Of a stretch of 64,000 bases of DNA, positions 1 to 64,000 are shown one piece after another. The notes beneath the pieces are model-generated. The model was not told where the DNA came from. It saw only the letters and a program-made list of their open reading frames with translations, and did not search any database. Source of the stretch: an uncultured Pseudomonadota bacterium (GTDB lineage Bacteria; Myxococcota_A; Bradymonadia; Bradymonadales; Bradymonadaceae); contig CAJXPB010000001.1 in NCBI GenBank assembly GCA_913057905.1, positions 744,001-808,000 of the forward strand. The letters are read 5' to 3'. Position 1 is the first letter of the stretch, and each line of letters starts with the position of its first letter. The position numbers and the translations under genes are program-made.

Positions 1-1274
1 TTGCCCGCCACGTTTAACACTTCGTGCGGCTGGAGGGTCGTGGTGATCTGTCCCTGAGAATCGGGGCCCTGGATGCGACCGTCCGAAGTCGGGTACAGCG
101 CCTCACCGTAGCTGACCCCGGACTTGTTCGGCTCCGGGACCTGGACGGTCACCTGCGTGTCGGGCTCGGTCGCCATGACCGACACCGTAGCCGACTGAGG
201 ATCGTCGCCCTCGCGCCGGCCCGGGCTGTCCCAGTTCGGATAGCCCATCATCATGTAGTTGCCCGACAGGGCGCTGGTCGGCATCAGGAGACTCGCGTCA
301 TTGGTGTAGTTGTAATTGCAGCAGTACGGATTGAACTGATAGGCGACGACCGGCTGACTCGACTCCACCCGATAGGCCTTCTCGGTGAGGGACGTCTCGC
401 CGAAGGGAACTTGACGTTGCGGCATAATCAGCGTCAGCAACGATCCTGGGGGCATCGGCACATTGACGAGTTCGCGGTCGATCGGGCCGAGCAGGCGGTT
501 TCCATTCTGATCGAGAAGCTCCGACTCCACGGTCTGGGGAACCACATCCGGTGTGCGTGCCTCGGTAAAGACCTCCCGAGATCCGACCGGCACTGCCGGG
601 GTGTCCTCATCCTTCCAGACGGTCACCTCCGCCTGGTAGGTATCCGACGGGTTCGACAGAACAATGGCGAATGGCGGCCGCTTATTCATTGGAATCGGAT
701 CGCCGCTGACGCTGTCGTTGAACAGAAGGTGATTTTCAAGTTCGACTGCCCAGTATTCGCACCCGATGTAGCTGTTCGTCTGAGCGGCGTTCTGGCACCG
801 GTTCAGGCACCGGCCGTCCTGGCACTGTTCGCCCTCACCGCACGGCTGCTGAGACACAAATTCGGTCCCCTCTTCGTTGCAGACCACCGGTGTGTTGTCC
901 TCACAGCGCCGGTCGGTATTGGGGATACACGAGACTTCCACGCACTCCGCGTTCCGGCAGACCGTACTCGGCGGGCAGGAGCCCGGTTCTTCGCCGGTGC
1001 CGTCATCCGGACACTGAAGGATGCTCTGAGTATTCTGGCGCTCGCAGGCGATCACCTCGCCGGGCTCGCACGGCCTGCCTTCGTCGGCGTCGGACTCAGT
1101 ATCGCCGGATCCGTCGGCCACCGTATCGGAGGTATCGGCCGCGTCGGCCACATCTCCGCCCGACGCATCCGGATTCGTGTTCGACGTATCGTCGCATGCG
1201 AACGTGCCCGCCACCACTGCTACGCAGAAGGCGAAGGCCAGAGGCCGGAGCAACTTGTGCGCGGAAATCGTCAT
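1..1274 (-). CDS. Surface lipoprotein with IgGFc-binding-type domain (C-terminus beyond the window)
   Basis: The reverse strand is open from an ATG at 1274 to the left edge, giving at least 424 residues. The N-terminus has a hydrophobic stretch (about residues 12-26) ending in Cys27, a plausible lipoprotein signal, followed by a low-complexity Asp/Ser/Thr linker and a Cys-rich segment (about 50-120). The rest resembles the IgGFc-binding-protein N-terminal domain common in myxobacterial and bradymonad surface proteins. Typical phrases are PFAIVLSNPSDTYQAEVTVW, YRVESSQPVVAYQFNPYCC and DASLLMPTSALSGNY. This family is extracellular and its role in bacteria is unknown; a surface or adhesion role is inference. 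The large forward ORF over the same bases is an antisense shadow. The gene is truncated only by the window edge. Confidence 0.85.
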   Translation of the reverse strand, partial: MTISAHKLLRPLAFAFCVAVVAGTFACDDTSNTNPDASGGDVADAADTSDTVADGSGDTESDADEGRPCEPGEVIACERQNTQSILQCPDDGTGEEPGSCPPSTVCRNAECVEVSCIPNTDRRCEDNTPVVCNEEGTEFVSQQPCGEGEQCQDGRCLNRCQNAAQTNSYIGCEYWAVELENHLLFNDSVSGDPIPMNKRPPFAIVLSNPSDTYQAEVTVWKDEDTPAVPVGSREVFTEARTPDVVPQTVESELLDQNGNRLLGPIDRELVNVPMPPGSLLTLIMPQRQVPFGETSLTEKAYRVESSQPVVAYQFNPYCCNYNYTNDASLLMPTSALSGNYMMMGYPNWDSPGRREGDDPQSATVSVMATEPDTQVTVQVPEPNKSGVSYGEALYPTSDGRIQGPDSQGQITTTLQPHEVLNVAG

Positions 1275-1356
1275 CGGCGTTCTCGACAACTTGAGATAAA
1301 GATACAACTCAGGAGGGCCCGAGTATCAGCTCGCGACAATTATACACAGATCCCCA

Positions 1357-2178
1357 TCACTTATCAGATGCAGTTTCTTCCTGCCCCGATTTGGAGGGAG
1401 GACGCCAGGGCTCTTCGCCGTCGGCATTGCTGCCGCAGGGATGCTCGTAGCCGGAGTGCCAAACTCGGAAACTGTCGAAGGCCTCGTGCAGGGCCACCAG
1501 CGATCGATCTCGGCGTCGGGCGGGCGGCTTGTCTTCGTCTTCCCAGTCGCCGATGCCGTCCAGGCTGACTCCCGTTCCGGCATCGGTCCTCGGGCCGACG
1601 TCTTCGCCGCCCTCCTGGAGTCGGCGAGCCAACTGTTCGACGAGGATGTCCTCCAGGATCAAGAACTCGTTGGTCGTGTACTCAAACCACCTCTCCAGCT
1701 CCTTTTCGGAGCGGTCGAACCGAAGGGCCGCCTTGTCGGACAGCTCCTCCACATCGTTGAGACGTCTCTTCAGGGTTCGTAAATCGGACAGGACGGCCCG
1801 CGTCTGGTCGCGGCCCCCATCCGGGACGACCGACTCCAACTGCGGCTCCAGGGCGAAAAACCGATTCTGAATATCCGTGACTTCGGCGATCATCTGACGA
1901 CACTGCGGGTCGTCGGTCCGATCGAGATTCTTCTGAGCCGCCTCTTTCATTTCCGCCTCCGACGGCTCGGGGACCAGCAGTGTGTCGCGAAACTGGATCA
2001 ACAACAAAACTGCGCCGACGATCAACGCGATCGCGACCACTCCGACGATCAGGCCGAATCGCTTGCGACTCGACTCGGCAGATTCCAATTCCGCCACCGC
2101 TTGGTCCAATTCGGTGTCGGTCTGATCCTCGCCAGTCTCGGGGGATGGGCCGTCCTCGAACTCCGGGTCATTGGCCAT
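1357..2178 (-). CDS. Hypothetical single-pass membrane protein
   Basis: A 273-residue protein I do not recognise. An acidic N-terminal tail (residues 1-38) precedes one strongly hydrophobic helix (about 42-63, FGLIVGVVAIALIVGAVLLL). A long charged, helical, probably periplasmic region follows (about 70-190), with a low-complexity C-terminus rich in Asp, Glu, Arg and Pro. The N-in topology with Arg/Lys before the helix suggests a signal-anchored inner-membrane protein with a coiled-coil-like domain outside. It lies downstream of, and in the same direction as, nothing obvious; its 5' side faces the 343-base gap shared with the rightward gene pair at 2522. Codon use fits a real gene; function unknown. 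Confidence 0.7.
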   Translation of the reverse strand: MANDPEFEDGPSPETGEDQTDTELDQAVAELESAESSRKRFGLIVGVVAIALIVGAVLLLIQFRDTLLVPEPSEAEMKEAAQKNLDRTDDPQCRQMIAEVTDIQNRFFALEPQLESVVPDGGRDQTRAVLSDLRTLKRRLNDVEELSDKAALRFDRSEKELERWFEYTTNEFLILEDILVEQLARRLQEGGEDVGPRTDAGTGVSLDGIGDWEDEDKPPARRRDRSLVALHEAFDSFRVWHSGYEHPCGSNADGEEPWRPPSKSGQEETASDK

Positions 2179-2521
2179 CTCAGTAGTTCTCCAGTGGAAA
2201 ATCCGACTCGACGTGTGCCTCGTTCGGGCACAATTTTGGGAATAACATCAGGGGCCAGACAGTACCAATCAAACCGCACCGGGCCGCGTCCAGAGACAAC
2301 AACAAGGCCAGGATGTTCCCGGATCGCTGAGACGAGTGGACGACACGCGTCCAGATACGGGCAAAATCCAACGTCTCTGAGCGTCCGTTGTTCATGCCGA
2401 ATCAATCTGCTATGCACGCACCGTTCTTACGGGATCTCCCGCGGAACGGAACCGACGACACTCGGTGTCATTCCAGCAAACTTTTATCCGTAGCGGTTGC
2501 GCCCTCAGCGGAGGACCAACT
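2179..2521. other. Intergenic region between divergent genes
   Basis: This 343-base gap separates the leftward gene starting at 2178 from the rightward gene starting at 2522, so it should hold promoters for both. I see no convincing sigma-70 pair, hairpin or RNA gene. The only distinct signal is the ribosome binding site CGGAGG at 2509-2514 for the rightward gene. A 71-codon reverse ORF at 2180-2395 ends one base before the ATG at 2178, but its composition does not look protein-coding. Confidence 0.5.
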
Positions 2522-3625
2522 TTGAACACAGAGACGTTTCTGAAGACTCACCTCGACGCCTCGGAACAGGAGATACCACGCCTGGTCGAGATGGCGCATG
2601 GTGCGCTCGACGAAGAAACCGACTATTCACCCGAGGACGATCCCGCGGACCGACTCTGGCGGTATCTCCAGTATCCTTACTATCTAGGCCTCTTTGCCCA
2701 GCGGGTCGTCGCAGCATACGGCATATCACCGGGGGTCAAAGAGAAACTCTGCCATGCCGTGCTCCAGGTCAACCTCAATCTGGAAAAAGGCCAGGAGCCC
2801 GGCCCGGGACTCTTTCAACTCGCCTCGTGGCTCGGCGAGAACGACCGCCTCACCAATGAGGATTACCGTGGCCTGCGGCGGGGCATCATCTGGCTCCCCC
2901 GATTGACCGACACTTACGAGGAGCCGCTCGAGTACATCCTTCCGGCCTGCCGCGGCGTCTTCGGCGACACGGACATCACCTACGACGAGAGCGTCGAACT
3001 GATCCTGATGATCCTGACCGCCAAGGAGGCCATCGGCGAGAAGGGTCGAGATATCTTCGACTTCATTCTCGAGCTCGACAGCCTCGGAGCCCAGCTCAAG
3101 CGCGATGTCTGCGACATCGTCGTCGAGAAGGCGATCCCCTTCCCGCGCGGTGAATTTGACCATCCACGACCGACCGACGCGGAGGAACAGGACCGTCTCA
3201 GCATCCGCTTCCAGCCGGGCTCGGTCCGACGACGAGCCGTCGTGTGGCTCGCCAAACTCGGCCGCGACCCACTCGAGTTGTTGAACACCCTGCTCAAGCC
3301 GAACACGGTCCGCGGGTACGGGGGCGACCACGTCGCCAGCGGTGCCCTGGACCTGCTGTCGGAGAAGTGGGAAGACCTCGAAGACGAGACGCGCATGGAC
3401 CTGCTCGAGAAGGCCGCCTCGCTCCCCGATACCTCCGTCCGAAAGCGAGCCTACATCCTCGGCGAAAAGAATATCGGGCGAGAGTTCCTGGAACAGTCTC
3501 TCGACGACAAGGCAAAGAGCCTTCGACACTGGGCCAGCGACCGTCTCCAGGCGCGCGATGAACGCGACGAGCCGCCGACCGCCGACGAGTTGCAGGAGGA
3601 GCTCGAGGAGCCCCTCGAAGACTGA
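2522..3625 (+). CDS. Hypothetical alpha-helical (HEAT-like) repeat protein
   Basis: A 367-residue soluble protein. I place the start at a TTG (2522) because CGGAGG lies seven bases upstream; the reading frame extends further 5' without such a signal. The protein is almost wholly helical and acidic. Its C-terminal third (about residues 230-350) has HEAT-like amphipathic helix pairs in which a segment such as SVRKRAYILGEKN alternates with acidic turns. There is no signal peptide and no catalytic motif. It is 12 bases upstream of the F1-ATPase-like gene and surely co-transcribed with it. A scaffold or partner role for that protein is inference. Family not recognised. Confidence 0.65.
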   Translation: MNTETFLKTHLDASEQEIPRLVEMAHGALDEETDYSPEDDPADRLWRYLQYPYYLGLFAQRVVAAYGISPGVKEKLCHAVLQVNLNLEKGQEPGPGLFQLASWLGENDRLTNEDYRGLRRGIIWLPRLTDTYEEPLEYILPACRGVFGDTDITYDESVELILMILTAKEAIGEKGRDIFDFILELDSLGAQLKRDVCDIVVEKAIPFPRGEFDHPRPTDAEEQDRLSIRFQPGSVRRRAVVWLAKLGRDPLELLNTLLKPNTVRGYGGDHVASGALDLLSEKWEDLEDETRMDLLEKAASLPDTSVRKRAYILGEKNIGREFLEQSLDDKAKSLRHWASDRLQARDERDEPPTADELQEELEEPLED

Positions 3626-3637
3626 GAAGGGGACGTC

Positions 3638-4783
3638 ATGGAGATCGACAACTACGAGTCTCGCCGGGATCGGATCGTCGAGTGCGCAGACCACTCGGCC
3701 GAGGTTCAGTTCGAGGAGAGCCCCCCGCCGGTTGGGACCGCCATCCGGGTCGGCAACGACGATGAGACCCTATGTGGCCGGCTGGCAGAACATCTGGGAA
3801 ATCGCCGTGCCGAGGTCATCTTTTCCGGAACCCCCGATGACGTGCAGCCCGGCGATCCGGTCGAAGACACCGGTCGACCGGCCGCCTTTCGACCGCCCGA
3901 CGAGACCGGGCATATGCGCCTCACCGTCGACTCCCTGACGCCTGAATCCGAAGATAGCATCCCCTTCGAGTGGACTCGACCGGATTTTGCAGATCTGGCT
4001 GCCTCGCGCCCCGCCGTCGCGGTGGGGGACGAGCTACTCGACATCTTTTCCCCGATCGCGGCCGGTGGACTCAATCTGGTCGTCGACGGACGGCCCTCCG
4101 AGAGCACCTATCCCGAACTGACTGCCCGGCTCGAAGAATCGCTCGGTGCCGACGTCACTATCTCTGTTGTCGGCCCCGAAGCGACCCCTCCGGATTGGGC
4201 GAATTTCATCGTAGACGCGCCCGCAGATGACTGGGGCGCCGCCATGGCGCTGCGGGCCGGCGTGTGTCTGGCCGCCCATGCGCGCGGCCGTGGCCGATCG
4301 GTGTTTTTTGCCGGCCGTCTCCCCGCCCCGCGCGGCGCCTCCCCGACGGAGGGTCGGCCGTCGGAGTCTCAAAGAGCCACCGGCGCGTCGATGCAATCCT
4401 TGATCAACCGCATCGGCGACGGGCTCCTCTCGGTCGATGGCACGTCGATCACCAGTCTACTTCAACTTCCCGTGACCGCCGAACTGGAAGGCCTTGAATC
4501 GATCATCGAGACACTCGGAATCGGTGAATCCGACGCGCAGATCGTGATAGGAAACGACGGATGCTACCGCCCCGAACGCTCGACGAGTGATGCGGATCGC
4601 GACGCCCCTGCCCGGCAACATGAAACGGAGAAGCGTCGAACACTTCGACGAGCGGCCGAACTGCAACAGAAGCGAGCGATCTGGGGAGACGATGAACTCG
4701 ACCCGGAGGAACTCGACATCATTCGCCGCGCCGAATCCTGGCGTCGCCCGCTGTTTTGCGACACGGTCCCCCCGCAATCCTGA
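3638..4783 (+). CDS. Degenerate F1-ATPase beta/alpha-type protein (predicted pseudo-ATPase)
   Basis: A 381-residue protein that follows the F1/V1 ATPase catalytic-subunit plan but has lost the nucleotide site. An N-terminal barrel-like part ends with DDVQPGDPVEDTGRPAAF (68-84), matching the 'GL.RG..V.DTG.PI' hallmark. VGDELLDIFSPIAAGG (129-144) matches the '..ID.L.PI.RGQ' segment. The P-loop is replaced by DGRPSESTYPEL (150-161), with no GxxxxGKT. Walker B is replaced by SVFFAGRL (221-228). GTSITSLLQLPV (268-279) matches 'GSITS.Q...VP'. The helical C-terminus has DELDPEEL (352-359) followed by IIRRAESWRRPLF, echoing the DELSEED motif and '..RA..IQRFLSQPF'. AAGGGG at 3626-3632 is the SD for the ATG. 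Homology is inferred by eye; ATP hydrolysis is very unlikely. It is co-transcribed with the helical-repeat gene upstream. Confidence 0.75.
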   Translation: MEIDNYESRRDRIVECADHSAEVQFEESPPPVGTAIRVGNDDETLCGRLAEHLGNRRAEVIFSGTPDDVQPGDPVEDTGRPAAFRPPDETGHMRLTVDSLTPESEDSIPFEWTRPDFADLAASRPAVAVGDELLDIFSPIAAGGLNLVVDGRPSESTYPELTARLEESLGADVTISVVGPEATPPDWANFIVDAPADDWGAAMALRAGVCLAAHARGRGRSVFFAGRLPAPRGASPTEGRPSESQRATGASMQSLINRIGDGLLSVDGTSITSLLQLPVTAELEGLESIIETLGIGESDAQIVIGNDGCYRPERSTSDADRDAPARQHETEKRRTLRRAAELQQKRAIWGDDELDPEELDIIRRAESWRRPLFCDTVPPQS

Positions 4784-6595
4784 TCACGCGGCATTCCGGC
4801 CGATGGGGACCGAGTCATCGTAGAGTCGCGAGAGATCATCGCCGTAGGCGGCCATGATATTTCGCCGCTTCAGCTTCAGCGTCGGGGTCAGCATTTCGTT
4901 GTCGGTACTGAATTCCTCGGCGGTCAACACAAAGTCTTTGGGGAGTTCGTATGATTTGACCTCCTCGCCCCACTCCTCGAGCTCCCGTTCGAAGAGCTCT
5001 CGGACCCGTGGGTGATCGAGCAAGTCGTCGATCGAATCGAACTCCAAACCTTCGCCTTCGGCGTACTCCCGAAGAGATTCTCCGTCGGCCACGATGACCG
5101 CAACGTTATACGGGCACCCCGTCCCCTCGATCATGATTTGATCGATGTACGGCGACAACTTGAGCTGTTCTTCGACTGGCGCCGGCACCACGTATTTCCC
5201 GTTCTCGAGTTTGTACTGTTCTTTGACTCGACCGAGGATCCAGACGAATCCGTCGTCGTCGATCCGGCCGAGATCCCCGGTGTGGAATGTCCCGTCGTCG
5301 TCCAGGACCTGGTCGGTCTGCTCGGGGAGGTTGTGGTAGCCCTGCATGACGATCGGGCCATTGATGCAGATCTCACCGATGTCGTCGTCGTACCCTTCGA
5401 CCGGTCGGATCGAGATATCGACGCCCGGGAGTGGCCGACCGACGCTGCCGATTTTTCGGGCCCCTGGTGCGTTGCAGGCAGCGACCGGGGAGGTCTCGGT
5501 CAACCCGTAGCCCTCGTAGACCTCGATGTGGAGGTTGTCGATAAACTTGGCGACCTCCGGCGACAGCGCGGCCCCGCCGCTGATCGCCCACCTGAGTCGG
5601 CCGCCGAGCTTTTCACGCACGCCGCTGAAGATCAGCTTGTCGAAGACGCTATCGAGCATTCGCGTCCAGGCCCCCGCGTTCCCACCGTCTTCGGTCTGAT
5701 CGCGCAGGCGATTCGAATTGTTCATCGCCATGCTGAACAGCTTCTTCTTCAGGCCGCTTCCCTGGCGAATCTGTTTGTGCACGGCATCGTAGATCTTGTT
5801 GAAGATCCGTGGCACCGCCATCAGGATCGTCGGACGCACCTCGGCGGCATTCGCCAGAATCGTGTCGACACTCTCGACCAACCCCAGTGACGCCCCCTTC
5901 GAGATCAGGCCGTGAAGCTCCGCCGTCTGACCGAAACTGTGGGCCCACGGCAGGAAACTGAGGCTTACGTCGGACGATTCGATGGGCATCACATCCAACG
6001 TCGCCTGGATGTCCGAACAGAGATTCCAGTGACTCAGCAGCACGCCCTTCGGCTTTCCCGTCGTCCCGGAGGTGTAGATAAACCCGGCGATATCGTCCTT
6101 ATCCGGGTAGTTCGGTGACACCGGTTCGGCCCGTCCCGCCTCCAGGACCCCCGACCAGGCATCGTCGTCCTCACGCGGCCCATCGAGGAAGATGACCCGT
6201 TCCAGGGTGTCGATCTCGTCGATCCAGGGGCTGACCTCCTCGTAGATCTCCTGGTCGGCAACGACGGCGATCTTTGCGCCACTGTCCTCCAGGATGTAGC
6301 GCCAGTCCTTGGGATTCTGGTCTTCGTACATCGGACAGAATTTGGCCGACAACCCGAATGTGGCGTAACAACAGGCCGCCCACTCGACGCTGTTGTCGGC
6401 GATAATGGCCACCGTATCCTCGCGCTCGATGCCCAGATCGGCCAGGCCGCCGCGGGCGGCGTCCACGAGCTCACCGAATTCATCGTAGGTGATCCACTCG
6501 TAGCGGCCGCCCTGTTTTGTCCCGAAGATCGGGTTGGAACCATGCGCCTCGATGCTCTGCTCGAGCATCTCCACCAACGTTTCGTAACGTGCCAT
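4784..6595 (-). CDS. Long-chain-fatty-acid--CoA ligase (AMP-forming, FadD15-like)
   Basis: A 603-residue member of the ANL adenylating superfamily, which activates long-chain fatty acids to acyl-CoA through an acyl-adenylate. The P-loop-like A3 motif YTSGTTGKPKGVLLSH lies near residue 175. YEGYGLTETSP (A5) is near 365, HTGDLGRIDDDGFVWILGR (A7/A8) near 445-465, and the catalytic-lysine region is in the C-terminal small domain. Length fits the bacterial FadD15/ACSL group, which is longer than E. coli FadD. No signal peptide; cytosolic or membrane-associated. Its stop abuts that of the F1-like gene (convergent, no gap). It may feed beta-oxidation (an acyl-CoA dehydrogenase is at 31.5-33.2 kb) or supply acyl groups for the sphingolipid block at 9.7-12.7 kb; neither is shown by the sequence. 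Confidence 0.93.
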   Translation of the reverse strand: MARYETLVEMLEQSIEAHGSNPIFGTKQGGRYEWITYDEFGELVDAARGGLADLGIEREDTVAIIADNSVEWAACCYATFGLSAKFCPMYEDQNPKDWRYILEDSGAKIAVVADQEIYEEVSPWIDEIDTLERVIFLDGPREDDDAWSGVLEAGRAEPVSPNYPDKDDIAGFIYTSGTTGKPKGVLLSHWNLCSDIQATLDVMPIESSDVSLSFLPWAHSFGQTAELHGLISKGASLGLVESVDTILANAAEVRPTILMAVPRIFNKIYDAVHKQIRQGSGLKKKLFSMAMNNSNRLRDQTEDGGNAGAWTRMLDSVFDKLIFSGVREKLGGRLRWAISGGAALSPEVAKFIDNLHIEVYEGYGLTETSPVAACNAPGARKIGSVGRPLPGVDISIRPVEGYDDDIGEICINGPIVMQGYHNLPEQTDQVLDDDGTFHTGDLGRIDDDGFVWILGRVKEQYKLENGKYVVPAPVEEQLKLSPYIDQIMIEGTGCPYNVAVIVADGESLREYAEGEGLEFDSIDDLLDHPRVRELFERELEEWGEEVKSYELPKDFVLTAEEFSTDNEMLTPTLKLKRRNIMAAYGDDLSRLYDDSVPIGRNAA

Positions 6596-6715
6596 GATGT
6601 GCTCCGCCCGGAGGCTAGAAGAAGTGCCTTGGATAACGCTTGCCGATCATCGCTAAAAAAGTATACCCGACAGAGGGTCTGTGCAACTTCTGAATCGCCC
6701 CAACCATAGGATATT

Positions 6716-8005
6716 TTGGCCGATTTTCACCATCCGCATGCCGTAGAATCCCTGGAAGAAGGGACGGAGGTCCACACCGCAGGGCGACTGTTTCGTCCAA
6801 ACGGGGACCTTGTGCTGGTCGATGCCCGAGGGAACGTACGCCTGGAGTCGGACGACGGCTCGCACCCGCCCGATCGCTCGCTGGTCCGGGTCGCCGGCGT
6901 GTGGTCCGGCGAGGCCATCGTACAGGCCGAGATCGAATGCGTGCGGGAACCGCAGGCCGACTCGTCTTTTTCGGTGCCCGACGCATTGGACTCGGCCCTG
7001 CAGCTACGTGCCGAGGCACGGGAGAGGTGCCGCCAGATCTTCGAAGCCCGCAATTTTCGCCACGTCGACACACCGCGCGTCGTCCCCGCCCCGGGCACGG
7101 ACCTCTACATCGACCCCATCCGACTCGCCGAGGACGGCACCGAAGGGCCGGCATGGCTCCATACCTCGCCGGAATTCGCCATGAAGCGCCTCCTCAGCGA
7201 GGGATGCACGCGCATCTGGCAGCACTGTCATGTCTGGCGCGGGGGCGAGCGGACCGAACGACACCACCCCGAATTTTCGATGCTCGAGTGGTACCGGGCC
7301 TGGGAGTCTTCCGGGGCGATCCTCGACGACGTCGAGACGATCGTCACCGATATCTGCGATGGCCAAGCTCACATCGCACAGAGTGAAGGCGGCGAGGTGC
7401 AGAGACGGTCCGTTCCGCTGGACCCGCCCTTCGAACGGGTCACCATGCAAGAGCTCGTCGACGATGTCTGCGAATTCGACCTTCTCGACGCACTGGACTA
7501 TTCGTCGCTTCGGCGTGCAGTCGCCGATGCCGGGCTGCTGGAGCGGTCCCTGGAGACGCGCCACCGGGAAGACGACGGCCGCTGGGATGAACTCTTCTTC
7601 GAGTTGATGGTTACCGAGCTGGAGCCGGCACTCAGGAAGATGGGAGCGGTCTTCGTGACCGAATGGCCGGCGCCGCTGGCGGTGCTGGCGAAGAAATATG
7701 ACGACGATCCCCGGGTCGCCGAGCGTTTCGAGCTGTTCGTCGGCGGACTCGAACTGGCGAACGGGTTCGTCGAGTTGACCGACGCCGACGAACAACGTAG
7801 GCGCTTCGAAGGCGAGAAGGCCGAACGCGACCAGATGGGCAAGCCTCGATTGCCCGTGCCCGAACGCTTTCTTCAATCCCTGCGTTACGGCATGCCGCCG
7901 TCGGCCGGGGTCGCCCTGGGATTCGACCGACTCCTGATGGCAGCGTGCGGGGCGCCCACCCTGGCGCACGTCAACCCGTTTATCGACCCGAAGACGAATC
8001 CTTGA
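6716..8005 (+). CDS. epmA: EF-P lysine ligase-like protein (EpmA/GenX/PoxA family) with N-terminal OB-like domain
   Basis: A 429-residue class II lysyl-tRNA-synthetase-like enzyme, read from a TTG at 6716. Motif 2 is VWRGGERTERHHPEFSMLEW and motif 3 is GVALGFDRLLMAACG near the C-terminus. ERFELFVGGLELANGFVELT and the '(D)ERFL..L..GMP..AGVALG' phrase are typical of EpmA, which ligates beta-lysine to a conserved lysine of elongation factor P. E. coli EpmA is about 325 residues with no anticodon domain. Here about 90 extra N-terminal residues form a short OB-like beta domain (about 12-80). The next gene is a class I LysRS, which covers ordinary tRNA charging and argues that this protein is not the main LysRS. 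EF-P and EpmB genes are not in the window. Confidence 0.85.
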   Translation: MADFHHPHAVESLEEGTEVHTAGRLFRPNGDLVLVDARGNVRLESDDGSHPPDRSLVRVAGVWSGEAIVQAEIECVREPQADSSFSVPDALDSALQLRAEARERCRQIFEARNFRHVDTPRVVPAPGTDLYIDPIRLAEDGTEGPAWLHTSPEFAMKRLLSEGCTRIWQHCHVWRGGERTERHHPEFSMLEWYRAWESSGAILDDVETIVTDICDGQAHIAQSEGGEVQRRSVPLDPPFERVTMQELVDDVCEFDLLDALDYSSLRRAVADAGLLERSLETRHREDDGRWDELFFELMVTELEPALRKMGAVFVTEWPAPLAVLAKKYDDDPRVAERFELFVGGLELANGFVELTDADEQRRRFEGEKAERDQMGKPRLPVPERFLQSLRYGMPPSAGVALGFDRLLMAACGAPTLAHVNPFIDPKTNP

Positions 8006-8097
8006 AATCGTCGGGTCGGCCTTCTACACACGGCGCCTGACACGAGACTGCAGCCCGGCTCCAGACTGTCATCTTTCCTGCGCTCGCGAGGCCCTCA

Positions 8098-9711
8098 ATG
8101 ACCGTACAATACGACACATGGCCCTTCCACGAAGCTCAAGCCATTGTGGACCGGCTGACCGACTCGGGTGACCCCTCCGACATCGATCGGTCGGAGGATG
8201 ATCCCGTGATATTCGAAACCGGCTTCGGGCCGAGTGGGCTTCCCCACATCGGCACCTTCGCCGAGGTCGCCAGGACCACCTGGGTTCAACGGGCCTTCGA
8301 AGAGTTGACCGGCCATCCGACCAAGCTCATCGTCTTCTCGGATGACATGGATGGGCTGCGCAAGGTGCCCGAAAATGTGCCCAAGGACGACATGCTCCTG
8401 GAGAACCTGGGCCGGCCCCTCTGCGACGTACCGGACCCCTTCGAGGAGGAGGAGAGTTTCTCGGCGTACATGAACGCGAGGCTTCGGGAGTTTCTCGAGA
8501 CCTTCGGGTTTGACTACGAGTTTCGCTCCTCTCAAGACCAGTATCACGACGGTGTCTTCGACGACGGGCTCGAACGGATTCTCGAGCACTACGAGGAGGT
8601 CCGGCAGGTCATCGTCCCGACCCTGCGTGAGTGGCGACGCGACCGATGGAGCCCGTTTTTCCCGAAATGCGAGAATTGCGGCAAGGTCTACACGACCCGG
8701 GTCACCGACGTACACCCCGACGATGGCACCATCTCGTATGTCTGCGACAACGAGCCGAAGGGCATGGTCTGCTGCGAACACGAGGGACGCGTCGCCGTGA
8801 CCGGCGGCCAGGTCAAGGTCGGCTGGAAGGTCGACTGGGCCCTTCGCTGGTACACCTTCGGGGTCGACTACGAGATGTACGGCAAAGACCTCATCGAGTC
8901 CGCCGACCTCTCCGGAGACATCGTCGAAGTGCTCGGCGGCGACCCGCCGGCCGGGTTTTTCTACGAGATGTTCCTCGACGAAGACGGCAAGAAGATCTCC
9001 AAGAGCGTCGGGACGGGACTGACCATCGACGAGTGGCTCGCCTACGGTCCGCTGGAGAGCCTCGGGTGGTTCATCTTCCAGAACCCGCAGAAGGCGACCA
9101 AGCTACACTTCGATGTCATTCCGGACAGTGTCGACAAGTGGCTCGAAGACCGCCGGGACTACGGACGGGCCGCCGCCGAGAGCGACGCTCCTCCGGCGGA
9201 TCACTCCATCTGGTTTGTCGAACGCGACAGCGTCGATGCCGGCGACATCCCCTCGATGGACAGCGAGGTCGACTACTCGATGATTCTCAACCTCGTCGGG
9301 GCGCTGAATACCGACGACCGCGACATGCTCTGGAACTACCTGACGCGCTACGACGAGGACGCCCGCGGCGACGAGGACGTCATCGAACCGATGCTCGACG
9401 GCGCGCTTCAGTACTACCGGGATTTCATCCTGCCCACCAAGGAATATCGTACTCCCGGCCCCGACACCCTGCCGGCCGTCCGACAGTTCCGGGACTTCCT
9501 GGCCGACTACGACGGTGAGTCCGCCGAAGAGATCCAGGAGGCTGCCTACGAGGCTGGCAAATCGTCAGATGCCGGGCTCGGCGACTGGTTCCAGGCGATG
9601 TACCGACTGTTGCTCGGCCAGGACCGCGGCCCCCGTCTGGGGACCTTCGTCGAGATGTTCGGCGTCAGTGAGACCGTCGAGACCATCGACGAACGTCTCT
9701 CCGACGATTGA
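8098..9711 (+). CDS. lysK: Lysyl-tRNA synthetase, class I
   Basis: A 537-residue class I lysyl-tRNA synthetase. HIGTFAEVART (residues 50-60) is the HIGH signature and KKISKSVGTG (about 297-306) is the KMSKS loop. FSDDMDGLRKVPENVP (about 79-94) is characteristic of the archaeal/alphaproteobacterial/spirochaete LysK type. A Cys cluster (about 196-226: CENCGKVY and CDNEPKGMVCCEH) looks like the inserted zinc-binding element. It charges tRNA-Lys in the cytosol. Start ATG at 8098 follows 92 bases after the EpmA-like gene in the same direction, so the two may be co-transcribed. Most bacteria use class II LysRS; class I in this lineage is notable but known from scattered bacteria. Confidence 0.95.
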   Translation: MTVQYDTWPFHEAQAIVDRLTDSGDPSDIDRSEDDPVIFETGFGPSGLPHIGTFAEVARTTWVQRAFEELTGHPTKLIVFSDDMDGLRKVPENVPKDDMLLENLGRPLCDVPDPFEEEESFSAYMNARLREFLETFGFDYEFRSSQDQYHDGVFDDGLERILEHYEEVRQVIVPTLREWRRDRWSPFFPKCENCGKVYTTRVTDVHPDDGTISYVCDNEPKGMVCCEHEGRVAVTGGQVKVGWKVDWALRWYTFGVDYEMYGKDLIESADLSGDIVEVLGGDPPAGFFYEMFLDEDGKKISKSVGTGLTIDEWLAYGPLESLGWFIFQNPQKATKLHFDVIPDSVDKWLEDRRDYGRAAAESDAPPADHSIWFVERDSVDAGDIPSMDSEVDYSMILNLVGALNTDDRDMLWNYLTRYDEDARGDEDVIEPMLDGALQYYRDFILPTKEYRTPGPDTLPAVRQFRDFLADYDGESAEEIQEAAYEAGKSSDAGLGDWFQAMYRLLLGQDRGPRLGTFVEMFGVSETVETIDERLSDD

Positions 9712-9717
9712 GGGCCT

Positions 9718-10875
9718 CTACTCGAACGCCGTCTCGTACAGACGGTAGGTCTTGTAGTGGCTGGCTCCCATGAACTCCATGCCGCGGTTGATGGCGTCGT
9801 TGTCCTTGAGCGTCCATGACGCCTCCGCCTCTTGGTACCCTTTGGCGTAGGCACGGTCGTGGATCGTCGCGTACATCAACACACTCAAGGCGCCGAGCGC
9901 CGTGCCGCGGAACTTCGGCTTCAAGCCCATCAAGATCAGCCGAAAGGAACGTAGCTGGTCGATCTTGAGCCGATACAGCGCCTTTGCCCAGTTGAAGGGG
10001 AAGAGTCGGCCCTCGAAGTCGCGGAAGACCTCGTGGAGGTTCGGTATGCCCAGGGCCATGCCGGCGACCTCGCCTTCGTAGCGGGCAATCATGCAGAGGT
10101 CCGGGTCGACCACCCATTTGAACTGCTCGGCCAGATGGGCGATCTCGGCCTCCGTCATCGGCACGAACCCCCAGTTGTCGGACCAACCCGCGTTGAAGAC
10201 GTCGATGATGATGTTGATGTCTCGCTCGAGGTTGTCGAGGTCGATGCTCCGGATCTCGAGGCCCGGATGATCGCGCATGTCCTCGGCGATCTCGCGCGGA
10301 GTCTCGGGCATCTCCTGGCGCTCGAACCGCCAGGCGTACAGGTCCTTGGCCTGCTCGAAGCCAGCCGACTTCAACAAATCGTCGTAAAACGGTCGGCCGT
10401 GGGGCATCATCACATAGTTCGGGTGGTCAAACCCGTCGACGAGCAGCCCGGACTCCCCGTTGATCGAGAAATTGAACGGCCCGCGCATGCGGGTTTGCCC
10501 GTGCTCCTCGACCCAGTCGGCGGCGGCCTCGAGCAGAGCGTCGGCGGTTCCGTGGTCATCCTCGCATTCGAAATACCCGAAGAACCCGGCCCCATCGTCG
10601 TGATACTCCAGATGCCGATGGTCGACCTGAGCGGAGATACGCCCGACCACGGCGCCGTCTCGTTCGGCCAAGAATAGTTGGGCCTGGCCGTGCTCGAACC
10701 ACGGATTCGACGACGGACTCAGGTCCTGAGCCACCAGCAGATCCGGCGGGGCGCGAAACTGCGGATCGTCGCCGTACAGGGTGTGGGGGAATCGAATAAA
10801 TCGGTGTCGGTCCCACCAGCCATCGACCGGTCGAACCGTGACGCCGGCCTTTGTCAATCCATCACTCTTCAACAT
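9718..10875 (-). CDS. GNAT-fold acyltransferase, candidate bacterial ceramide synthase
   Basis: A 385-residue protein of a large GNAT-like family often left as 'N-acetyltransferase' or misnamed dATP pyrophosphohydrolase. The start at 10875 is chosen because GGAG lies six bases upstream of its ATG; the frame runs 30 codons further 5' without support. Family phrases are FIRFPHTLYGDDPQF near the N-terminus, RGPFNFSINGESGLLVDGF, and a C-terminal GNAT core around LMGLKPKFRGTALGALSVLM. It diverges from an ACP and a serine palmitoyltransferase gene. In Caulobacter a GNAT-type protein encoded near spt acts as the acyltransferase that N-acylates the sphingoid base. By that context I infer the same step here, without sequence proof. 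No signal peptide; cytosolic. Confidence 0.7.
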   Translation of the reverse strand: MLKSDGLTKAGVTVRPVDGWWDRHRFIRFPHTLYGDDPQFRAPPDLLVAQDLSPSSNPWFEHGQAQLFLAERDGAVVGRISAQVDHRHLEYHDDGAGFFGYFECEDDHGTADALLEAAADWVEEHGQTRMRGPFNFSINGESGLLVDGFDHPNYVMMPHGRPFYDDLLKSAGFEQAKDLYAWRFERQEMPETPREIAEDMRDHPGLEIRSIDLDNLERDINIIIDVFNAGWSDNWGFVPMTEAEIAHLAEQFKWVVDPDLCMIARYEGEVAGMALGIPNLHEVFRDFEGRLFPFNWAKALYRLKIDQLRSFRLILMGLKPKFRGTALGALSVLMYATIHDRAYAKGYQEAEASWTLKDNDAINRGMEFMGASHYKTYRLYETAFE

Positions 10876-11140
10876 GCACGCTCCATTCAGGGTGATACAC
10901 TGCTTCCAGTCTGTCCGCCGCAAGCGTAGGCGTCGTCCGGGAACGTGTCGAGCACGCCAGCGCATTGAGCCCCGGGGAAATCGGCGCCGACATTCCGACT
11001 TCAGGTCCGGTTTTGATCCTTGATATATGCGAATCCGCTCGTTACATAATCGGGCGTTTCGGGAGTCGGGATGCTCCTGTAAGAGTGACTCCGACGCCTA
11101 CTCTCACGAACCTGAATTTATCTGACCTCGAGAGACCGCC

Positions 11141-11383
11141 ATGACGAAAGATGAAATCGCGGACATGATTACCAACGAGCTGGCCAACCACCTCGACGAT
11201 GTCGACAAAGAGGACTTGGATCCAGACATCTCGATGCGCGACCTGGGGGTCAACAGCCTCGACCTCATCGAGGTTGTCCAGGCCGTCATGCGTGAGCTCG
11301 ACATCAAAATCCCCCGGTCGAAGCTCGCGGACATCGAGACCATCAATGGACTGGCCGAGAAATTCGCCGAGCACGTCGACTGA
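11141..11383 (+). CDS. Acyl carrier protein for the sphingolipid pathway
   Basis: An 80-residue acidic acyl carrier protein. The phosphopantetheine site is Ser39 in LGVNSLDLIEVV; the usual D of the DSL signature is N here. Helices I-IV have normal spacing and the length is typical of ACP. It lies 49 bases upstream of the serine palmitoyltransferase gene on the same strand. This ACP-SPT pairing is known from Sphingomonas- and Caulobacter-type clusters, where a dedicated ACP presents the acyl chain to SPT. It is therefore more likely a specialised ACP than the housekeeping AcpP, which would normally sit among fab genes. The 265-base gap upstream is shared with the divergent GNAT gene and should hold both promoters; I see no clear -35/-10 pair. 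Confidence 0.88.
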   Translation: MTKDEIADMITNELANHLDDVDKEDLDPDISMRDLGVNSLDLIEVVQAVMRELDIKIPRSKLADIETINGLAEKFAEHVD

Positions 11384-11432
11384 ATCATCTGCGTTTCGGC
11401 CCCGACGCGCTCCTTGAACAGAGTATGAACCC

Positions 11433-12701
11433 ATGAGCGATTTCGACCCGACCGATTTCAGTCTGGCCGACTTTCAATGGAACGATAATCCCGACGTCCT
11501 CTCTCCGCCGGAGGACTTCCAGGAGTGGAAAAAATCTCCCGGGATCCAGACCGCCTTCGCGCTGTTTGAACAGGAACTCCAGGGGCCGCCGGGAGCTCGC
11601 GTGCGAATGCGGTCGAACGTCGACGGAGAGACCCGGGAGGTCATCAACCTGACCTCCTACAACTACCTGGGTCTTTCGACGCACCCCGAGGTCGTCCAGG
11701 CGGCCAAAGACGCCGCCGACACCTACGGCCTGAGCGCCTCCGGCTCGGCGATGTTGTCCGGCACGTTTGACCTGCACAACGAGTTCGCCCAGAAGCTGGC
11801 CGACTTCAAACAGAAGGAGGCGGCCATGCTGTTTTCAAGCGGGCTCGGCGGGAATATGGGTGCCATCCAGGGCATGCTCCAGAAGGGAGATGTGCTGGTG
11901 ATCGATGACAAGTGTCACAAGAGTGTCGTCGATGGGGGGACCCTGTCGCGTGCCAAGGTCGTCTCATTCAAACACAACGACCACGAGTCGCTCGACCGTC
12001 AGCTCGACGAACACGGCGACAAGCGGTGTTTGGTCGTCGTCGAGGGGGTCTACTCGATGGACGGCGACACCGCGAATCTCCCCGAGATCGTCGACGTCTG
12101 CAACGCTCATGACGTCCCCATCTACCTCGACGAAGCCCACTCGACGTTGATGTTCGGCGAGAACGGCCGCGGGGTCGGCGAATATTATGGGCTAGAAGAC
12201 GAGGTCGGCGTCTCGTTCGGCACGCTCAGCAAGTCCTTCGGCGGTGTCGGCGGGTTCGTCTGCGCGAACAAGCCGCTCGTCGAGTACATGAAATCCTACG
12301 CCTCGCCGTTTCAGTTCTCCTGCGCCCTGCCCCCGCCCATCGTGGCAGGCATGATGAAGTCACTGGAAGTCGCCACCCGGGATTCGTCGCTTCGCGATGA
12401 ACTATGGGACAACGTCCGGTACTTCAAAAACAACCTGGACGCGATGAACCTCGACCTGGGCGAGACCGAGTCCCAGATCATTCCCATCATCATCGGGTCG
12501 TCCGGCGAAATGCTCTACTCGATGGCCGTACAGGCCCAGCATCAGGGGTTGTTCATCCAGCCCGTCGACTTTCCGGCGGTCGACGCCAGTGAACGGCGCT
12601 TCCGCATCTCGGTCTCCGCGGAGCTGACCAAGGACGACATCGACGAGGCCTGCAACATTATCGAAGACGTCATCGCGAAGCCGCTGAAGGCTGCTTCCTG
12701 A
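11433..12701 (+). CDS. spt: Serine palmitoyltransferase (alpha-oxoamine synthase family)
   Basis: A 422-residue PLP enzyme of the alpha-oxoamine synthase family. It condenses an acyl thioester with an amino acid. The core has SYNYLGLSTHPEV (about 71-83), IYLDEAHSTLMFG (about 230-242, with the Asp/His cofactor ligands), the Schiff-base lysine in GTLSKSFGGVGG (about 268-279), and RFRISVSAELTKDDID near the C-terminus. Family members BioF and Kbl share these motifs. Assignment as SPT rests on the adjacent dedicated ACP, the longer N-terminal extension (about 50 residues) and the absence of bio or threonine genes. The product would be 3-ketodihydrosphingosine, the first intermediate of sphingolipid synthesis. 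CstA follows 30 bases downstream. Confidence 0.85.
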   Translation: MSDFDPTDFSLADFQWNDNPDVLSPPEDFQEWKKSPGIQTAFALFEQELQGPPGARVRMRSNVDGETREVINLTSYNYLGLSTHPEVVQAAKDAADTYGLSASGSAMLSGTFDLHNEFAQKLADFKQKEAAMLFSSGLGGNMGAIQGMLQKGDVLVIDDKCHKSVVDGGTLSRAKVVSFKHNDHESLDRQLDEHGDKRCLVVVEGVYSMDGDTANLPEIVDVCNAHDVPIYLDEAHSTLMFGENGRGVGEYYGLEDEVGVSFGTLSKSFGGVGGFVCANKPLVEYMKSYASPFQFSCALPPPIVAGMMKSLEVATRDSSLRDELWDNVRYFKNNLDAMNLDLGETESQIIPIIIGSSGEMLYSMAVQAQHQGLFIQPVDFPAVDASERRFRISVSAELTKDDIDEACNIIEDVIAKPLKAAS

Positions 12702-12731
12702 CGACGTCTCTGCCGCCGCGACAGCCGTGCC

Positions 12732-14546
12732 ATGAACGCAGCCGTTGCCACCGCGATCGCCTTCGCCGTCTACCTGGCGGGCTACCTGTTCTACAGCCGC
12801 TATCTGGCCGAACACGTCTTTGCGCTGGATCCCGACCGGCCGACGCCGGCACATGAGCAGACCGATGGCGTCGACTACGTTCCCACGCGCAAGTCGGTCC
12901 TCTTCGGCCATCACTACGCATCGATCGCCGGACTTGCACCGATGCTCGGCCCGGCTGTCGCGGTCATCTGGGGGTGGCTGCCCGCCATGGCCTGGGTGGT
13001 CCTGGGGGCGCTGTTTGTCGGCTGCGTCCACGACTTCGGCTCGCTGGTGGTCAGCATCCGTGCTCGCGGCAAGAGCATCGGCGCAGTCGCCGAAGGCATC
13101 ATCGGTTCGCGGGCCAAGACCCTGTTGCACGCGATCATCTTCTTTTTGGTCGCCCTGGCGATGGGTGTCTTCGTGTGGGTGATCGCATTCCTGTTCAGTC
13201 CCGCCCCGGAGCCGGCTCAGTCAGCGTATCACTTTCCCCAGGCGGTCCTGCCCTCCTTCGGCCTCATGGTGATCGCATCGACGATCGGTTGGCTGGGATA
13301 CCGCCATGACGTCTCCTGGAAGGTGATGACCCCCGTCGGCTTTGTCCTTCTGCTCGCTCTCGTCTACGTCGCCCAGACTCAAACGGCCCTTCAGGCCCTG
13401 GGCGTGGCCGATCCGACGCTGGCTCCCAGCATCTCCGGCTGGTCGACGATCCTCCTGGGATACGCTTTCGCCGCATCCATCCTGCCCGTCTGGGTACTGC
13501 TGCAACCGCGCGACTTTTTGAACGTCCTTCTGTTGTTTCTGGGCCTCGGGGGGCTCTATCTGGGCGTCTTCGTCGGCCAACCCGACTTCGTCGCCCCGGC
13601 CGTCCAGACCAACCCCGAGGGCGCTCCCAGCATGTTTCCCTTCGTCTTCATCATCATCGCCTGCGGGGCAGCCAGCGGGTTTCACAGCCTCGTCTCCAGC
13701 GGCACCACGGCCAAGCAACTCGACACCGAATCCGACGCGCGAGTCATCGGCTACGGGGGCATGATCGGGGAATCATTGCTCGGGTTGATCGCCGTACTCG
13801 CGACCACTGCCGGCATGGCCGACCTCGACGCATGGAAAGCCCACTACGGCACCTGGGAGGCGGCCAACGGACTGGGTCAGAAGGTCAGCGTCTTCATTCA
13901 AGGCTCCTCGGAATTCTTGGGGGCACTGACCGTCCCCGAGGGTCTGGGCGCATCGTTTATCAGCGTCATCGTGGTCAGTTACGCACTGACCTCTCTCGAC
14001 AGTGCGACTCGACTCCTTCGCTACAACGTCGAGGAAATCGGCGAGACGTTGGGAGTCGGACTTCTCGCCAACCGATATGTCTCCAGCGCGATCGCCGCCG
14101 GAGCCATTGGATTCTTCGCCTTCTACGAGGTCAACGGCCAGCCTGCCGGACTCGTCCTCTGGTCACTCTTCGGGACGACCAACCAGTTGATGGCAGGCCT
14201 CGCCCTGCTCGTGATCACCCTCTATTTGTTGATGCGGGACCGCCCCTGGCAGGTCGCCGGCATTCCGATGATCGCGATGCTCGGGACGACCCTCTGGGCG
14301 ATGGCGTCGAATCTGTGGGGATTTACCGAACAGGGCACCTGGTTGAGTCGACTGGTCTCCGGGGATGCGACCGCATGGAAGGTCGTCACCGAGTGGGCGG
14401 CCACCGGCAAGCTGTTTCTATTCGGCGTCGGTACCGTCATTTTTCTGCTGGGTGTGTGGACCGTCGTGGAAGCGATTCTGGCGGTCCACAGGTTTGTACG
14501 GTCCGACACCACCCTCGAGACGCTCTTGATCGAATTGGACGAGTGA
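12732..14546 (+). CDS. cstA: CstA family carbon starvation / peptide or pyruvate transporter
   Basis: A 604-residue polytopic inner-membrane protein of the CstA family, with about 16 hydrophobic helices spread along its length. N-terminal phrases typical of the family are YVPTRKSVLFGHHYASIAGLAP and GPAVAVIWGWLPAMAWVVLG (about residues 50-90). VSSGTTAKQL and SLDSATRLLRYNVEEI follow later. CstA and its relatives import peptides or pyruvate under carbon limitation. At about 600 residues it belongs to the shorter CstA group and lacks the C-terminal extension of the E. coli protein. It follows the SPT gene by 30 bases on the same strand and may be co-transcribed, though a link to sphingolipids is not obvious. 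It converges with the gene ending at 14549. Confidence 0.92.
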   Translation: MNAAVATAIAFAVYLAGYLFYSRYLAEHVFALDPDRPTPAHEQTDGVDYVPTRKSVLFGHHYASIAGLAPMLGPAVAVIWGWLPAMAWVVLGALFVGCVHDFGSLVVSIRARGKSIGAVAEGIIGSRAKTLLHAIIFFLVALAMGVFVWVIAFLFSPAPEPAQSAYHFPQAVLPSFGLMVIASTIGWLGYRHDVSWKVMTPVGFVLLLALVYVAQTQTALQALGVADPTLAPSISGWSTILLGYAFAASILPVWVLLQPRDFLNVLLLFLGLGGLYLGVFVGQPDFVAPAVQTNPEGAPSMFPFVFIIIACGAASGFHSLVSSGTTAKQLDTESDARVIGYGGMIGESLLGLIAVLATTAGMADLDAWKAHYGTWEAANGLGQKVSVFIQGSSEFLGALTVPEGLGASFISVIVVSYALTSLDSATRLLRYNVEEIGETLGVGLLANRYVSSAIAAGAIGFFAFYEVNGQPAGLVLWSLFGTTNQLMAGLALLVITLYLLMRDRPWQVAGIPMIAMLGTTLWAMASNLWGFTEQGTWLSRLVSGDATAWKVVTEWAATGKLFLFGVGTVIFLLGVWTVVEAILAVHRFVRSDTTLETLLIELDE

Positions 14547-14548
14547 GC

Positions 14549-15214
14549 TCACAGGGTCAGTCGACGTTCTTCGGCGAGGCCGACGATCCGGATGTCGGCC
14601 GACTCGATTCCCTCGGACCCGTCCCGCACATCTGACAGATAAGGCCCCCGGACGACGCGTTCCCAAAACTCGATGTCGAGGTCCTGGATGTACGGGGTCA
14701 CCACGATCCAGAGCTGCCCATCGTTGACCCGGCGTGAAAAGAGGGATCCGATGGTCATCTCGCCGTCGGCCTCCGATGGATCGACGAGTGTCACCGGCGA
14801 GGGTACCTCACCGATCTTGAAGTCTCGTCGACACAGTACCCGCTGCGGCATCCGTTCGAGTTCCCGACGACGATCGGCCGACATCGCTCGGGGTTTTTCA
14901 CCTCGATAGAGGCCCCGCAAGAGATCCCAGGACTCCTTCTTTCCCTCGAGATGCCACCTCCACGGGGCTCGGCAATCGACGCGGTACGTTCGTGTTCGGG
15001 CCCCGCGAAGGATCAAGAAGTCCCCGTCGAAGGTATAGTCACCCTCGTCGGCCACCGCCCCACTACTATCCTCGAGGTCGTAGCGGACGAACTCCCCGTC
15101 GATGTCGAAATCGACAAACATCTCGGGGAGTGCATCTGCATCCCCTTGCTCGGCCTCGGGGTCGGTTCGATACCAGGCTCCTCGGATCGCCTCGGGTTTC
15201 GGGCTCGTCGCCAT
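14549..15214 (-). CDS. Hypothetical cytosolic protein
   Basis: A 221-residue protein without signal peptide or membrane segment; family not recognised. The N-terminal half (about 1-110) looks like a small beta-rich domain, with phrases such as IRGAWYRTDPE and EGDYTFDGDFLILRGARTRTY that recall lipocalin- or DUF-type 'fold change on binding' barrels. The C-terminal half is mixed. GAGGGC seven bases upstream supports the ATG at 15214. It is the third gene of a leftward unit after cystathionine beta-synthase and the SecD-P1-like gene (gaps of 12 and 24 bases), so it may share their regulation. It converges on CstA with two bases between stops. Confidence 0.6.
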   Translation of the reverse strand: MATSPKPEAIRGAWYRTDPEAEQGDADALPEMFVDFDIDGEFVRYDLEDSSGAVADEGDYTFDGDFLILRGARTRTYRVDCRAPWRWHLEGKKESWDLLRGLYRGEKPRAMSADRRRELERMPQRVLCRRDFKIGEVPSPVTLVDPSEADGEMTIGSLFSRRVNDGQLWIVVTPYIQDLDIEFWERVVRGPYLSDVRDGSEGIESADIRIVGLAEERRLTL

Positions 15215-15238
15215 GGAATTGCCCTCAATTTTGAGTGT

Positions 15239-16126
15239 CTAGTCAGTCGAAACCAGTCGAACCGGCATCGGTGTGGAGATCCGCGCGGCGACCTGTCTGG
15301 CCCAGCGCCGCTGCGCCGCCGTTGCATCCAGGTGGGCGGGGGGAGATAAATTGAGCACTCCGGAGGAGGTAGGCTCCCGGTCGAGCACCGTCACGACCTC
15401 TCCGTCCAACAGCACCGCCCAGCGGGTGTCCGGACCCGATTCCCCCGACCGGAGACGATCGGCGGCCGAGCCGTTCAGGGAGACAGAGACGAATGGTTCG
15501 CCGAGGTGGCCGGGACGAATCCCCGCGCCCTGCACGTCTGAATTCGACAGCACGGGGTCTCCCAACACGAGGGTGCGCCACCCATCGCCCTCGGGATATG
15601 GCCGGATCAATCCGACGCCGAGATCCAGCGTGCCCGCAACCGTCTTGATGTCCGACCGCTCCGGCGCCCAGACGTATGCATCGCTTCGGGCCATGCTCCC
15701 ATCGGGTTGACGAAGTTCGGCGCCGTCGGGAAGCCGGGTTGAATTTTGCTGCCAGAGCGCGCCGACCGAGCGAATCGGGCGAACCTCGAAGCGGCCCTCG
15801 GGAACGATAAAGCCCATGATCGTCATGGGGGACAACTTCGTTCCTACCTCCACATACAGATTCCCGTTTCCACGGGTTTCGGCATTCAGGTGTTTGAAGC
15901 CGGCAGCCCGCAGACGTTTTTCGATCCGCGGGACGGCCCGCTTGGCCATCTTTCTGCGAGTCCGCACGTTCAACGAATCTCCGGCGCGGGTCGTCGACGC
16001 GACCGTCAGGTTCAGCGTCACGGTCCCCGACAGGTCCGTCGCGGCCGCGGGGGGCGGAACGATGGCCGACACAAGGAGACCGAACCCCAGACATAACGCC
16101 CACTGGACTGCGTTCGAATCAGGCAT
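15239..16126 (-). CDS. Exported protein resembling the SecD first periplasmic (P1) domain
   Basis: About 295 residues from the ATG at 16126; a GTG six bases upstream is an alternative start. A signal peptide ends near the PPPAAATDLSG segment. The rest looks like an isolated P1 domain of SecD/SecDF. An RIEKRLRAAGFKHLNAETRG segment matches the 'R.....G......V...G' base. In the head subdomain, DPVLSNSDVQGAGI, PFVSVSLNGSAADRL, RWAVLLDGEVVTVLDREPT and a final ARISTPMPVRLVS match the SecD order 'ITG.DV..A / P.VSL.....GA..F / .LAIVLDG.V.S.P.I / L..G.LP'. There are no transmembrane helices, so it cannot be a working SecD. It follows cystathionine beta-synthase by 12 bases. Homology is by eye; function unknown. 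Confidence 0.65.
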   Translation of the reverse strand: MPDSNAVQWALCLGFGLLVSAIVPPPAAATDLSGTVTLNLTVASTTRAGDSLNVRTRRKMAKRAVPRIEKRLRAAGFKHLNAETRGNGNLYVEVGTKLSPMTIMGFIVPEGRFEVRPIRSVGALWQQNSTRLPDGAELRQPDGSMARSDAYVWAPERSDIKTVAGTLDLGVGLIRPYPEGDGWRTLVLGDPVLSNSDVQGAGIRPGHLGEPFVSVSLNGSAADRLRSGESGPDTRWAVLLDGEVVTVLDREPTSSGVLNLSPPAHLDATAAQRRWARQVAARISTPMPVRLVSTD

Positions 16127-16138
16127 GCTCACATCCGG

Positions 16139-17509
16139 TTACATGCGGTCGCTGACGAAGTCGATGAAGTCGATCTTGGTGACGATGCCCTTGGGCTCAT
16201 CGTCCTCACCTACGACGATGACGATCTTATTGTGCTCGAAGAACTCGCCGATCATCGCCACGCGGTCACTCGGCTCGACGATGGCAAACTGCGTCTCGAC
16301 CAGATCGTCGATGGCATCGTCGCGGTCGCCATCCTCTAGAAGGTGCTCGAGGACATCGGTCTCGTTGATCAGACCGACGATCTCATCGCCGTCGAGGACG
16401 GGTAGCTGGCTGATCCCGTGGTCCTTCATCAACGAGACAACCTCGGATACAGACTCGCCGAGCTGGACGGTGAAGAGTTCGCGCGTCGGCTTCTGAGCGA
16501 GCAGATCCTCGATGGTGCCGTCTGCCCAGTCCTCTTCCAGGAATCCGTTCTCTCGCATCCAATCGTCGTTGAAGATCTTGGACATGTAACGCGCCGCGGA
16601 GTCGCACATGATCACCACGATGTTGGCCTCTCGATCGATGCGCTCGGCATACTTGATAGCCGCCGCCAGCGCCCCGCCCGAAGACCCGCCTGCGAAGATA
16701 CCCTCCTCGCGTACCAACTGCCGGGTCGTCAGGAAACATTCCTTGTCGCTGACTCGGACCACCTCGTCGACACAACCGAAGTGCATCGTCGTCGGGAGAA
16801 TGTCCTCGCCAAATCCCTCGACCAGATATGAGTACGCCTCGGTCTTCTTTCCAGTCTTGAAATAGTCATAGTAAATCGAGCCGAGCGGGTCGACGCCGAC
16901 AACGTCGACGTCTTCATTTTGCTCTTTGAGATACTCCGCCGTCCCGGAAATCGTCCCACCGGTTCCCATCGTCGACACGAAAACATCGATCTCGCCGTCG
17001 GTTTGGTCCCAGATTTCGGGGCCCGTCGTCTCGTAGTGGCCGCGCGGGTTGGACTGGTTGTGATACTGATTGGCCAGGTAGCCGCCCGGGGTCTCATCGG
17101 CCAGGCGCTCCGCAACGGAGTAGTAGCTTCTGGGGTCGTCGGGCTCGACAGCGGTCGGACACATAACAACGCGCGCCCCGAAGGCTCGGAGCGCGCGCGT
17201 CTTCTCATCGCTCATTTTGTCGGGCATCACGAAGATGCAATTGTATCCCTTGTTCGCCGCGGCCAGGGCCAGGCCCATTCCGGTGTTACCACTCGTGGCC
17301 TCGACGATGGTACCGCCAGGCTGGAGCTCGCCGGACTCTTCGGCATCCTCGATGATCTGCATGGCCGGCCGATCCTTCACACTCTGGCCGGGGTTCATGT
17401 ACTCGAGCTTCAGATAGATGTCCGCCTTGACGTGTTTCGCAAGGGTATGACACTTCACCAGCGGCGTGTCGCCCACCAGTTCCAGTACGTTGTCCGCTGC
17501 ATCGATCAT
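16139..17509 (-). CDS. cbs: Cystathionine beta-synthase (PLP domain plus tandem CBS domains)
   Basis: A 456-residue enzyme joining serine and homocysteine to cystathionine (transsulfuration), or acting as cysteine synthase. The start at 17509 is preferred because GAGGAG lies seven bases upstream; the frame extends 23 codons further without a signal. The PLP lysine sits in KLEYMNPGQSVKDRPA (about 36-51), the Asn loop in EATSGNTGMGLALAA, and the phosphate loop in STMGTGGTISGTAEY. The C-terminal 130 residues form two CBS modules (for example ISQLPVLDGDEIVGLINETD and IVIVVGEDDEPKGIVTK), which bind adenosyl ligands in relatives. No haem-binding N-terminal extension as in the human enzyme. Two genes follow closely on the same strand. 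The ATG faces ApaH across 101 bases. Confidence 0.93.
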   Translation of the reverse strand: MIDAADNVLELVGDTPLVKCHTLAKHVKADIYLKLEYMNPGQSVKDRPAMQIIEDAEESGELQPGGTIVEATSGNTGMGLALAAANKGYNCIFVMPDKMSDEKTRALRAFGARVVMCPTAVEPDDPRSYYSVAERLADETPGGYLANQYHNQSNPRGHYETTGPEIWDQTDGEIDVFVSTMGTGGTISGTAEYLKEQNEDVDVVGVDPLGSIYYDYFKTGKKTEAYSYLVEGFGEDILPTTMHFGCVDEVVRVSDKECFLTTRQLVREEGIFAGGSSGGALAAAIKYAERIDREANIVVIMCDSAARYMSKIFNDDWMRENGFLEEDWADGTIEDLLAQKPTRELFTVQLGESVSEVVSLMKDHGISQLPVLDGDEIVGLINETDVLEHLLEDGDRDDAIDDLVETQFAIVEPSDRVAMIGEFFEHNKIVIVVGEDDEPKGIVTKIDFIDFVSDRM

Positions 17510-17610
17510 GGAGGATCTCCTCGGTCGAGGCCGGTTCCAAGGGTGACATTTTCGCCCAAGGTCTAACACCTGTCTCATACGGCGGCAAGCCGACGCACTT
17601 TCCCAATATT

Positions 17611-18429
17611 ATGGCAACTTACGCAATCGGTGACATCCACGGGTGCTGGGACACCCTGCAGGATCTTCTGGAGCGCATCGACTATTCGCGCCGTGACGAT
17701 CACCTCTGGCTCGTTGGAGACCTTGTCAACGGCGGGCCCGAATCCCTGCGAGTGCTCCGGTGGGCCCGACAGCTCGGCGACCGTGCTGTCACGGTGCTGG
17801 GCAACCACGACCTGCACATGCTGGCGGTTGCCCACGGCGCCCACGACCTGAAGCCGGACGATACCTTCGAGGATGTGCTTCGGGCCGACGATTCCGACGC
17901 GTTGCTCGAGTGGTTGCGCCGACGCCCGCTGCTCCACCGCCGAGACGACTGGGTACTGGTCCACGCCGGGTTGCTGCCCCAGTGGAGTGTCGACGACGCC
18001 GTCGACGCGGCACACCAGGTCGACGCCCGGCTCAAGGGCCCGGATCTCGAGAGCTTTTTCGACGAGATGTACGGCAACGAACCGCGGATCTGGAGCGACG
18101 AACTGGAGGGGATCGACCGGGCCCGGCTCATCATCAATGCGATGACCCGGATGCGATGCGTCGACAACGACGGTGCACTCGATTTCGACTACAAGGAGAC
18201 CCTGGCTGGAGTTCCGTCGCACCTTCGGCCCTGGTTCGATCATCCCGGTAGAGAGAGTCGCGACGCGCGGATCGTCTTTGGCCACTGGTCGGCCGTCGGT
18301 TATCTGCACCGCGATCGCGTCTACGCATTGGACAGCGGCGCCCGCTGGGGTGGCAAGCTCACGGCCCTGCGACTCGACGACCGCCGCGTCTTTCAGGTGG
18401 AATCCCACCGCCCCTCACACTTCGACTGA
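17611..18429 (+). CDS. apaH: Bis(5'-nucleosyl)-tetraphosphatase, symmetrical
   Basis: A 272-residue calcineurin-like phosphoesterase that splits Ap4A into two ADP. Metal-binding motifs are in order: YAIGDIHGCWDTL (4-16), LVGDLVNGGPES (about 34-45), LGNHDLHMLAV (about 68-78), a later VHAGLLPQW and, near the C-terminus, FGHWSAVG and LDSGARWGG. Length matches E. coli ApaH (about 280). Cytosolic, housekeeping; it limits alarmone-like dinucleoside polyphosphates. In enterobacteria it sits in the surA-pdxA-ksgA-apaG operon, but here it is a single gene, divergent from cystathionine beta-synthase and convergent with a GNAT gene 19 bases away. No obvious SD precedes the ATG. Confidence 0.95.
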   Translation: MATYAIGDIHGCWDTLQDLLERIDYSRRDDHLWLVGDLVNGGPESLRVLRWARQLGDRAVTVLGNHDLHMLAVAHGAHDLKPDDTFEDVLRADDSDALLEWLRRRPLLHRRDDWVLVHAGLLPQWSVDDAVDAAHQVDARLKGPDLESFFDEMYGNEPRIWSDELEGIDRARLIINAMTRMRCVDNDGALDFDYKETLAGVPSHLRPWFDHPGRESRDARIVFGHWSAVGYLHRDRVYALDSGARWGGKLTALRLDDRRVFQVESHRPSHFD

Positions 18430-18448
18430 GTCCGACGTCCGCTCGCTG

Positions 18449-18943
18449 TCACGACGCGACGGCCTTCAACGCGGGCCGCCACATCGTCACATGCCGGCCG
18501 ATCTCGGGGATCTCAAAGGGCTCACCGCTTCGCTCAAACCCGTTCTGGGCGTAGAAATCGACCGCAGTCATCCGCGCCTGACACCAGATGACGTCACATT
18601 CAGGTTCGAGCACTGCCAACTGCGTCAGCGAGGCGTCCAGAAGCCGGCTTCCAAGGCCCATGGATCGGTGCTCGGCCTCGACCGCCATGCCACGAAGTCG
18701 CCACGCCGCCGCTGCGTCGATCGTCTCGGGAGGGGGCTGGCGCATATACGAGACGACGCCGGCCGGCTTCCCCTGTAGATCACCGTCACAGACCCGCCCG
18801 ATGGCGAAGTGATGGGTACCCGCCGCCTCGTCCCCGCCGAACTCGGCGAGTCTGCCCTCGCGGTAGTGTGGGCGCAGGACCGTAGTACGCAGGGGACGCA
18901 CGACCGACGCCTCGACCTGCAGGACCTCCAGGTCCTCAAACAC
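18449..18943 (-). CDS. GNAT family N-acetyltransferase
   Basis: A 164-residue GNAT acetyltransferase. I place the start at a GTG (18943) because AAGGAG lies six bases upstream; a GTG five codons earlier has no such signal. The acetyl-CoA-binding motif A is WRLRGMAVEAEHRSMGLGSRLL (split by the Q/RxxGxG/A loop 'HRSMGLGS', about 92-108). CQARMTAVDFYAQNGFERSG follows as motif B and ends in the usual 'FY...GF' phrase. Substrate not predictable. It overlaps the end of the TPP-enzyme gene by eight bases, so translation is probably coupled. It resembles small acetyltransferases of the YitI/'GNAT, ElaA-like' type. Confidence 0.8.
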   Translation of the reverse strand: MFEDLEVLQVEASVVRPLRTTVLRPHYREGRLAEFGGDEAAGTHHFAIGRVCDGDLQGKPAGVVSYMRQPPPETIDAAAAWRLRGMAVEAEHRSMGLGSRLLDASLTQLAVLEPECDVIWCQARMTAVDFYAQNGFERSGEPFEIPEIGRHVTMWRPALKAVAS

Positions 18944-20576
18944 TGATGGCTCCTTCACGGAAATCGCTGCTCCCGATCTTGACGTTGACCAGTGATGCGA
19001 CGTCGACCTCGAATGCCCGCTCTAGGGCCCCCGGCAAGTCATCGAGCGTCTCCACGAACTCCCCGTGCCCGCCGAGCCCCTCGACGACTTTGTCGTATCG
19101 CGTCATGGCCAGATCCGTGGCTACGGCGCGTTCCTCTCCGAACATATCAACCTGTCCGCGTTTGATCTGACGCCAGCAGGCATCGTTTCCGATGATCCCG
19201 ACGACGTCGATGTCCTGGCGAACAAACGAGTCGAACTCCATCCCGTTGAAGCCAAACGAGCCGTCTCCGTACATGATCACAACCTGCGAGTCTGGACGGG
19301 TCAATTTTGCGGCCATGGCGTAGCCGGGACCGACACCGAGGGTTCCCAGAGGCCCGGGATCCATCCAGTTGCCTAGACCATTGACCTCGAGGGTGTAGGC
19401 AGCGGTCGCCACGAAATCCCCACCGTCGCCGATGACAACCGTGTCGTCGTCGATGAACTCGTTAACCTCGGCGCACAGCCGCAGCGGGTTGATCGGCTCT
19501 TCGTCGCTGGTCATCTGCTCGCGCATCGGCTCCCATTTCTCGTCTTCAACCTGTCGCACATGGGACCACCAACCGCTCAGATCCTTCAGGCCACCCTTCT
19601 GTTCGATTCGATCACACAGCCCCTCCATCACGAGACCGGTGTCCCCGGTAATCCCGACGTGAACGTCGCGATTTCGTCCGATCTCTTCGGGGTCCAGGTC
19701 GACCTGAATGACCCGGGCGTCGGGATTGAACTTGGGAGGCTGACCGTAGCCGAGGCGAAAATCGAAGGGTGTGCCGAAGACGAGAATACAGTCGGATTTC
19801 TTCAGCGACGGCGTCCGCGCCCGATTCAAAAAGGCGTCACTGTCGGGGTCGATGGTGCCCCGGGCCATGCCATTGACGAAGGTCGGCATATCCAGTTGGT
19901 CGACGAAGCGATCCATCGCCTGGGGCCGACGGCTCCAGCGCAACTGCGACCCGACGATCGCCATCGGCCGCTCCGCTTCGCTCAACATCTCGGCGGCACG
20001 GTCGATGTACTCCGGGTCGCCGGGGTTCGCCGCCTCTGTACGGTAGTCGTCGTACCAGTCGAGTTTCTCCGGATCCTTGAAGTCCATCAGCGTATCAAGG
20101 GGGATCTCCAGATACACCGGACCCGGCACGCCGGTCATCGCCTTGCGAAATGCGATGGCCATGTATTCGGGAAGCCGACGGGTTTCAGAGACCCGTGCCG
20201 CCCATTTTGTCACCGGGTCGAGCAATTCGACGTGGTCCATATCCTGCAGGGAACCCTGGTGCCGGAAGATGTGCGGCCCCGCACCGCCGAGTACGACCAT
20301 TGGAACACCGGCCCGATGGGCATTGGCCACGCCGGTCACAGCATCGGTCGTGCCCGGTCCCGCCGTGACTGCACAGACGCCACAGCGCCCCGTCGAGCGA
20401 GCATACCCGTCGGCCGCATGAGCCGCCGACTGTTCGTGACGCACGTCGACAACCTCGATCCCTTCATCGAGACACCCATCGTAGATCGCCTGGATATGGC
20501 CGCCGCACAGGGTGAACAGATGAGTGACATCCTCTTTCGCCAACGCTCTCGCGATGATCCGACCGCCATGCTCCAT
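18936..20576 (-). CDS. Thiamine-pyrophosphate-dependent enzyme (acetolactate synthase / 2-hydroxyacyl-CoA lyase-like)
   Basis: A 546-residue enzyme of the ThDP family that includes acetolactate synthase, oxalyl-CoA decarboxylase and 2-hydroxyacyl-CoA lyase. The catalytic glutamate is in VVDVRHEQSAAHAADGYAR (about 41-59). The Pyr domain continues with TAGPGTTDAVTGVANA, the central domain lies at about 190-330, and the ThDP-binding motif is GDGSFGFNGMEFD followed by NDACW (about 445-475). A strong SD (GGAGGAG) precedes the ATG at 20576. No FAD-domain or AHAS-specific regulatory subunit gene adjoins, and no leucine-valine pathway genes are nearby. It could therefore be a lyase rather than a biosynthetic AHAS. 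It is translationally coupled to the downstream GNAT gene. Confidence 0.87.
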   Translation of the reverse strand: MEHGGRIIARALAKEDVTHLFTLCGGHIQAIYDGCLDEGIEVVDVRHEQSAAHAADGYARSTGRCGVCAVTAGPGTTDAVTGVANAHRAGVPMVVLGGAGPHIFRHQGSLQDMDHVELLDPVTKWAARVSETRRLPEYMAIAFRKAMTGVPGPVYLEIPLDTLMDFKDPEKLDWYDDYRTEAANPGDPEYIDRAAEMLSEAERPMAIVGSQLRWSRRPQAMDRFVDQLDMPTFVNGMARGTIDPDSDAFLNRARTPSLKKSDCILVFGTPFDFRLGYGQPPKFNPDARVIQVDLDPEEIGRNRDVHVGITGDTGLVMEGLCDRIEQKGGLKDLSGWWSHVRQVEDEKWEPMREQMTSDEEPINPLRLCAEVNEFIDDDTVVIGDGGDFVATAAYTLEVNGLGNWMDPGPLGTLGVGPGYAMAAKLTRPDSQVVIMYGDGSFGFNGMEFDSFVRQDIDVVGIIGNDACWRQIKRGQVDMFGEERAVATDLAMTRYDKVVEGLGGHGEFVETLDDLPGALERAFEVDVASLVNVKIGSSDFREGAISV

Positions 20577-20605
20577 CGTCTCCTCCGTAGAAAGTCGTAG
20601 GTGAG

Positions 20606-21202
20606 TCAGTAATCGCCGAACAAGTCTGTCAGTGAACAGTCGAGTGCCCGGGCTAACTTGTATAAAGACGAAACCGAGGCCGACGATTCCGCCCGCTCGA
20701 TCTGAGACAGAAGGCTGATCGACAGCCCCGTCCGCCGGGCCGTCTGTTTGAGCGTCAGTTCCTGTTCCTTTCGCCGCTCCCGGAGGTTGCGACCGATCGT
20801 CTTGAGGAGCTCCTCTTCGGGGTCGATGATCAACCCCTTCTCGCGCAGGATCCGTTCCAGGGTCTCCGTGAACTCATCCACATCGAAGGGCTTCTTGATG
20901 TAGTCCGAGACGTCGTATTTCATCGACGTCCGGGCCGTATCGATGGACGGATAGCCCGTAAAGATGATGATGGCGATATCGCTGTCGAAGCTCCGGATTT
21001 CCTCCAGGGCATCCATGCCGCTGATGTTCGGCATCATGATATCGAGGACGACGACATGGAAGTCCTCTTCGCGAAGCGCATCGATCCCGGAGCGCGCATC
21101 GGTCTCCGCCCGCACCTGATATCCATGTTGCTCCAACAGAAGCTCCATGTACTCACAGATCTCACGGTCATCGTCGATGATAAGTATGTGGATATCCTGC
21201 AC
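20606..21202 (-). CDS. Response regulator with C-terminal XRE-type helix-turn-helix
   Basis: About 198 residues from a GTG at 21202, chosen because GGGAGG lies just upstream; the frame runs 52 codons further 5' with no RBS. The receiver domain (about 1-120) has the acidic pair in IIDDDREICEYMELLLEQ, the phospho-acceptor Asp in VVVLDIMMPNISGMDAL, the Thr in IIIFTGYPS and the Lys in DYIKKPFD. The C-terminus (about 132-198) is a Cro/C1 (XRE) helix-turn-helix: LRERRKEQELTLKQTARRTG then SLLSQIERAESSASVSSLYK. A receiver joined to an XRE domain is uncommon compared with OmpR, NarL or NtrC outputs. No histidine kinase is adjacent. The gene is divergent from the MopE-type lipoprotein at 21365, which could be its target. 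Confidence 0.85.
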   Translation of the reverse strand: MQDIHILIIDDDREICEYMELLLEQHGYQVRAETDARSGIDALREEDFHVVVLDIMMPNISGMDALEEIRSFDSDIAIIIFTGYPSIDTARTSMKYDVSDYIKKPFDVDEFTETLERILREKGLIIDPEEELLKTIGRNLRERRKEQELTLKQTARRTGLSISLLSQIERAESSASVSSLYKLARALDCSLTDLFGDY

Positions 21203-21364
21203 ACTACCTCCCTGATCCGGCGGACGATCCTCGATGGACGTGAGTCCGACCCAGTTGAGCATTGTAACCGTTCTGGCGGTTGAGGCCACCGATTTGACAT
21301 CCAATCGGCCATGGCGGACCCTGCCACATAGGTCTACAGTCTCCGCGCTTGCTTTCATACCCGC

Positions 21365-22492
21365 ATGGAGTCCTCTTTGATCAAACTGCCATGGATCGTC
21401 TTCGCCTCATGTATCACCGCTGCCGTGTTGGCCACGGCCTGCGGCGACGGTCCCCTCGACGACGCCCGCTGCGACACCAGCCGCGACTGTCCCTCCGGGG
21501 CGAGCTGTGAGAATGGCTTCTGTGTGAACTCCGATGCCGGCGCCGACACCCCCGTCTGCGAGGATCTCGACGAAGACGGCTATTTTGGCCATCCCGACTG
21601 CCGCGGAGCCGTCGACTGTGACGATATGAATGAAGACCGAGCCCCGGGCCTCGAGGAGGTTTGCGACGGCACCGACAATAACTGCGACGGCGATGTCGAC
21701 GAGGGATTCGACGATCTCGGCACCTCATGCACCGTCGGCCAGGGTTCGTGCCAGGCGTCGGGCGTCTATGTCTGCAATGATGCCGGCAACGGGGTCACCT
21801 GCGATGCCGAACCAGGGGAACCCTCTCAGGAAGTCTGCAACCGAGAGGACGACGACTGCGACGGCATCGTCGATGACCTCAACGGCGAAACCGAGGTCGA
21901 CTTCTCGACAAACCCCGACCATTGCGGCGAATGCAACAACGATTGTGCATCCGACGTGCAAAATGGGACTGCAGCCTGTGAGCTCGGGCAGTGCACGATC
22001 GCCGAGTGTGACGAGCACTTCTACGACGTCGACGATAACCCCTCCACTGGCTGTGAATACGAATGCCAGGCGAGTCGGTCCGGCATGGTTCGTGCCGAAG
22101 ATGACCTCTGCGACGGTATCGACAACGACTGCGACGGCGGTGTCGACGAAGGATTTCCCAACAAAGGCGAAGGCTGCATCGTCGGCCTGGGCATCTGCCA
22201 GAATTTCGGCGCCTACGTCTGTACTCCAGACGAGATGAGTGCCGAATGCGACGCCGAACCGGGACAACCCGAACCCTCGGAGCTGTGCAACGGGCTCGAC
22301 GATGACTGCGACGGCAGCCGCTCCCCCGAAGAAATCGACTCCGACGGGGACGGTTACGTCGAGTGCAAACTCGACCAGGGCGGATGGCAGGGATCGGGCT
22401 CGAAGAAGGGGCAGGACAACTGCCCGAATACTCCGAATCCGGACCAGACCGATTCCGACGACGACGGCGTGGGTGACGCCTGTGAGATGTGA
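21365..22492 (+). CDS. Lipoprotein with MopE-like CDG-x-DNDCDG repeats and a thrombospondin type 3-like end
   Basis: A 375-residue Cys/Asp-rich lipoprotein. Signal peptide with lipobox ending LATAC (Cys about 28). The mature part has repeated putative metal-binding MopE units: CDGTDNNCDGDVDEGF, CNREDDDCDGIVDDL, CDGIDNDCDGGVDEGF and CNGLDDDCDGSRSPEE. It ends with a DNCPNTPNPDQTDSDDDG segment, a calcium-binding thrombospondin type 3-like repeat. Such proteins are abundant on the surface of myxobacteria and bradymonads. MopE of methanotrophs binds copper; for these relatives calcium or structural roles are more likely. It has its own start 162 bases from the divergent REC-XRE regulator. The uracil-DNA glycosylase follows 49 bases downstream. 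Confidence 0.85.
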   Translation: MESSLIKLPWIVFASCITAAVLATACGDGPLDDARCDTSRDCPSGASCENGFCVNSDAGADTPVCEDLDEDGYFGHPDCRGAVDCDDMNEDRAPGLEEVCDGTDNNCDGDVDEGFDDLGTSCTVGQGSCQASGVYVCNDAGNGVTCDAEPGEPSQEVCNREDDDCDGIVDDLNGETEVDFSTNPDHCGECNNDCASDVQNGTAACELGQCTIAECDEHFYDVDDNPSTGCEYECQASRSGMVRAEDDLCDGIDNDCDGGVDEGFPNKGEGCIVGLGICQNFGAYVCTPDEMSAECDAEPGQPEPSELCNGLDDDCDGSRSPEEIDSDGDGYVECKLDQGGWQGSGSKKGQDNCPNTPNPDQTDSDDDGVGDACEM

Positions 22493-22541
22493 TAGGCTTC
22501 GTCGGGCAATTCGCTTCGATTTTCTCCTGCCCCGCAAGCCA

Positions 22542-23285
22542 ATGCCCGATCCCGTCGAAATTAGCCGCCAACTTCACCAAGACCTCCGGGATGTCGATCT
22601 CGGCGAACCCGTCGACTACATCTATCGTCCCCTCGACTACGCCTGGGACATCCACCGGCAATACCTGCAGCGTTTCGCCTCTAAAACACCGCGTCCGATC
22701 CTGTTGGTCGGAATGAACCCCGGCCCCTGGGGCATGGGACAGACCGGTGTACCCTTCGGAGACGTCGATTTCGTCGGTGACTGGATGGGACTCGACGGGA
22801 CCGTCGGTACCCCGACGCGTGAGCATCCCAATAAGACAGTCGACGGCCTGGACTGCCCGCGAAACGAAGTCAGCGGCTCTCGACTCTGGGGCTGGGCACG
22901 GGACCGATACGATTCGGCAGAGGCCTTTTTTGAGCGATTCTATGTTCACAATTACTGCCCCCTGCTAATGCTCGAAGATACCGACCGCGGAAAGAACATC
23001 GCACCGAGCAAGCTCCGAAAGGCCCAGCTCGAAACGTTTAGCGGACCCTGCGACCGGGCACTTCGAGAGCTCATCGCCTCCCTCCGACCTTCGTACGTAC
23101 TCGGAGTTGGAAACTGGGCCCGGGATCGGATCAAGACGGCGGTCAAGGATTGGGATCCCGACCAGACTTTCGAGATCGGCCGGATCCTCCATCCCTCACC
23201 GGCAAGCCCGATGGCAAACCGGGGCTGGGCCGAGCAGGCGGAACGACAATTTATCGAACAAGACATCGATCTCGACTCGCTGTAA
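22542..23285 (+). CDS. SMUG-type uracil-DNA glycosylase
   Basis: A 247-residue protein of the SMUG branch of the uracil-DNA glycosylase superfamily. It removes uracil (and oxidised pyrimidines in relatives) from DNA to begin base-excision repair. Motif 1 is GMNPGPWGMGQTGVPFGD (about 58-75), the SMUG hallmark with catalytic Asn. The C-terminal motif is HPSPASPMANRGW (about 219-231), which holds the intercalation-loop residues. I use the ATG at 22542; the frame extends upstream over the MopE gene without coding character. SMUG proteins are mainly eukaryotic but occur in scattered bacteria such as Geobacter. It probably shares no function with the lipoprotein just upstream. Confidence 0.88.
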   Translation: MPDPVEISRQLHQDLRDVDLGEPVDYIYRPLDYAWDIHRQYLQRFASKTPRPILLVGMNPGPWGMGQTGVPFGDVDFVGDWMGLDGTVGTPTREHPNKTVDGLDCPRNEVSGSRLWGWARDRYDSAEAFFERFYVHNYCPLLMLEDTDRGKNIAPSKLRKAQLETFSGPCDRALRELIASLRPSYVLGVGNWARDRIKTAVKDWDPDQTFEIGRILHPSPASPMANRGWAEQAERQFIEQDIDLDSL

Positions 23286-23520
23286 CCTCAGAGCCGGAAA
23301 CATTGGCATCGCGCTTCGGATTATGCCAGACTCCTCTGGGTGGAGACGATGGGAGTGAGTGCTGTCACGTCGTTGTGACGTTGCGCCGCACCCTGCATTC
23401 CCGTTATGACTTCGTGTCAGAGGATACTCGGCTCGCCACCTGCTGCGGAGCCATCTGCGCCGTTTGTGGATGCCCGCACGCGGTGAGGCCCCATACTCAA
23501 CTGATGACAACCCCACGACC

Positions 23521-25341
23521 ATGATGATTTCCAAACAGATATCCACGCTCCGACGGCTCGTCGGTCTCTCGCTCGCCGTCGGACTCTTGGCGGCGGCCGG
23601 GTGCAGCGATGCAACCGACCTCCAGGCCGAACGGGCGGAACAGGCTGAAACGGCCACCCAGAATCTCGGTGAGTCGACCACGACGTATGCCTTCCAGGGA
23701 CCCGGTGCCGAATCAATGCCGTCTTTTCAGGAGCGGCTGACGCTGCACCTGACCAACCGAATGCGCAAGGATCCTGCGCAGTTCGACATCACCGACATGA
23801 ACGGCAATCCACTCCCGCCGAATCCTCCCTATATCTACAATCACACATTGGCCGAGGCTGGCCACTGGCAGGCACAACACCTGCTGACTCAGCCGTGCAA
23901 CTGCCCGACCAATCCGATGGCCGGGCCTCCCGCGTTCAATTCATGCTGCGAGATGGAGAAGGTTGCCGGCAAAGTTCAATGCGCCTCGGATACGCTGGAG
24001 TACAGTGCCGAGCGGACCGCCACCGAACAGGACCGCTGGAAACTGCTGGCGACCGGAACTGCGTCGATCAGCGGTGAGACATGGTTGGCAACCAACCAGT
24101 CTCCCCCGGACGACGGCGGGACGCTTCCCGAGGAGCTAAACGGCGAACTCATTGCAAGTTCGCTCGGAAACATTCCTGCACGGGCGAATTCGAACACCTT
24201 CGGCGTTGCCCAGTTCTCTCAGTCCGTCACACCCCAGGAGTGTCGCGAGCCGGAGGACCCCTGTCGGCCCGGAACCTGTACCAACCAGTCGTCCGGAGCG
24301 AATTTGTGCGACGACGAAGAGAAGGAGAACAATCCCGACTGCGAGGGTGTCTGCGTCAGCAAGGAAGCCTGCGGAGGCGTCTGCACAGAAAACGATGAGC
24401 CGGTGACGTGCACCCTGCCGACCCCTCCCGACGAAGAAGAATGTGACCCCGCCACCTATCCGCGTGGATATCGGATCAATGTCCTTTGGGGAACCACCCC
24501 GGAGCCGCAACCGACCGTCCAGGATGGCCTCCACATGCAGCTGGGAGCAACCGCCGGCGACGATAATCCAGAAGGCGTCTATGGCGTCACCCCGCCCAAC
24601 CAGACCCTGTTTTCAGCTCATTACTACGACCCCAGCGGCGACGCCCAATCCGCCAAGGTCGCCATCGAAGGCCAGTGCACTGATCTGTCGCTCGAAAAAA
24701 CAGCGATGGGCCCGCCACCGATGGAGGGTGGGGAACCTGAGTACATCGGCCAGCGCTACGAGGCGACGACCGAACTCGAACCGGGCTGTCATCGGTACGT
24801 CTTCTCGTTCCGTGACAGCGATGGATTCCTCCACACCTACCCGTCGTACGGTTCACTGGGCGCCAAAATTGAAGCCCGCCAAAACGACGGCGGCACGACC
24901 TTCAACGTCGTCGTGCCCAACGACGACGCCTGTCCCATCTGGGATCCGGAACGGCCCGATCTGTCGTGTCTGCCCGAAGGCGATCAATGCGTCCAGGGTG
25001 AGACACGTCCGTGCTACACGGGACGCACCAACACTCGCGGCGTCGGCATCTGCTCGATGGGCACCGAGTCCTGTGAGAACGGGCGCTGGAGCGGAGTCTG
25101 CTCCGGACAGACGCTCCCCGAAGCCAGCGAGTCCTGCGACGACGACGTCGACAACGACTGCAACGGCTACATCAACGAAGGCTGTGAAAACGGTGGGGGC
25201 GGCAACGGGAACAATGGAGGAGACGGCTCCGGCACAGACTCCGGTGGCTGCAGCGCTCCCGGCCACGCCGGCGGTCCGCTGGGCCCCAGCGCACTTCTCA
25301 CCGCGCTGCTCGGAGCGGCCCTCCTTCGGCGTCGACGCTGA
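23521..25341 (+). CDS. Surface protein with N-terminal CAP-like region, Cys-rich middle and MYXO-CTERM-like sorting signal
   Basis: A 606-residue exported protein. The signal sequence ends in a lipobox-like LLAAAGC (Cys about 28). Residues about 55-210 (LTLHLTNRMRKDPAQF, YNHTLAEAGHWQAQHL) resemble the start of CAP/SCP-like secreted proteins, though the catalytic histidines are not clear. The middle is rich in Cys pairs, and one MopE-like unit occurs late (CDDDVDNDCNGYINEGC). The C-terminus is Gly/Asn-rich, then a Cys in GGCSAPGHAGG, one hydrophobic helix (about 585-601) and a terminal RRRR. That is the layout of MYXO-CTERM anchors thought to be handled by a myxosortase. A strong terminator follows at 25375. 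Function unknown; surface display is inferred. Confidence 0.8.
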   Translation: MMISKQISTLRRLVGLSLAVGLLAAAGCSDATDLQAERAEQAETATQNLGESTTTYAFQGPGAESMPSFQERLTLHLTNRMRKDPAQFDITDMNGNPLPPNPPYIYNHTLAEAGHWQAQHLLTQPCNCPTNPMAGPPAFNSCCEMEKVAGKVQCASDTLEYSAERTATEQDRWKLLATGTASISGETWLATNQSPPDDGGTLPEELNGELIASSLGNIPARANSNTFGVAQFSQSVTPQECREPEDPCRPGTCTNQSSGANLCDDEEKENNPDCEGVCVSKEACGGVCTENDEPVTCTLPTPPDEEECDPATYPRGYRINVLWGTTPEPQPTVQDGLHMQLGATAGDDNPEGVYGVTPPNQTLFSAHYYDPSGDAQSAKVAIEGQCTDLSLEKTAMGPPPMEGGEPEYIGQRYEATTELEPGCHRYVFSFRDSDGFLHTYPSYGSLGAKIEARQNDGGTTFNVVVPNDDACPIWDPERPDLSCLPEGDQCVQGETRPCYTGRTNTRGVGICSMGTESCENGRWSGVCSGQTLPEASESCDDDVDNDCNGYINEGCENGGGGNGNNGGDGSGTDSGGCSAPGHAGGPLGPSALLTALLGAALLRRRR

Positions 25342-25374
25342 CACCGAACTCCTCACCCGATGCCCGTACGCAGC

Positions 25375-25408
25375 AAACCCGTCCCGGTGACCCCGGGACG
25401 GGTTTTTT
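25375..25408 (+). terminator. Rho-independent terminator
   Basis: A 13-base-pair perfect stem. The left arm AAACCCGTCCCGG is at 25375-25387 and its complement at 25393-25405, around the five-base loop TGACC. The downstream arm runs into six T (25403-25408). It lies 34 bases after the stop of the MYXO-CTERM protein gene and before the FIST gene, so it ends that transcript. Confidence 0.9.
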
Positions 25409-25605
25409 GTGTGGCGGGAATGATCTCGTCGCCTCCCGATGTTGCCCCAGTACGACGACCAACACGACGACCAGTACGATGGAACGATGGCGGCGCGTTG
25501 ACAGAGAACCGACCAGCGGCGAGGATTGCATTAAAGACTCACTTCTCGACCGGAATCGCCACCGACTGGAAACCGCGTCTTTTGGCACCGGGCTAACGTG
25601 TAACG

Positions 25606-26784
25606 ATGAATCCATCCGCTGACGCAACAGTCGAAACAGATATCTCCGACGCCGGTGTACGCGTCGGTTTTCGCAGTGACACCGACACCGAGACCGCGGT
25701 TCACGGCGTGCTCGACGACCTGGAAGCCGAGTCGAGCACCCTCAATCTCGTCTTCTTCAGCCCGGATCACGACGAAGATATGGTTCGACAGGTCCTGGAC
25801 GGGCGCGTCGGAGCCAACGCCGTCGCCGGTACCACGGCCGGCGAGATCTCCACGGAGGGATTCTCCCAGGGAACGATCGTCGGATTGAGCCTTTACGGTC
25901 CGGATGTGCGGGCGGCCGTCGACATCGTGCCGAATCTCGACGAACTGTCACTGGTTCCCCTGGTCCATCTCCCGGAACAGTTCGCTCGACGGATCGGTCG
26001 AGACCGATCCGAGCTGGACCCGGACCGACATGTCTGGCTCTTTTTGGTCGACGGTCTGTCGAAGAGCGAAGACCTGTTGACGCCGTTTTTCATGCAGGCC
26101 TCCCCGGACATCAATCTGGTGGGAGGCTCCCTGTCCGACGGGGAGGCCTACGAACAGACTCAACTGGCCCACTTCGGGCGTCTCTATAACAATGCCGCAG
26201 CCATCGCCCTGCTCGAGTACGATCGACCCTTCTCGGTCATTCATGGAAACCACATGAAATTCACCGACCGTTGGCTCAAAGTGACCTCCGTCTCGTCGGG
26301 GGGACGATGCCTCGAGCGAATCAACGGCCATTCGGCCGTACACGCCTACGCCGATGCCCTCGGCGTCGCCCCCGATGACATCACCACCGACTTGACCGCC
26401 ATCCACCCCCTCGGATTTCGCTTTCGGGGCCGCCCCTTCGTCTGTTCGATCATCGAACCGACCGACCAGGGGGCGCTGCGTCTCGCCAACCCGGTCCACT
26501 CTGGCGAGCGTCTCAATGTTCTCGAGCCGACGGATCTCGTCGAACACACCCGCGCCACTCTGGCGGATGCGGTCGCACAGCTCGGTCTGCCCGCCGGTGA
26601 TTCACCCCAGGGCATGCTTCTGTTCAACTGTATCGCCCGCTATCGCGAAGCTCGCCAAAACGGCACCCTCGACGCACTCGGCGACGTCTTCGCCCAGTAT
26701 CCCGTCGCCGGATTCAACAGCCTCGGCGAACAGCATGGCGCCATGCATACGAACCACTCTCTGACCGGTATCGCCTTCGGTTGA
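25606..26784 (+). CDS. FIST domain protein (sensory, FIST N and FIST C)
   Basis: A 392-residue soluble protein. The N-terminal half (about 15-220) is a FIST N domain: LVFFSPDHDEDMV, AVAGTTAGEISTEGF and NLVGGSLSDGEAYEQT are characteristic. The C-terminal half (about 230-385) is FIST C, ending in LLFNCIARYREARQNGT and VAGFNSLGEQHGAM. FIST domains are predicted to bind small ligands, perhaps amino acids, and are usually linked to histidine kinases, PAS or GGDEF proteins. Here it stands alone as a single-domain protein without a linked kinase. It has its own start after the terminator at 25375. The START-like gene follows 81 bases later. Confidence 0.88.
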   Translation: MNPSADATVETDISDAGVRVGFRSDTDTETAVHGVLDDLEAESSTLNLVFFSPDHDEDMVRQVLDGRVGANAVAGTTAGEISTEGFSQGTIVGLSLYGPDVRAAVDIVPNLDELSLVPLVHLPEQFARRIGRDRSELDPDRHVWLFLVDGLSKSEDLLTPFFMQASPDINLVGGSLSDGEAYEQTQLAHFGRLYNNAAAIALLEYDRPFSVIHGNHMKFTDRWLKVTSVSSGGRCLERINGHSAVHAYADALGVAPDDITTDLTAIHPLGFRFRGRPFVCSIIEPTDQGALRLANPVHSGERLNVLEPTDLVEHTRATLADAVAQLGLPAGDSPQGMLLFNCIARYREARQNGTLDALGDVFAQYPVAGFNSLGEQHGAMHTNHSLTGIAFG

Positions 26785-26865
26785 ATCCCGCGCACTTTGC
26801 AGGCCTCGCCGACGTCCGCTACAACCGTCACGATACTGAGATTTCCCTTCAAATCAGGAAGGAAT

Positions 26866-27402
26866 ATGGCCCGCTTGCACGTCGAAGATAACGTCGACTT
26901 CCCGCGCGAAGAAGTCTTTGAGACCTACCGCGACCACGTCGCCAAACTCCTGGACTACCTCCCGACCATCGAGGACATCGAAGTGCGCTCGCGCGAGCAG
27001 GTCGATGAGTCGACCGTCGAGCTGGTCAATGTCTGGACGGCAGACCAGGCCGATATCCCCACGATGGCCCGAAAGTTCATCGACCCGGAGATGCTGCAGT
27101 GGACCGACTACGCTACCTGGCATCAGGACGAATGGCTGTGCGAGTGGCGCATGGAGGTCGGCTTCCTAAACGACGCGATCGACTGCTCCGGTGAGACCCG
27201 ATACTACGAGGCCGACGAGGGTCGGACCCGCGTGGTCATAAATGGTCAGCTCGAAGTCGACGGCACCGAGATCCCGGGCGTTCCTCGGCTCGTGGCCGGC
27301 AAGGTCGGCGAGACCGTCGAAAACTTTGTCGTCAAGCTGATCGAACCGAACCTCACCGACGTCAATCGCGGCATCGAAGCCTACCTTCGCGACGAAATCT
27401 GA
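26866..27402 (+). CDS. START/SRPBCC-like protein (DUF2505-type), hypothetical
   Basis: A 178-residue protein. AGGAAGG immediately upstream supports the ATG at 26866 rather than the longer open frame. Sequence pattern and length fit the SRPBCC/START-like helix-grip fold: an N-terminal strand ARLHVEDNVDFPREEVFETYRD (split here as the classic 'f..p.e.Vf....d' opening), central beta strands, and a long C-terminal helix (about 140-178). Such proteins bind hydrophobic ligands in a cavity. No signal peptide. It converges with the SDR gene at 27409, six bases away. Specific ligand unknown; the family call is moderate. Confidence 0.65.
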   Translation: MARLHVEDNVDFPREEVFETYRDHVAKLLDYLPTIEDIEVRSREQVDESTVELVNVWTADQADIPTMARKFIDPEMLQWTDYATWHQDEWLCEWRMEVGFLNDAIDCSGETRYYEADEGRTRVVINGQLEVDGTEIPGVPRLVAGKVGETVENFVVKLIEPNLTDVNRGIEAYLRDEI

Positions 27403-27408
27403 CCTGCC

Positions 27409-28314
27409 TCATCCGTCGGCGTAGATGGCCTCGAGGCCGGCGAATACATCGGGATACTCGAACGCGTAGTCGAGTTCGTCGACCAGTCGGTGGTTGTCGA
27501 CCCGGTAGGTATTCCGCCAGCGCGCCACCGCATTTTCGCTGCGTTCTCTGGCGTACTCCTCCATCGACACCGATTCTGGACGCTCCAGCCCCAGGCGTTC
27601 GACCAGCCAGTCGACGACGTCGGCCACAGATCTCGGATGGCCGTCGCTGAAGTTGTAGAGCCGTGCTCCGTCTGGCCCCCGCTCAATGAGGGCCATCAGC
27701 CCACCGACAATGTCATCGACGTGGATGCGGTTGGACGGCTTCTCACCGCCGTCGACGAGCCGATAGAACCCGCGTTCGATGTAGTCGGCCATCGTACGTC
27801 CCGGACCGTAGATCCCAACCAGGCGCGCCACATTCATCGCCAGCGAGGTGTCTCGTTCGAGGACGTGCTCTTCGATATCCCGGCGCATCTTCCCCATCGG
27901 TGAGGTGGGCGCCGTCGGGGTCGTCTCGTCGACCCACCCGCCATCATGGTCGCCATAGACCGACGTCGATGACAGGTAGATGAATCGCGAGGCCCCGGCG
28001 GCTTCGGCGGCACCGATCACGGCTTCGACCGGTTCAACGTGCTGGGCGAGCCCCTCGCCGGCTGACGTGTGTTCATCGAATAGAGTCGGCACACTATAGA
28101 CGACCGTGGACGCCGGGTCGATGGCCGCCTCAAGCGACTCGGCCGAGTCCTCCAGGGCATCCCACATCATCCGCTCGGCCCCCAGGCGACGCAACTCCTT
28201 GGTCGTCTCCTCGGAACGGGTCGTGCCGACGGCGTCGTACCCCCTGTCGAGTGCGGCTTCGGCGAGTCGAAGCCCCGTATAGCCGGCACCGACAATGACA
28301 ATCCTGTTGCTCAT
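27409..28314 (-). CDS. NAD(P)-dependent epimerase/dehydratase (atypical SDR, YeeZ-like)
   Basis: A 301-residue extended/atypical short-chain dehydrogenase. The Rossmann nucleotide motif is RIVIVGAGYTGLRLAEAAL (4-22), a GxGxxG variant. YLSSTSVYGDHDGGW (about 111-125) holds the SDR Ser/Tyr region, although the usual YxxxK is shifted (SPMGKMRRD about 142-150). RIHVDDIVGGLMALI is the substrate-side strand. The ATG at 28314 has an AGGA-like SD; the open frame upstream crosses the tRNA gene and is not coding. A role in nucleotide-sugar or quinone/ketone reduction cannot be chosen from sequence. A CerR-type role in ceramide synthesis is conceivable because that enzyme is also an SDR, but the gene lies 15 kb from spt. 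Confidence 0.8.
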   Translation of the reverse strand: MSNRIVIVGAGYTGLRLAEAALDRGYDAVGTTRSEETTKELRRLGAERMMWDALEDSAESLEAAIDPASTVVYSVPTLFDEHTSAGEGLAQHVEPVEAVIGAAEAAGASRFIYLSSTSVYGDHDGGWVDETTPTAPTSPMGKMRRDIEEHVLERDTSLAMNVARLVGIYGPGRTMADYIERGFYRLVDGGEKPSNRIHVDDIVGGLMALIERGPDGARLYNFSDGHPRSVADVVDWLVERLGLERPESVSMEEYARERSENAVARWRNTYRVDNHRLVDELDYAFEYPDVFAGLEAIYADG

Positions 28315-28455
28315 GAGTCTGTCCTGTTCGAAGGGAAAACGGATGCTGACGGACACACTACAGGCCTGGCTCCGACAGACCAATCGGCCTTTCGTCAATT
28401 CCCACAAACCCACTTGACACGTTGGTTCGATGTCCATAGGATTTTGCGGCGCATT

Positions 28456-28528
28456 GGGCGTGTAACTCAGCGGCGAGAGTGCCACCCCGACACGGTGGAA
28501 GTCCTTGGTTCGAATCCAAGCACGCCCA
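28456..28528 (+). tRNA. tRNA-Val (anticodon GAC), copy 1
   Basis: A 73-base cloverleaf without encoded CCA. The acceptor GGGCGTG pairs with CACGCCC, the D stem ACTC with GAGT, the anticodon stem CCACC with GGTGG, and the T stem CTTGG with CCAAG around TTCGAAT. The seven-base anticodon loop is CCGACAC (28487-28493), giving anticodon GAC (28489-28491) for valine GUC/GUU. Position 33, nearly always U, is C here (28488). An identical gene is at 56656-56728 on the other strand. A second tRNA-Val (CAC) follows 85 bases downstream. Confidence 0.93.
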
Positions 28529-28531
28529 CTC

Positions 28532-28596
28532 GCGGGACGGCCGGGAGCCAACGCCCCCACGCCAAACCCCACTCCTGGCTGTCCCGCCCCTTTTTT
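28532..28596 (+). terminator. Terminator-like hairpin between the two tRNA-Val genes
   Basis: GCGGGAC (28532-28538) pairs with GTCCCGC (28581-28587), and AGCCA (28546-28550) pairs with TGGCT (28576-28580). The structure has a bulge on the left arm and a large loop, and six T follow at 28591-28596. It would end the transcript of tRNA-Val(GAC), so the second tRNA should have its own promoter or depend on read-through. Confidence 0.6.
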
Positions 28597-28613
28597 GGGA
28601 TACCCAATGCTCC

Positions 28614-28685
28614 GGGCGCATAGCTCAGCGGGAGAGCGCTCCCCTCACACGGGAGAGGTCGATGGTTCGAAACCATCTGCGCCCA
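28614..28685 (+). tRNA. tRNA-Val (anticodon CAC)
   Basis: A 72-base cloverleaf without encoded CCA. The acceptor GGGCGCA pairs with TGCGCCC, the D stem GCTC with GAGC, the anticodon stem CTCCC with GGGAG, and the T stem GATGG with CCATC around TTCGAAA. The loop CTCACAC (28641-28647 region) has the normal U33 and anticodon CAC, reading GUG. Its discriminator A (28685) doubles as the first base of an in-frame ATG of the downstream membrane-protein frame, but that gene probably starts at 28703. Confidence 0.95.
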
Positions 28686-28702
28686 TGGCTCACCACACGT
28701 TG

Positions 28703-29728
28703 ATGAACTCCGACGAATCGGCCGACCACTGGCTCTGGAGCCTTGCATCGGTTCTCTTCTTTGCCGGAGGGTTTGTACTCGATGCGCTGACGATCGGCCG
28801 CTTCGTCAATCTCTGGACCCTCTCGTACGTAGGGCTGTATGCCCTTGCGGTCCCCGCCCTCATCGGACTTCTCGAACTGGCTCGGTTCGAGCGCTGGTCC
28901 CACTGGCTGAACTGGAGTCTTCACTTCTGTCTGGGCGCGATCTTCAGCGCCCTGATCGTCCTGTATTTCCGAAGCGTCAGCCACCTTCCGGCCGGCATCA
29001 CCGTCGGCCTCCTGATGGCGGCGATGATTTGGAACGAGCTGGCAGCCCGGGACCGGCCGGCGCGCTGGCTCGTCTGGGCGATCTATGCGGCCAGCCTGGT
29101 CATGTACGCCAATTTCTTGCTCCCCTTCGCCGTCGGCACCATCTCGGGCTGGTGGTTCTACGGAAGCCTCGCAGCCGTCCTGTGCCTGCTGGTACTGCTG
29201 TTCGTCGGCGGCCTCCTCCCCCGCGCCGGCCTCGTCAGTGGTGCCGGACTCTCGGGTCTCCTCGCCGCCCTATATGTCGCCGGGGCAATTCCGCCGGTTC
29301 CACTGGTCATGAAGCAGAGCCACATCTGCGTAGACGCAGAAAAGACCAACGGCACCTACAGATGCCAGACCCATGCGCCCCCTGGCCGACTGGGCCTGAC
29401 GACCCGGACGGTTCCATATCGACCGGGAGAGACCGTCAGCGCCATGACGTCCGTAGCTGCGCCGCGGGGTGTCGACGCTCGGATCGCCCACCGGTGGTAT
29501 CACTGGGAGTCCGACCAATGGGTGCTGTACGACACGGTCCCCGTCCACCTGCACGGAGGCCGTGATGAGGGCTGGAGATTCTACTCGTACAAGGAAAACA
29601 TGTTGCCGGGATATTGGCGGGTCGAAACCTCACTGGTCGACGGCTCGATGCTGAGCTACCAAGTCTTTAAAGCTCGTCCGATCTCCAAGGACACGACGCT
29701 CGAACGCCGTACGTTTACACTTCGCTGA
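28703..29728 (+). CDS. Membrane protein with C-terminal DUF2914 domain
   Basis: A 341-residue protein. The N-terminal two thirds (about 1-205) contain eight or so hydrophobic helices. A periplasmic C-terminal domain (about 225-340) follows, with WYHWESDQWVLYDTVPVHLHG, GWRFYSYKENMLPGYWRVET and MLSYQVFKARP. This matches the DUF2914 pattern of Trp-rich beta strands ending 'G.W.V.....G..L....F'. DUF2914 domains occur in gamma- and deltaproteobacterial envelope proteins of unknown role. I choose the ATG at 28703; an ATG at 28685 would overlap the tRNA end. The 3' end overlaps the GIY-YIG gene by 14 bases in convergent orientation. Confidence 0.8.
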   Translation: MNSDESADHWLWSLASVLFFAGGFVLDALTIGRFVNLWTLSYVGLYALAVPALIGLLELARFERWSHWLNWSLHFCLGAIFSALIVLYFRSVSHLPAGITVGLLMAAMIWNELAARDRPARWLVWAIYAASLVMYANFLLPFAVGTISGWWFYGSLAAVLCLLVLLFVGGLLPRAGLVSGAGLSGLLAALYVAGAIPPVPLVMKQSHICVDAEKTNGTYRCQTHAPPGRLGLTTRTVPYRPGETVSAMTSVAAPRGVDARIAHRWYHWESDQWVLYDTVPVHLHGGRDEGWRFYSYKENMLPGYWRVETSLVDGSMLSYQVFKARPISKDTTLERRTFTLR

Positions 29729-30011
29729 TCTCTTCGAGCGGATCAGCTCCCCGAAACGAGAGATCTTCGCGGAGCAGTTCGATCTTTTCGCTGCGGGACA
29801 ACTCCTTGAAGGCGTACTCCGAAGAGGCTGCTTCGGATTGGTCCTGATAGGCCCAGGCGCCGACCAATTCGACCGGCCGTCGCGAACGGGTGTACCGAGC
29901 CCCCTGACCGGTGTTGTTGTGTTCGCGGACTCGCCGCGACACGTCGGTCGTAATGCCAGTGTACAACGTGTCGTCGGCACACTCTACGACGTACATGTAC
30001 CAGGTCGACAT
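29715..30011 (-). CDS. GIY-YIG nuclease-superfamily protein (UPF0213/YhbQ-like)
   Basis: A 98-residue single-domain GIY-YIG protein. The signature strands are YMYVVECADDTLYTGITTDV (residues 5-24), with the GIY tripeptide replaced by MYV and YIG by YTG as in the YhbQ group. The Arg in SRRVREHN (about 25-32) and the C-terminal Glu in the KELSRSEKIELL helix follow. Members resemble the UvrC N-terminal nuclease domain and have been linked to DNA processing, but most are uncharacterised. Cytosolic. It converges with the DUF2914 gene and precedes the Mth938-like gene direction-wise (downstream of it by 33 bases). Confidence 0.88.
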   Translation of the reverse strand: MSTWYMYVVECADDTLYTGITTDVSRRVREHNNTGQGARYTRSRRPVELVGAWAYQDQSEAASSEYAFKELSRSEKIELLREDLSFRGADPLEEISEV

Positions 30012-30044
30012 ACCCGAACTACCGGTGTCGGTGAGTGGGAAGCA

Positions 30045-30431
30045 TCAGCAGGTCGAGTGGATGAGGGCCCCGACCTTCGTATCATCTACGAGTTCGTTGT
30101 AACGGTCGACGGCCTCGAGGGTCTCCAGGATTTCCACGTCGACCCCTCTCGACTGGAGCCAGTCAACGGTCCGATCCTGGACCTGCAGCCGCAGGTTCTG
30201 ACCGCGCGACAGGATGACGACGTCGGCCCCGTTGTCGACGAGTTCCTCGACGTCGGCCGGCTGAATGCCCGGACTGTGATGGGTCCCCGTCTCGTTCCAG
30301 TCCCATCCGCGTGACCCACCGGGCCAGAGTTTGGCGTCCTTGTACTGCGCGGGCCCTTCGTCGCTGGCGACCCGGATGGAACCCCACTCGCAGTTCAGAA
30401 TCACCGGAGACGTCGTCTCTGCATCGGCCAT
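30045..30431 (-). CDS. Mth938-like domain protein (DUF498/NDUFAF3 family)
   Basis: A 128-residue protein. It shows the Mth938 fold pattern: ILNCEWGSIRVASDEGPAQY (about 11-30), KDAKLWPGGSRGWDWNETGTHHSPGI, then VVILSRGQNLRLQV and a final RYNELVDDTKVGALIHSTC. The 'W.W...GT.H.PGI' phrase and the terminal 'YN.L....R...A..H..C' are typical of this family. In mitochondria the relative NDUFAF3 helps assemble complex I; in bacteria the function is unknown. Cytosolic. It lies between the desaturase (36 bases upstream) and the GIY-YIG gene on the same strand. Confidence 0.88.
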   Translation of the reverse strand: MADAETTSPVILNCEWGSIRVASDEGPAQYKDAKLWPGGSRGWDWNETGTHHSPGIQPADVEELVDNGADVVILSRGQNLRLQVQDRTVDWLQSRGVDVEILETLEAVDRYNELVDDTKVGALIHSTC

Positions 30432-30467
30432 GGGAACCTCCTCTCGATGTCGAAACCGATCGGATGT

Positions 30468-31343
30468 TCAGCGCTCACCGCGCTTGCGTTTGAGTCGCAT
30501 CGACTCGGTACCAAACCTGTCGGAAAACGGAGACAACAGGTAGGCGTCGGCAAACCACGTCGCAAAATTCTCCACGTTGAGATCGTCGTGGATCTCGTCG
30601 GCGATCTCGGCGTGGGCCTCCGGCAGATTGCTCCAGTGGATGCCCGGAGATTCGTGGTGGACGGTGTGATACCCGTTGTTGAGAAGATACCAGTTCAGCA
30701 CCGGGCCCACGAAGTTCCGAGAGTGGTCGTACTCCGACTGCTCATCGGCGTGTACGTGCTGGATGTAATTGATGCACAGAATCGAGAAGAGCGCGAATTG
30801 CTGGGGGATGATGACAAACATGATCGCCTTGCGCCAATCCAGCAAAAGCGCTCCTCCGACAAATGCGATGATCAGGGCGTACTGCGAGACGTAGAACCAG
30901 AAACGACTCGGCAGCCGATCCTTCATCAGTTTCAGATAATCCTTGATGGCGAATTGCTGAAACCAGCTGCTGATCGCCGGATAACTCACCAGGGTCAGCA
31001 AGTTGTTCTTCTCGCTGTATCTCCAGGTCAGCGTATCATCGCCTTCCGTATTGTTGTGCTTGTGATGGTTCTTGTTGTGGGTCGGAATCCACGCGAACGC
31101 CGGAAACCCGTAAAAAATGGTGATCCAGTAGTCCGTCAGAAGGTTCATGCCCTTCGACTCCCACGTTCGCACGTGGTTGTGATTGTGGGCGATGACCGCG
31201 GTGGGGATGGCCATGATCATCATCCCCACAAACACGGCAATACTGGCAGCGCTACCAAACGGGAGGAGCCAGCCCGCCGCCATCAGCGACGTCGCAATCA
31301 ACATGTAAACGACCGACTTTCGGTCCGCTTTGTAACGCAACAT
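30468..31343 (-). CDS. Membrane fatty acid desaturase/hydroxylase family protein
   Basis: A 291-residue integral membrane di-iron protein. Three histidine clusters are visible: HNHNHVRTWE (about 53-57 onward), HNKNHHKHNN (about 87-96) and NGYHTVHHE (about 232-240). Hydrophobic helices occur at about 14-48 and 135-180. These are the eight-His ligands of the FA_desaturase family, which inserts double bonds or hydroxyls into acyl chains at the inner membrane. The substrate (phospholipid, sphingolipid or carotenoid-like) cannot be told. An ATG at 31343 starts the frame. The neighbouring acyl-CoA dehydrogenase and the sphingolipid genes earlier suggest lipid metabolism in general. Confidence 0.87.
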   Translation of the reverse strand: MLRYKADRKSVVYMLIATSLMAAGWLLPFGSAASIAVFVGMMIMAIPTAVIAHNHNHVRTWESKGMNLLTDYWITIFYGFPAFAWIPTHNKNHHKHNNTEGDDTLTWRYSEKNNLLTLVSYPAISSWFQQFAIKDYLKLMKDRLPSRFWFYVSQYALIIAFVGGALLLDWRKAIMFVIIPQQFALFSILCINYIQHVHADEQSEYDHSRNFVGPVLNWYLLNNGYHTVHHESPGIHWSNLPEAHAEIADEIHDDLNVENFATWFADAYLLSPFSDRFGTESMRLKRKRGER

Positions 31344-31476
31344 AGGCGATTTCTCGGTACAAGGTGATACAGCACAGGTTTATCGTTCAGCGTACACACA
31401 AATTTCTATGTCATGGTCTCGCGCGCGATGCAAGTTCAGCCCGCCATCCGCCCATGCCTGGCGCCTCTGGCAGCCA

Positions 31477-33240
31477 TCAGAACTCGTCACGATCGAAGGC
31501 CATCATGTGCTCTTTGCCCGATCCGATGACGTCCTCGAGCGAGTGACGCTCCGGGAGAATGTGGTTGAACCAGAAACGCGCCGTCTTGAACTTCGTCTCC
31601 CGATTGTCGCTCTTCTGGTCGACGGCATACTTGAGCTGTCGCACCCACCCGTAGGCCATCGCCGTCAGGGCGAAGTACTCCAGATAATTGTTCGCCACCG
31701 CCCCGGCCTGTTCACGATCCTCGGCGGCTTTCTGGCCCAGCCGCATCGTCAGGTCGGTCAACGTCTTCGACGCATCCTTCAGAGGCTCGACGAATTCGTC
31801 GAGCTCGTCGTATCCCTCGACCGAACCGATCAGGTCGCTCATGCGCGACTGAAACAACCGATACAACCGCCCGTCATCCTGAGTCAGTTTACGACCGACG
31901 AGATCGAGGGCCTGAATGTGGTTGGTTCCCTCGTAGATCATGGCGATGCGCATATCGCGCAGATACTGCTCGATGTGCATGTCACGGGTGTAGCCGGCGC
32001 CCCCGCAGACCTGCATCGCCTCGCTGACATTCTCGAAGCCTTGCTCCGTGCAATACGCCTTGATGATCGGCGTCAGCAAGTCGACCAGATCCTGAGCTTC
32101 CTGCCGGACCTCGTCATCCGGGTGTGAATCCGACAGATCGAGGTTCACCGCCGCCCACATGACGATCCCTCGCATCGCCTCGACCGAGGACTTGATATTT
32201 GCCAGCATTCGCCGCACGTCGGGATGCACCAGGATATTGTCGGCCTGGGCGTCCGGATCTCGTTTCTCCTTGTCCAGCGCGCGACTCTGCTCCCGATCTT
32301 TGGCCCAGTTCAATGCGGTCTGGTAGGCGATATTCGACAACGCCACCCCTTCGATCCCGACCTTCAGGCGCGCCTCGTTCATCATCACGAACATCGAACG
32401 CATGCCCTTGTTGGGCTCGCCGACCAGATAGCCGGTCGCCCCGTCGAACTCCATCTCACAGGTCGGCGACCCGTGGATGCCCATTTTCTCTTCAAGCCCG
32501 ACGCACTCGACATCGTTTCGCTCTCCATCCTCCAGGTACTTCGGCACCAGAAACACGCTGATGCCCTGGGTCCCCTCGGGTGCATCCGGAAGGCGCGCCA
32601 ACACGAAGTGGACGATATTGTCGGTCAGATCGTGTTCGCCGGCCGTAATCCAGATCTTTCGGCCGGTAATCTCGTAGCTCCCATCGTCGTTCGGTTCCGC
32701 CCGGGTCCGAATCAGCCCGAGGTCCGTGCCCGCATGGGGTTCGGTCAGCGCCATCGTCCCGCCCCACTCCCCGGAGGCGAGCTTCGGAATATACCTCTCC
32801 TTCTGCTCCTCGCTCCCGTCGGCCTCGAGCGCCCGAATCAGCCCGGTCGACAGCAGGCCAAACATCCCAAGGCTCTTGTTTGTCGCCGAGGCGATCTCGG
32901 TCAAAATAACCCCGAGCGTCTCCGGCGCTCCCGCCCCCCCGTGCTCGGGTGAGGTCGTAATACCGATATACCCGTTTTGTGCGACTTGCTCGTAGGCGTC
33001 CTTGAAAGCCTCGGGTGTCGTCACCTCATGGGTCTCCGGATCCCATTCGACGTGCTCACGATCGCCGATCTCATTGGTCGGCAAGACCACCTCTTCGTAA
33101 AAGCGGCCGGATTCTTCGACCATCATCTCCATCGTGTCGAGATCGAAGTCCTGATACTTGTCGAGATCGGAGATTCGGTCATACCCGAACGCTCCCAACA
33201 GAAAACGAATATCATCGACCGGTGTGTTGTACGTCAGCAT
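31477..33240 (-). CDS. Acyl-CoA dehydrogenase (FadE-type with C-terminal extension)
   Basis: A 587-residue FAD enzyme catalysing the first dehydrogenation of beta-oxidation. Substrate/FAD motifs: GGTMALTEPHAGTDLG (about 159-174), ITGRKIWITAGEHDL, and QVCGGAGYTRDMHIEQYLRD plus MIYEGTNHIQALDLVGRK (about 405-445), where the YEGT phrase binds FAD. A C-terminal part beyond residue 460 fits the extra acyl-CoA dehydrogenase C domain of the longer class. Its promoter has a TTGACG/CATATT pair and a perfect palindromic operator (33291-33306) in the early transcribed region. Regulation by a TetR-family fatty-acid-sensing repressor is therefore likely. Confidence 0.94.
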   Translation of the reverse strand: MLTYNTPVDDIRFLLGAFGYDRISDLDKYQDFDLDTMEMMVEESGRFYEEVVLPTNEIGDREHVEWDPETHEVTTPEAFKDAYEQVAQNGYIGITTSPEHGGAGAPETLGVILTEIASATNKSLGMFGLLSTGLIRALEADGSEEQKERYIPKLASGEWGGTMALTEPHAGTDLGLIRTRAEPNDDGSYEITGRKIWITAGEHDLTDNIVHFVLARLPDAPEGTQGISVFLVPKYLEDGERNDVECVGLEEKMGIHGSPTCEMEFDGATGYLVGEPNKGMRSMFVMMNEARLKVGIEGVALSNIAYQTALNWAKDREQSRALDKEKRDPDAQADNILVHPDVRRMLANIKSSVEAMRGIVMWAAVNLDLSDSHPDDEVRQEAQDLVDLLTPIIKAYCTEQGFENVSEAMQVCGGAGYTRDMHIEQYLRDMRIAMIYEGTNHIQALDLVGRKLTQDDGRLYRLFQSRMSDLIGSVEGYDELDEFVEPLKDASKTLTDLTMRLGQKAAEDREQAGAVANNYLEYFALTAMAYGWVRQLKYAVDQKSDNRETKFKTARFWFNHILPERHSLEDVIGSGKEHMMAFDRDEF

Positions 33241-33290
33241 CTCGCCTCCTCTGTAACCGTGTAACCCGAGCTCGTCCGCCTTGAGGGTCG

Positions 33291-33306
33291 GAATGAGCGT
33301 TCATTC
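33291..33306. promoter_or_regulatory. Palindromic operator, TetR/FadR-type box
   Basis: GAATGAGCGTTCATTC is an inverted repeat with two perfect six-base arms (GAATGA / TCATTC) around GCGT. It lies 51 bases before the acyl-CoA dehydrogenase start and just downstream of that gene's predicted -10. It closely resembles the TGAATGA-N4-TCATTCA boxes bound by TetR-family fatty-acid-degradation repressors such as Bacillus FadR. The regulator gene is not in this window. Confidence 0.7.
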
Positions 33307-33317
33307 AGTCTATATGG

Positions 33318-33346
33318 AATATGCGACCGAATCGGGTCTTCGTCAA
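33318..33346 (-). promoter_or_regulatory. Predicted sigma-70 promoter of the acyl-CoA dehydrogenase gene
   Basis: On the reverse strand TTGACG (33341-33346) is a five-of-six match to the -35 consensus, followed by 17 bases and CATATT (33318-33323) as the -10. The expected start of transcription is near 33311, which puts the palindromic operator at about +5 to +20. Confidence 0.6.
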
Positions 33347-33432
33347 TCTCGCCGCGGACGTCCTCGCCGGCCCGTCATCGAATATCCCTAGTCAGTCACC
33401 CCGAATCTATGCCAAGAAGGAGGGCCATGTAG

Positions 33433-34131
33433 ATGTGCATTCGCCTCTCCACTTTGCTCTCCAGATTCGTTGCCATGGCTCGACCCGCCGCCTTCTTCGA
33501 CCTCGACCGGACGCTGATCGATTGCAACAGCGGCATGGAGTGGGCGAAGCATGAGTTCAAACAGGGCAATATCTCGACCTATCAGCTCGCGAAGGCGTCG
33601 CTGTGGATGGGGCTGTACCACCTGTCACTGATCGACATCGAGAAGGCCTACCGCCAGGCAGTAACCCACTACGCCGGCGAGCCGGTCGAGGCCGTCGATC
33701 GGCGCACACGCGAATGGTTCCACGACGACATTTCACATCGACTGCGCGACGAGGCCCGGGGCGCGCTCAAAGACCATCGCGACCAGAACCATCCCCTCGT
33801 CATCCTCACCAATAGCACGTGTTTCGAGGCCAGCATCGCGGCCGAGACCTGGAACTTCGACGACTGGCTGGCCAATCGATTTCCCGCGGATGACGACGGG
33901 ATGTTGACCGGCACGTTTGAGACCCCGCTGTGCTACGGTGAAGGAAAGGTCGAGTACGCGACAAACTGGGCCCGGGACCACGACGTCGATATGGACGCTT
34001 CGTACTTTTACTCCGACTCGCTCAGTGATCTGCCGATGCTCGAGCGCGTCGGACACCCTCGGATCGTCGATCCCGATCCACGCCTTCGCCGCGAGGCCCG
34101 TAATCGAGATTGGCCGATCCTCGACTGGTAA
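33433..34131 (+). CDS. HAD-superfamily phosphatase, subfamily IB (SerB/PGP-like)
   Basis: A 232-residue HAD hydrolase of the IB group (TIGR01490-like), close to phosphoserine and lipid phosphatases. Motif I is FFDLDRTLIDCNSG (nucleophile Asp, residues about 21-34). Motif II is the Thr/Ser of VILTNSTCFEAS. Motif III/IV is YFYSDSLSDLPMLERVG near residue 195. A helical C1 cap follows motif I (YHLSLIDIEKAYR). I keep the ATG at 33433 because AAGGAGG lies nine bases upstream; the alternative ATG at 33475 starts at MARPAAF but lacks an SD. Substrate unknown. It is the first of several rightward genes and is not clearly tied to its neighbours. Confidence 0.88.
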   Translation: MCIRLSTLLSRFVAMARPAAFFDLDRTLIDCNSGMEWAKHEFKQGNISTYQLAKASLWMGLYHLSLIDIEKAYRQAVTHYAGEPVEAVDRRTREWFHDDISHRLRDEARGALKDHRDQNHPLVILTNSTCFEASIAAETWNFDDWLANRFPADDDGMLTGTFETPLCYGEGKVEYATNWARDHDVDMDASYFYSDSLSDLPMLERVGHPRIVDPDPRLRREARNRDWPILDW

Positions 34132-34152
34132 TCTCCACCCGCCCGAGCTGCC

Positions 34153-34464
34153 ATGCAACCAAACACGAAGGAACAACTCGAGGAAGCGTTTACCGCGGAG
34201 TGGGAGGAGCAGGCCCCGATGATGGGTCCACCGACGTACTGGTGTGCCCGGCGAAATTGGGACGAAGCTCACCTGGAACTCTCGATCAACTTCAGTCCAT
34301 TCAAGGACCGAACCGACGCCTCGTTCGAAATCAATGGTAGCGCGTTTCAATTCACCGGAGAGACCCGCATCGACGGATACGGCCCGCTGGAGGCGCTTCA
34401 CCAGTTGCTCGACCAATTTGAACGCCATTGCGCCTCGCGACTTGAGCCGCGCGCCGACGACTGA
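34153..34464 (+). CDS. Small hypothetical protein
   Basis: A 103-residue acidic, soluble protein I do not recognise. The N-terminal helix (about 4-20) is Glu-rich. The centre has beta-strand patterns such as AHLELSINFSPFKDRTD and FEINGSAFQFTGETRIDGYG, and the C-terminus is a helix (about 78-95). No signal peptide or cysteine motif. It lies 21 bases after the HAD phosphatase and may be co-transcribed with it. Coding potential is supported mainly by its amino-acid pattern, with the antisense frame being a shadow. Confidence 0.5.
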   Translation: MQPNTKEQLEEAFTAEWEEQAPMMGPPTYWCARRNWDEAHLELSINFSPFKDRTDASFEINGSAFQFTGETRIDGYGPLEALHQLLDQFERHCASRLEPRADD

Positions 34465-34541
34465 CTCATCCGGGGCGTGCATTCAACCGCCCGTCGGACG
34501 TATAATCAGTTTGAATGCTCTCCTCGCACCCCTCCAGTACG

Positions 34542-34931
34542 ATGTCCTTATCTGCCCTTGTCGACCATCACGCCGAACGCGACATGCAACCTGTCGGCCG
34601 TGCTCGCGGTGCCAAAAAAGCCGTTCTCGTCGGCGCCGAACACGGGGCCCCCAATTTCGACCTGCGGCTCTTTGAACTCGAGCCCGGCGGCCGCATTCCA
34701 GCCCACAAGCACCCCGACATCGAACACGAGCAGTACGTGCTTTCGGGCGAAATGACCGTCGGACTCGACGGTGAAGTCCACACCGCCTCGGAAGGTGATG
34801 TCCTCTTCATTCCGGCGCAGACCCCGCACTGGTATGAAAACCAGACCGATCACCCCGTGAGATTCCTGTGTACCGTCCCGCAGACAGACTCCTACGAAAC
34901 CGAATGGCTGGAAGCCTCTCTGGACTCCTGA
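34542..34931 (+). CDS. Cupin-domain protein
   Basis: About 129 residues forming one cupin barrel. Motif 1 is GGRIPAHKHPDIEHEQYVLSGE, read as 'G......HxH......YVL.G' with metal-ligand histidines and a Glu. Motif 2 is GDVLFIPAQTPHWYENQ, with the final His ligand. I prefer the ATG at 34542; an ATG at 34515 would add nine residues (MLSSHPSST) without any RBS. Such single-domain cupins are metal enzymes or sugar-binding proteins; no substrate can be assigned. It ends 43 bases before the large kinase gene and may be transcribed with it. Confidence 0.85.
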   Translation: MSLSALVDHHAERDMQPVGRARGAKKAVLVGAEHGAPNFDLRLFELEPGGRIPAHKHPDIEHEQYVLSGEMTVGLDGEVHTASEGDVLFIPAQTPHWYENQTDHPVRFLCTVPQTDSYETEWLEASLDS

Positions 34932-34974
34932 AGCCCGCGCACTGTCGACGCCGTCTTTTCTCCCGCCCAGCCCC

Positions 34975-37900
34975 GTGTCGGGAAAACGCACTATGAGTTC
35001 GCCATCGGAACCGACCATTTCGGGCCGCTTCGAGTTGATCGAAGAACTCGGATTCGGCCACACGGGCGTCGTCTGGCGCGCCCTCGACCTGCGGCAAGGT
35101 GAATACGTGGCCGTCAAATTCCTCGGTCGCGCAGAGGACGACGACCCGGAGGCCACACGACTCTTTGAGCGAGAAGTCCGGGCCCAGGCCCGCCTGCGCC
35201 ACCCGGGCATCGTGGAACTGATCGACTACGGAACCGTCCAGGAGGTCTCGGCCATCCCGGCGTCTTCCGGAGTCCGCCGTGGAAGCCCTTATCTGGTGAT
35301 GGAGTTCGCCGACGCGGGCTCGATTCGACATCACCAGATGCCGAGCCACTGGTCGGCTCTGCGACACCTCTTGCTCTTCGTGCTCGACGCCCTCGGCTTC
35401 GCTCATGCCCACGACGTCGTTCATCGCGACCTGAAACCCCAGAACCTCCTCTGTTTCGGGCCGCCCGGTGACATCCAGATAAAAATCGGCGACTTTGGAC
35501 TCGCCCACGCCCTGGACCGACTTCAGTCCGGCGACCGCGCCGAACTCACCCATCCGAGTGCCGGGACGGTCCACTACATGCCCCCGGAACAACTGCGAGG
35601 TCACTGGCGACGGTTCGGCCCATGGACGGATCTGTACCAGCTCGGCGTCATCGCCTGGGAAATGGCCACCGGGGAGCGGCCGTTTCAGGGAACCTATTAC
35701 ATGCAGGTTGCCGTTCAGCATCTGCGCGAACCTCCCCCGGAGATGGAACCGCGCTTCGACGTTCCCGAGGGCTTCGAAGACTGGTGTCGAGGATTGCTCG
35801 CAAAGCGTCCCCGAGACCGTTACCAGCGCACCGTCGAGGCGGCCCGCGATCTGGCGGCGCTGACAACCAAACGTCGAGCCACCCACCCGATGCGCTCTGC
35901 CCCGCCGATCCTGAGCGACGCCCTGGAACGGTCCGAGCTACTGGGGCCGGCGGCCGCCGACGACACACCGTTTGCAAGCACACAGCGATCCGCCTCGTCT
36001 ACGCCGGCACGGTGGAATCTCACCGATTACGAATGGACCGAAACCCATCCCGCCCCGCTCGAGATCTGGGGTATTCGACGACCGGTGTTCGTCGACCGGG
36101 GCGTTCAACGCCAGCATCTCTGGGGGACGCTCCACTCCGTTCTCCAGAGTCGCACCCCGCATCTGGCGATCATCGAGGGCACCTCCGGCAGCGGCAAAAG
36201 CCGCCTGGCCCAGGAGTTTCTGCGCCATGCGCACCAGACCTCAGGAACCGAGAGTCTGCTCGGCGAACACCTCCGGGACGGCGGCGCATGGCACGGCATC
36301 CGCGACCTCCTTCAACGGCATTTTCGTACCTGGAATCTCGAGGGAAACGAACTGCTCGAACACCTCGAGGTCTTGCTCGATGAACTGCCAGCTCGGGCAG
36401 ATGTCGACCCGAAAGCCCTCGCCGAACTTATCGCTCCCGGCAGCGGCGAAGATGCCGCCTCCCGGTTTCAGTTTACCGACGACACCGAGCGAATCGCGTC
36501 CCTCACGTCGATGACACGCAGCCTCGCTCGGAGCCGCCCTCTCCTGATATGGCTCGACGATCTGCAGTGGGGTGCCAAAACGGTCGACTGGCTCGACGAT
36601 CTCCTCAGCGCCGACGCCTCCCTCCCGGTCTTCGTCGTCGCGACGCTGAGTACCGACGCCGACGATTCGTTTGCCAGACCGCTCCAGGAAGTATTCGAAC
36701 GGCTCCATGCGACGGAGCGGGTCTCCCGACTGCAGCTCGGCCCGCTGCAGACCGAAGACGAACGTCGGCTCATCGACTCGATGCTTCCACTGGAAGACGA
36801 CGTCGCCGAGAGCCTCCAGCGGCGAAGCGAAGGGAACCCATTGTTTGCAGTCCAGCTCGTCGGAGACTGGGTCGACCGCGACCTCCTTCAACGATCCGGC
36901 GACAGGCTGGCGCTGGCTTCGGATGGCGATGGCGAACTGCCCGAGGCCATTCACGATGTCTGGCGGCGCCGAATCGACCGACTCGTCGAGTCCCAACCCG
37001 GGGAACAACATCGGGCTCGCCTCTCCCTGGAGATCGCTGCCACCCTTGGCCGACGGGTCCGGGATGACGAATGGAAGGCCGCCTGTCGAATCGCCGGAGT
37101 CGAGCCTCCGCAACGGCTGCAGCCGGCTCTCTTCAAACGGGGGCTCGCCGTCGAAGAGCCCGACGGCTGGCGGTTCGATCACAACCTTCTCGTCGAATCG
37201 CTCCTCGCCGACGCAACTTCCGCAGGCCGCTATCACGACCACCATATCTGCTGCGCCAGGATGCTCGCTGAACGATCGTCTCCTCAACACGGGATCCTGG
37301 AGGAACGCCGGGCCAACCATCTTGTCGCCGCCGAGCGCAACGAAGACGCCCTCGAACCTCTGGCGAATGCGACCGATCAGGCCTTTCAGGACTACGACAA
37401 GGATGCCGCACATCGCTTGCTCGAACAGAGACGCCAGCTCCTCAAAAAGCTCGACATCGGAGAGGATCACCCGCACGCCCTACGTACCCGGATCGATGTC
37501 GCAAAGTATCAACGACTTCTGGGCGAGTTGAAAAATGCGCTGGGGCTGACCTCTGACGTTCTGGCCGACAGTCGATCTCCGGATTGCCCGGACGAGATCC
37601 AGTTCGAAGTTCTACGACTTCATGCGTGGCTTCAGGCTGACCTCGGCTCGCTCGATGATGCCCTGGAGACAATCGAACAGGCGCTCGCCGTCGCCGAATC
37701 CTCGAACCAGAAGGTCAACGTCGCTCGCGGGCTCTACACGCGGTCTCATTTCAAATACCAGGCCGGCGAAATCGAACCCGAACCCCTCCGACGTGCTGCC
37801 GCGCTCGCCGAAGAAGGTGGCTCTCCCCTGCAGGCGTTGATTTGCCGGCGGATGAAAGGTGAACTGCTCGCTTACTCCGGCGAAACCGACCAAGCCAGAG

Positions 37901-38424
37901 AATTGCTCGAAAGCCTCGTTCCGCGAGCCCGGGACCTCGGAGCGCGACAGGCCGAAATCGCAGTCCAGAACGCCCTTGGAGAGCTCGCCCGCCGACGCCA
38001 AGACTGGAGCGAAGCGGTCGACCGCTATACAAGGGCCATGGCACTCGACAAGCGCGGGGATCGCGCCCTGGACAGTCCCGTGGCCCTCAACCTCGCCCTG
38101 GCTCACATCGGCAACGGCGATGTCGGGGCGGCCCGCCCCCTCTTGGTCCGCGTCATCGACAAGGCGAAATCTACGGGCAAATGGCTCTTTGCCTCGGTGG
38201 CCCAGCTCGGTCAGGTGGCATGCGCCGTCATCGAGCGAGATGCCGACGCAGCCGACCAGGCCCTCGACCGGGCCGAACGACGGCTCGAACAGGCGGAGGT
38301 TCGCTCCGAAGACCACCGCTGGACGACGAAACTCGCGCTGAAACACGCCAGGGAGTGGGACTCGCCACCGATTATGAAACGACTGGAAGCCATCCTCGCG
38401 TCCCTGAATGAATCGAAGGATTAA
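34975..38424 (+). CDS. Serine/threonine protein kinase with AAA-type ATPase and TPR-like C-terminus (PknK-like)
   Basis: A 1149-residue multidomain regulator, read from a GTG (an ATG at 34993 is also possible). The kinase domain (about 16-275) has the Gly loop LGFGHTGVVWRALD, the invariant Lys in YVAVKFLGR, catalytic HRDLKPQN (about 151-158) and IGDFGLAH. An ATPase/NACHT-like region starts near residue 395, with Walker A TSGSGKSRL (403-411) and Walker B LLIWLDDLQWG (about 523-533). From about 790 to the end lie helical pairs typical of TPRs (ARRRQDWSEAVDRYTRAMAL). Kinase plus ATPase plus TPR proteins of this plan (PknK family) are abundant in Myxococcota and are soluble regulators. No target or partner is evident. 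It overlaps the convergent DUF1415 gene by four bases. Confidence 0.9.
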   Translation: MSGKRTMSSPSEPTISGRFELIEELGFGHTGVVWRALDLRQGEYVAVKFLGRAEDDDPEATRLFEREVRAQARLRHPGIVELIDYGTVQEVSAIPASSGVRRGSPYLVMEFADAGSIRHHQMPSHWSALRHLLLFVLDALGFAHAHDVVHRDLKPQNLLCFGPPGDIQIKIGDFGLAHALDRLQSGDRAELTHPSAGTVHYMPPEQLRGHWRRFGPWTDLYQLGVIAWEMATGERPFQGTYYMQVAVQHLREPPPEMEPRFDVPEGFEDWCRGLLAKRPRDRYQRTVEAARDLAALTTKRRATHPMRSAPPILSDALERSELLGPAAADDTPFASTQRSASSTPARWNLTDYEWTETHPAPLEIWGIRRPVFVDRGVQRQHLWGTLHSVLQSRTPHLAIIEGTSGSGKSRLAQEFLRHAHQTSGTESLLGEHLRDGGAWHGIRDLLQRHFRTWNLEGNELLEHLEVLLDELPARADVDPKALAELIAPGSGEDAASRFQFTDDTERIASLTSMTRSLARSRPLLIWLDDLQWGAKTVDWLDDLLSADASLPVFVVATLSTDADDSFARPLQEVFERLHATERVSRLQLGPLQTEDERRLIDSMLPLEDDVAESLQRRSEGNPLFAVQLVGDWVDRDLLQRSGDRLALASDGDGELPEAIHDVWRRRIDRLVESQPGEQHRARLSLEIAATLGRRVRDDEWKAACRIAGVEPPQRLQPALFKRGLAVEEPDGWRFDHNLLVESLLADATSAGRYHDHHICCARMLAERSSPQHGILEERRANHLVAAERNEDALEPLANATDQAFQDYDKDAAHRLLEQRRQLLKKLDIGEDHPHALRTRIDVAKYQRLLGELKNALGLTSDVLADSRSPDCPDEIQFEVLRLHAWLQADLGSLDDALETIEQALAVAESSNQKVNVARGLYTRSHFKYQAGEIEPEPLRRAAALAEEGGSPLQALICRRMKGELLAYSGETDQARELLESLVPRARDLGARQAEIAVQNALGELARRRQDWSEAVDRYTRAMALDKRGDRALDSPVALNLALAHIGNGDVGAARPLLVRVIDKAKSTGKWLFASVAQLGQVACAVIERDADAADQALDRAERRLEQAEVRSEDHRWTTKLALKHAREWDSPPIMKRLEAILASLNESKD

Positions 38425-38993
38425 TCGGACCAGTCGCTCCAGATCGACTCGATTTCCGCACGGCCCATCGACCGAAGCCGTTCGATATTTCGCTCCGGGA
38501 TGCCCTCGGGATCCGGGTGACTATCGACCGCTTCGGTGACCTCTTCTTCTCTCAGAAAGTGGAGGGCAGGATAGGGTGCCCGGTTCGTATAGTTGCCCAG
38601 GTCGTCCGGATGTGTGTCGGCGAATCGATAGTCCGGATGAAAGGTCGCCACCTGAACGACTCCTTCTAAGCCGGCCTCCTCGACCAGCTCTCGGACGACC
38701 GCGGCGGCGTCCAGGAACGTCTCAAAATCGGCGAACGCCTCCGTAAACGCCACCAGACTCGTCGATATCTCGTCGGGCTCCGCCTCTACCAGCGTTTCGA
38801 GCTCATCCAGACTGTGGCGCACCGCCCGTTCGAAGTCCCATACCTCGACCACGGCGATGCGAAGCGTCTCCTCTTCGAGCGGTCGAGATGCAAACGGACA
38901 GAGATCCAAGCCGACTACCGCGTCCTCGACCCAGGCACGCATCTTTCGTTCGGCCTGCTCGGCCTCCGTAGAGTCTTCATTCGTCTTCGTCAT
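38421..38993 (-). CDS. DUF1415 family protein
   Basis: A 190-residue protein of the DUF1415 family. The family core is visible as VGLDLCPFAS near the N-terminus (about 28-37), then VATFHPDYRFADTHPDDLGN (about 114-133), YTNRAPYPALHFLREEEVTE, and IPERNIERLRSMG near the C-terminus. The family is widespread in proteobacteria and has no known activity; the conserved Cys and His residues hint at a metal or redox role (inference). Its ATG overlaps the stop of the 540-residue gene by four bases (ATGA), so translation is coupled. It is the last gene of a four-gene leftward operon that begins with a lipoprotein. Confidence 0.88.
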   Translation of the reverse strand: MTKTNEDSTEAEQAERKMRAWVEDAVVGLDLCPFASRPLEEETLRIAVVEVWDFERAVRHSLDELETLVEAEPDEISTSLVAFTEAFADFETFLDAAAVVRELVEEAGLEGVVQVATFHPDYRFADTHPDDLGNYTNRAPYPALHFLREEEVTEAVDSHPDPEGIPERNIERLRSMGRAEIESIWSDWSD

Positions 38994-40612
38994 AGGCTCT
39001 CCATCAGTTCAATGAGAACACCGTACCAGCCTCTCAGAACGTCGGCGTCAAAGTCCGACAGGGTCAACGCCGCTGCCAAATCCTCGAGGCCACGCTGAAG
39101 TTCCGGATCCCCAAGAGTCGCAAAACGGGGATCGCCGTACTGTTCGTGCATCGCAGCCAACTGATCTCGACGCAGCTCACCGGCCTCCCATCCCTTCGCC
39201 GAAACTTCGTCGGAATTCAGGTGAATTTCATTGCCATCCAGCTCTATGAACTCGGGCCGGTCTCCGAAGGCCGACGATGCATTCTCGGAGATCCGATGCC
39301 CCTCTTCCCGTACGAGCCTCACGACCCTCCGTCGCATGTCCATCAGATGTTTGGCGGCCGGCGACTGCCGCGAGGACAACACGATCTGACGCCCCACCCG
39401 GCAGAATCTCCACGTCTGCGAGTCGGCGGTGGCCTCGCGCAGGTTCTCCGCGATCGCTTCGTCGATCGTTCGTGCCACGACCTCCGCCACGGCCTCTCGC
39501 ATCGGACTCCCGCCGGCGATCTCACCCCCGGGAACCAGGATGTCCATGACGGCTTCACGAGCCTGCTCGCTCCAATTCGACAACCACCCGTCTAACCGAG
39601 CGGCAGTCCCGTCGCGTGGAACCCTCGATTCCAGGGTGATGACCAGACACGACGCTGCACCCGAATGCCACTGCGATACCAATCCCGGTCGCCCCGTGGC
39701 GGCCCAGGGGCTCGCGGCCCACGGTGACAATTGAAGACGGTCCGCCATCTTCCACTGTACGTCATACAGTGCGTCGGCCGGCACACGCGTCCCACGCACC
39801 GTCTCGTATCTACCAGACGGCGACGGAAGTGATGCGAGGATCTCGGACCATTGCGCTTCGGCCCCGAGTTCTGCAGCCGCACCGGCTGCACGCCGCAACC
39901 CCTCTTCGGGCCACTGAAGCGCCACCGCCGATGTCCATTGGCGCAGAGGGCCCAGAGGAAACTCACCAAGTCGAAGCTCTTCAGAGGCGCCCGGCAGCCC
40001 ATCCTCATCGGCGAGCCCCCGATCAGTCTCGTACGCCGAAAGTCGGTCTACGAGCATCTCCGGATCCCAGAGCCCCGGCGCGTCTTTCAAGTCAGCGAGT
40101 CGTCCGTCCGGCCAGTGATGATACCAGGCGTTCTCGAGGTGAGCCCTTCTCAGACGCGACCACACCTCGGACACATTCGGACCGCCGGATGGGACGATCG
40201 ACTCGAGATGTTGCCCGATCGCCGCGGGAATCCGAGGAGCCTTGGCCATGGCACGCCTCAGTGACCTACCCAGCTCCTGCCAGTCGACGTCTCCCGGGGC
40301 GACGTCTCCGGAGAGCCAACGCCCCAGCGGCTGCCAGGAGTCCGGGAGCCCTCGCCAGTCGACGTCTCCCAGAAGTGGAGTTCGCTTCTGCTTGCGTTTT
40401 CCCGTGTACAGATGGCCCGCGCGCCGCAACTCCTTGAATCGATCGAAATCGAGGGTGTCCTTGTTCTCGCGACCTTGCTTGTCGAAGTGTCGCTGGAGGT
40501 GAGGGACCACCTGATAGGTAATCGGCCGCCCCTTCCCGTACTTGCAGACGTAGTACTTGTCGGCTCGGTTCCCCGGGAAGCCCGAATACTCGTAGATATA
40601 CGCTTTCGCCAT
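38990..40612 (-). CDS. Hypothetical protein, 540 residues, family not recognised
   Basis: A large soluble protein with no signal peptide, membrane helix or motif I can name. The N-terminus (about 1-75: YIYEYSGFPGNRADKYYVC) is basic and may bind nucleic acid. Residues about 77-115 contain two similar segments with the phrase GDVDW (GDVDWRGLPDSW and GDVDWQELGRS), encoded by a 16-base direct repeat at 40280-40295 and 40355-40370. The middle is Ala/Trp-rich and helical; a His/Glu-rich part lies near 440-480. It lies 36 bases downstream of the FadL-like gene and overlaps the DUF1415 gene. It is therefore expressed with an outer-membrane protein and a lipoprotein, although itself apparently cytosolic. 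Confidence 0.6.
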   Translation of the reverse strand: MAKAYIYEYSGFPGNRADKYYVCKYGKGRPITYQVVPHLQRHFDKQGRENKDTLDFDRFKELRRAGHLYTGKRKQKRTPLLGDVDWRGLPDSWQPLGRWLSGDVAPGDVDWQELGRSLRRAMAKAPRIPAAIGQHLESIVPSGGPNVSEVWSRLRRAHLENAWYHHWPDGRLADLKDAPGLWDPEMLVDRLSAYETDRGLADEDGLPGASEELRLGEFPLGPLRQWTSAVALQWPEEGLRRAAGAAAELGAEAQWSEILASLPSPSGRYETVRGTRVPADALYDVQWKMADRLQLSPWAASPWAATGRPGLVSQWHSGAASCLVITLESRVPRDGTAARLDGWLSNWSEQAREAVMDILVPGGEIAGGSPMREAVAEVVARTIDEAIAENLREATADSQTWRFCRVGRQIVLSSRQSPAAKHLMDMRRRVVRLVREEGHRISENASSAFGDRPEFIELDGNEIHLNSDEVSAKGWEAGELRRDQLAAMHEQYGDPRFATLGDPELQRGLEDLAAALTLSDFDADVLRGWYGVLIELMESL

Positions 40613-40648
40613 CGACTCTCGCGCAGGCCGCGATCTGACGGCCAGGCT

Positions 40649-41971
40649 CTACTGGAACTTGTATTTTAGACCTGTCTCGATGAGGGATCGATTCTGCGTA
40701 TAACGCCCCGGTGCAGCCCGGCCCGCCTCGCCGGATGCTACATCTCTCGGCACATAATAGACGTGTTGATATCCGAGCTGGAGCGTCAAAAGCTCGCTGA
40801 TATCCCATCCGACGCCCGCTCCAGCCATCACTTTCGGAGCGTCGATGACCCGGGGGCTCAATTCTTCAGGGGGATATGCGCTCGTCTCGAACCCTACTTC
40901 GCCGTGAATACGCCAGCCGTCGGCAAACCCGAAGCGACCACCGATTCTCGCCTCGATCGTGTCGTTCCAGTCGTACGTCTCGCGGGTATCGAAACTCGTG
41001 TCCCCCTGAGATTCGTCGACATCGACGACCCGTTCATCGACCTGGCTCCAGTGCGTCCACGCCGCGTCCAGCCACACCTCGCTGGTATCGTCTATCTCCC
41101 AGGCCACTCCCGCGCGAAGCTCCGAGGGCCATCGAGTCCGGAGCTCGGCCGAACGTGAAATCGTCCCGTTGTAACGTCGGTCATAGTAGGCGTTGTTCGG
41201 CGGATACAGCTCGTACTGACCGCTCAACTCAACGTCGATCGGCGAATGATAGGCCGCGCCGATACGAACGTCGCCGGGGGAAAGCGCCAGCCCGACCGAC
41301 CAGCCGAACGCCTCGCCGGTAAAACTCATGTACTCCCGGCCTTCGTTGCCCGGTTGCTGGTCCGGAACGGTCTCCGGATCGACGCCCTCTTCGCGTGCCA
41401 CGCGTTTTCCGAAGTCGTATGCGCGATAGGAACGGTAATCGGCCAGCACGTAGCTAAACGACGCCCCGACGCTCAACCAGTCCAGGGGCCGGAAGCCGAT
41501 CGCCGGGGTCAGATTTATCGCCGTCACATCGTGAAAAATGTTTCCGTATCGCTGGGCGCCGTCGGTCGGCCAGTCGGTGCTATATTGAAAGGGAAGACGC
41601 ACCGAAAACCCCAGGCGAAACCAGTCCGTGCCGAGGCTGCTGACGTGATTGAACATCGGGTATGCGCGAGTCGTCAGACTATCAGCCTTGGCGTATCGGT
41701 TGCCATCCGGGTCCGTCCCGGCTCTATCGTAGGTCTGATGCCTGAGGCTCAATTGAAGGTCGAGCGTCGACCCCGTGCCTTCGACCAGACCCATCGACCC
41801 GGGATTCAAGGCAATACCGCCGGCATCGTCCGAGACCGTTCCGGCGCCGCTGGCGAAGTTTGTGGCTCGGGTCCCACCCGCACGGCCCTCCGCCGGATAG
41901 ACGAGGACTCCCCCTATCGCGGCCATACAAAACAGCGTGATTCCAACTTGGGCTGAAACGTCTCGCATCAA
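40649..41971 (-). CDS. OmpP1/FadL family outer-membrane transporter
   Basis: A 440-residue outer-membrane beta-barrel protein with a signal peptide (about 1-31, ending EGRAGG). The N-terminal plug/hatch shows the FadL hallmark ATNFASGAGTVSDDAGGIAL followed by NPGSMGLV, as in 'A....A..A.D.a....NPAg'. The remainder has the alternating strand pattern of a 14-strand barrel, ending in LIETGLKYKFQ with the terminal aromatic-x-aromatic-type signature. Family members carry long-chain fatty acids or other hydrophobic compounds across the outer membrane. It overlaps the upstream lipoprotein gene by four bases (ATGA). Together with the acyl-CoA ligase and dehydrogenase in the window it fits fatty-acid use, but the substrate is unknown. 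Confidence 0.9.
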   Translation of the reverse strand: MMRDVSAQVGITLFCMAAIGGVLVYPAEGRAGGTRATNFASGAGTVSDDAGGIALNPGSMGLVEGTGSTLDLQLSLRHQTYDRAGTDPDGNRYAKADSLTTRAYPMFNHVSSLGTDWFRLGFSVRLPFQYSTDWPTDGAQRYGNIFHDVTAINLTPAIGFRPLDWLSVGASFSYVLADYRSYRAYDFGKRVAREEGVDPETVPDQQPGNEGREYMSFTGEAFGWSVGLALSPGDVRIGAAYHSPIDVELSGQYELYPPNNAYYDRRYNGTISRSAELRTRWPSELRAGVAWEIDDTSEVWLDAAWTHWSQVDERVVDVDESQGDTSFDTRETYDWNDTIEARIGGRFGFADGWRIHGEVGFETSAYPPEELSPRVIDAPKVMAGAGVGWDISELLTLQLGYQHVYYVPRDVASGEAGRAAPGRYTQNRSLIETGLKYKFQ

Positions 41972-42660
41972 CCGCCTCCCATATTGACATCAGAACCCGC
42001 ATCTCGGCTGGTTCCGCCCCCACACCCCGCCGAACTTTGGCGCTCGGCCGTAAACGGGCCCTCCAGGGTGAGGTCCTCTACGGGCTGGGGAGCCCCCTGA
42101 ACCTCGGCTTCCTCGAAGTACACAGAGGCATCGCCGATGAAACAGTCATCGTCTACGATCTGGGCCTCGAGGGTCACGTCGGCAGCGGCGTCGGCCGTCA
42201 AAAACTCCGAAGATTCGGCGTCGACCGGATATCCTTCGACAGTCGCCTCAAACGACCCGCTCGAGGCCACCGGAGCCGACATCGATGTCGGCCCTTCCAT
42301 CTCCGGAGACCCCGGATTCCTGAGTTCGAGAGTCACCGTCGCCGCGCCGGAATCGATCATGCCCGTTTGCTCGGCGACGGCCAGGAAGCCAAACGGGATA
42401 CTCTGCCCGCCCCTCGGAGAACGGACCTCCGCCGCCAGCGTGAATCGCCCGGAGATGTCCGCTCCCGGGGCGGCTTCGACATCGCCGATCAATCCGACAT
42501 CGATATTCGGGCCAAGATTCGGCCCGGACGCCTGCTGCGGGAGATCGCTTCCCGGTTCGACCGGCTCCTGGCAGGCCGCGGTGGTCACAACGATGCCCCC
42601 GACGATGACCAACATCCTCGCTGTCATCATTCGACGGACTCCTTTGACAATGTTCCACAT
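41968..42660 (-). CDS. Lipoprotein, hypothetical, upstream of the FadL-like gene
   Basis: A 230-residue lipoprotein. The ATG at 42660 has AGGAAA at a good distance; the frame extends 15 codons further without support. The signal peptide MWNIVKGVRRMMTARMLVIV continues to a lipobox TTAAC (Cys about 30). The mature protein (about 45-205) is beta-rich and acidic, with phrases like SGRFTLAAEVRSPRGG and SGSFEATVEGYPVDAE suggesting Ig-like strands. It ends with a Gly-rich, Cys-bearing tail (SSAGCGGGTSRDAGS). It is coupled to the FadL-like gene, so it may be an outer-membrane partner or accessory of that transporter (inference from operon order). Confidence 0.75.
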   Translation of the reverse strand: MWNIVKGVRRMMTARMLVIVGGIVVTTAACQEPVEPGSDLPQQASGPNLGPNIDVGLIGDVEAAPGADISGRFTLAAEVRSPRGGQSIPFGFLAVAEQTGMIDSGAATVTLELRNPGSPEMEGPTSMSAPVASSGSFEATVEGYPVDAESSEFLTADAAADVTLEAQIVDDDCFIGDASVYFEEAEVQGAPQPVEDLTLEGPFTAERQSSAGCGGGTSRDAGSDVNMGGG

Positions 42661-42915
42661 GACTGTTTCCTGTAAGTCCGTATTGTGCCCAAACACAAAT
42701 AACACCGCGCCCCTCGGAGGTGAATGAGGAAGTGAGCTGCTTATCGCTCGCTTCGAGCTCCTCGGGGCGCGGATGCCGAAAAAACGTTGCGCTCAAATTT
42801 TCTGTCGAGCAAACCCGGTTGGCCTGAATCCCTTCTTTGTTGAACGGGGGCGTTGAGTGTGTAACGTCTGGCACGTGTAGACGCAAATAAACCTCTACTG
42901 ACGGGAGCGGCTCCG

Positions 42916-43767
42916 ATGCAGAATCTCTGGACGATGTTGAGCAATTGGCTGGTCCAACATGGCCCGCTGCTGATTCGCAATATCACCATCTTTATCGCCA
43001 TCCTGCTGGTCGGATGGATCCTGGCGAATGTCGTCGACCGCGCACTGAACTCGGCGATCAAAAGATCGAGATACCAGCCCTCTCCGTTGTTCGGTCAGTT
43101 TGTCGTTAATGTGGCGCGCAAGACCGTCTGGATCATTGCGATAGTACTGGGCCTCGATAACCTCGGCGTCGACACCGCCGCGCTGATCGCCGGGCTTGGT
43201 GCCACCGGCATCATCCTCGGGTTCGCTCTGAAAGATACGTTGTCGAATTTTGCCTCAGGCGCGATGATCCTCCTGTATAGCCCCTTCGACGTGGGAGACT
43301 TCATCGAGGTCGCCGGCGAATCGGGCACGGTCCGGGATCTCACCCTGGTCAACACCGTCCTCCACACCGGAGATCGCAAGGTGATCACCCTTCCGAACTC
43401 CAAGGTTTGGGGCTCCGCCATCGTCAACTACGACACCTCCGATATCCGGCGAATCGACCTGGTCGCCGGCATCGCCTACGGCGACGATGTCGACAGGGCA
43501 AAGGAGATCTTCTCCGAGATACTCGCCGAGCATCCCAAGATCCTCGAAGACCCTGCGCCCGTGGTTCGGATCAACGAACTCGGCGGCAGTTCCGTCAACT
43601 TCGACGTCCGAGGCTTCGTCAACCGCGAGGATTTCTGGGACGTTCGCCCCGAACTGCTGCGCCAACTGAAGGTTCGCTGCGACGAAGAGGGTCTTGAGAT
43701 CCCCTTCCCCCAGCAGGATATCTGGGTCCGAAACGCCGACGCACTCGCCGAGCCCCAGACCGAGTAA
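42916..43767 (+). CDS. mscS: MscS-family small-conductance mechanosensitive channel
   Basis: A 283-residue inner-membrane protein with three N-terminal helices (about 18-40, 65-90, 92-115) and a soluble beta/alpha-beta C-terminus. The pore-lining third helix is GLGATGIILGFALKDTLSNFASG (split by the Gly/Ala zipper 'GLGATGIILGFALKDT'). PFDVGDFIEV and RKVITLPNSKVWGSAIVNY are the conserved MscS beta-domain segments. Length is that of E. coli MscS (286). It releases solutes on osmotic downshift. The ATG at 42916 has GGGAGCGG just upstream. The MATE transporter gene starts 10 bases after its stop, so the two are co-transcribed. Confidence 0.94.
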   Translation: MQNLWTMLSNWLVQHGPLLIRNITIFIAILLVGWILANVVDRALNSAIKRSRYQPSPLFGQFVVNVARKTVWIIAIVLGLDNLGVDTAALIAGLGATGIILGFALKDTLSNFASGAMILLYSPFDVGDFIEVAGESGTVRDLTLVNTVLHTGDRKVITLPNSKVWGSAIVNYDTSDIRRIDLVAGIAYGDDVDRAKEIFSEILAEHPKILEDPAPVVRINELGGSSVNFDVRGFVNREDFWDVRPELLRQLKVRCDEEGLEIPFPQQDIWVRNADALAEPQTE

Positions 43768-43777
43768 CCTCGCCAGC

Positions 43778-45124
43778 GTGAGTTCCTGGCTCCCATTTCG
43801 ACATCGCGACGATCGAGAGATCATGGACTTGGCGGTCCCGGCTCTGGCCGGGCTGGCCGCCGATCCGCTCGTCTCTCTGGTCGACACGGCCTTCGTCGGG
43901 CAACTGGGGGACGCCCAGCTTGGAGCGCTGGGCGTCAACGGATCGCTGTTCTCGATGACCTTCGTCATTTTCAATTTCATCGCCTACGGCACGACTCCTC
44001 GGGTCGGTCAGGCGGTGGGACGAGATGACCGCGCAGAGGCCAGCGACGTCGTAAACCAGGCCGTCTTCCTGGCTTTGATGGCCGGACTCGGTGCCGTCGT
44101 CCTCCTCCAGGCAGCTGCCGGCCCCCTGCTCGCTCTCATGGGCGCCACCGGTGAACTGCGCAAACCCGCCGAAACCTACCTGCGCATTCGAGCCTTCGCC
44201 GGCCCTGCTGTCCTCCTGATCAATGCCGGACGCGGGGCCTTTCGAGGATACCAGGATACGCGCACTCCGATGGCAGTCAGCATTGGGCTGAACCTGCTGA
44301 ATCTGATCCTCGACCCCATCTTGATCTTTGGCCTCGGCTGGGGACTCGCCGGCGCGGCGATCGCAACGACTATCGCACAGTGGTCCGGCGCCCTCGCATT
44401 TCTGGGTCTCCTCTACGGCACGCGACGCCGTGAACTCGAAATCGTGCCGGAGATTCCCTCGCTCGAGGAGCTCATTCCGTTTCTTCGAATCGGTCAGGAC
44501 ATGCTGATTCGAACCGCTTCCCTGGTCGGGACGATGACGGTGGCCACGGCTGTCGCGGCCCGCATCGGCGTCACGGAAGTCGCCGCCCACCAGGTAGCCA
44601 ACCAACTCTGGATGTTCTTGGCGCTGGTCGTCGATGCCCTCGCCGTCGCCGCCCAGGCGACCGTCTCCGAGAGACTCGGCCGCGATGACTCTCGGGCAGC
44701 CCGCCGGATCGGCAATCGCCTCCTTCAATGGGGACTCTTCGTCGGAGTGCTGCTAGCTACCACCTTCTGGGGCCTCCAAGACGCGATCCCGGCGTTCTTC
44801 TCCGATTCACCTGAAGTCCGATCAACCGTCACGTCGTTGATCGTCTTTGTGGCGCTGCTCCAGCCGCTCAATGGATTGGTCTTTGTCTGGGACGGGATCT
44901 TCATGGGCAGCGAACACTTCCGGTTTCTGGCCATCGCCATGGCCCTCTCCGCCGCCCTCGGCCTCGGCGGACTCGCGGCAACGCACGTCTTCGAGTGGGG
45001 GCTGTCGGGGGTCTGGTGGAGTATCACCGCGCTGATGGCAGCCCGGCTGATAACCCTGGCCATTCCGTATCTCCGCAACTGGCCGGCACTCGGTTCTTCG
45101 ACCAACGGAGAGAAACCGGTATGA
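43778..45124 (+). CDS. MATE-family efflux transporter (DinF-like)
   Basis: A 448-residue MATE transporter with 12 predicted helices in two halves. I place the start at a GTG (43778), which gives the family-typical opening FRHRDDREIMDLAVPALAGL; the longer frame runs into mscS. The family motif is LVDTAFVGQLGDAQLGALG (about 31-49). GRGAFRGYQDTRTPM is the DinF-group signature, and GAAIATTIAQWSG and TEVAAHQVANQLW mark later helices. DinF-type MATEs export cationic drugs or bile-salt-like compounds using Na+ or H+. It lies 10 bases behind mscS and 39 bases before a small membrane protein, all on the same strand. Confidence 0.92.
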   Translation: MSSWLPFRHRDDREIMDLAVPALAGLAADPLVSLVDTAFVGQLGDAQLGALGVNGSLFSMTFVIFNFIAYGTTPRVGQAVGRDDRAEASDVVNQAVFLALMAGLGAVVLLQAAAGPLLALMGATGELRKPAETYLRIRAFAGPAVLLINAGRGAFRGYQDTRTPMAVSIGLNLLNLILDPILIFGLGWGLAGAAIATTIAQWSGALAFLGLLYGTRRRELEIVPEIPSLEELIPFLRIGQDMLIRTASLVGTMTVATAVAARIGVTEVAAHQVANQLWMFLALVVDALAVAAQATVSERLGRDDSRAARRIGNRLLQWGLFVGVLLATTFWGLQDAIPAFFSDSPEVRSTVTSLIVFVALLQPLNGLVFVWDGIFMGSEHFRFLAIAMALSAALGLGGLAATHVFEWGLSGVWWSITALMAARLITLAIPYLRNWPALGSSTNGEKPV

Positions 45125-45163
45125 TCCGCACTGCAACGTTCCTCGCACCACCGCACACGACCC

Positions 45164-45610
45164 ATGGCAGATGACCTTCCCGACGTGTACGACGGCGACC
45201 CGGGCTCCGACGAGGACCTGAGTCTGCTCGACTGGCTCCTCATCGGCGCCGGAGGGATCGTCGCCCTCTATCTGGGGTGGTGGTTGCTGCGGATCCTCTT
45301 CGGGTTTCTCGGGTGGCTGGTGAGCACCCTGATCAGCGTCGGCTTCGCCGCCCTGGCGGTCTACGCCATCTATCTCTTCGTCCAGTGGCTGATGGGTAGC
45401 AGCACGAGTTCATCCCCGGCCGGGCAACTCGAGCACGAGCCCGCTGAAGAAACCACCCTCGACCCGTCGCTCGAAGACGATTTCGACGATATTCAAATGG
45501 CCGATATCGAAGATGAAATCGACGGGGAACTCGGCGGCGAGCGCAGCGACGATGAACTGGAACGAAAATTTGCCGAACTCGAACGTGAGCTCGAAGACCG
45601 GGATTCCTAG
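45164..45610 (+). CDS. Small membrane protein with acidic C-terminal tail
   Basis: A 148-residue protein I do not recognise. A short acidic N-terminus (about 1-22) precedes two hydrophobic helices (about 25-45 and 49-72). A long, very acidic, probably coiled-coil cytosolic tail (about 85-148) follows, with repeats of Glu/Asp and ELERKFAELERELEDRDS at the end. The charge pattern suggests both ends lie in the cytosol. It is the third gene after mscS and the MATE gene. It may be an assembly or interaction factor, but nothing in the sequence shows that. It converges with the fused spermidine synthase gene. Confidence 0.65.
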   Translation: MADDLPDVYDGDPGSDEDLSLLDWLLIGAGGIVALYLGWWLLRILFGFLGWLVSTLISVGFAALAVYAIYLFVQWLMGSSTSSSPAGQLEHEPAEETTLDPSLEDDFDDIQMADIEDEIDGELGGERSDDELERKFAELERELEDRDS

Positions 45611-45632
45611 ACCGGAATTCCTAATGGCCGCC

Positions 45633-47816
45633 TCACCAGTCCAGGATGCTCACGACGTCGGAGTAACTGTCGGTCCACACTACGCCGTTGTTCTTGGTGG
45701 GCTTCCATCCCGGATTCTCAGCGAGGTTTCGCAGGTCTTCCTCGTCCCGCGCCACCACCGTATATACGGATGTGTAGACATTCTTGTTGCGCAGGTTTCG
45801 GCGCGGATAATGAAACCTCGTCCGCGCCACCAGCCCCTTATCTTCGGCCAGTGCTCCAACTAGCCCCTCGATATCCAGATATCTGTTGGAGACGTTGAAG
45901 ACCAGAACTCCATCCTCGTCGACCCTCGAGAGGTAGAGCTCCATCGCCTCTCTCGTCATCAGGTGTGTGGGCACCGAGTCGGAATTGTAGGCGTCGAGAA
46001 ACAGAATGTCGTAGGTGTCGGGCGGGGTCCTCTCCAGTAGCTTGCGACCATCCCCGATCTCGACGGTACACCGCTTCCCGCACTGGTCCAGATAGCTGAA
46101 GTGCTCCCGGGCGATCGCCTCCACCCGGGGATCGATCTCGTAGAAGGTAAAGTCCGTGCCCGGCTCGGCGTACGCCGCCATCGCCCCGGCGCCGAGACCC
46201 AGAACTCCGACCTTCTCGTGGGGAATCGCGTCGACGACATCACCCACCGGTCCCGACGGATGATGATACGCCAGCGGCGTCTCCTCGAGCTCGGTCTCGC
46301 GGGATTGTACTCCGTGGGACGTGGTGCCGTGGGAGAACTTCACGAAGGTTCGACCGTGTTCCTCGCGAGCAAAGACCGTGTACGAGGCAAAGAAGCTTCG
46401 CTCGTACTCCACAACCCCAGGGGTGTGTTGCAGGCTCGTCATTCCCAGCAAAATAACCGCCGCGACGGCGACATTCTCCCAGCGAGGCCAGCGAAGCCCG
46501 ATCGCGAGCCCCGCCAGGACCGTCACAACCGACACGGCCATCGGAACCCAGTACCCCAGACTCAGGTAGTGAATCAGCCACAGAAACAAGAGCCCGACGG
46601 GAACCAACAACACCGGGACCGGCCACGACGGAAGAAGCTCGTCCTCGATTCGCTCCCGGTTCGGATGCATAAAGCCTGCCGCCAGAGCCAGTACCACCAT
46701 GTACTCCATCGGACGATCGAAGACGGCCGGTGCGACCAGGCTGTTGAACAACCCTCCGGCCGCCCCGCCGACCGACATCCAGATAAAGTACTCAGTCAGG
46801 TGCTCCGCCACCGGGCGGTCCTCCGCCAGCTCCCCGTGATAGTGCGTCGCCAGCAACCCGAATAAAACGAGCTGCGCCACGACGATCAGGCCCATCGAGG
46901 CGTCTGACACGCTAAAATCGAGCACGAACAGGATCACCAGGGGAAGGGCCGTGCGCATCGGGCCGCCGACCCTGATCTCCCACCTCGAAAAAACCAGGAT
47001 GAAGCTCAAGAGATACAACGCCAGCGGCAGCACCCACAAAAGTGGGACCGACGCGATGTCGGTCGTCAGAAATTGGGTGACCCCCAGCATCAGACTCGAG
47101 GGGATAAACGCCCAGAGAACCCAGAGGCCTCGCCGCTTCCATTCCAGTGGTTCAGCCTGCTTGGCCGTCTCTGCCGTCCCCGACGCATCCACGCTCTTGC
47201 GCCGCAATACGAGCGCCCCGGTCGCGCCCGTCATGGCGATCAGCGAAACAAACCCGACCGACCATCCGATCGACTGAAACGACAGACCGACCGAGGGTTC
47301 GATGACGAATGGGTACGCCAGCAGCGCAATCATGCTGCCGACGTTGCTCGCCGCATACAGATGATAGGGATCGTCGGCGTCGGGATGGTCCGTCTTGGAG
47401 AACCAATGCTGAAACAGCGGCGCGCTGCTCGAGACTACGAACAACGGCAGACCAATCCCGATGGTCAATGCGACAAGCAGCCACCCGGCGGGACTCCCCT
47501 CGACTTGAAGCCAGGCTTCCGGAACCGCCAAGGGCAGACTCGCAACGGCCGCCACGAGCATGATTCCCAGATGCACCACCACCTGGCGCTCCAGCCTCAT
47601 CGACTGAGCGACCCCGTGAGCGTAGATATAACCCAGCAACAGGACGGTCTGGAAAAAGAGCATGCAGGTCGTCCAGACCGACGAGCTCCCTCCGAGGTGC
47701 GGCAGAATCATCTTGCCGACCATCGGCTGGACGACAAACAGAAGAGACGCACTCACAAAGACCGTGAGCGCGGTGATGGCCAGCATCACTCTGTGGCGGG
47801 AAAGCACCTTGATCAT
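45633..47816 (-). CDS. Fused membrane / spermidine synthase-like protein
   Basis: A 727-residue protein. About 12 hydrophobic helices (residues about 8-460) come first, with the family opening VSASLLFVVQPMVGKMILP and GGSSSVWTTCMLFFQTVLLL. A C-terminal Rossmann methyltransferase/spermidine-synthase-like domain (about 480-727) follows, with VGVLGLGAGAMAAYA (SAM/dcSAM-binding motif I), YEIDPRVEAIAREHF and DILFLDAYNSDSVPTHLMT. Such fusions are widespread in proteobacteria; an aminopropyl transfer on an envelope substrate is suspected but not shown. I use the ATG at 47816, one base after the HIT stop (TGAGATG); a TTG at 47831 is another possible start. It ends 22 bases from the convergent gene at 45610. 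Confidence 0.88.
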   Translation of the reverse strand: MIKVLSRHRVMLAITALTVFVSASLLFVVQPMVGKMILPHLGGSSSVWTTCMLFFQTVLLLGYIYAHGVAQSMRLERQVVVHLGIMLVAAVASLPLAVPEAWLQVEGSPAGWLLVALTIGIGLPLFVVSSSAPLFQHWFSKTDHPDADDPYHLYAASNVGSMIALLAYPFVIEPSVGLSFQSIGWSVGFVSLIAMTGATGALVLRRKSVDASGTAETAKQAEPLEWKRRGLWVLWAFIPSSLMLGVTQFLTTDIASVPLLWVLPLALYLLSFILVFSRWEIRVGGPMRTALPLVILFVLDFSVSDASMGLIVVAQLVLFGLLATHYHGELAEDRPVAEHLTEYFIWMSVGGAAGGLFNSLVAPAVFDRPMEYMVVLALAAGFMHPNRERIEDELLPSWPVPVLLVPVGLLFLWLIHYLSLGYWVPMAVSVVTVLAGLAIGLRWPRWENVAVAAVILLGMTSLQHTPGVVEYERSFFASYTVFAREEHGRTFVKFSHGTTSHGVQSRETELEETPLAYHHPSGPVGDVVDAIPHEKVGVLGLGAGAMAAYAEPGTDFTFYEIDPRVEAIAREHFSYLDQCGKRCTVEIGDGRKLLERTPPDTYDILFLDAYNSDSVPTHLMTREAMELYLSRVDEDGVLVFNVSNRYLDIEGLVGALAEDKGLVARTRFHYPRRNLRNKNVYTSVYTVVARDEEDLRNLAENPGWKPTKNNGVVWTDSYSDVVSILDW

Positions 47817-47817
47817 C

Positions 47818-48237
47818 TCAGCCGCTATCAACCACGTCGCGGATCTCCGAGGCGCGATCCTGCAGATCCAGACGGCTCGGATTACCTCGCTGTCCCTCTA
47901 GAATCTTTTTGGACGTGATGTCGTGGAAATTGTGCATCGGCACAAGATGAACGTGACAGTGCTCGATGTCGAACCCTGCGATGAGAAGCCCCATCTTTTC
48001 GGGCTCGTAGATGTAGTCGAGGACGCCGGCCAACTCCCGGCTCAGGTCCATCACATGGGAGTAGAGATCGGGCTCAAGGGTGTAAAAATCGGCCACGTGC
48101 TCCTTGGGCAACACGAGCATATGCCCCGGATTGATCGGGTACATATCCATGATCGCGAGTGCACGATCATCTTCGTAGACAGACACGTAGGCTTCGTTGC
48201 CGGCGATCATCTGGCAAAACGTACAGTCGTCGCGCAT
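47818..48237 (-). CDS. HIT-family hydrolase
   Basis: A 139-residue histidine-triad protein. The HIT signature is HCHVHLVPMHN (about 92-102), the H-x-H-x-H-x-x motif whose central His attacks the alpha-phosphate of nucleotide phosphoramidates or dinucleoside polyphosphates. The N-terminal CTFCQMI pattern (Cys pair) with a later His suggests a zinc site like that of HINT-type proteins. YPINPGHMLVLPKEHVADF is the conserved strand-helix. Its stop lies one base before the ATG of the fused spermidine synthase, so the two are translated together. Cytosolic; nucleotide-salvage or detoxification role by family. Confidence 0.9.
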   Translation of the reverse strand: MRDDCTFCQMIAGNEAYVSVYEDDRALAIMDMYPINPGHMLVLPKEHVADFYTLEPDLYSHVMDLSRELAGVLDYIYEPEKMGLLIAGFDIEHCHVHLVPMHNFHDITSKKILEGQRGNPSRLDLQDRASEIRDVVDSG

Positions 48238-48357
48238 GGCAGACTCGTGTTCGGGTGACGGAATCTTGCCCCCCGGACTCTAGCATCGACGAGGGCCCCG
48301 CCCAAGCCGTCACTCCCGGGGCTCACTCCCCTCCAATGGCGAATTCATCGATCCCTG

Positions 48358-48951
48358 TCATCGATCTCTGCGAACCCAGCGGCCGAGCCATTCCATCCCC
48401 TCTCGCCCCTCGTTCGACTCCTCGACCTCCGAAAGTTCCACGGCCCGAAACTCTCGGGCCAACAGATTTCGCACCAGTTCTGGAGACATCGCATACGGCG
48501 GCCCCTCGTCCGCCGGCTTGTCGACGACCGGAAAGATCAGTGTCACGATCTCTCCATCCTCGGCCAACAACTCGTCCATCCGACGCGCCCACGCCTCCCG
48601 GCGCCCGCGCTCAATCGCGCAGAGAAAGGTGTAATCGTAGATGAGATCAAAGGGTTCCTCGGGTTCGAATTCAAAGAAGTCCGCCCTGATCCCGCGCACC
48701 CGGTCGGCCGCGACGCCGCGCTCGACACGGAGTCTCTCCATCCGGTCGATGGCACCTGCCGCGAGGTCCAAACCCACGACTTCCTCGAAGACCCGTGCCA
48801 GCGCCAGCGCGTCATAGCCGGAACCACACCCCGGCACGAGGGCCCGGCTTCCGCCGAGTTCTCCTTCGTCGATCAATTCGACGAGTGCCGGAGCCTCCGC
48901 TCCGGCATCCCACGGCGTCCTTCCCTCTTCCCACGCCTCACTCCAACTCAT
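48358..48951 (-). CDS. SAM-dependent methyltransferase, thiopurine S-methyltransferase-like
   Basis: A 197-residue class I methyltransferase of the TPMT group. The opening WSEAWEEGRTPWDAG (about 3-17) is the family hallmark, where Trp residues line the pocket. Motif I is ALVPGCGSGYDALALA (about 38-53), motif II VVGLDLAAGAIDRM, and IYDYTFLCAIERGRREAW near the middle is the TPMT post-I segment. Bacterial members methylate tellurite, selenite or small thiols, but the physiological substrate is unknown. Cytosolic. It is separated by 104 bases from the DUF523 gene, and that gap carries two copies of the region's repeat motif. Confidence 0.87.
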   Translation of the reverse strand: MSWSEAWEEGRTPWDAGAEAPALVELIDEGELGGSRALVPGCGSGYDALALARVFEEVVGLDLAAGAIDRMERLRVERGVAADRVRGIRADFFEFEPEEPFDLIYDYTFLCAIERGRREAWARRMDELLAEDGEIVTLIFPVVDKPADEGPPYAMSPELVRNLLAREFRAVELSEVEESNEGREGMEWLGRWVRRDR

Positions 48952-48989
48952 CTAGATGCCTCGTTCGTCCAAGTATCGAAAAGCGACTC

Positions 48990-49023
48990 TTGAAGCCTTG
49001 CTTGGTGAGTTCTTGAAGCCTTG
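48990..49023 (+). repeat. Two close copies of TTGAAGCCTTG between genes
   Basis: TTGAAGCCTTGCTTG (48990-49004) and TTGAAGCCTTGATT (49013-49026) lie 23 bases apart in the intergenic gap between the TPMT and DUF523 genes. They are the first members of the GAAGCCT series that runs on to 62.5 kb. The tandem placing and shared flanks suggest copying of a longer unit. Confidence 0.7.
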
Positions 49024-49055
49024 ATTATGATGACGCCTACGAATCGAGACAGGGG

Positions 49056-49592
49056 TTACGGGTCCAACCGTCGGAGATGCTCGTCCGCCTGCTCGACCTC
49101 ATCCTCCGAATAGACCGCCACGTCGTAGGCTTCCAACAGTGCGGCCGTGACCCCACGCCCCCCATCTCGGACCTCACCATCAAAGTTCCCATCGTAAATT
49201 CGGCCGCTCCCGCACGACGGGCTCCCCTCCTTCAACACGGCCACCCGGGCCTCTGACTCCAAGGCTTCAAAGAGCGCCCGCCGCGCGCCGGCGACAAACG
49301 CCTCCGTGACATCTTCGCCGGATTCCGTGAGAACCCTCGCTTCGCCGGCCAACACGTCCGCTCCATCAACCCCTTCGCCCGACTCGATTTCTGCCGGAGG
49401 TCTCGGTATCTGCAACCCTCCCACGACTTCCGGACAGACCGGCACCACTCGACCCTCTCTCCGCCACCTCTCCAGGACCGAGCCCTCGACTGGGTTGGCC
49501 TCCCCGTCGTATCTCACCGGTTCGCCCAAGAGACAGCGGCTGACCAGGACATGCGCCCGAGCTTTCGGATTATCGCCAACCGTTTCAGTCAT
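49056..49592 (-). CDS. DUF523 family protein
   Basis: A 178-residue protein of the DUF523 family. The N-terminal VSRCLLGEPVRYDG (about 17-30) and VPVCPEVVGGLQIPRPPAEI (about 51-70) carry the conserved Cys residues. AVLKEGSPSCGSGRIYDG (about 120-137) is the third signature with SPSCG. The spaced cysteines suggest metal or iron-sulfur binding. The family is found alone or fused to DUF1722 and its function is unknown, although some members relate to 2-thiouracil desulfidase. Cytosolic. Two copies of the local GAAGCCT repeat (49127 and 49262, complement) lie inside this gene. Confidence 0.9.
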   Translation of the reverse strand: MTETVGDNPKARAHVLVSRCLLGEPVRYDGEANPVEGSVLERWRREGRVVPVCPEVVGGLQIPRPPAEIESGEGVDGADVLAGEARVLTESGEDVTEAFVAGARRALFEALESEARVAVLKEGSPSCGSGRIYDGNFDGEVRDGGRGVTAALLEAYDVAVYSEDEVEQADEHLRRLDP

Positions 49593-49632
49593 AGCTGAAT
49601 CTCACCTGTTGGGCCCTCGAATCGACCGGCCC

Positions 49633-51786
49633 CTACCCGTCGTCCACGGGCTCGAAGGTATACTTGGTGGTCCCCCTCCCGAAGGAGATCCGCACCCCGT
49701 CATCTGTCGTCTCGAACCGGAGGATTCCACCCACCTGGGGCTTCACCGTCAAAAACGTCATCGTCGCCGAGGATTCATCGCCCTCGCCGTCCTCTGGCTT
49801 CAAAGGCAACAACTCCGCGGAAAATTCACCCACATCGTAGGTGAGATCGCCGTCTTCCCAACGGACCTCCAACCGCCCCAGCGAGTCGTTCGTCCACGTT
49901 CCGATGAATGGCTTGACCGCCGCCTCGTCGACAGAGGTTAACCGCTCACGCAGCGACTTGAATTCCTGCGTGGTCTGTTCTCGCGCGTACGTCGCATTCT
50001 CAACCGCCTTGAGATCGGCATCGTAGAGGAGTTCGAAGAGGCGAGCGCGCACTGATTCGCTAAAGCTGTTTGCGCCCCACGCATTCGCCAAGATGACGAT
50101 GCCCAAATCATCGGAAGGGATGAAGGCGAGGTTGGAGGTAAAGCCCATTGTATTTCCGTTGTGACCGATAACGCGCTTACCCCTCAGATCGGAGACGATC
50201 CAGCCGAGCCCGTAAGACGCCTGATCGGAGATTTTGACCTGTGGCTCCCACGTCTTCTCCAGGTTCTTCTCGGACACGACCCGCGTCCCGCCTGGGGCGA
50301 CCCCGCCGGAGAGCTGGGTGCGGAGGTATCTGGTCATGTCGCCGACCGTCGACCACACAGCGCCAGCGGGTGCCAAAGGAACGGTAAACCGCTCGAGCGA
50401 GACGTCGATGGGGTCATACGTTCCCTCTAGAGTCATGCCGTGAGGGGTCGCATGATTCGAAGCCGACACGGCACGGTCAAATCGAAGCGTTGTCGACTTC
50501 ATTCCGATCGGCCCGAAGACCTCCTTCTTCATCGCCGATTCGTAGGCGGGCAACAGCTCGCCCCAGGTTCCCGTGTAGGCCGCAGCAGTCGCATATCCTC
50601 CCGCAGCGACCATCTGGTTGCTGTACTGAAACGCAGTACCGAACTCCGTAAACGGCTCAAAGGTCGCCAATTGCTCGACGACATCCTCCGCCGAGAGATC
50701 CCTGTAATTCATGAGAATCTCGAGGTCTCGCCGGGGAATACCAGTGCATGCACACAGCAGATGCCGCATCTGCACCCGGCCCGTCAGCTCTGAGGTGTTC
50801 AACTTGAACTGCGGCAACACATCGGCGGCGGGCGTCTTCCATTCAAAACGACCTGAATCGACCGCCTGAGCCATGAGCATCGCCGTCATCGTCTTCGTGG
50901 TCGACCCGATCATCATCCGTGTCTCCGTGGTCACCGACTCGGCTCCCCCTTCCTGCCGCTTTCCGAAGCCTCGCTTCCAGACGACCTGCCCATCTTTCAC
51001 CACCCCGATCGCCACACCGGGAATCCCGAAGGCATTCATCTTTTCACGAATGTGCTTCGACAGCTCCTCCTCGATCGAGGGGTCCCATGCCCCGGGTGAT
51101 ACCCCCTCGAGCGTCGAAACATCCGCCCCCTCGACCCGAAGTCCCGAATCGATGACCTGAATCTGTGAATTCCGTTTTTGGACATCCACCAATGGCCCGT
51201 CGATCAACGTGACGTATGTTCGTTCGCCAAGTCGACGCGCAACCGCCTGTCGAAAACGCTGCTTCGAACTCAATTCGTACGTGATAACGGTCAACCGCTC
51301 GAAAGGATCCTCGGCCGGCGGCGAAGCCTTGTTTCCCACGTCGAATGTCTGGTCGATCCCGACCCGCTCCCATGCCTTGCTGATCGCGGCCTCCGGGTCC
51401 GTTTCGCCCAGGGCTGTCAGGTAGACGGCCAAATCGACATTCGGCACGGAAACCACCCTGTAACCCTCGTCCAACGTAGTCGCCCAATTCTGAGGCACGG
51501 GTACCGAAAACTCACCACCTGGGCCCTCGACCCGCCTCATTCCGGGACTCTCCCCTGACTCAGCGCGTTTTGAAGCCTCGCTTCGGGTGGTCGTATCACC
51601 GGCCTGTGCCTCGGATTTTGCCTCCGAACCCCTCTTCGGGTCCTCTTCAGATGACGGCCTCGCGGTACTGCAGCTCCACAGTAGGACACATGACAGGACG
51701 GCCATCGTCGCCACCGGACTCCAGCAGCGATATCGTCCCAGACGCTTCGAGGTGATTGATGCCTTGATTGATGCCTTGCTCCTCAT
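49633..51786 (-). CDS. Serine hydrolase with beta-lactamase/PBP4-type (class C) fold, lipoprotein
   Basis: A 717-residue exported hydrolase. The signal sequence ends in a lipobox-like LLWSC (Cys about 39), after an N-terminal extension MRSKASIKASITSKR that contains a 12-base tandem duplication. A first domain (about 75-230) is of unknown type. The beta-lactamase-like domain (about 235-610) has SxxK as MIGSTTKTMTAM, the YxN motif as FQYSNQM, and HxG as VIGHNGNTMGF. A C-terminal lipocalin-like tail (about 620-717) follows. Relatives are esterases, D-aminopeptidases or transpeptidase-like enzymes. Its ATG overlaps the RCC1-like lipoprotein stop (ATGA), so the two envelope proteins are made together. 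Three GAAGCCT repeats lie in the coding region. Confidence 0.88.
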   Translation of the reverse strand: MRSKASIKASITSKRLGRYRCWSPVATMAVLSCVLLWSCSTARPSSEEDPKRGSEAKSEAQAGDTTTRSEASKRAESGESPGMRRVEGPGGEFSVPVPQNWATTLDEGYRVVSVPNVDLAVYLTALGETDPEAAISKAWERVGIDQTFDVGNKASPPAEDPFERLTVITYELSSKQRFRQAVARRLGERTYVTLIDGPLVDVQKRNSQIQVIDSGLRVEGADVSTLEGVSPGAWDPSIEEELSKHIREKMNAFGIPGVAIGVVKDGQVVWKRGFGKRQEGGAESVTTETRMMIGSTTKTMTAMLMAQAVDSGRFEWKTPAADVLPQFKLNTSELTGRVQMRHLLCACTGIPRRDLEILMNYRDLSAEDVVEQLATFEPFTEFGTAFQYSNQMVAAGGYATAAAYTGTWGELLPAYESAMKKEVFGPIGMKSTTLRFDRAVSASNHATPHGMTLEGTYDPIDVSLERFTVPLAPAGAVWSTVGDMTRYLRTQLSGGVAPGGTRVVSEKNLEKTWEPQVKISDQASYGLGWIVSDLRGKRVIGHNGNTMGFTSNLAFIPSDDLGIVILANAWGANSFSESVRARLFELLYDADLKAVENATYAREQTTQEFKSLRERLTSVDEAAVKPFIGTWTNDSLGRLEVRWEDGDLTYDVGEFSAELLPLKPEDGEGDESSATMTFLTVKPQVGGILRFETTDDGVRISFGRGTTKYTFEPVDDG
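50965..50977 (+). repeat. Palindromic repeat copy GAAGC-CTC-GCTTC
   Basis: A perfect 13-base inverted repeat with five-base arms, inside the serine hydrolase gene. The same 13 bases recur at 51572-51584 and 53960-53972. Confidence 0.8.
51572..51584 (+). repeat. Palindromic repeat copy GAAGC-CTC-GCTTC
   Basis: Second identical 13-base inverted repeat, preceded by TTTT, near the 5' end of the serine hydrolase gene (antisense to it). Confidence 0.8.
51754..51777. repeat. Tandem 12-base duplication at the start of the serine hydrolase gene
   Basis: GATTGATGCCTT occurs twice head to tail (51754-51765 and 51766-51777). On the coding strand this is AAGGCATCAATC twice, giving Lys-Ala-Ser-Ile twice near the N-terminus. 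The unit resembles the local repeat with one base changed (TGATGCCTTG against TGAAGCCTTG). Confidence 0.8.
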
Positions 51787-52748
51787 GTCTCTCCTCCCAC
51801 TTGTTCGGATTCATCCTCTTGGCTCTCCTCCGGCGAAGTCGCACGCGGAGCGTCTCCCCCAGAACCATCTCCGCCGCGGCAGATGATGTACCCACCTTCG
51901 ATGCGCCCGCAGACGAACCCATCGCCAGCCTGAATCTGTTCGAAGGGCCCGGAAATACGAGTTCCCCGCCGAGACCCGATCGGCCAGCAGACTGCCTCAC
52001 CCCCGGTCCCGAGAGCACACCGGTTGCGCCCCCGGCCGTCGACCGAGACGTAACGGCCGGTCGGGGTCGGTATGCGTTCACCCGTCTGGAGAGACCGACA
52101 CCGCACCGCCTGCCCCCCATCCAAGACGCAAACCGAGCTCCCGAAGGTCTTAACCGCGGTGATATCATCACGTTCTTCGAAGAATCGACGAGTTCGTCCA
52201 TCGCCACGGCCACAGACAACATCCTTGTCTCGGGCCAGCCCACATGTGGCCACGGCTCCCGAGGAAATGCCGGAAAAACGCCCCTCCCACGCCAGCACCT
52301 CACCCGAACCAATGCCCTGGCAGACGACGTCCCCCTCTTCGGTCAGCCCACAGACATCTCGTCCCAGTGCGAGCCCCTCGAAGCGACGCTTCCCGGAATC
52401 AAAACCACCGGCCAATGTCGGAGCCGCCCCCCAGCAACGCAGGCTTCCCGACGTATTCACACCACAGGCAAACTCATCGGTTACTTCGACGGCTCGCCAG
52501 TCCTTGGACGTCGGTGACTCCCCAACTGCTGGCCCCGTTCCCCAGCAGGCGATCCCGCCGTCGACTGTCACCCCGCAGCCCTGCGAATCAGCAACATCGA
52601 ACGTCCGAAATCTTACTGTCGATGGTTCGCTTGTCCGCTCGCTGCTGAAGGGACTCGCCCCCGTCGCACAGCCGGCTGTCACAAACAAAAGCAGGCCAAA
52701 GGCGAGCCAAAACAAGCTATCAACCTTCGTCCTCATGCGTACCCTCAT
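51783..52748 (-). CDS. RCC1-repeat-like lipoprotein
   Basis: A 321-residue protein with a signal peptide and lipobox ending VTAGC (Cys about 26). The mature part (about 45-290) has six to seven degenerate RCC1 blades. Each has a strand, then a Cys-Gly-(Val/Leu) step and a 'V.CWG' or 'LRCWG' strand, as in QGCGVTVDGGIACWGTG and FACGVNTSGSLRCWGAA. The blades should form a beta-propeller, a common surface domain in Myxococcota. The C-terminus is acidic and disordered. The stop overlaps the ATG of the serine hydrolase. A variant palindrome of the local repeat, GAAGC-GAC-GCTTC (52380-52392), and one GAAGCCT copy lie in the gene. Confidence 0.83.
   Translation of the reverse strand: MRVRMRTKVDSLFWLAFGLLLFVTAGCATGASPFSSERTSEPSTVRFRTFDVADSQGCGVTVDGGIACWGTGPAVGESPTSKDWRAVEVTDEFACGVNTSGSLRCWGAAPTLAGGFDSGKRRFEGLALGRDVCGLTEEGDVVCQGIGSGEVLAWEGRFSGISSGAVATCGLARDKDVVCGRGDGRTRRFFEERDDITAVKTFGSSVCVLDGGQAVRCRSLQTGERIPTPTGRYVSVDGRGRNRCALGTGGEAVCWPIGSRRGTRISGPFEQIQAGDGFVCGRIEGGYIICRGGDGSGGDAPRATSPEESQEDESEQVGGET
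52380..52392 (+). repeat. Variant palindromic repeat GAAGC-GAC-GCTTC
   Basis: Same five-base arms as the other copies but a different three-base centre, inside the RCC1-like gene. It suggests the palindrome rather than the GAAGCCT core may be what is conserved at some sites. Confidence 0.65.
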
Positions 52749-52821
52749 CGATCATAGATACTGATTCGTGTAGTTATATATCTAGGCTTCAAACACTCGA
52801 ATCAACAGCCTCGGGTCGACA

Positions 52822-53052
52822 ATGCGAACGTTCTTTTCGAGACTCTCCATCAAATGGCTCCTCGCTCTGACGATCCTCGCCGGGCTCGCCCCCTGGCCTA
52901 TCGGCCCCGAACCTCATCTGATCCAGAAGCTTCGCTGGCTGGCAGATGGCACCCTAACCCGGCCGATCGACCTCTTTGACCTCGCCTTTCACGCCGCTCC
53001 AGCCATTTTACTTTGCGGCAAGATCTTGGCCGATTTAACCAGTACCGAGTGA
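52822..53052 (+). CDS. Small inner-membrane protein (type often annotated 'RND transporter')
   Basis: A 76-residue protein with two hydrophobic helices (about 8-24 and 52-70). The central phrase PEPHLIQKLRWLADGTLTRP followed by IDLFDLAFH is characteristic of a small, widely conserved proteobacterial protein usually labelled 'RND transporter' although far too short to be one. Its function is unknown. The ATG at 52822 lies 73 bases from the divergent RCC1-like gene, and one GAAGCCT repeat (52784, complement) lies in that gap. It converges with the membrane protein gene at 53057, four bases away. Confidence 0.75.
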   Translation: MRTFFSRLSIKWLLALTILAGLAPWPIGPEPHLIQKLRWLADGTLTRPIDLFDLAFHAAPAILLCGKILADLTSTE

Positions 53053-53056
53053 CCGC

Positions 53057-53704
53057 TCACCACGATACTGAAACCATCGCCCCGGTTAATTCTCCGACGA
53101 GTGGTTTCACTTGAACGGAGAAATCATCGATCGCTCGATGCTGCAGATAGAGGAGCACCGCGTCGAAGGCAAAAAGGAAGCCTCCCTGAAGGATCAACGA
53201 CTGACCGAACCCCACACGACGGTCGCTCCCCTTCCGGATCCCTCTCTCCCATAGGAATCCACCCCCGACCATATAGGCGACATCCAATCCCAGGTTGACT
53301 GCGAGGATTGTACGAATCTGTTGGCTCTGCCGATAGGTCTCGATCAACCCGTATCCTGACGGGTTGTCACCCAGGGCACTCGCCAGCCCGAACGTCCCAA
53401 TCGCCGCGTTCACGATATTCCAACCGGCATTCATTTGGTGGAACGCCTTCCACCTTGGGTTGTCCGCCATGAAATAACCGGCAGTCCCCACCCCCATGTT
53501 CACGGCCGCCCACCCAAGGAGGATCGACATCCCATCGCGGTTGATACGAAGCCTCCGTTCATTTTGCTCAAGGGTCAGCTCATCGATCGAGGCCTGCACT
53601 GATCCCTGGGCAAATGCGGATCCCGAATCAACCATGATCCAGCTAAAAACCAAAAGGAGCACCCCGCAAACGACAAGCACTCTCTCCGTGTAATCGTTGC
53701 TCAC
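53057..53704 (-). CDS. Hypothetical membrane protein (DUF6992-like)
   Basis: A 215-residue protein with a signal peptide or first helix (about 8-32, ending AFAQG) and about four further hydrophobic helices. Conserved-looking phrases are INRDGMSILLGWAAVNMGVG and AFHQMNAGWNIVNAAIGTFG, then DVAYMVGGGFLWERG and GFGQSLILQGGFLFAFDAVL. The pattern matches my memory of the DUF6992 family (inner-membrane, unknown function); the label is tentative. Two GAAGCCT repeats lie in the gene (53177 and 53548) and one just upstream (53733). It converges with the small membrane protein at 53052. Confidence 0.65.
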   Translation of the reverse strand: MSNDYTERVLVVCGVLLLVFSWIMVDSGSAFAQGSVQASIDELTLEQNERRLRINRDGMSILLGWAAVNMGVGTAGYFMADNPRWKAFHQMNAGWNIVNAAIGTFGLASALGDNPSGYGLIETYRQSQQIRTILAVNLGLDVAYMVGGGFLWERGIRKGSDRRVGFGQSLILQGGFLFAFDAVLLYLQHRAIDDFSVQVKPLVGELTGAMVSVSW

Positions 53705-53787
53705 TGCGGCACCTATCCGTCAGAATCGATTGGAAGCCTCTGTCCGCACTTACGATGCATTCGGAGGACCTGCGTTTGCCATCGTTC

Positions 53788-54609
53788 TCAATCATCCGCC
53801 CCGAGCCGGTCAATCGCCGCCGGCAACCATTCGGGGTTTCCCCCCCGATCAGCGACCAAGGCTTCAAGTAGGGTTTCCAGCCGCATGCGGCACTCGGATA
53901 CGAATGGCTCGATCAATGTATCCGGTACCTCGTCTATCCCTTCCCACTGCGGGTCTCCTGAAGCCTCGCTTCGAAGTTCATCGATCGAGGGAGGGCAGAT
54001 GGGTTCACCAATTCGAAATGTGAAAGGCACCGGCCGTGCAACCGGAAGAAAGAACGGGAGCCGGTAGGAGGAATCCCCCAAAAACGGAAACGGAAACACG
54101 CCGTCCTTGGTATGAAGTGGAAAGACTTCGTCCGGTCCGACGCCCCCGACGGGCACAACCGGTGTCCCAGTCGCAATCGCGACCCTGGCGAAACCGCGTC
54201 TTTGAGCCCATTTCAACTCGTATCGCTCGTGGCTTCCCTTTACCGAATCCCTGGCTCCGCCCGGGTAAGTCACGACGAGTTGCTCCTCCTCCAAGAGTCC
54301 GATCGCATTGTCGCGCCTCCCCTCGACGATCCCCATCTCATGCAAGAGCACTCGCGCCCATGGGATTTCGAACAACGACCTCAACGCCAATCCACGCGGA
54401 ACGCGCCCTGTCTCCCTCCAGATCTCGGGAAACAACACCAAACTGTCGATTCCCAGGAGTGAATGATTTCCCACCAATAATGCCCGACCGTTCGGCAGGT
54501 TTTCGACCCCCTCGAGCGAGGCATCAAAATATCGTGCCAGTGGGCGAAGCAGCCGGCTCACAAGCCTTAGTACCGGTGCATCGGCCGGTATGTCCTTCGG
54601 TGCATCCAT
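53788..54609 (-). CDS. Lysophospholipid acyltransferase-family protein
   Basis: A 273-residue membrane-associated acyltransferase of the LPLAT/PlsC superfamily. Block I is LLVGNHSLLGIDSL (about 45-58), a variant of NHxxxxD with His and Asp kept. Block II is PRGLALRSLFEIPWARVLL. Block III is LVVTYPGGARDSVKG (about 111-125), matching the 'FPEG/YPGG' type of the diacylglycerol-acyltransferase-like subgroup. Block IV is GTPVVPVGGVGPDEVF. It moves an acyl group to a lysolipid or related acceptor, probably at the inner membrane. It diverges from the HSL-type hydrolase at 54720. Two repeats (53859 and 53960) lie in the 3' part of the gene. Confidence 0.85.
   Translation of the reverse strand: MDAPKDIPADAPVLRLVSRLLRPLARYFDASLEGVENLPNGRALLVGNHSLLGIDSLVLFPEIWRETGRVPRGLALRSLFEIPWARVLLHEMGIVEGRRDNAIGLLEEEQLVVTYPGGARDSVKGSHERYELKWAQRRGFARVAIATGTPVVPVGGVGPDEVFPLHTKDGVFPFPFLGDSSYRLPFFLPVARPVPFTFRIGEPICPPSIDELRSEASGDPQWEGIDEVPDTLIEPFVSECRMRLETLLEALVADRGGNPEWLPAAIDRLGADD
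53960..53972 (+). repeat. Palindromic repeat copy GAAGC-CTC-GCTTC
   Basis: Third identical 13-base inverted repeat, inside the acyltransferase gene; GAAG follows directly and extends the arm symmetry. Confidence 0.8.
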
Positions 54610-54719
54610 TTCATGGATCTCTTCTGCGCAACGGATTCTTCAGAATCGCATCTCTACCTTGGAGACTGCCTAATCATCAACGGCCGCCACTGGACTCACC
54701 CGAGCGATCTGAGGCTTCC

Positions 54720-55766
54720 ATGGAATTCAGTAATGCCAGAAAACTCCAGTCTGCGCTGGTTCCGCTTCCCATCGAGCGGGCAGTATCGAGCCTCGCAGTA
54801 CAGTCCCTGCTCAACGGTGCTGACAAACTAGGTTTCATCGACAAGATCCTCGGAAGCAGAGCCAGGGACATCAAAGTACAGAATGACATCTCGTATGGCC
54901 CACATGCCAGCCATCGCCTAGATATTCTCGGGCCCGCCGAGGGTAAGTCCCGTGGCTCGATTGTCTACGTCCACGGTGGAGGATTTCGAATCCTCTCTAA
55001 GAAGAGTCATGCCACAATGGCTCGACTGCTTGCTCGCGCAGGGTTTTCGGTCTTCAATATTGACTACAGGCTTGCTCCTGAGAACCCCTACCCCGCAGCT
55101 CCCGCCGACGCGACCCGCGCACTCCAATTTCTTTCGGAACAGCACAGCCACTTCGGATTTCAGCCGGAACGGTTCGCCCTGATGGGCGAATCCTCGGGGG
55201 CAAATATCGTGACTGCCTTGGCTGTCGCCATGTCTTTTGAAGCCTCGGAGCCATGGGCGCGTAAGGCCCACCAAATACAGCTGACACCACGCGCAGTCGT
55301 TCCGGTATGCGGGTTTCTACAGGTGTCGAATCCTGACCGCCTGAATCGTTCGAATCAGCTGTCGCTGTTCGCCAAGGATAAGATCGCCGAGGCCTCGGAA
55401 GCCTATCTTCCCGAAGATTACGGAGAGACACCGGACATCCCGCTGCTCGCTGACCCGCTCCTGTTTCTCGAAGGGCCACGGCATCCTGTTCGCGAGCTTC
55501 CGCCCTTCTTCACCGCAGTCGGCACGGCAGACCCCTTGCTCGAAGACACCCGCCGGCTTGAGGCCGCTCTTCGAAGTCGAGGGTCGACAGTAGAAGCCAA
55601 GTACTACGACAACGAAAGGCATGCCTTCCATGCATTTTTCTGGCGCAACGCAGCCAATGACTTCTGGAAGTCAAGTACTGATTTTCTGGGTGACTTTCTG
55701 TCTGAAGCGAAGGCATCCTCTCGGAATTCGAAACAGCCATCGCTTCTTTCGGATGCTGCCGCATAG
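54720..55766 (+). CDS. Alpha/beta hydrolase of the hormone-sensitive lipase family
   Basis: A 348-residue esterase. The oxyanion-hole motif is YVHGGGFRILSKKSH (about 85-99). The nucleophile Ser is in GESSGANIVTAL (about 155-166), and TAVGTADPLLEDTRRLE supplies the Asp. The final His is in DNERHAFHAFFWRN near residue 305. This is the HSL (bacterial type IV lipase) group acting on short-chain esters. No clear signal peptide; cytosolic or membrane-bound. The ATG at 54720 is inferred from where family similarity starts; the open frame extends far upstream over the divergent acyltransferase. A GAAGCCT copy (54712, complement) ends two bases before the ATG, and two more lie inside. Confidence 0.9.
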   Translation: MEFSNARKLQSALVPLPIERAVSSLAVQSLLNGADKLGFIDKILGSRARDIKVQNDISYGPHASHRLDILGPAEGKSRGSIVYVHGGGFRILSKKSHATMARLLARAGFSVFNIDYRLAPENPYPAAPADATRALQFLSEQHSHFGFQPERFALMGESSGANIVTALAVAMSFEASEPWARKAHQIQLTPRAVVPVCGFLQVSNPDRLNRSNQLSLFAKDKIAEASEAYLPEDYGETPDIPLLADPLLFLEGPRHPVRELPPFFTAVGTADPLLEDTRRLEAALRSRGSTVEAKYYDNERHAFHAFFWRNAANDFWKSSTDFLGDFLSEAKASSRNSKQPSLLSDAAA

Positions 55767-55787
55767 TCGTTCAGGCTCTCACGGACT

Positions 55788-56606
55788 CTAGTACCCTAGA
55801 GCTTCCGGCATGAGGGCTTCACAGCAGGCTGCAACAAAATGGGGATTGAGAAGCTCCTTCTTATTGTATCGGAGCTCTTCGCCAGACATCGTTCGAACAA
55901 CTCCTCCAGCCTGCCTGACGACACAATCCGCTGCTGCAATATCCCACTCCATCGTGGGACCAATACGCGGATACACTTGGGCCTCTCCCTCGGCGACCAT
56001 GCATAACTTGAGTGCACTGCCGACCGGCACGAGTTCAACGCCACCTTGACGGTCACTCACGCGCCTGGCGTATTCTTCGGTGTCCTCGTTGACATGCGAG
56101 CGACTCACGACGACCTTCAACTGGTCTCGCTCGGGGCAGTTTTCGGTCACGTGTAATGGCACCGTATCTCCCGAGGCCGGTCTCTTGAAGGCGCCGGCCG
56201 ATTCGGTGGCCCAGTACATCGTATTTGCGGCGGGAACCCCCACCACCCCCATCACTGGCTTCCCGGCTTCAATGAGCGCCACATTGACCGTGAATTCCCC
56301 ATTCTGCTTGATGAATTCTTTGGTCCCATCCAAGGGATCCACCAGCCAGAACCGATCCCATTCGCTTCGTTCCTCGTACTCAATATCCTCGGACTCTTCT
56401 GAAAGTACTGGGATTTCCGGCGTCATCTTACGAAGACCGTCGACGAGGACTTCGTGCGAAGAGACATCTGCCTCCGTCAAAGGTGATTTATCTTCCTTGA
56501 TTCGGGTCCCGAAATCGTCGGAGTTGTAGATCGAAAGGATTTCGTCACCCGCCTCTTCGACGAGGTCGAGGACCTTTCGAACAGTATCTTCCATGAAGTC
56601 CGTCAT
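55788..56606 (-). CDS. cysQ: 3'(2'),5'-bisphosphate nucleotidase
   Basis: A 272-residue member of the inositol monophosphatase superfamily. The metal/phosphate motif is LVDPLDGTKEFIKQNGEFTV (about 90-109), the DPLDGTKEF signature of CysQ, after EESEDIEYEERSEW. The second motif is EWDIAAADCVVRQAGG near residue 220. It hydrolyses PAP formed in sulfate activation and PAPS-dependent transfer. The ATG at 56606 fits the family start (MTDFMEDTVRKVLDLVEEAG, first 20 residues); the longer frame crosses the tRNA gene. Its neighbours are an esterase and tRNA-Val, not other sulfur genes, although a rhodanese lies at 59.7 kb. No copy of the local repeat lies in it. Confidence 0.92.
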   Translation of the reverse strand: MTDFMEDTVRKVLDLVEEAGDEILSIYNSDDFGTRIKEDKSPLTEADVSSHEVLVDGLRKMTPEIPVLSEESEDIEYEERSEWDRFWLVDPLDGTKEFIKQNGEFTVNVALIEAGKPVMGVVGVPAANTMYWATESAGAFKRPASGDTVPLHVTENCPERDQLKVVVSRSHVNEDTEEYARRVSDRQGGVELVPVGSALKLCMVAEGEAQVYPRIGPTMEWDIAAADCVVRQAGGVVRTMSGEELRYNKKELLNPHFVAACCEALMPEALGY

Positions 56607-56655
56607 AGTCTGAGGCGAGGTAGGCTCTAGGGTCGTTGTGTCGGGGACGATAAAA

Positions 56656-56728
56656 TGGGCGTGCTTGGATTCGAACCAAGGACTTCCACCGTGTCGGGGT
56701 GGCACTCTCGCCGCTGAGTTACACGCCC
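56656..56728 (-). tRNA. tRNA-Val (anticodon GAC), copy 2
   Basis: Reverse-strand 73-base cloverleaf identical at every base to the gene at 28456-28528, including the unusual C at position 33 in the CCGACAC loop. No CCA is encoded. It lies between cysQ and the RAYT gene. The flanks differ from those of copy 1, so only the tRNA itself is duplicated. Confidence 0.93.
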
Positions 56729-56801
56729 TGAGACAGTCCCGTTCACTATGCCAGCACCGGACAGATTTCAACCCAACACACCGACTCGGTGACCCAACGG
56801 C

Positions 56802-57842
56802 TCAGTTCATCTGCTCAGGAGGGTCGACACCCGTAAACACCTGGAGCCGCGCCAGGACCGGCAGGGGTGGCAACGCAGCTCTTTCATCCTCATTCTCCCG
56901 ACACGAAGCTCGCCAGACCGAGTCGAGCAGACCGACGGCGAACCGTCGGGCCCGATTGCACCGGTCCCCACCCAGGTTGCTGAAGACCGGGCAGGACGGA
57001 TACCTTCGCTGTTCAGGTGGAGTCGGCTTCAGAATACGCCGTTTCCCATTGAAATAGACCTTCTTCCAACCATCTGGCAATTCAGGAAGAGGCAAATTGA
57101 AATAGAGCTCGACCTCCTCTTCCGAGGCCCAGACCGCGTCCAGCCCGTCGGTCAGAACCGGGTCGGAAATCTCATCTTCGCTCAAGTAGTACCGCGCCGA
57201 GTGCCAAGGCCAAGAAAGAACCTCATCCACGAGCGATTCGTAGTCAGAATCGAGGGCCAACTCGCATTCGTCCTCGAGAGACTCTAACCCCTTCGGCACT
57301 GTCGGCGGCACAAGCAATTCACGAATGGTCTCCGCATGGTAGGCCTTCAGGTGATTGGCCTCGACGTAGAAGATGCAATTGTGCAGATAGAGATCGGATT
57401 TGATGCCCTTTGCGTGGTAGGGGCCCGCCCACAGAGTGCCCGCGCCCCATTTGTCGGAGGAGTAGGCATACGAGCTTTGTTCCTTCCGCCGCAGCCGTTT
57501 GAATTTCCGTGTAAACTGAGCTTTCAAGTTTCCGATCGTCTTGTCTAGAGCCTGACAGTCCGACTTCGCTTCCAAAATTAGGTGGAGGTGGTTTCCCATC
57601 AGGCTGTAGTGGATGACCGAGTAACGGCCGACCCGCGCATAGTGCTGAATCAGCTCCTGCAGCAGCTCCTTCGCCTCTTGGTGCTCGAGGTACTTGCGCT
57701 CCAAATTGCATCGCGTCGTTACGTGAATGAACGTGCCGTCTTCCGGGTAGACTCGGCCATCTGAGTCGGTCTCGAGTTCGAAATAGTCGTAGTCAATTTG
57801 ACGTTCGACATTCTGCTCGGGCTGCTTCATGAGATAGTTCAT
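56802..57842 (-). CDS. REP-associated tyrosine transposase (RAYT, Y1/IS200-like)
   Basis: A 346-residue protein whose N-terminal about 200 residues are a Y1_Tnp (TnpA_REP) domain. GTFIHVTTRCNLERKYL (about 36-52) is the opening strand. VIHYSLMGNHLHLILEAKS (about 78-96) holds the HUH motif His-Leu-His that binds the metal. YLHNCIFYVEANHLKAYHA (about 150-170) is the helix with the candidate catalytic Tyr. RAYTs are domesticated single-copy relatives of IS200/IS605 transposases that nick and move short palindromic REP elements. The C-terminal 140 residues are acidic and unlike standard RAYTs. I found no GTAG-type REP hairpin beside it, but the GAAGCCT motif island surrounds it. An ATG at 57830 is an alternative start. 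Confidence 0.87.
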   Translation of the reverse strand: MNYLMKQPEQNVERQIDYDYFELETDSDGRVYPEDGTFIHVTTRCNLERKYLEHQEAKELLQELIQHYARVGRYSVIHYSLMGNHLHLILEAKSDCQALDKTIGNLKAQFTRKFKRLRRKEQSSYAYSSDKWGAGTLWAGPYHAKGIKSDLYLHNCIFYVEANHLKAYHAETIRELLVPPTVPKGLESLEDECELALDSDYESLVDEVLSWPWHSARYYLSEDEISDPVLTDGLDAVWASEEEVELYFNLPLPELPDGWKKVYFNGKRRILKPTPPEQRRYPSCPVFSNLGGDRCNRARRFAVGLLDSVWRASCRENEDERAALPPLPVLARLQVFTGVDPPEQMN

Positions 57843-57970
57843 TCTCCCCCCAATCGCTCATCGTCTGCAGATTCCTCGCCCACCAACTGTTTTCGCCGCG
57901 ATCTTATTTTTGTTGCGAACTACCTCTCTCCTCCTACGGCTTGGGTCCTGAGCACTAGACGACACTTAAT

Positions 57971-57989
57971 TCATACTTGACAGGTATGA
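57971..57989. promoter_or_regulatory. Inverted repeat TCATAC-N7-GTATGA upstream of the cytochrome gene
   Basis: Two perfect six-base arms (57971-57976 and 57984-57989) flank TTGACAG. It lies about 90 bases before the cytochrome start, in the 238-base gap after the RAYT gene. The size and position fit a dimeric repressor or activator site. The TTGACA in the spacer could be a -35 element, but no good -10 follows at the right distance. Confidence 0.35.
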
Positions 57990-58080
57990 TATTTCGCATT
58001 CTCCTCCCATCTGCCCGGGGTCCCGCGGCTGGGAATTCGAGAGTTGGCGCACATCCTCCTGGCGACTTTCAAAATCAATA

Positions 58081-59670
58081 GTGTCCGACAAACACGAAGT
58101 CTCACAAAGTGATGGATTGGATGGATCGTCGCCACGTCAATCCGGCGGTCCCACCATTGCCATTCTCGGTGTATGCGCACTCCTCCTCGGATCCGCTGCG
58201 ATTTGGTTCGCCGCTGGCTCCGACGCCACGAACGACATGACAGCAGAGAGTTCAGGCAACTCAGTGGCAGACCGATCCGGACGGGCCAGCTCCGAATCTG
58301 TCGACTCCGAGGCTTCAAATATCGGTGACGAAGAGGTGTTGAAGGCCGCTGAGGACTTCTACAGCTCACGCCCTTACTACCAGCAGCCCCTGGGCCATCT
58401 CGAAGTCCCCGACGGACTGCCGAACCTGGAGGCGGAAACGTGCGGCGGATGTCACACTGAAATTTATGAGGAGTGGTCAATTTCGACCCATCGAAGAGCC
58501 TGGAAACAAGATGCCCAATTTATGGCAGAGCTCGAAAAATCACGCACCGGGTCGACAGCCGAGGATTCCTCTAAGGACGATGTCGGATGGATGTGTGTCA
58601 CTTGCCATACCCCGGTCACAAACCAACTTGAGCGGGTCGTAGTCGGATTGCGAGACGGCAACATCGGCCAACCAATCTACCGAAAAAACCCATCCTACAA
58701 TCCAAGGCTTCAAGAAGAGGCGATTACCTGCGCGACATGCCATGTTCGCAACGGGAAAGTTTATGGCCCATACGGCGACACCGACGCTCCGCACCCCACG
58801 GCAAAGGATCCGAGCTTGAGAGATTCGAGTACATGTACCGGATGCCATCAGGCCGAGGCCCACTGGCCGAGCCGCTCACTCGCATGCTTCTTTTCAACGG
58901 GTGAAGAATGGAGCCAGTCTCAGTACGCGAAAAATGGCGAGACATGCCAGTCGTGTCACATGCCGACAGTCAACCGTAAACTCGCCAAAGGGTTTGACCG
59001 TCCGAAGCGGAAGACTCGACGGCATTGGTTCGGAGGCTCACTTATACCCAAGCATCCGAAATACAACGAGGAGATTGCCAGGCTTCAAAAGGTGTACGGA
59101 AGTGGTGCGGAGATTACCCTGATCCCGGCCCAGGAGGCTCAGAACGTAGAGCGCGCCTCGAATGGTTCTCTAAAAACATCGTCCTGCCCCCCAGATCGGT
59201 CATGCCGCAGCTATATCGTCCGGATTACGAACGAGCATGCGGGTCACTACCTACCAACGGGCGATCCTGAGAGGCATCTGGACGTCACGGCCACTGTTCG
59301 GACGGAGGATGGAACTGTCGTAACCGAAGCCTCCCAGCGCATTGCTTCGAAGTACAAATGGTGGCCGGAAATTCGCGAACAGTACGACAATCGTTTGCCT
59401 CCGAAGGAGCATCTGGACTTCGAGGTCCATATCCCGAAAGGAGGTGACGACTACTCAATTCAGATTTCGGCCCACAAGTATCGGATGTACATGGAAGCCT
59501 TCGAACATCACGATCTTGAAGGCGAATACGTCCGGGGCCGAAGCTTCTTTAACGCACGCTGGCACATCGACTCTGCAGGAAATCTGACGCTGGAGAGGAA
59601 AGTAACCGACAAAGAAAAGGTGATGAATGACAGCCATACTGGAAGGCCCGAGGGCCCGGATCACCGGTAA
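58081..59670 (+). CDS. Membrane-anchored pentaheme c-type cytochrome
   Basis: A 529-residue protein read from a GTG at 58081. One N-terminal helix (about 23-43) acts as an uncleaved anchor, followed by a Ser-rich linker. Five haem-binding CxxCH sites are present: CGGCH (about 121), CVTCH (about 178), CATCH (about 219), CTGCH (about 251) and CQSCH (about 292). They are followed by a beta-rich C-terminal domain (about 380-520) with NEHAGHYLPTGDPERHLDV. The layout recalls the cytochrome c554-type family of multihaem proteins found beside sulfur or nitrogen redox enzymes. The rhodanese gene follows 26 bases downstream, so the pair is probably an operon. Electron donor and acceptor are unknown. 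Five GAAGCCT repeats lie in the gene. Confidence 0.88.
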   Translation: MSDKHEVSQSDGLDGSSPRQSGGPTIAILGVCALLLGSAAIWFAAGSDATNDMTAESSGNSVADRSGRASSESVDSEASNIGDEEVLKAAEDFYSSRPYYQQPLGHLEVPDGLPNLEAETCGGCHTEIYEEWSISTHRRAWKQDAQFMAELEKSRTGSTAEDSSKDDVGWMCVTCHTPVTNQLERVVVGLRDGNIGQPIYRKNPSYNPRLQEEAITCATCHVRNGKVYGPYGDTDAPHPTAKDPSLRDSSTCTGCHQAEAHWPSRSLACFFSTGEEWSQSQYAKNGETCQSCHMPTVNRKLAKGFDRPKRKTRRHWFGGSLIPKHPKYNEEIARLQKVYGSGAEITLIPAQEAQNVERASNGSLKTSSCPPDRSCRSYIVRITNEHAGHYLPTGDPERHLDVTATVRTEDGTVVTEASQRIASKYKWWPEIREQYDNRLPPKEHLDFEVHIPKGGDDYSIQISAHKYRMYMEAFEHHDLEGEYVRGRSFFNARWHIDSAGNLTLERKVTDKEKVMNDSHTGRPEGPDHR

Positions 59671-59696
59671 ATAACTGTCAAACCAGGATCGAAACC

Positions 59697-60644
59697 ATGA
59701 CTATTTTCACCGAGAACGTCTCTGATCGGCTGCGATTGCTACCGGCACTCTCCCTCTTCGCGCTGGTCGGACTCCCACTTCTTCTGACACCAGCGAACGG
59801 ATACGCAGAAGACTCGGGTTCGTGGCAGTACGGGTGGATCGTCGAACCCTCCGACGCCGAACAGTTGATCGCCAAAAACGACCTCACCATCCTCGATGCT
59901 CGATCAAAGGAGAACTACGAGTCTGGGCACATCACCGATGCAATCCATGTGGCGTGGGATACGTTTACGCCTCATGAAGCCTCGGAACGCGGTAAGCTCC
60001 TCGATGCGAAAGCCCTTCGAAAAAAGCTCACAGAGACGGGAGTAGATTTCGAACATCCCGTCCTGGTCGTCGGCCAACCACCAGACGGGTGGGGTGAAGC
60101 GGGCCGGATAGTCTGGATGCTTCGAACCCTCGGACATCCGGCTGCTGCACTGATAGACGGCGGGCACTCGGCACTTGTCCAAGCAGGCCTCGACACCTCG
60201 ACTTCTGAACCTCAGCCAGAAGGGGCGGAGGTTCGTATTGAGGAGACAACCGAATGGCTGGCGACACGACGGGAGGTCGCTTCAGCCATCGAAGACAAGG
60301 ATTGGGTCCTCCTCGATACCCGCGAACGCCGCGAATACGAGGGCGCAATCCCGTATGGCGAATCCCGAGGTGGACACATCCCAGGGGCGGCTCATCTTCA
60401 CTACCGCGACCTGATGAATTCCAACGGACGGATCCTGCCCGACACCGAGATAAAGAGGCTTCTGCAAGAGCGCGGGATAGGGCCTTCCACACCTGTCATC
60501 GCGTATTGCACGGGGGGAGTACGCTCCGCCTGGGTCACGGTTGTACTCACAGAACTGGGGTATGAGGTAAAAAACTACGCGGGTTCCACCTGGGAATGGG
60601 CAGAATACCCACCCGAGACTCATCCACTCGAACAGAGCGATTAA
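59697..60644 (+). CDS. Periplasmic two-domain rhodanese (thiosulfate/3-mercaptopyruvate sulfurtransferase type)
   Basis: A 315-residue exported sulfurtransferase. A signal peptide (about 1-39, ending ANGYAEDSG) is followed by two rhodanese domains. The N-terminal one (about 50-165) has LDARSKENYESGHITDAIHV and lacks a catalytic Cys (VVGQPPDGW at the active loop), as usual for the inactive half. The C-terminal domain (about 190-300) has LDTRERREYEG, GGHIPGAAHLHY and the active loop YCTGGVRSAW with catalytic Cys. It transfers sulfane sulfur to an acceptor. Cotranscription with a pentaheme cytochrome suggests a periplasmic sulfur-redox step (inference). Two copies of the local repeat lie in the gene. 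Confidence 0.9.
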   Translation: MTIFTENVSDRLRLLPALSLFALVGLPLLLTPANGYAEDSGSWQYGWIVEPSDAEQLIAKNDLTILDARSKENYESGHITDAIHVAWDTFTPHEASERGKLLDAKALRKKLTETGVDFEHPVLVVGQPPDGWGEAGRIVWMLRTLGHPAAALIDGGHSALVQAGLDTSTSEPQPEGAEVRIEETTEWLATRREVASAIEDKDWVLLDTRERREYEGAIPYGESRGGHIPGAAHLHYRDLMNSNGRILPDTEIKRLLQERGIGPSTPVIAYCTGGVRSAWVTVVLTELGYEVKNYAGSTWEWAEYPPETHPLEQSD

Positions 60645-60677
60645 AATCGCCGCACCCGCGACGTGAAACGCCGACGG

Positions 60678-63062
60678 TTAGAGCGTGCCAACTTCTCGGA
60701 TTGGTTGGCAAACGACGCCCATCGCGTCGATCATAGTTCCAGACCGAACCTTCATTCCCACCATGACCTGGCCGGCAGGGCATCGAACTTGAACCGACGG
60801 CCCTCCCTCTCCGATCGAAGCCTTCGTCGAAACGACCTCGGACGACCCCTTAACCGTCGAATCCCCACACAGGCCACGGATACGTCGGACCAGTTGGTCG
60901 GCCCCACCCTCCAGTCCAATCATGAAGTGGTTTGAAGCCTCGCAGCGCAGGTTCGTTTTTCCAACTCCCCTTCGACCCCAGAGCGGACCCTGGAGTGACT
61001 CCCCGGCGGCCCACGCCCTGTCATCAACGTTCACAGGACGACAGGTGACCCGGATTGAGCCGATCGCATTCTGTTGCGGTGAACGTGTCGTCTCGATCGA
61101 GGAGACCGCCCAGCCGAGTGGACACCGCCAACGGTGCATATTTCCGCCGGTTCCGCCCACTACCTTCTGGAACGAAGGCTTCCCGCCGCAAAATTTGTGG
61201 TAGGCATCGAGGGGATTCGCTGGAATCGTCAGACCGTGGAGGGCGACCGACCGGTACATGTTCCTGATGAACTCACCGAATGATAGCGGCCCTCCGACTG
61301 AACGAAGCAACGTCCCGAGGCTCCCGCACCTCATCGCTTCGCGAGCCGCGGTCACTCGGACGTCTTCTCGGTACGTCTTGGCTGCCATGCGCGCGACGTA
61401 CCATGCGTTCTCCAGGCTCTTTTCATGACCTGGGCGGCCGCGGTTTTTTAGCTCAAGACGTGCAGCCACGGGGTCCGCCAACCCGACCTTGTCGACCAAA
61501 TGGGCGCGCTTGCCCAAAACCATACCCTTGATCCCCATCGCCACCCGCAGCGCGGAGAAAACGATCCCTCGATTCGCAATGTGTTCGGCCAGCGGGTACT
61601 CATCCCGACTTGGAATGAGCTCTCCATTGCGATGGGGCTCTACCACGACAAACCGCTCACAATCCTCTTCGGAAGGACCGGCCTGCGCCGGGATCCCTCC
61701 GGAAAACAAAGGGGGGCAACGCTCACCGACGCGTTCTAGAAGCCTTCGGGCCGAAGTGTAGAAATGAAAGTCCGAGTAGTCTTCGACCTGCACGGGATTT
61801 GAGACCCCCGCCTGTCGACTGTACCAGCCCCGCTCGTCACCGATTCCGTGCTGATTCTCCTCAGGCACGCGAAAATATCCCGCACACACGACGGCCCAGA
61901 GGACAATTGCGGCGACAGCGCCGCACCGCCTCCAGGACCATGAGATTGTTTCATTCGGAGCCTCCCATCGGACAGGAAGGAACATCAGCGGCAAGCACAA
62001 CCCGAAGAACGGGGGGAGCAATAGGCGCCCGTGCATGAATCCGCCGCCGATCCGGACCACGTACCCGATGTAGAGAAGGCTGCAGACCACCGGGACGGTA
62101 AGGCCGAGCAATCGCCGACCGTGAGACTCTTCCACACTTCGAACCAAGGCTTCCAACCATCCCAGCCCGAGTAAAACGAGCGGAATCGCGAGCAGATACA
62201 TCCCGAAGAAGTTTTCGGCGAAGTACAGCCCCTGGGTCCAATTCGCTCCGAAAGCCGATTTGGCGAAGGCAGTGTTCGGCACCAGGGCCGCATAGTACCC
62301 CATCCGAAACAACTGGTATCCTACGGGAATGGCGCCGGCCGAAGCTGCGAGGCTTCCAAAACCGCCCCAGTCCAAGTGGCCATTTCGATAATCGGCCAGA
62401 AGAATAGACCCCAGCCATCCAATCGAGAATAGAGCAAGCTCGGGACGCACCAGCGGCCCCAGGCCTGCGATCATCCCCGCCGCCAAACGAAGCCTCACAT
62501 CGGGAGGTCCGCCCCCATGCGCATCTCGCTGGTAAGCGTTTACCGAGAGGAACGCTCCACCGAGCCACAGCAAGGCGAGCCCTGTTTCGAGCCCCGAACT
62601 CGCATAGTCCCAGGCAACCGGGACGGCAGCGTAGGTGATGGCCCCGGCCGGAAAGAGCCACCGACGACTCACGGCATCGAAAAGCGTTTCATCCGACTCC
62701 GCATAGAGAATCACACTGCCCAGCATCGCCAGGGCAAGCCCAAAAACGGAGCAGACGATCCCTCCGACGACCGCGCCCGCTTCGAGGGGAGCGCCAACTG
62801 CGGACACGAATGTGATCAACCCGACCCACAGAGAACTTGTAAATGCCTCAACGCGTTCCCCGAGGTTGAACACCGGACCGTACCCGGCGAGTATATTGCG
62901 CACGACTCGGAGATTGATGAAACCGTCATCGCTCATCCAACGGCGCTTCCACCCCATGACGGCGAAGAGACCGATGGGTAATACCGCGACGACCCACCAA
63001 ACAACGAACCATACCCTTCGCTTCAGCCCACTCCCCTCCGGATTGTCTTCGCTGCCTTCCAT
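60678..63062 (-). CDS. Large membrane glycosyltransferase-like protein with C-terminal Cys/Gly lectin-like repeats
   Basis: About 794 residues from the ATG at 63062 (AGGA just upstream); the frame can extend 23 codons further. Eleven or so hydrophobic helices fill residues about 15-400. The opening SDDGFINLRVVRNILAGYGP and FNLGERVEAFTSSLWVGLI resembles the DD-motif region of GT-C arabinofuranosyltransferase AftB and related bacterial proteins. A soluble part follows (about 420-640). The last 160 residues hold three similar units with the pattern 'C..G......(I/M)...G..(I/V).(R/G)...C', the clearest being VRCPAGQVMVGMKVRSGTMI. The tail looks like a secreted carbohydrate-binding domain and should lie in the periplasm. 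Acceptor glycan unknown. Seven GAAGCCT repeats lie in the gene. Confidence 0.75.
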   Translation of the reverse strand: MEGSEDNPEGSGLKRRVWFVVWWVVAVLPIGLFAVMGWKRRWMSDDGFINLRVVRNILAGYGPVFNLGERVEAFTSSLWVGLITFVSAVGAPLEAGAVVGGIVCSVFGLALAMLGSVILYAESDETLFDAVSRRWLFPAGAITYAAVPVAWDYASSGLETGLALLWLGGAFLSVNAYQRDAHGGGPPDVRLRLAAGMIAGLGPLVRPELALFSIGWLGSILLADYRNGHLDWGGFGSLAASAGAIPVGYQLFRMGYYAALVPNTAFAKSAFGANWTQGLYFAENFFGMYLLAIPLVLLGLGWLEALVRSVEESHGRRLLGLTVPVVCSLLYIGYVVRIGGGFMHGRLLLPPFFGLCLPLMFLPVRWEAPNETISWSWRRCGAVAAIVLWAVVCAGYFRVPEENQHGIGDERGWYSRQAGVSNPVQVEDYSDFHFYTSARRLLERVGERCPPLFSGGIPAQAGPSEEDCERFVVVEPHRNGELIPSRDEYPLAEHIANRGIVFSALRVAMGIKGMVLGKRAHLVDKVGLADPVAARLELKNRGRPGHEKSLENAWYVARMAAKTYREDVRVTAAREAMRCGSLGTLLRSVGGPLSFGEFIRNMYRSVALHGLTIPANPLDAYHKFCGGKPSFQKVVGGTGGNMHRWRCPLGWAVSSIETTRSPQQNAIGSIRVTCRPVNVDDRAWAAGESLQGPLWGRRGVGKTNLRCEASNHFMIGLEGGADQLVRRIRGLCGDSTVKGSSEVVSTKASIGEGGPSVQVRCPAGQVMVGMKVRSGTMIDAMGVVCQPIREVGTL

Positions 63063-63204
63063 AAGTCCTATAACCGCTGTTCGTTGGCGGCGCAAAACAT
63101 GCCAGAAGTCTGCGTGAACATCTACTTGCAACGGTCGACTTCGACAACCACTTGATTAGAATCCGGACAAATGTCCAGTCCAAGCGCCTCCTCAGTCTGC
63201 GGAG

Positions 63205-63819
63205 TTGCAGATGAGACACCTCTTGTCGCGGTCTCTTCCTTTGGGGATCACAATTGGCTTGTGTTGGAGCATCTGCTGGTTTCCGGTAGCTCCGGGTGAC
63301 GCCCAACCCCCGGCGGAACAAGACCAAGAAAACCCCGAGGTCTGGCGTCGGGTCCCCGAGCGGCCGACATCCGTCACGGTGACCTTCGATTCCTTTCGGG
63401 TGTTCGAAAAAACCGGACAGTTGCACGTAGATTTCGAACTTCGAGATGGCACTTTGGAAACCCTGAAAAAATTCGACATTCACCTCTGGCTCAGCGCGCA
63501 CGTAAAACGTGAGAATATTGCTCCATCCAGCGGTTACACTGCAACCGAAACACTTTCGGGCACCAACGAATCGATCACGTTTCCGGACTGGTTAGATATA
63601 CCCGCGAGTCGCCGGATCCACCTCTGCCTGATGGGTACGACCCCAGCGGACAACCTGGCACTGGGCCGTGGGTATTTCTGCACCGAGTGGACGATGTGGG
63701 ACGTCAAAACGCGCCGGAAAGCCTCGGATGCCATCGTAGCTTTGACAATCGAGTACAGACCCGGCGTTATGCCTTATCCGTCTCGTCTGGGGAACCTGCC
63801 GCAGCTCCCTGACTACTGA
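63205..63819 (+). CDS. Hypothetical secreted protein
   Basis: A 204-residue protein with a signal peptide (about 1-34, ending PGDAQPP); an ATG at 63211 (MRHLLSRSLP) is an equally good start. The mature part is beta-rich with phrases such as TSVTVTFDSFRVFEKTGQLH and YTATETLSGTNESITFPDWL. It contains two Cys (IHLCLMG and GYFCTEW), which could form a disulfide. I do not recognise the family. It diverges from the glycosyltransferase gene and is followed by the ArsC-like gene on the same strand. No repeat of the GAAGCCT type occurs here; one near match (AAAGCCTCGG, 63718) is present. Confidence 0.6.
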   Translation: MQMRHLLSRSLPLGITIGLCWSICWFPVAPGDAQPPAEQDQENPEVWRRVPERPTSVTVTFDSFRVFEKTGQLHVDFELRDGTLETLKKFDIHLWLSAHVKRENIAPSSGYTATETLSGTNESITFPDWLDIPASRRIHLCLMGTTPADNLALGRGYFCTEWTMWDVKTRRKASDAIVALTIEYRPGVMPYPSRLGNLPQLPDY

Positions 63820-63920
63820 GCGAGTGTCGACACACTCAATACAACCGACTATTCGACCTTCATGGACACGACCGCTCCGACAAACAAATCCCAAATCCTC
63901 TCGATCCCAACCTCTAAACC

Positions 63921-64000
63921 ATGACGAACCAGCTCACCGTTTGGCACAACCCGAAATGCTCTAAATCCCGAAAGACCCTGGAGCTTCTAGAGAAGCGAGG
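63921..64000 (+). CDS. ArsC/Spx-family arsenate reductase-like protein (5' fragment)
   Basis: Only the first 26 codons are inside the window. They read MTNQLTVWHNPKCSKSRKTL, then ELLEKR. The pattern 'HNPKCSKSRKTLELL' is the active-site loop of the ArsC/YfgD family, whose Cys12-equivalent (here about residue 12) reduces arsenate with glutathione/glutaredoxin; Spx-like regulators share the fold. The ATG follows the secreted-protein gene by 101 bases. The rest of the gene, and any arsenic genes beside it, lie beyond the right edge. Confidence 0.85.
   Translation, partial: MTNQLTVWHNPKCSKSRKTLELLEKR

Follow-up and report, generated by a model that had tools for sequence, protein, structure and literature searches.

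The window analysed here, a stretch of 64,000 nucleotides, corresponds to positions 744001-808000 of contig C1 in the genome of a Bradymonadaceae bacterium, which comprises 4.25 Mb in 13 contigs. Towards its right-hand end begins a domain whose gene content is ordinary, including genes for a 2-thiouracil desulfurase, a beta-lactamase-type protein, an acyltransferase, a hydrolase and CysQ, as well as a multihaem cytochrome, a rhodanese, RlmD, MnmC and an aro-men cluster; several of these function names are our own readings of the sequences. Dispersed through the domain is the seven-base core GAAGCCT, counted here on both strands, with 67 copies in ~40 kb, from window position 48,990 to C1 ~832 kb (window coordinate ~88,000). 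The part of the domain that lies in the window, delimited by the density profile, is 48992..64000, and the domain goes on for ~24 kb past the window end. Scans for promoters, terminators and Rfam families returned nothing except one tRNA, and no DNA-binding domain was recognised among the swarm genes scanned, except for a transposase.

A strong site stands just left of the edge, in a spermidine-synthase-like gene (47513..47519, -, 18.8). The brackets here and below give coordinates, strand and score under a position weight matrix (PWM); since the matrix was trained on domain copies, scores inside the domain are partly circular, a problem that affects the core counts, the Fisher comparison with cores from the background and the tail described below to a lesser degree. 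The domain opens with an intergenic doublet in the same orientation, 23 bp apart (48992..48998, +, 22.7; 49015..49021, +, 16.9), and continues in a DUF523 gene with sites encoding EAY (49127..49133, -, 12.0) and EAL (49262..49268, -, 27.3). Beta-lactamase-type coding sequence holds a palindromic site, GAAGCCTCGCTTC, on the opposite strand (50965..50971, +, 24.8), a further opposite-strand site (51323..51329, +, 11.3) and another of the palindromic type (51572..51578, +, 27.7). There follow sites in an RCC1-like gene (52441..52447, -, 16.8), in an intergenic space (52784..52790, -, 16.4), opposite a DUF6992 gene (53177..53183, +, 7.2; 53548..53554, +, 19.4) and in a second intergenic space (53733..53739, +, 15.9). 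The PlsC-like acyltransferase gene has one site that encodes EAL (53859..53865, -, 21.6) and a palindromic one on the opposite strand (53960..53966, +, 22.9), while the alpha/beta-hydrolase gene has one at its start (54712..54718, -, 18.2) and others encoding EAS (55239..55245, +, 24.6) and EAY (55398..55404, +, 11.7). One of the few copy-free stretches, 2.9 kb long, contains CysQ, an IS200-type transposase and a gene for tRNA-Val; aroC and menB, which are conserved, are free of copies as well. The multihaem cytochrome gene carries sites on its opposite strand (58310..58316, -, 22.1; 58705..58711, -, 25.4; 59080..59086, -, 20.4), the last two of which align without gaps to motif-free orthologues, together with sites encoding EAS (59326..59332, +, 10.7) and EAF, the latter residues being conserved in relatives (59494..59500, +, 16.6). 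In the rhodanese gene, one site encodes EAS (59976..59982, +, 21.1) and another, on the opposite strand, has weak flanks (60456..60462, -, 0.8). The gene for an 817-aa membrane protein bears opposite-strand sites (60817..60823, +, 12.8; 60934..60940, +, 22.0; 61739..61745, +, 7.4, without W at +10; and 62489..62495, +, 18.2) as well as others (61176..61182, -, 16.4; 62147..62153, -, 24.4, encoding EAL; 62350..62356, -, 19.2). The next site straddles the window end at C1:807998, only its first three bases being inside (63998..64000, -, 22.6). An ArsC-like reading frame, read from the sequence, at C1:807.9-808.3 kb holds three copies in addition to those in delimited genes.

A preliminary description of this DNA had reported 31 copies in 48992-62495, 18 on the plus and 13 on the minus strand, and an exact recount agrees, against 1.9 expected under a dinucleotide model and 3.0 under a trinucleotide model. 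The localized excess that it proposed is real, but its extent of 13.5 kb was too small; the last 1.5 kb of the window, described as copy-free, does not mark where the swarm stops, as copies resume at 63998 and run on through C1:808-832 kb. The remainder of the window holds 10 copies and not about eight. Density is far from uniform along the genome, for which our statements are based on pattern searches and sampled stretches: the background, from 25 stretches sampled elsewhere, is 2.4 core sites per 20 kb, the domain peaks at 19 and 23 per 10 kb, and 17 of the genome's 23 exact copies of TTGAAGCCTYG fall in 33 kb of 4.25 Mb. No unrelated 7-mer of the region comes close to the local excess of GAAGCCT, and the pattern as such is firmly established. 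On its left the domain has a sharp edge, at about C1:791.5-793 kb, from which a plateau reaches to C1:816 kb, a weaker section to 832 kb, and a thin, patchy tail to ~900 kb. This right-hand tail is real, for C1:834-920 kb contains 28 cores where 10.3 are expected, and 7 sites of high score where the expectation is 0.69, none of which was used for motif training.

The full motif obtained from the weight matrix is TTTGAAGCCT-Y-G-S-W-T-C. The extended motif is TTTGAAGCCTYGSWTC; the extension given in the preliminary description, TTGAAGCCTCG, has only four occurrences within the window. The core is all-or-none: the domain is not notably enriched in the 21 variants that differ from GAAGCCT by one base. 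Around it, comparison of the 67 domain sites with 90 core sites elsewhere reveals preferences for TT before the core (27/67 vs 5/90; p=1e-7, Fisher test), for A or T at +10 (61/67 vs 49/90; p=4e-7, Fisher test), for G at +8 (40/67 vs 28/90), for C at +12 (37/67 vs 29/90) and also for T at +11. These preferences span 16 bp, and flanks past about 16-17 bp are unrelated between copies. Such preferences around a core appear typical of protein-DNA recognition, and the about equal use of A and T at +10, and of C and G at +9, looks like the interchange seen in minor-groove contacts. The right half of the motif is a loose mirror of GAAGC about a three-base centre; for the strict form, GAAGC-N3-GCTTC, five sites are in the window, not the four first listed, and only three of them are swarm GAAGCCT sites. 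As judged from these base preferences, the motif would be the trace of a protein, probably a dimer, that reads double-stranded DNA partly via the minor groove.

Most copies (55/67) are inside delimited genes, which are ordinary ones and, as had been remarked from the outset, of unrelated function. All frames are used, in both orientations (strand split of the 67 copies, 36/31), the commonest being in-frame GAA GCC T (21/55). That frame, along with the slightly AT-richer left half of the swarm, is what a compositional or coding artefact could appeal to, whether through Glu-Ala-Ser/Leu codon preference, low GC or assembly error. The probability of such an artefact is nevertheless close to nil, for synonymous-codon shuffling yields 9.4±3.0 copies against the 56 counted in coding sequences, no other 7-mer is over-represented to this degree, and the sites occupy all frames, both strands and intergenic DNA. 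Composition is refuted as an explanation, and codon bias and repeat proteins are rejected, on the 7-mer comparison and the shuffles, which bears out the original statement that neither codon bias nor shared domains account for the copies. It follows from the shuffles that the copies are not demanded by protein sequence, and their excess over those shuffles, in all frames and about equally on both strands, argues that they are read as double-stranded DNA. Intergenic density is higher still, with about nine copies in roughly 3 kb, including tight pairs in the same orientation, at spacings of 23, 16 and 23 bp, one pair having a degenerate third unit.

Whether copies came by insertion or by substitution, a question raised in the preliminary description, is answered by orthologue alignments at the sites, almost all of which are gap-free, with the motif absent; the copies therefore arose by substitution. 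In MenF, for example, EALHPT is present here and DALHPT in an orthologue, and the same picture holds at the cytochrome, RlmD, MnmC and AroBA sites, while one orthologue carries the identical seven bases at the conserved EAF. Some of the motif-making substitutions change amino acids, at variable positions, and substitutions of this kind would amount to selection on DNA inside genes. By analogy with REP elements and their transposases, the array might instead be tied to the IS200/IS605-type (Y1) transposase gene at 56802-57842, since a Y1_Tnp gene does sit inside the swarm and the motif starts with GAAG, where REP elements carry a GTAG-type tetranucleotide. We regard this tie as very improbable, because the copies are not hairpin elements, lack shared flanks and arose by substitution, and because the transposase, tRNA-Val and CysQ lie in a 2.9-kb stretch empty of copies, as befits ordinary young or constrained DNA and not a source. 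The insertion version of the link is refuted outright by the gap-free alignments. REP elements and mobile mini-palindromes, the latter among the first suggestions, are likewise rejected, given flanks that are unrelated beyond ~16 bp to about 17 bp, orthologue alignments that are almost all gap-free at the sites, and the lack of a hairpin.

The swarm is absent from the relatives sampled. Neither the genus mate, Bradymonadaceae bacterium LUM.15 (a MAG), nor the family, nor the 379 genomes of the phylum show a motif excess above a few copies or above their own control, and the stringent pattern has at most three copies in any other genome, compared with the 11 found here. Where the genus mate carries the orthologous genes, its contigs have only background motif density. 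A search for closer relatives produced only that genus mate and one unrelated genome; the genus sample consists of two genomes. A survey for swarms of any motif covered one closed relative (G008), in which 140 blocks of 12 kb, one every 36 kb, contained no comparable strand-balanced 7-mer swarm; the top signals, upon inspection, were repeats, some of them protein-coding. We interpret the swarm as the product of selection or drive that acts on the DNA, densely, at a single place and in a single species.

Given so small a genus sample, the donor of a homologous recombination could be an unsampled close relative with the motif genome-wide, the domain and its patchy tail being the recombined tracts, and at C1:794-814 kb the GC content is indeed a little low and tetranucleotide usage is atypical (ranks 2 and 6 of 86, counting from 0). 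This origin is nonetheless unlikely, as C1:814-834 kb has the swarm yet is typical in composition, the genes of the domain resemble those of the genus mate no less than other genes do (median amino acid identity, 52% vs 47% for genes sampled elsewhere), and no motif-rich genome occurs among the 379 of the phylum, sampled family members included. The same identities and the same phylum sample speak against acquisition from a motif-rich genome, as first envisaged, in so far as that donor is distant, and the region looks vertically inherited on these comparisons. An integrative element or island was also rejected, the aro, men and mnm genes being housekeeping genes, similarity to the genus mate being like that of the rest of the genome, and composition being only mildly atypical. 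For a viral source, a search of IMG/VR with the doublet gave chance-like hits, and no comparable dispersed array was noticed there.

A second mode of accumulation is an uptake- or transfer-sequence-like drive, in which the motif aids the entry or export of DNA and has built up in an often-exchanged segment; for instance, transfer or packaging might start near the sharp left edge and run rightward, in line with the asymmetric profile and its long right tail. The swarm density of ~1.6/kb is of the order of that of Haemophilus and Neisseria uptake sequences, and like the Haemophilus USS and Neisseria DUS the motif combines a short invariant core with looser flanks, in both orientations and mostly within genes. 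Those sequences are, however, genome-wide in their species, whereas the motif here is limited to one domain, and the genome-wide over-representation expected of an uptake sequence was not found, so that the locality of the swarm lends no support to the uptake role floated in the preliminary description. Decay under drive should leave one-mismatch variants behind, yet these are not enriched, and no transfer or packaging genes were recognised among the swarm genes examined. We thus hold drive to be improbable. Should it be the right explanation, this would be the first such signal confined to one segment, as we know of no other transfer or uptake signal so restricted. Known uptake sequences number hundreds to thousands per genome (PMC2346458).

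The reading that we prefer, though with only about even confidence, is that the swarm is a species-specific, domain-limited binding array, with a logic like that of matS and ram and a far greater density; the preliminary description had likewise entertained a sequence-specific binding signal limited to one segment, and that suggestion gains support here. In outline, one sequence-specific, probably dimeric DNA-binding protein of the host would bind the GAAGCCT sites and coat one ~40-kb section of a chromosome arm, and the coated section would act as a marked nucleoprotein domain for anchoring, compaction or positioning of part of the chromosome; the protein, its dimeric state and the organisational purpose are all inferred. 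In favour of such a binding array are the concentration of copies over background, the all-or-none core with its 16-bp flank preferences and right half mirroring GAAGC, the enrichment of the domain-learned motif in the untrained tail at 834-920 kb, the excess over synonymous shuffles combined with the gap-free evidence for substitution, and the intergenic doublets or near-triplets 16-23 bp apart. No binding protein was found. The reading is weakened by the scanned swarm genes, among which the transposase alone has a recognised DNA-binding domain, by the asymmetric density, with its sharp left edge and long right tail, by the closed relative that lacks an analogous swarm of another motif, and by the absence from sampled relatives, genus mate included, a surprising thing for a core function of the chromosome.

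The position of the domain also counts against the binding array, as it lies neither near dnaA nor at a GC-skew switch, the usual places of known arrays. On C1 no skew switch was found near the domain, and the skew keeps the same sign over domain and flanks, so that the domain is probably within a replication arm. A search for dif with the proteobacterial consensus found none in four genomes. An origin is rejected because dnaA is on another contig (C3), and a primary centromere because a canonical parS is on C8 and the single ParB_N match on C4. More tentatively, and less probably than the binding array as such, the locus may represent a new, fast-evolving and species-specific chromosomal address system, in which more than 60 densely set sites in one arm, made by selection that worked through the coding parts of ordinary genes, are read by an undiscovered DNA-binding protein; the array would then serve as a second domain, of a centromere-like or anchoring kind, separate from ParB/parS. 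If true, systems of chromosome address can emerge fast and where none would be expected, and the locus would offer a natural setting in which to measure how selection acts on non-coding information within genes.

No published description of a comparable dense, domain-limited array was found in the literature searched, which was poor in subscription journals; the domain-marking arrays known from bacteria are sparse and lie near the origin or terminus or at few arm positions. For ParB/parS, the likeness is that the clustered sites could serve to nucleate a partition complex, but the host has its own canonical parS and one ParB, the motif is unrelated to parS, the parS consensus TGTTNCACGTGNAACA is absent from the cluster and present only on C8, and neither a ParB gene with the cluster nor a second ParB for it was found, the sole match being that on C4. 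MatP/matS, of the Escherichia coli Ter macrodomain, is alike in its short, near-palindromic site with a 5-3-5 layout and in its restriction to one chromosomal domain, a confinement that the present array shares. It differs in that the site sequence is unrelated, the matS domain is at Ter whereas the array here is probably within an arm, and 23 matS sites are spread over 800 kb (PMC3330122), compared with 67 sites in ~40 kb. The near-palindromic RBM sites of RefZ in Bacillus subtilis mark chromosome-arm positions (PMC6657595), but are five in number and conserved genus-wide, in contrast to 67 sites in one place and one species. RacA/ram of B. subtilis, a region-limited array of short sites on one side of a landmark that anchors a chromosome region (PMC4949633), is similar in being region-limited, although no RacA-type protein was identified here and ram sites are mainly in the 250 kb beside oriC, whereas the present domain measures 40 kb and is on a contig that has no dnaA.

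Across C1:784001-840000 of contig C1 (from window position 40001 onward), which takes in the swarm, the dense GAAGCCT motif domain, GC skew falls to -0.17 in the 8-kb bin C1:792-800 kb, 3-4 times the norm of the contig, and then climbs to reach approximately 0 by C1:832 kb; gene orientation is possibly the cause of this pattern. The swarm also contains a tRNA-Val(GAC) gene (window 56656-56728, minus strand) adjoining an IS200-type (Y1) transposase gene (window 56802-57842, minus strand), and another copy of the tRNA-Val(GAC) gene lies at window 28456-28529.

Elsewhere in the same genome, CAATTGT has 10 matches within 1.2 kb (L011:4058-5264, C1:668-669 kb), some of them part of a longer palindrome, and this cluster is a local repeat distinct from the GAAGCCT swarm. 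On contig C5, a CGTCGTACGTCCTACG-type repeat occurs in local clusters with eight copies of CGTCCTA (L028:4467-5208, C5:64-65 kb).

Other genomes carry repeats as well. The closed relative G008 has 44-nt and inverted repeats arrayed around TCTGGCA (L311:4206-6249), as well as an array of approximately 177-nt units with GCCGACAAGAGCAGGATGCTCTTGCTCC (L325:10845-11897). In genome G004, units of 22-24 nt with CGGTGAGC are repeated in tandem in two arrays that lie in opposite orientation (L116:2470-3339). The relative G011 has several REP-like palindromes per kb, of the form CCTTCCCC-N2-GGGGAAGG (L111:14773-18492).
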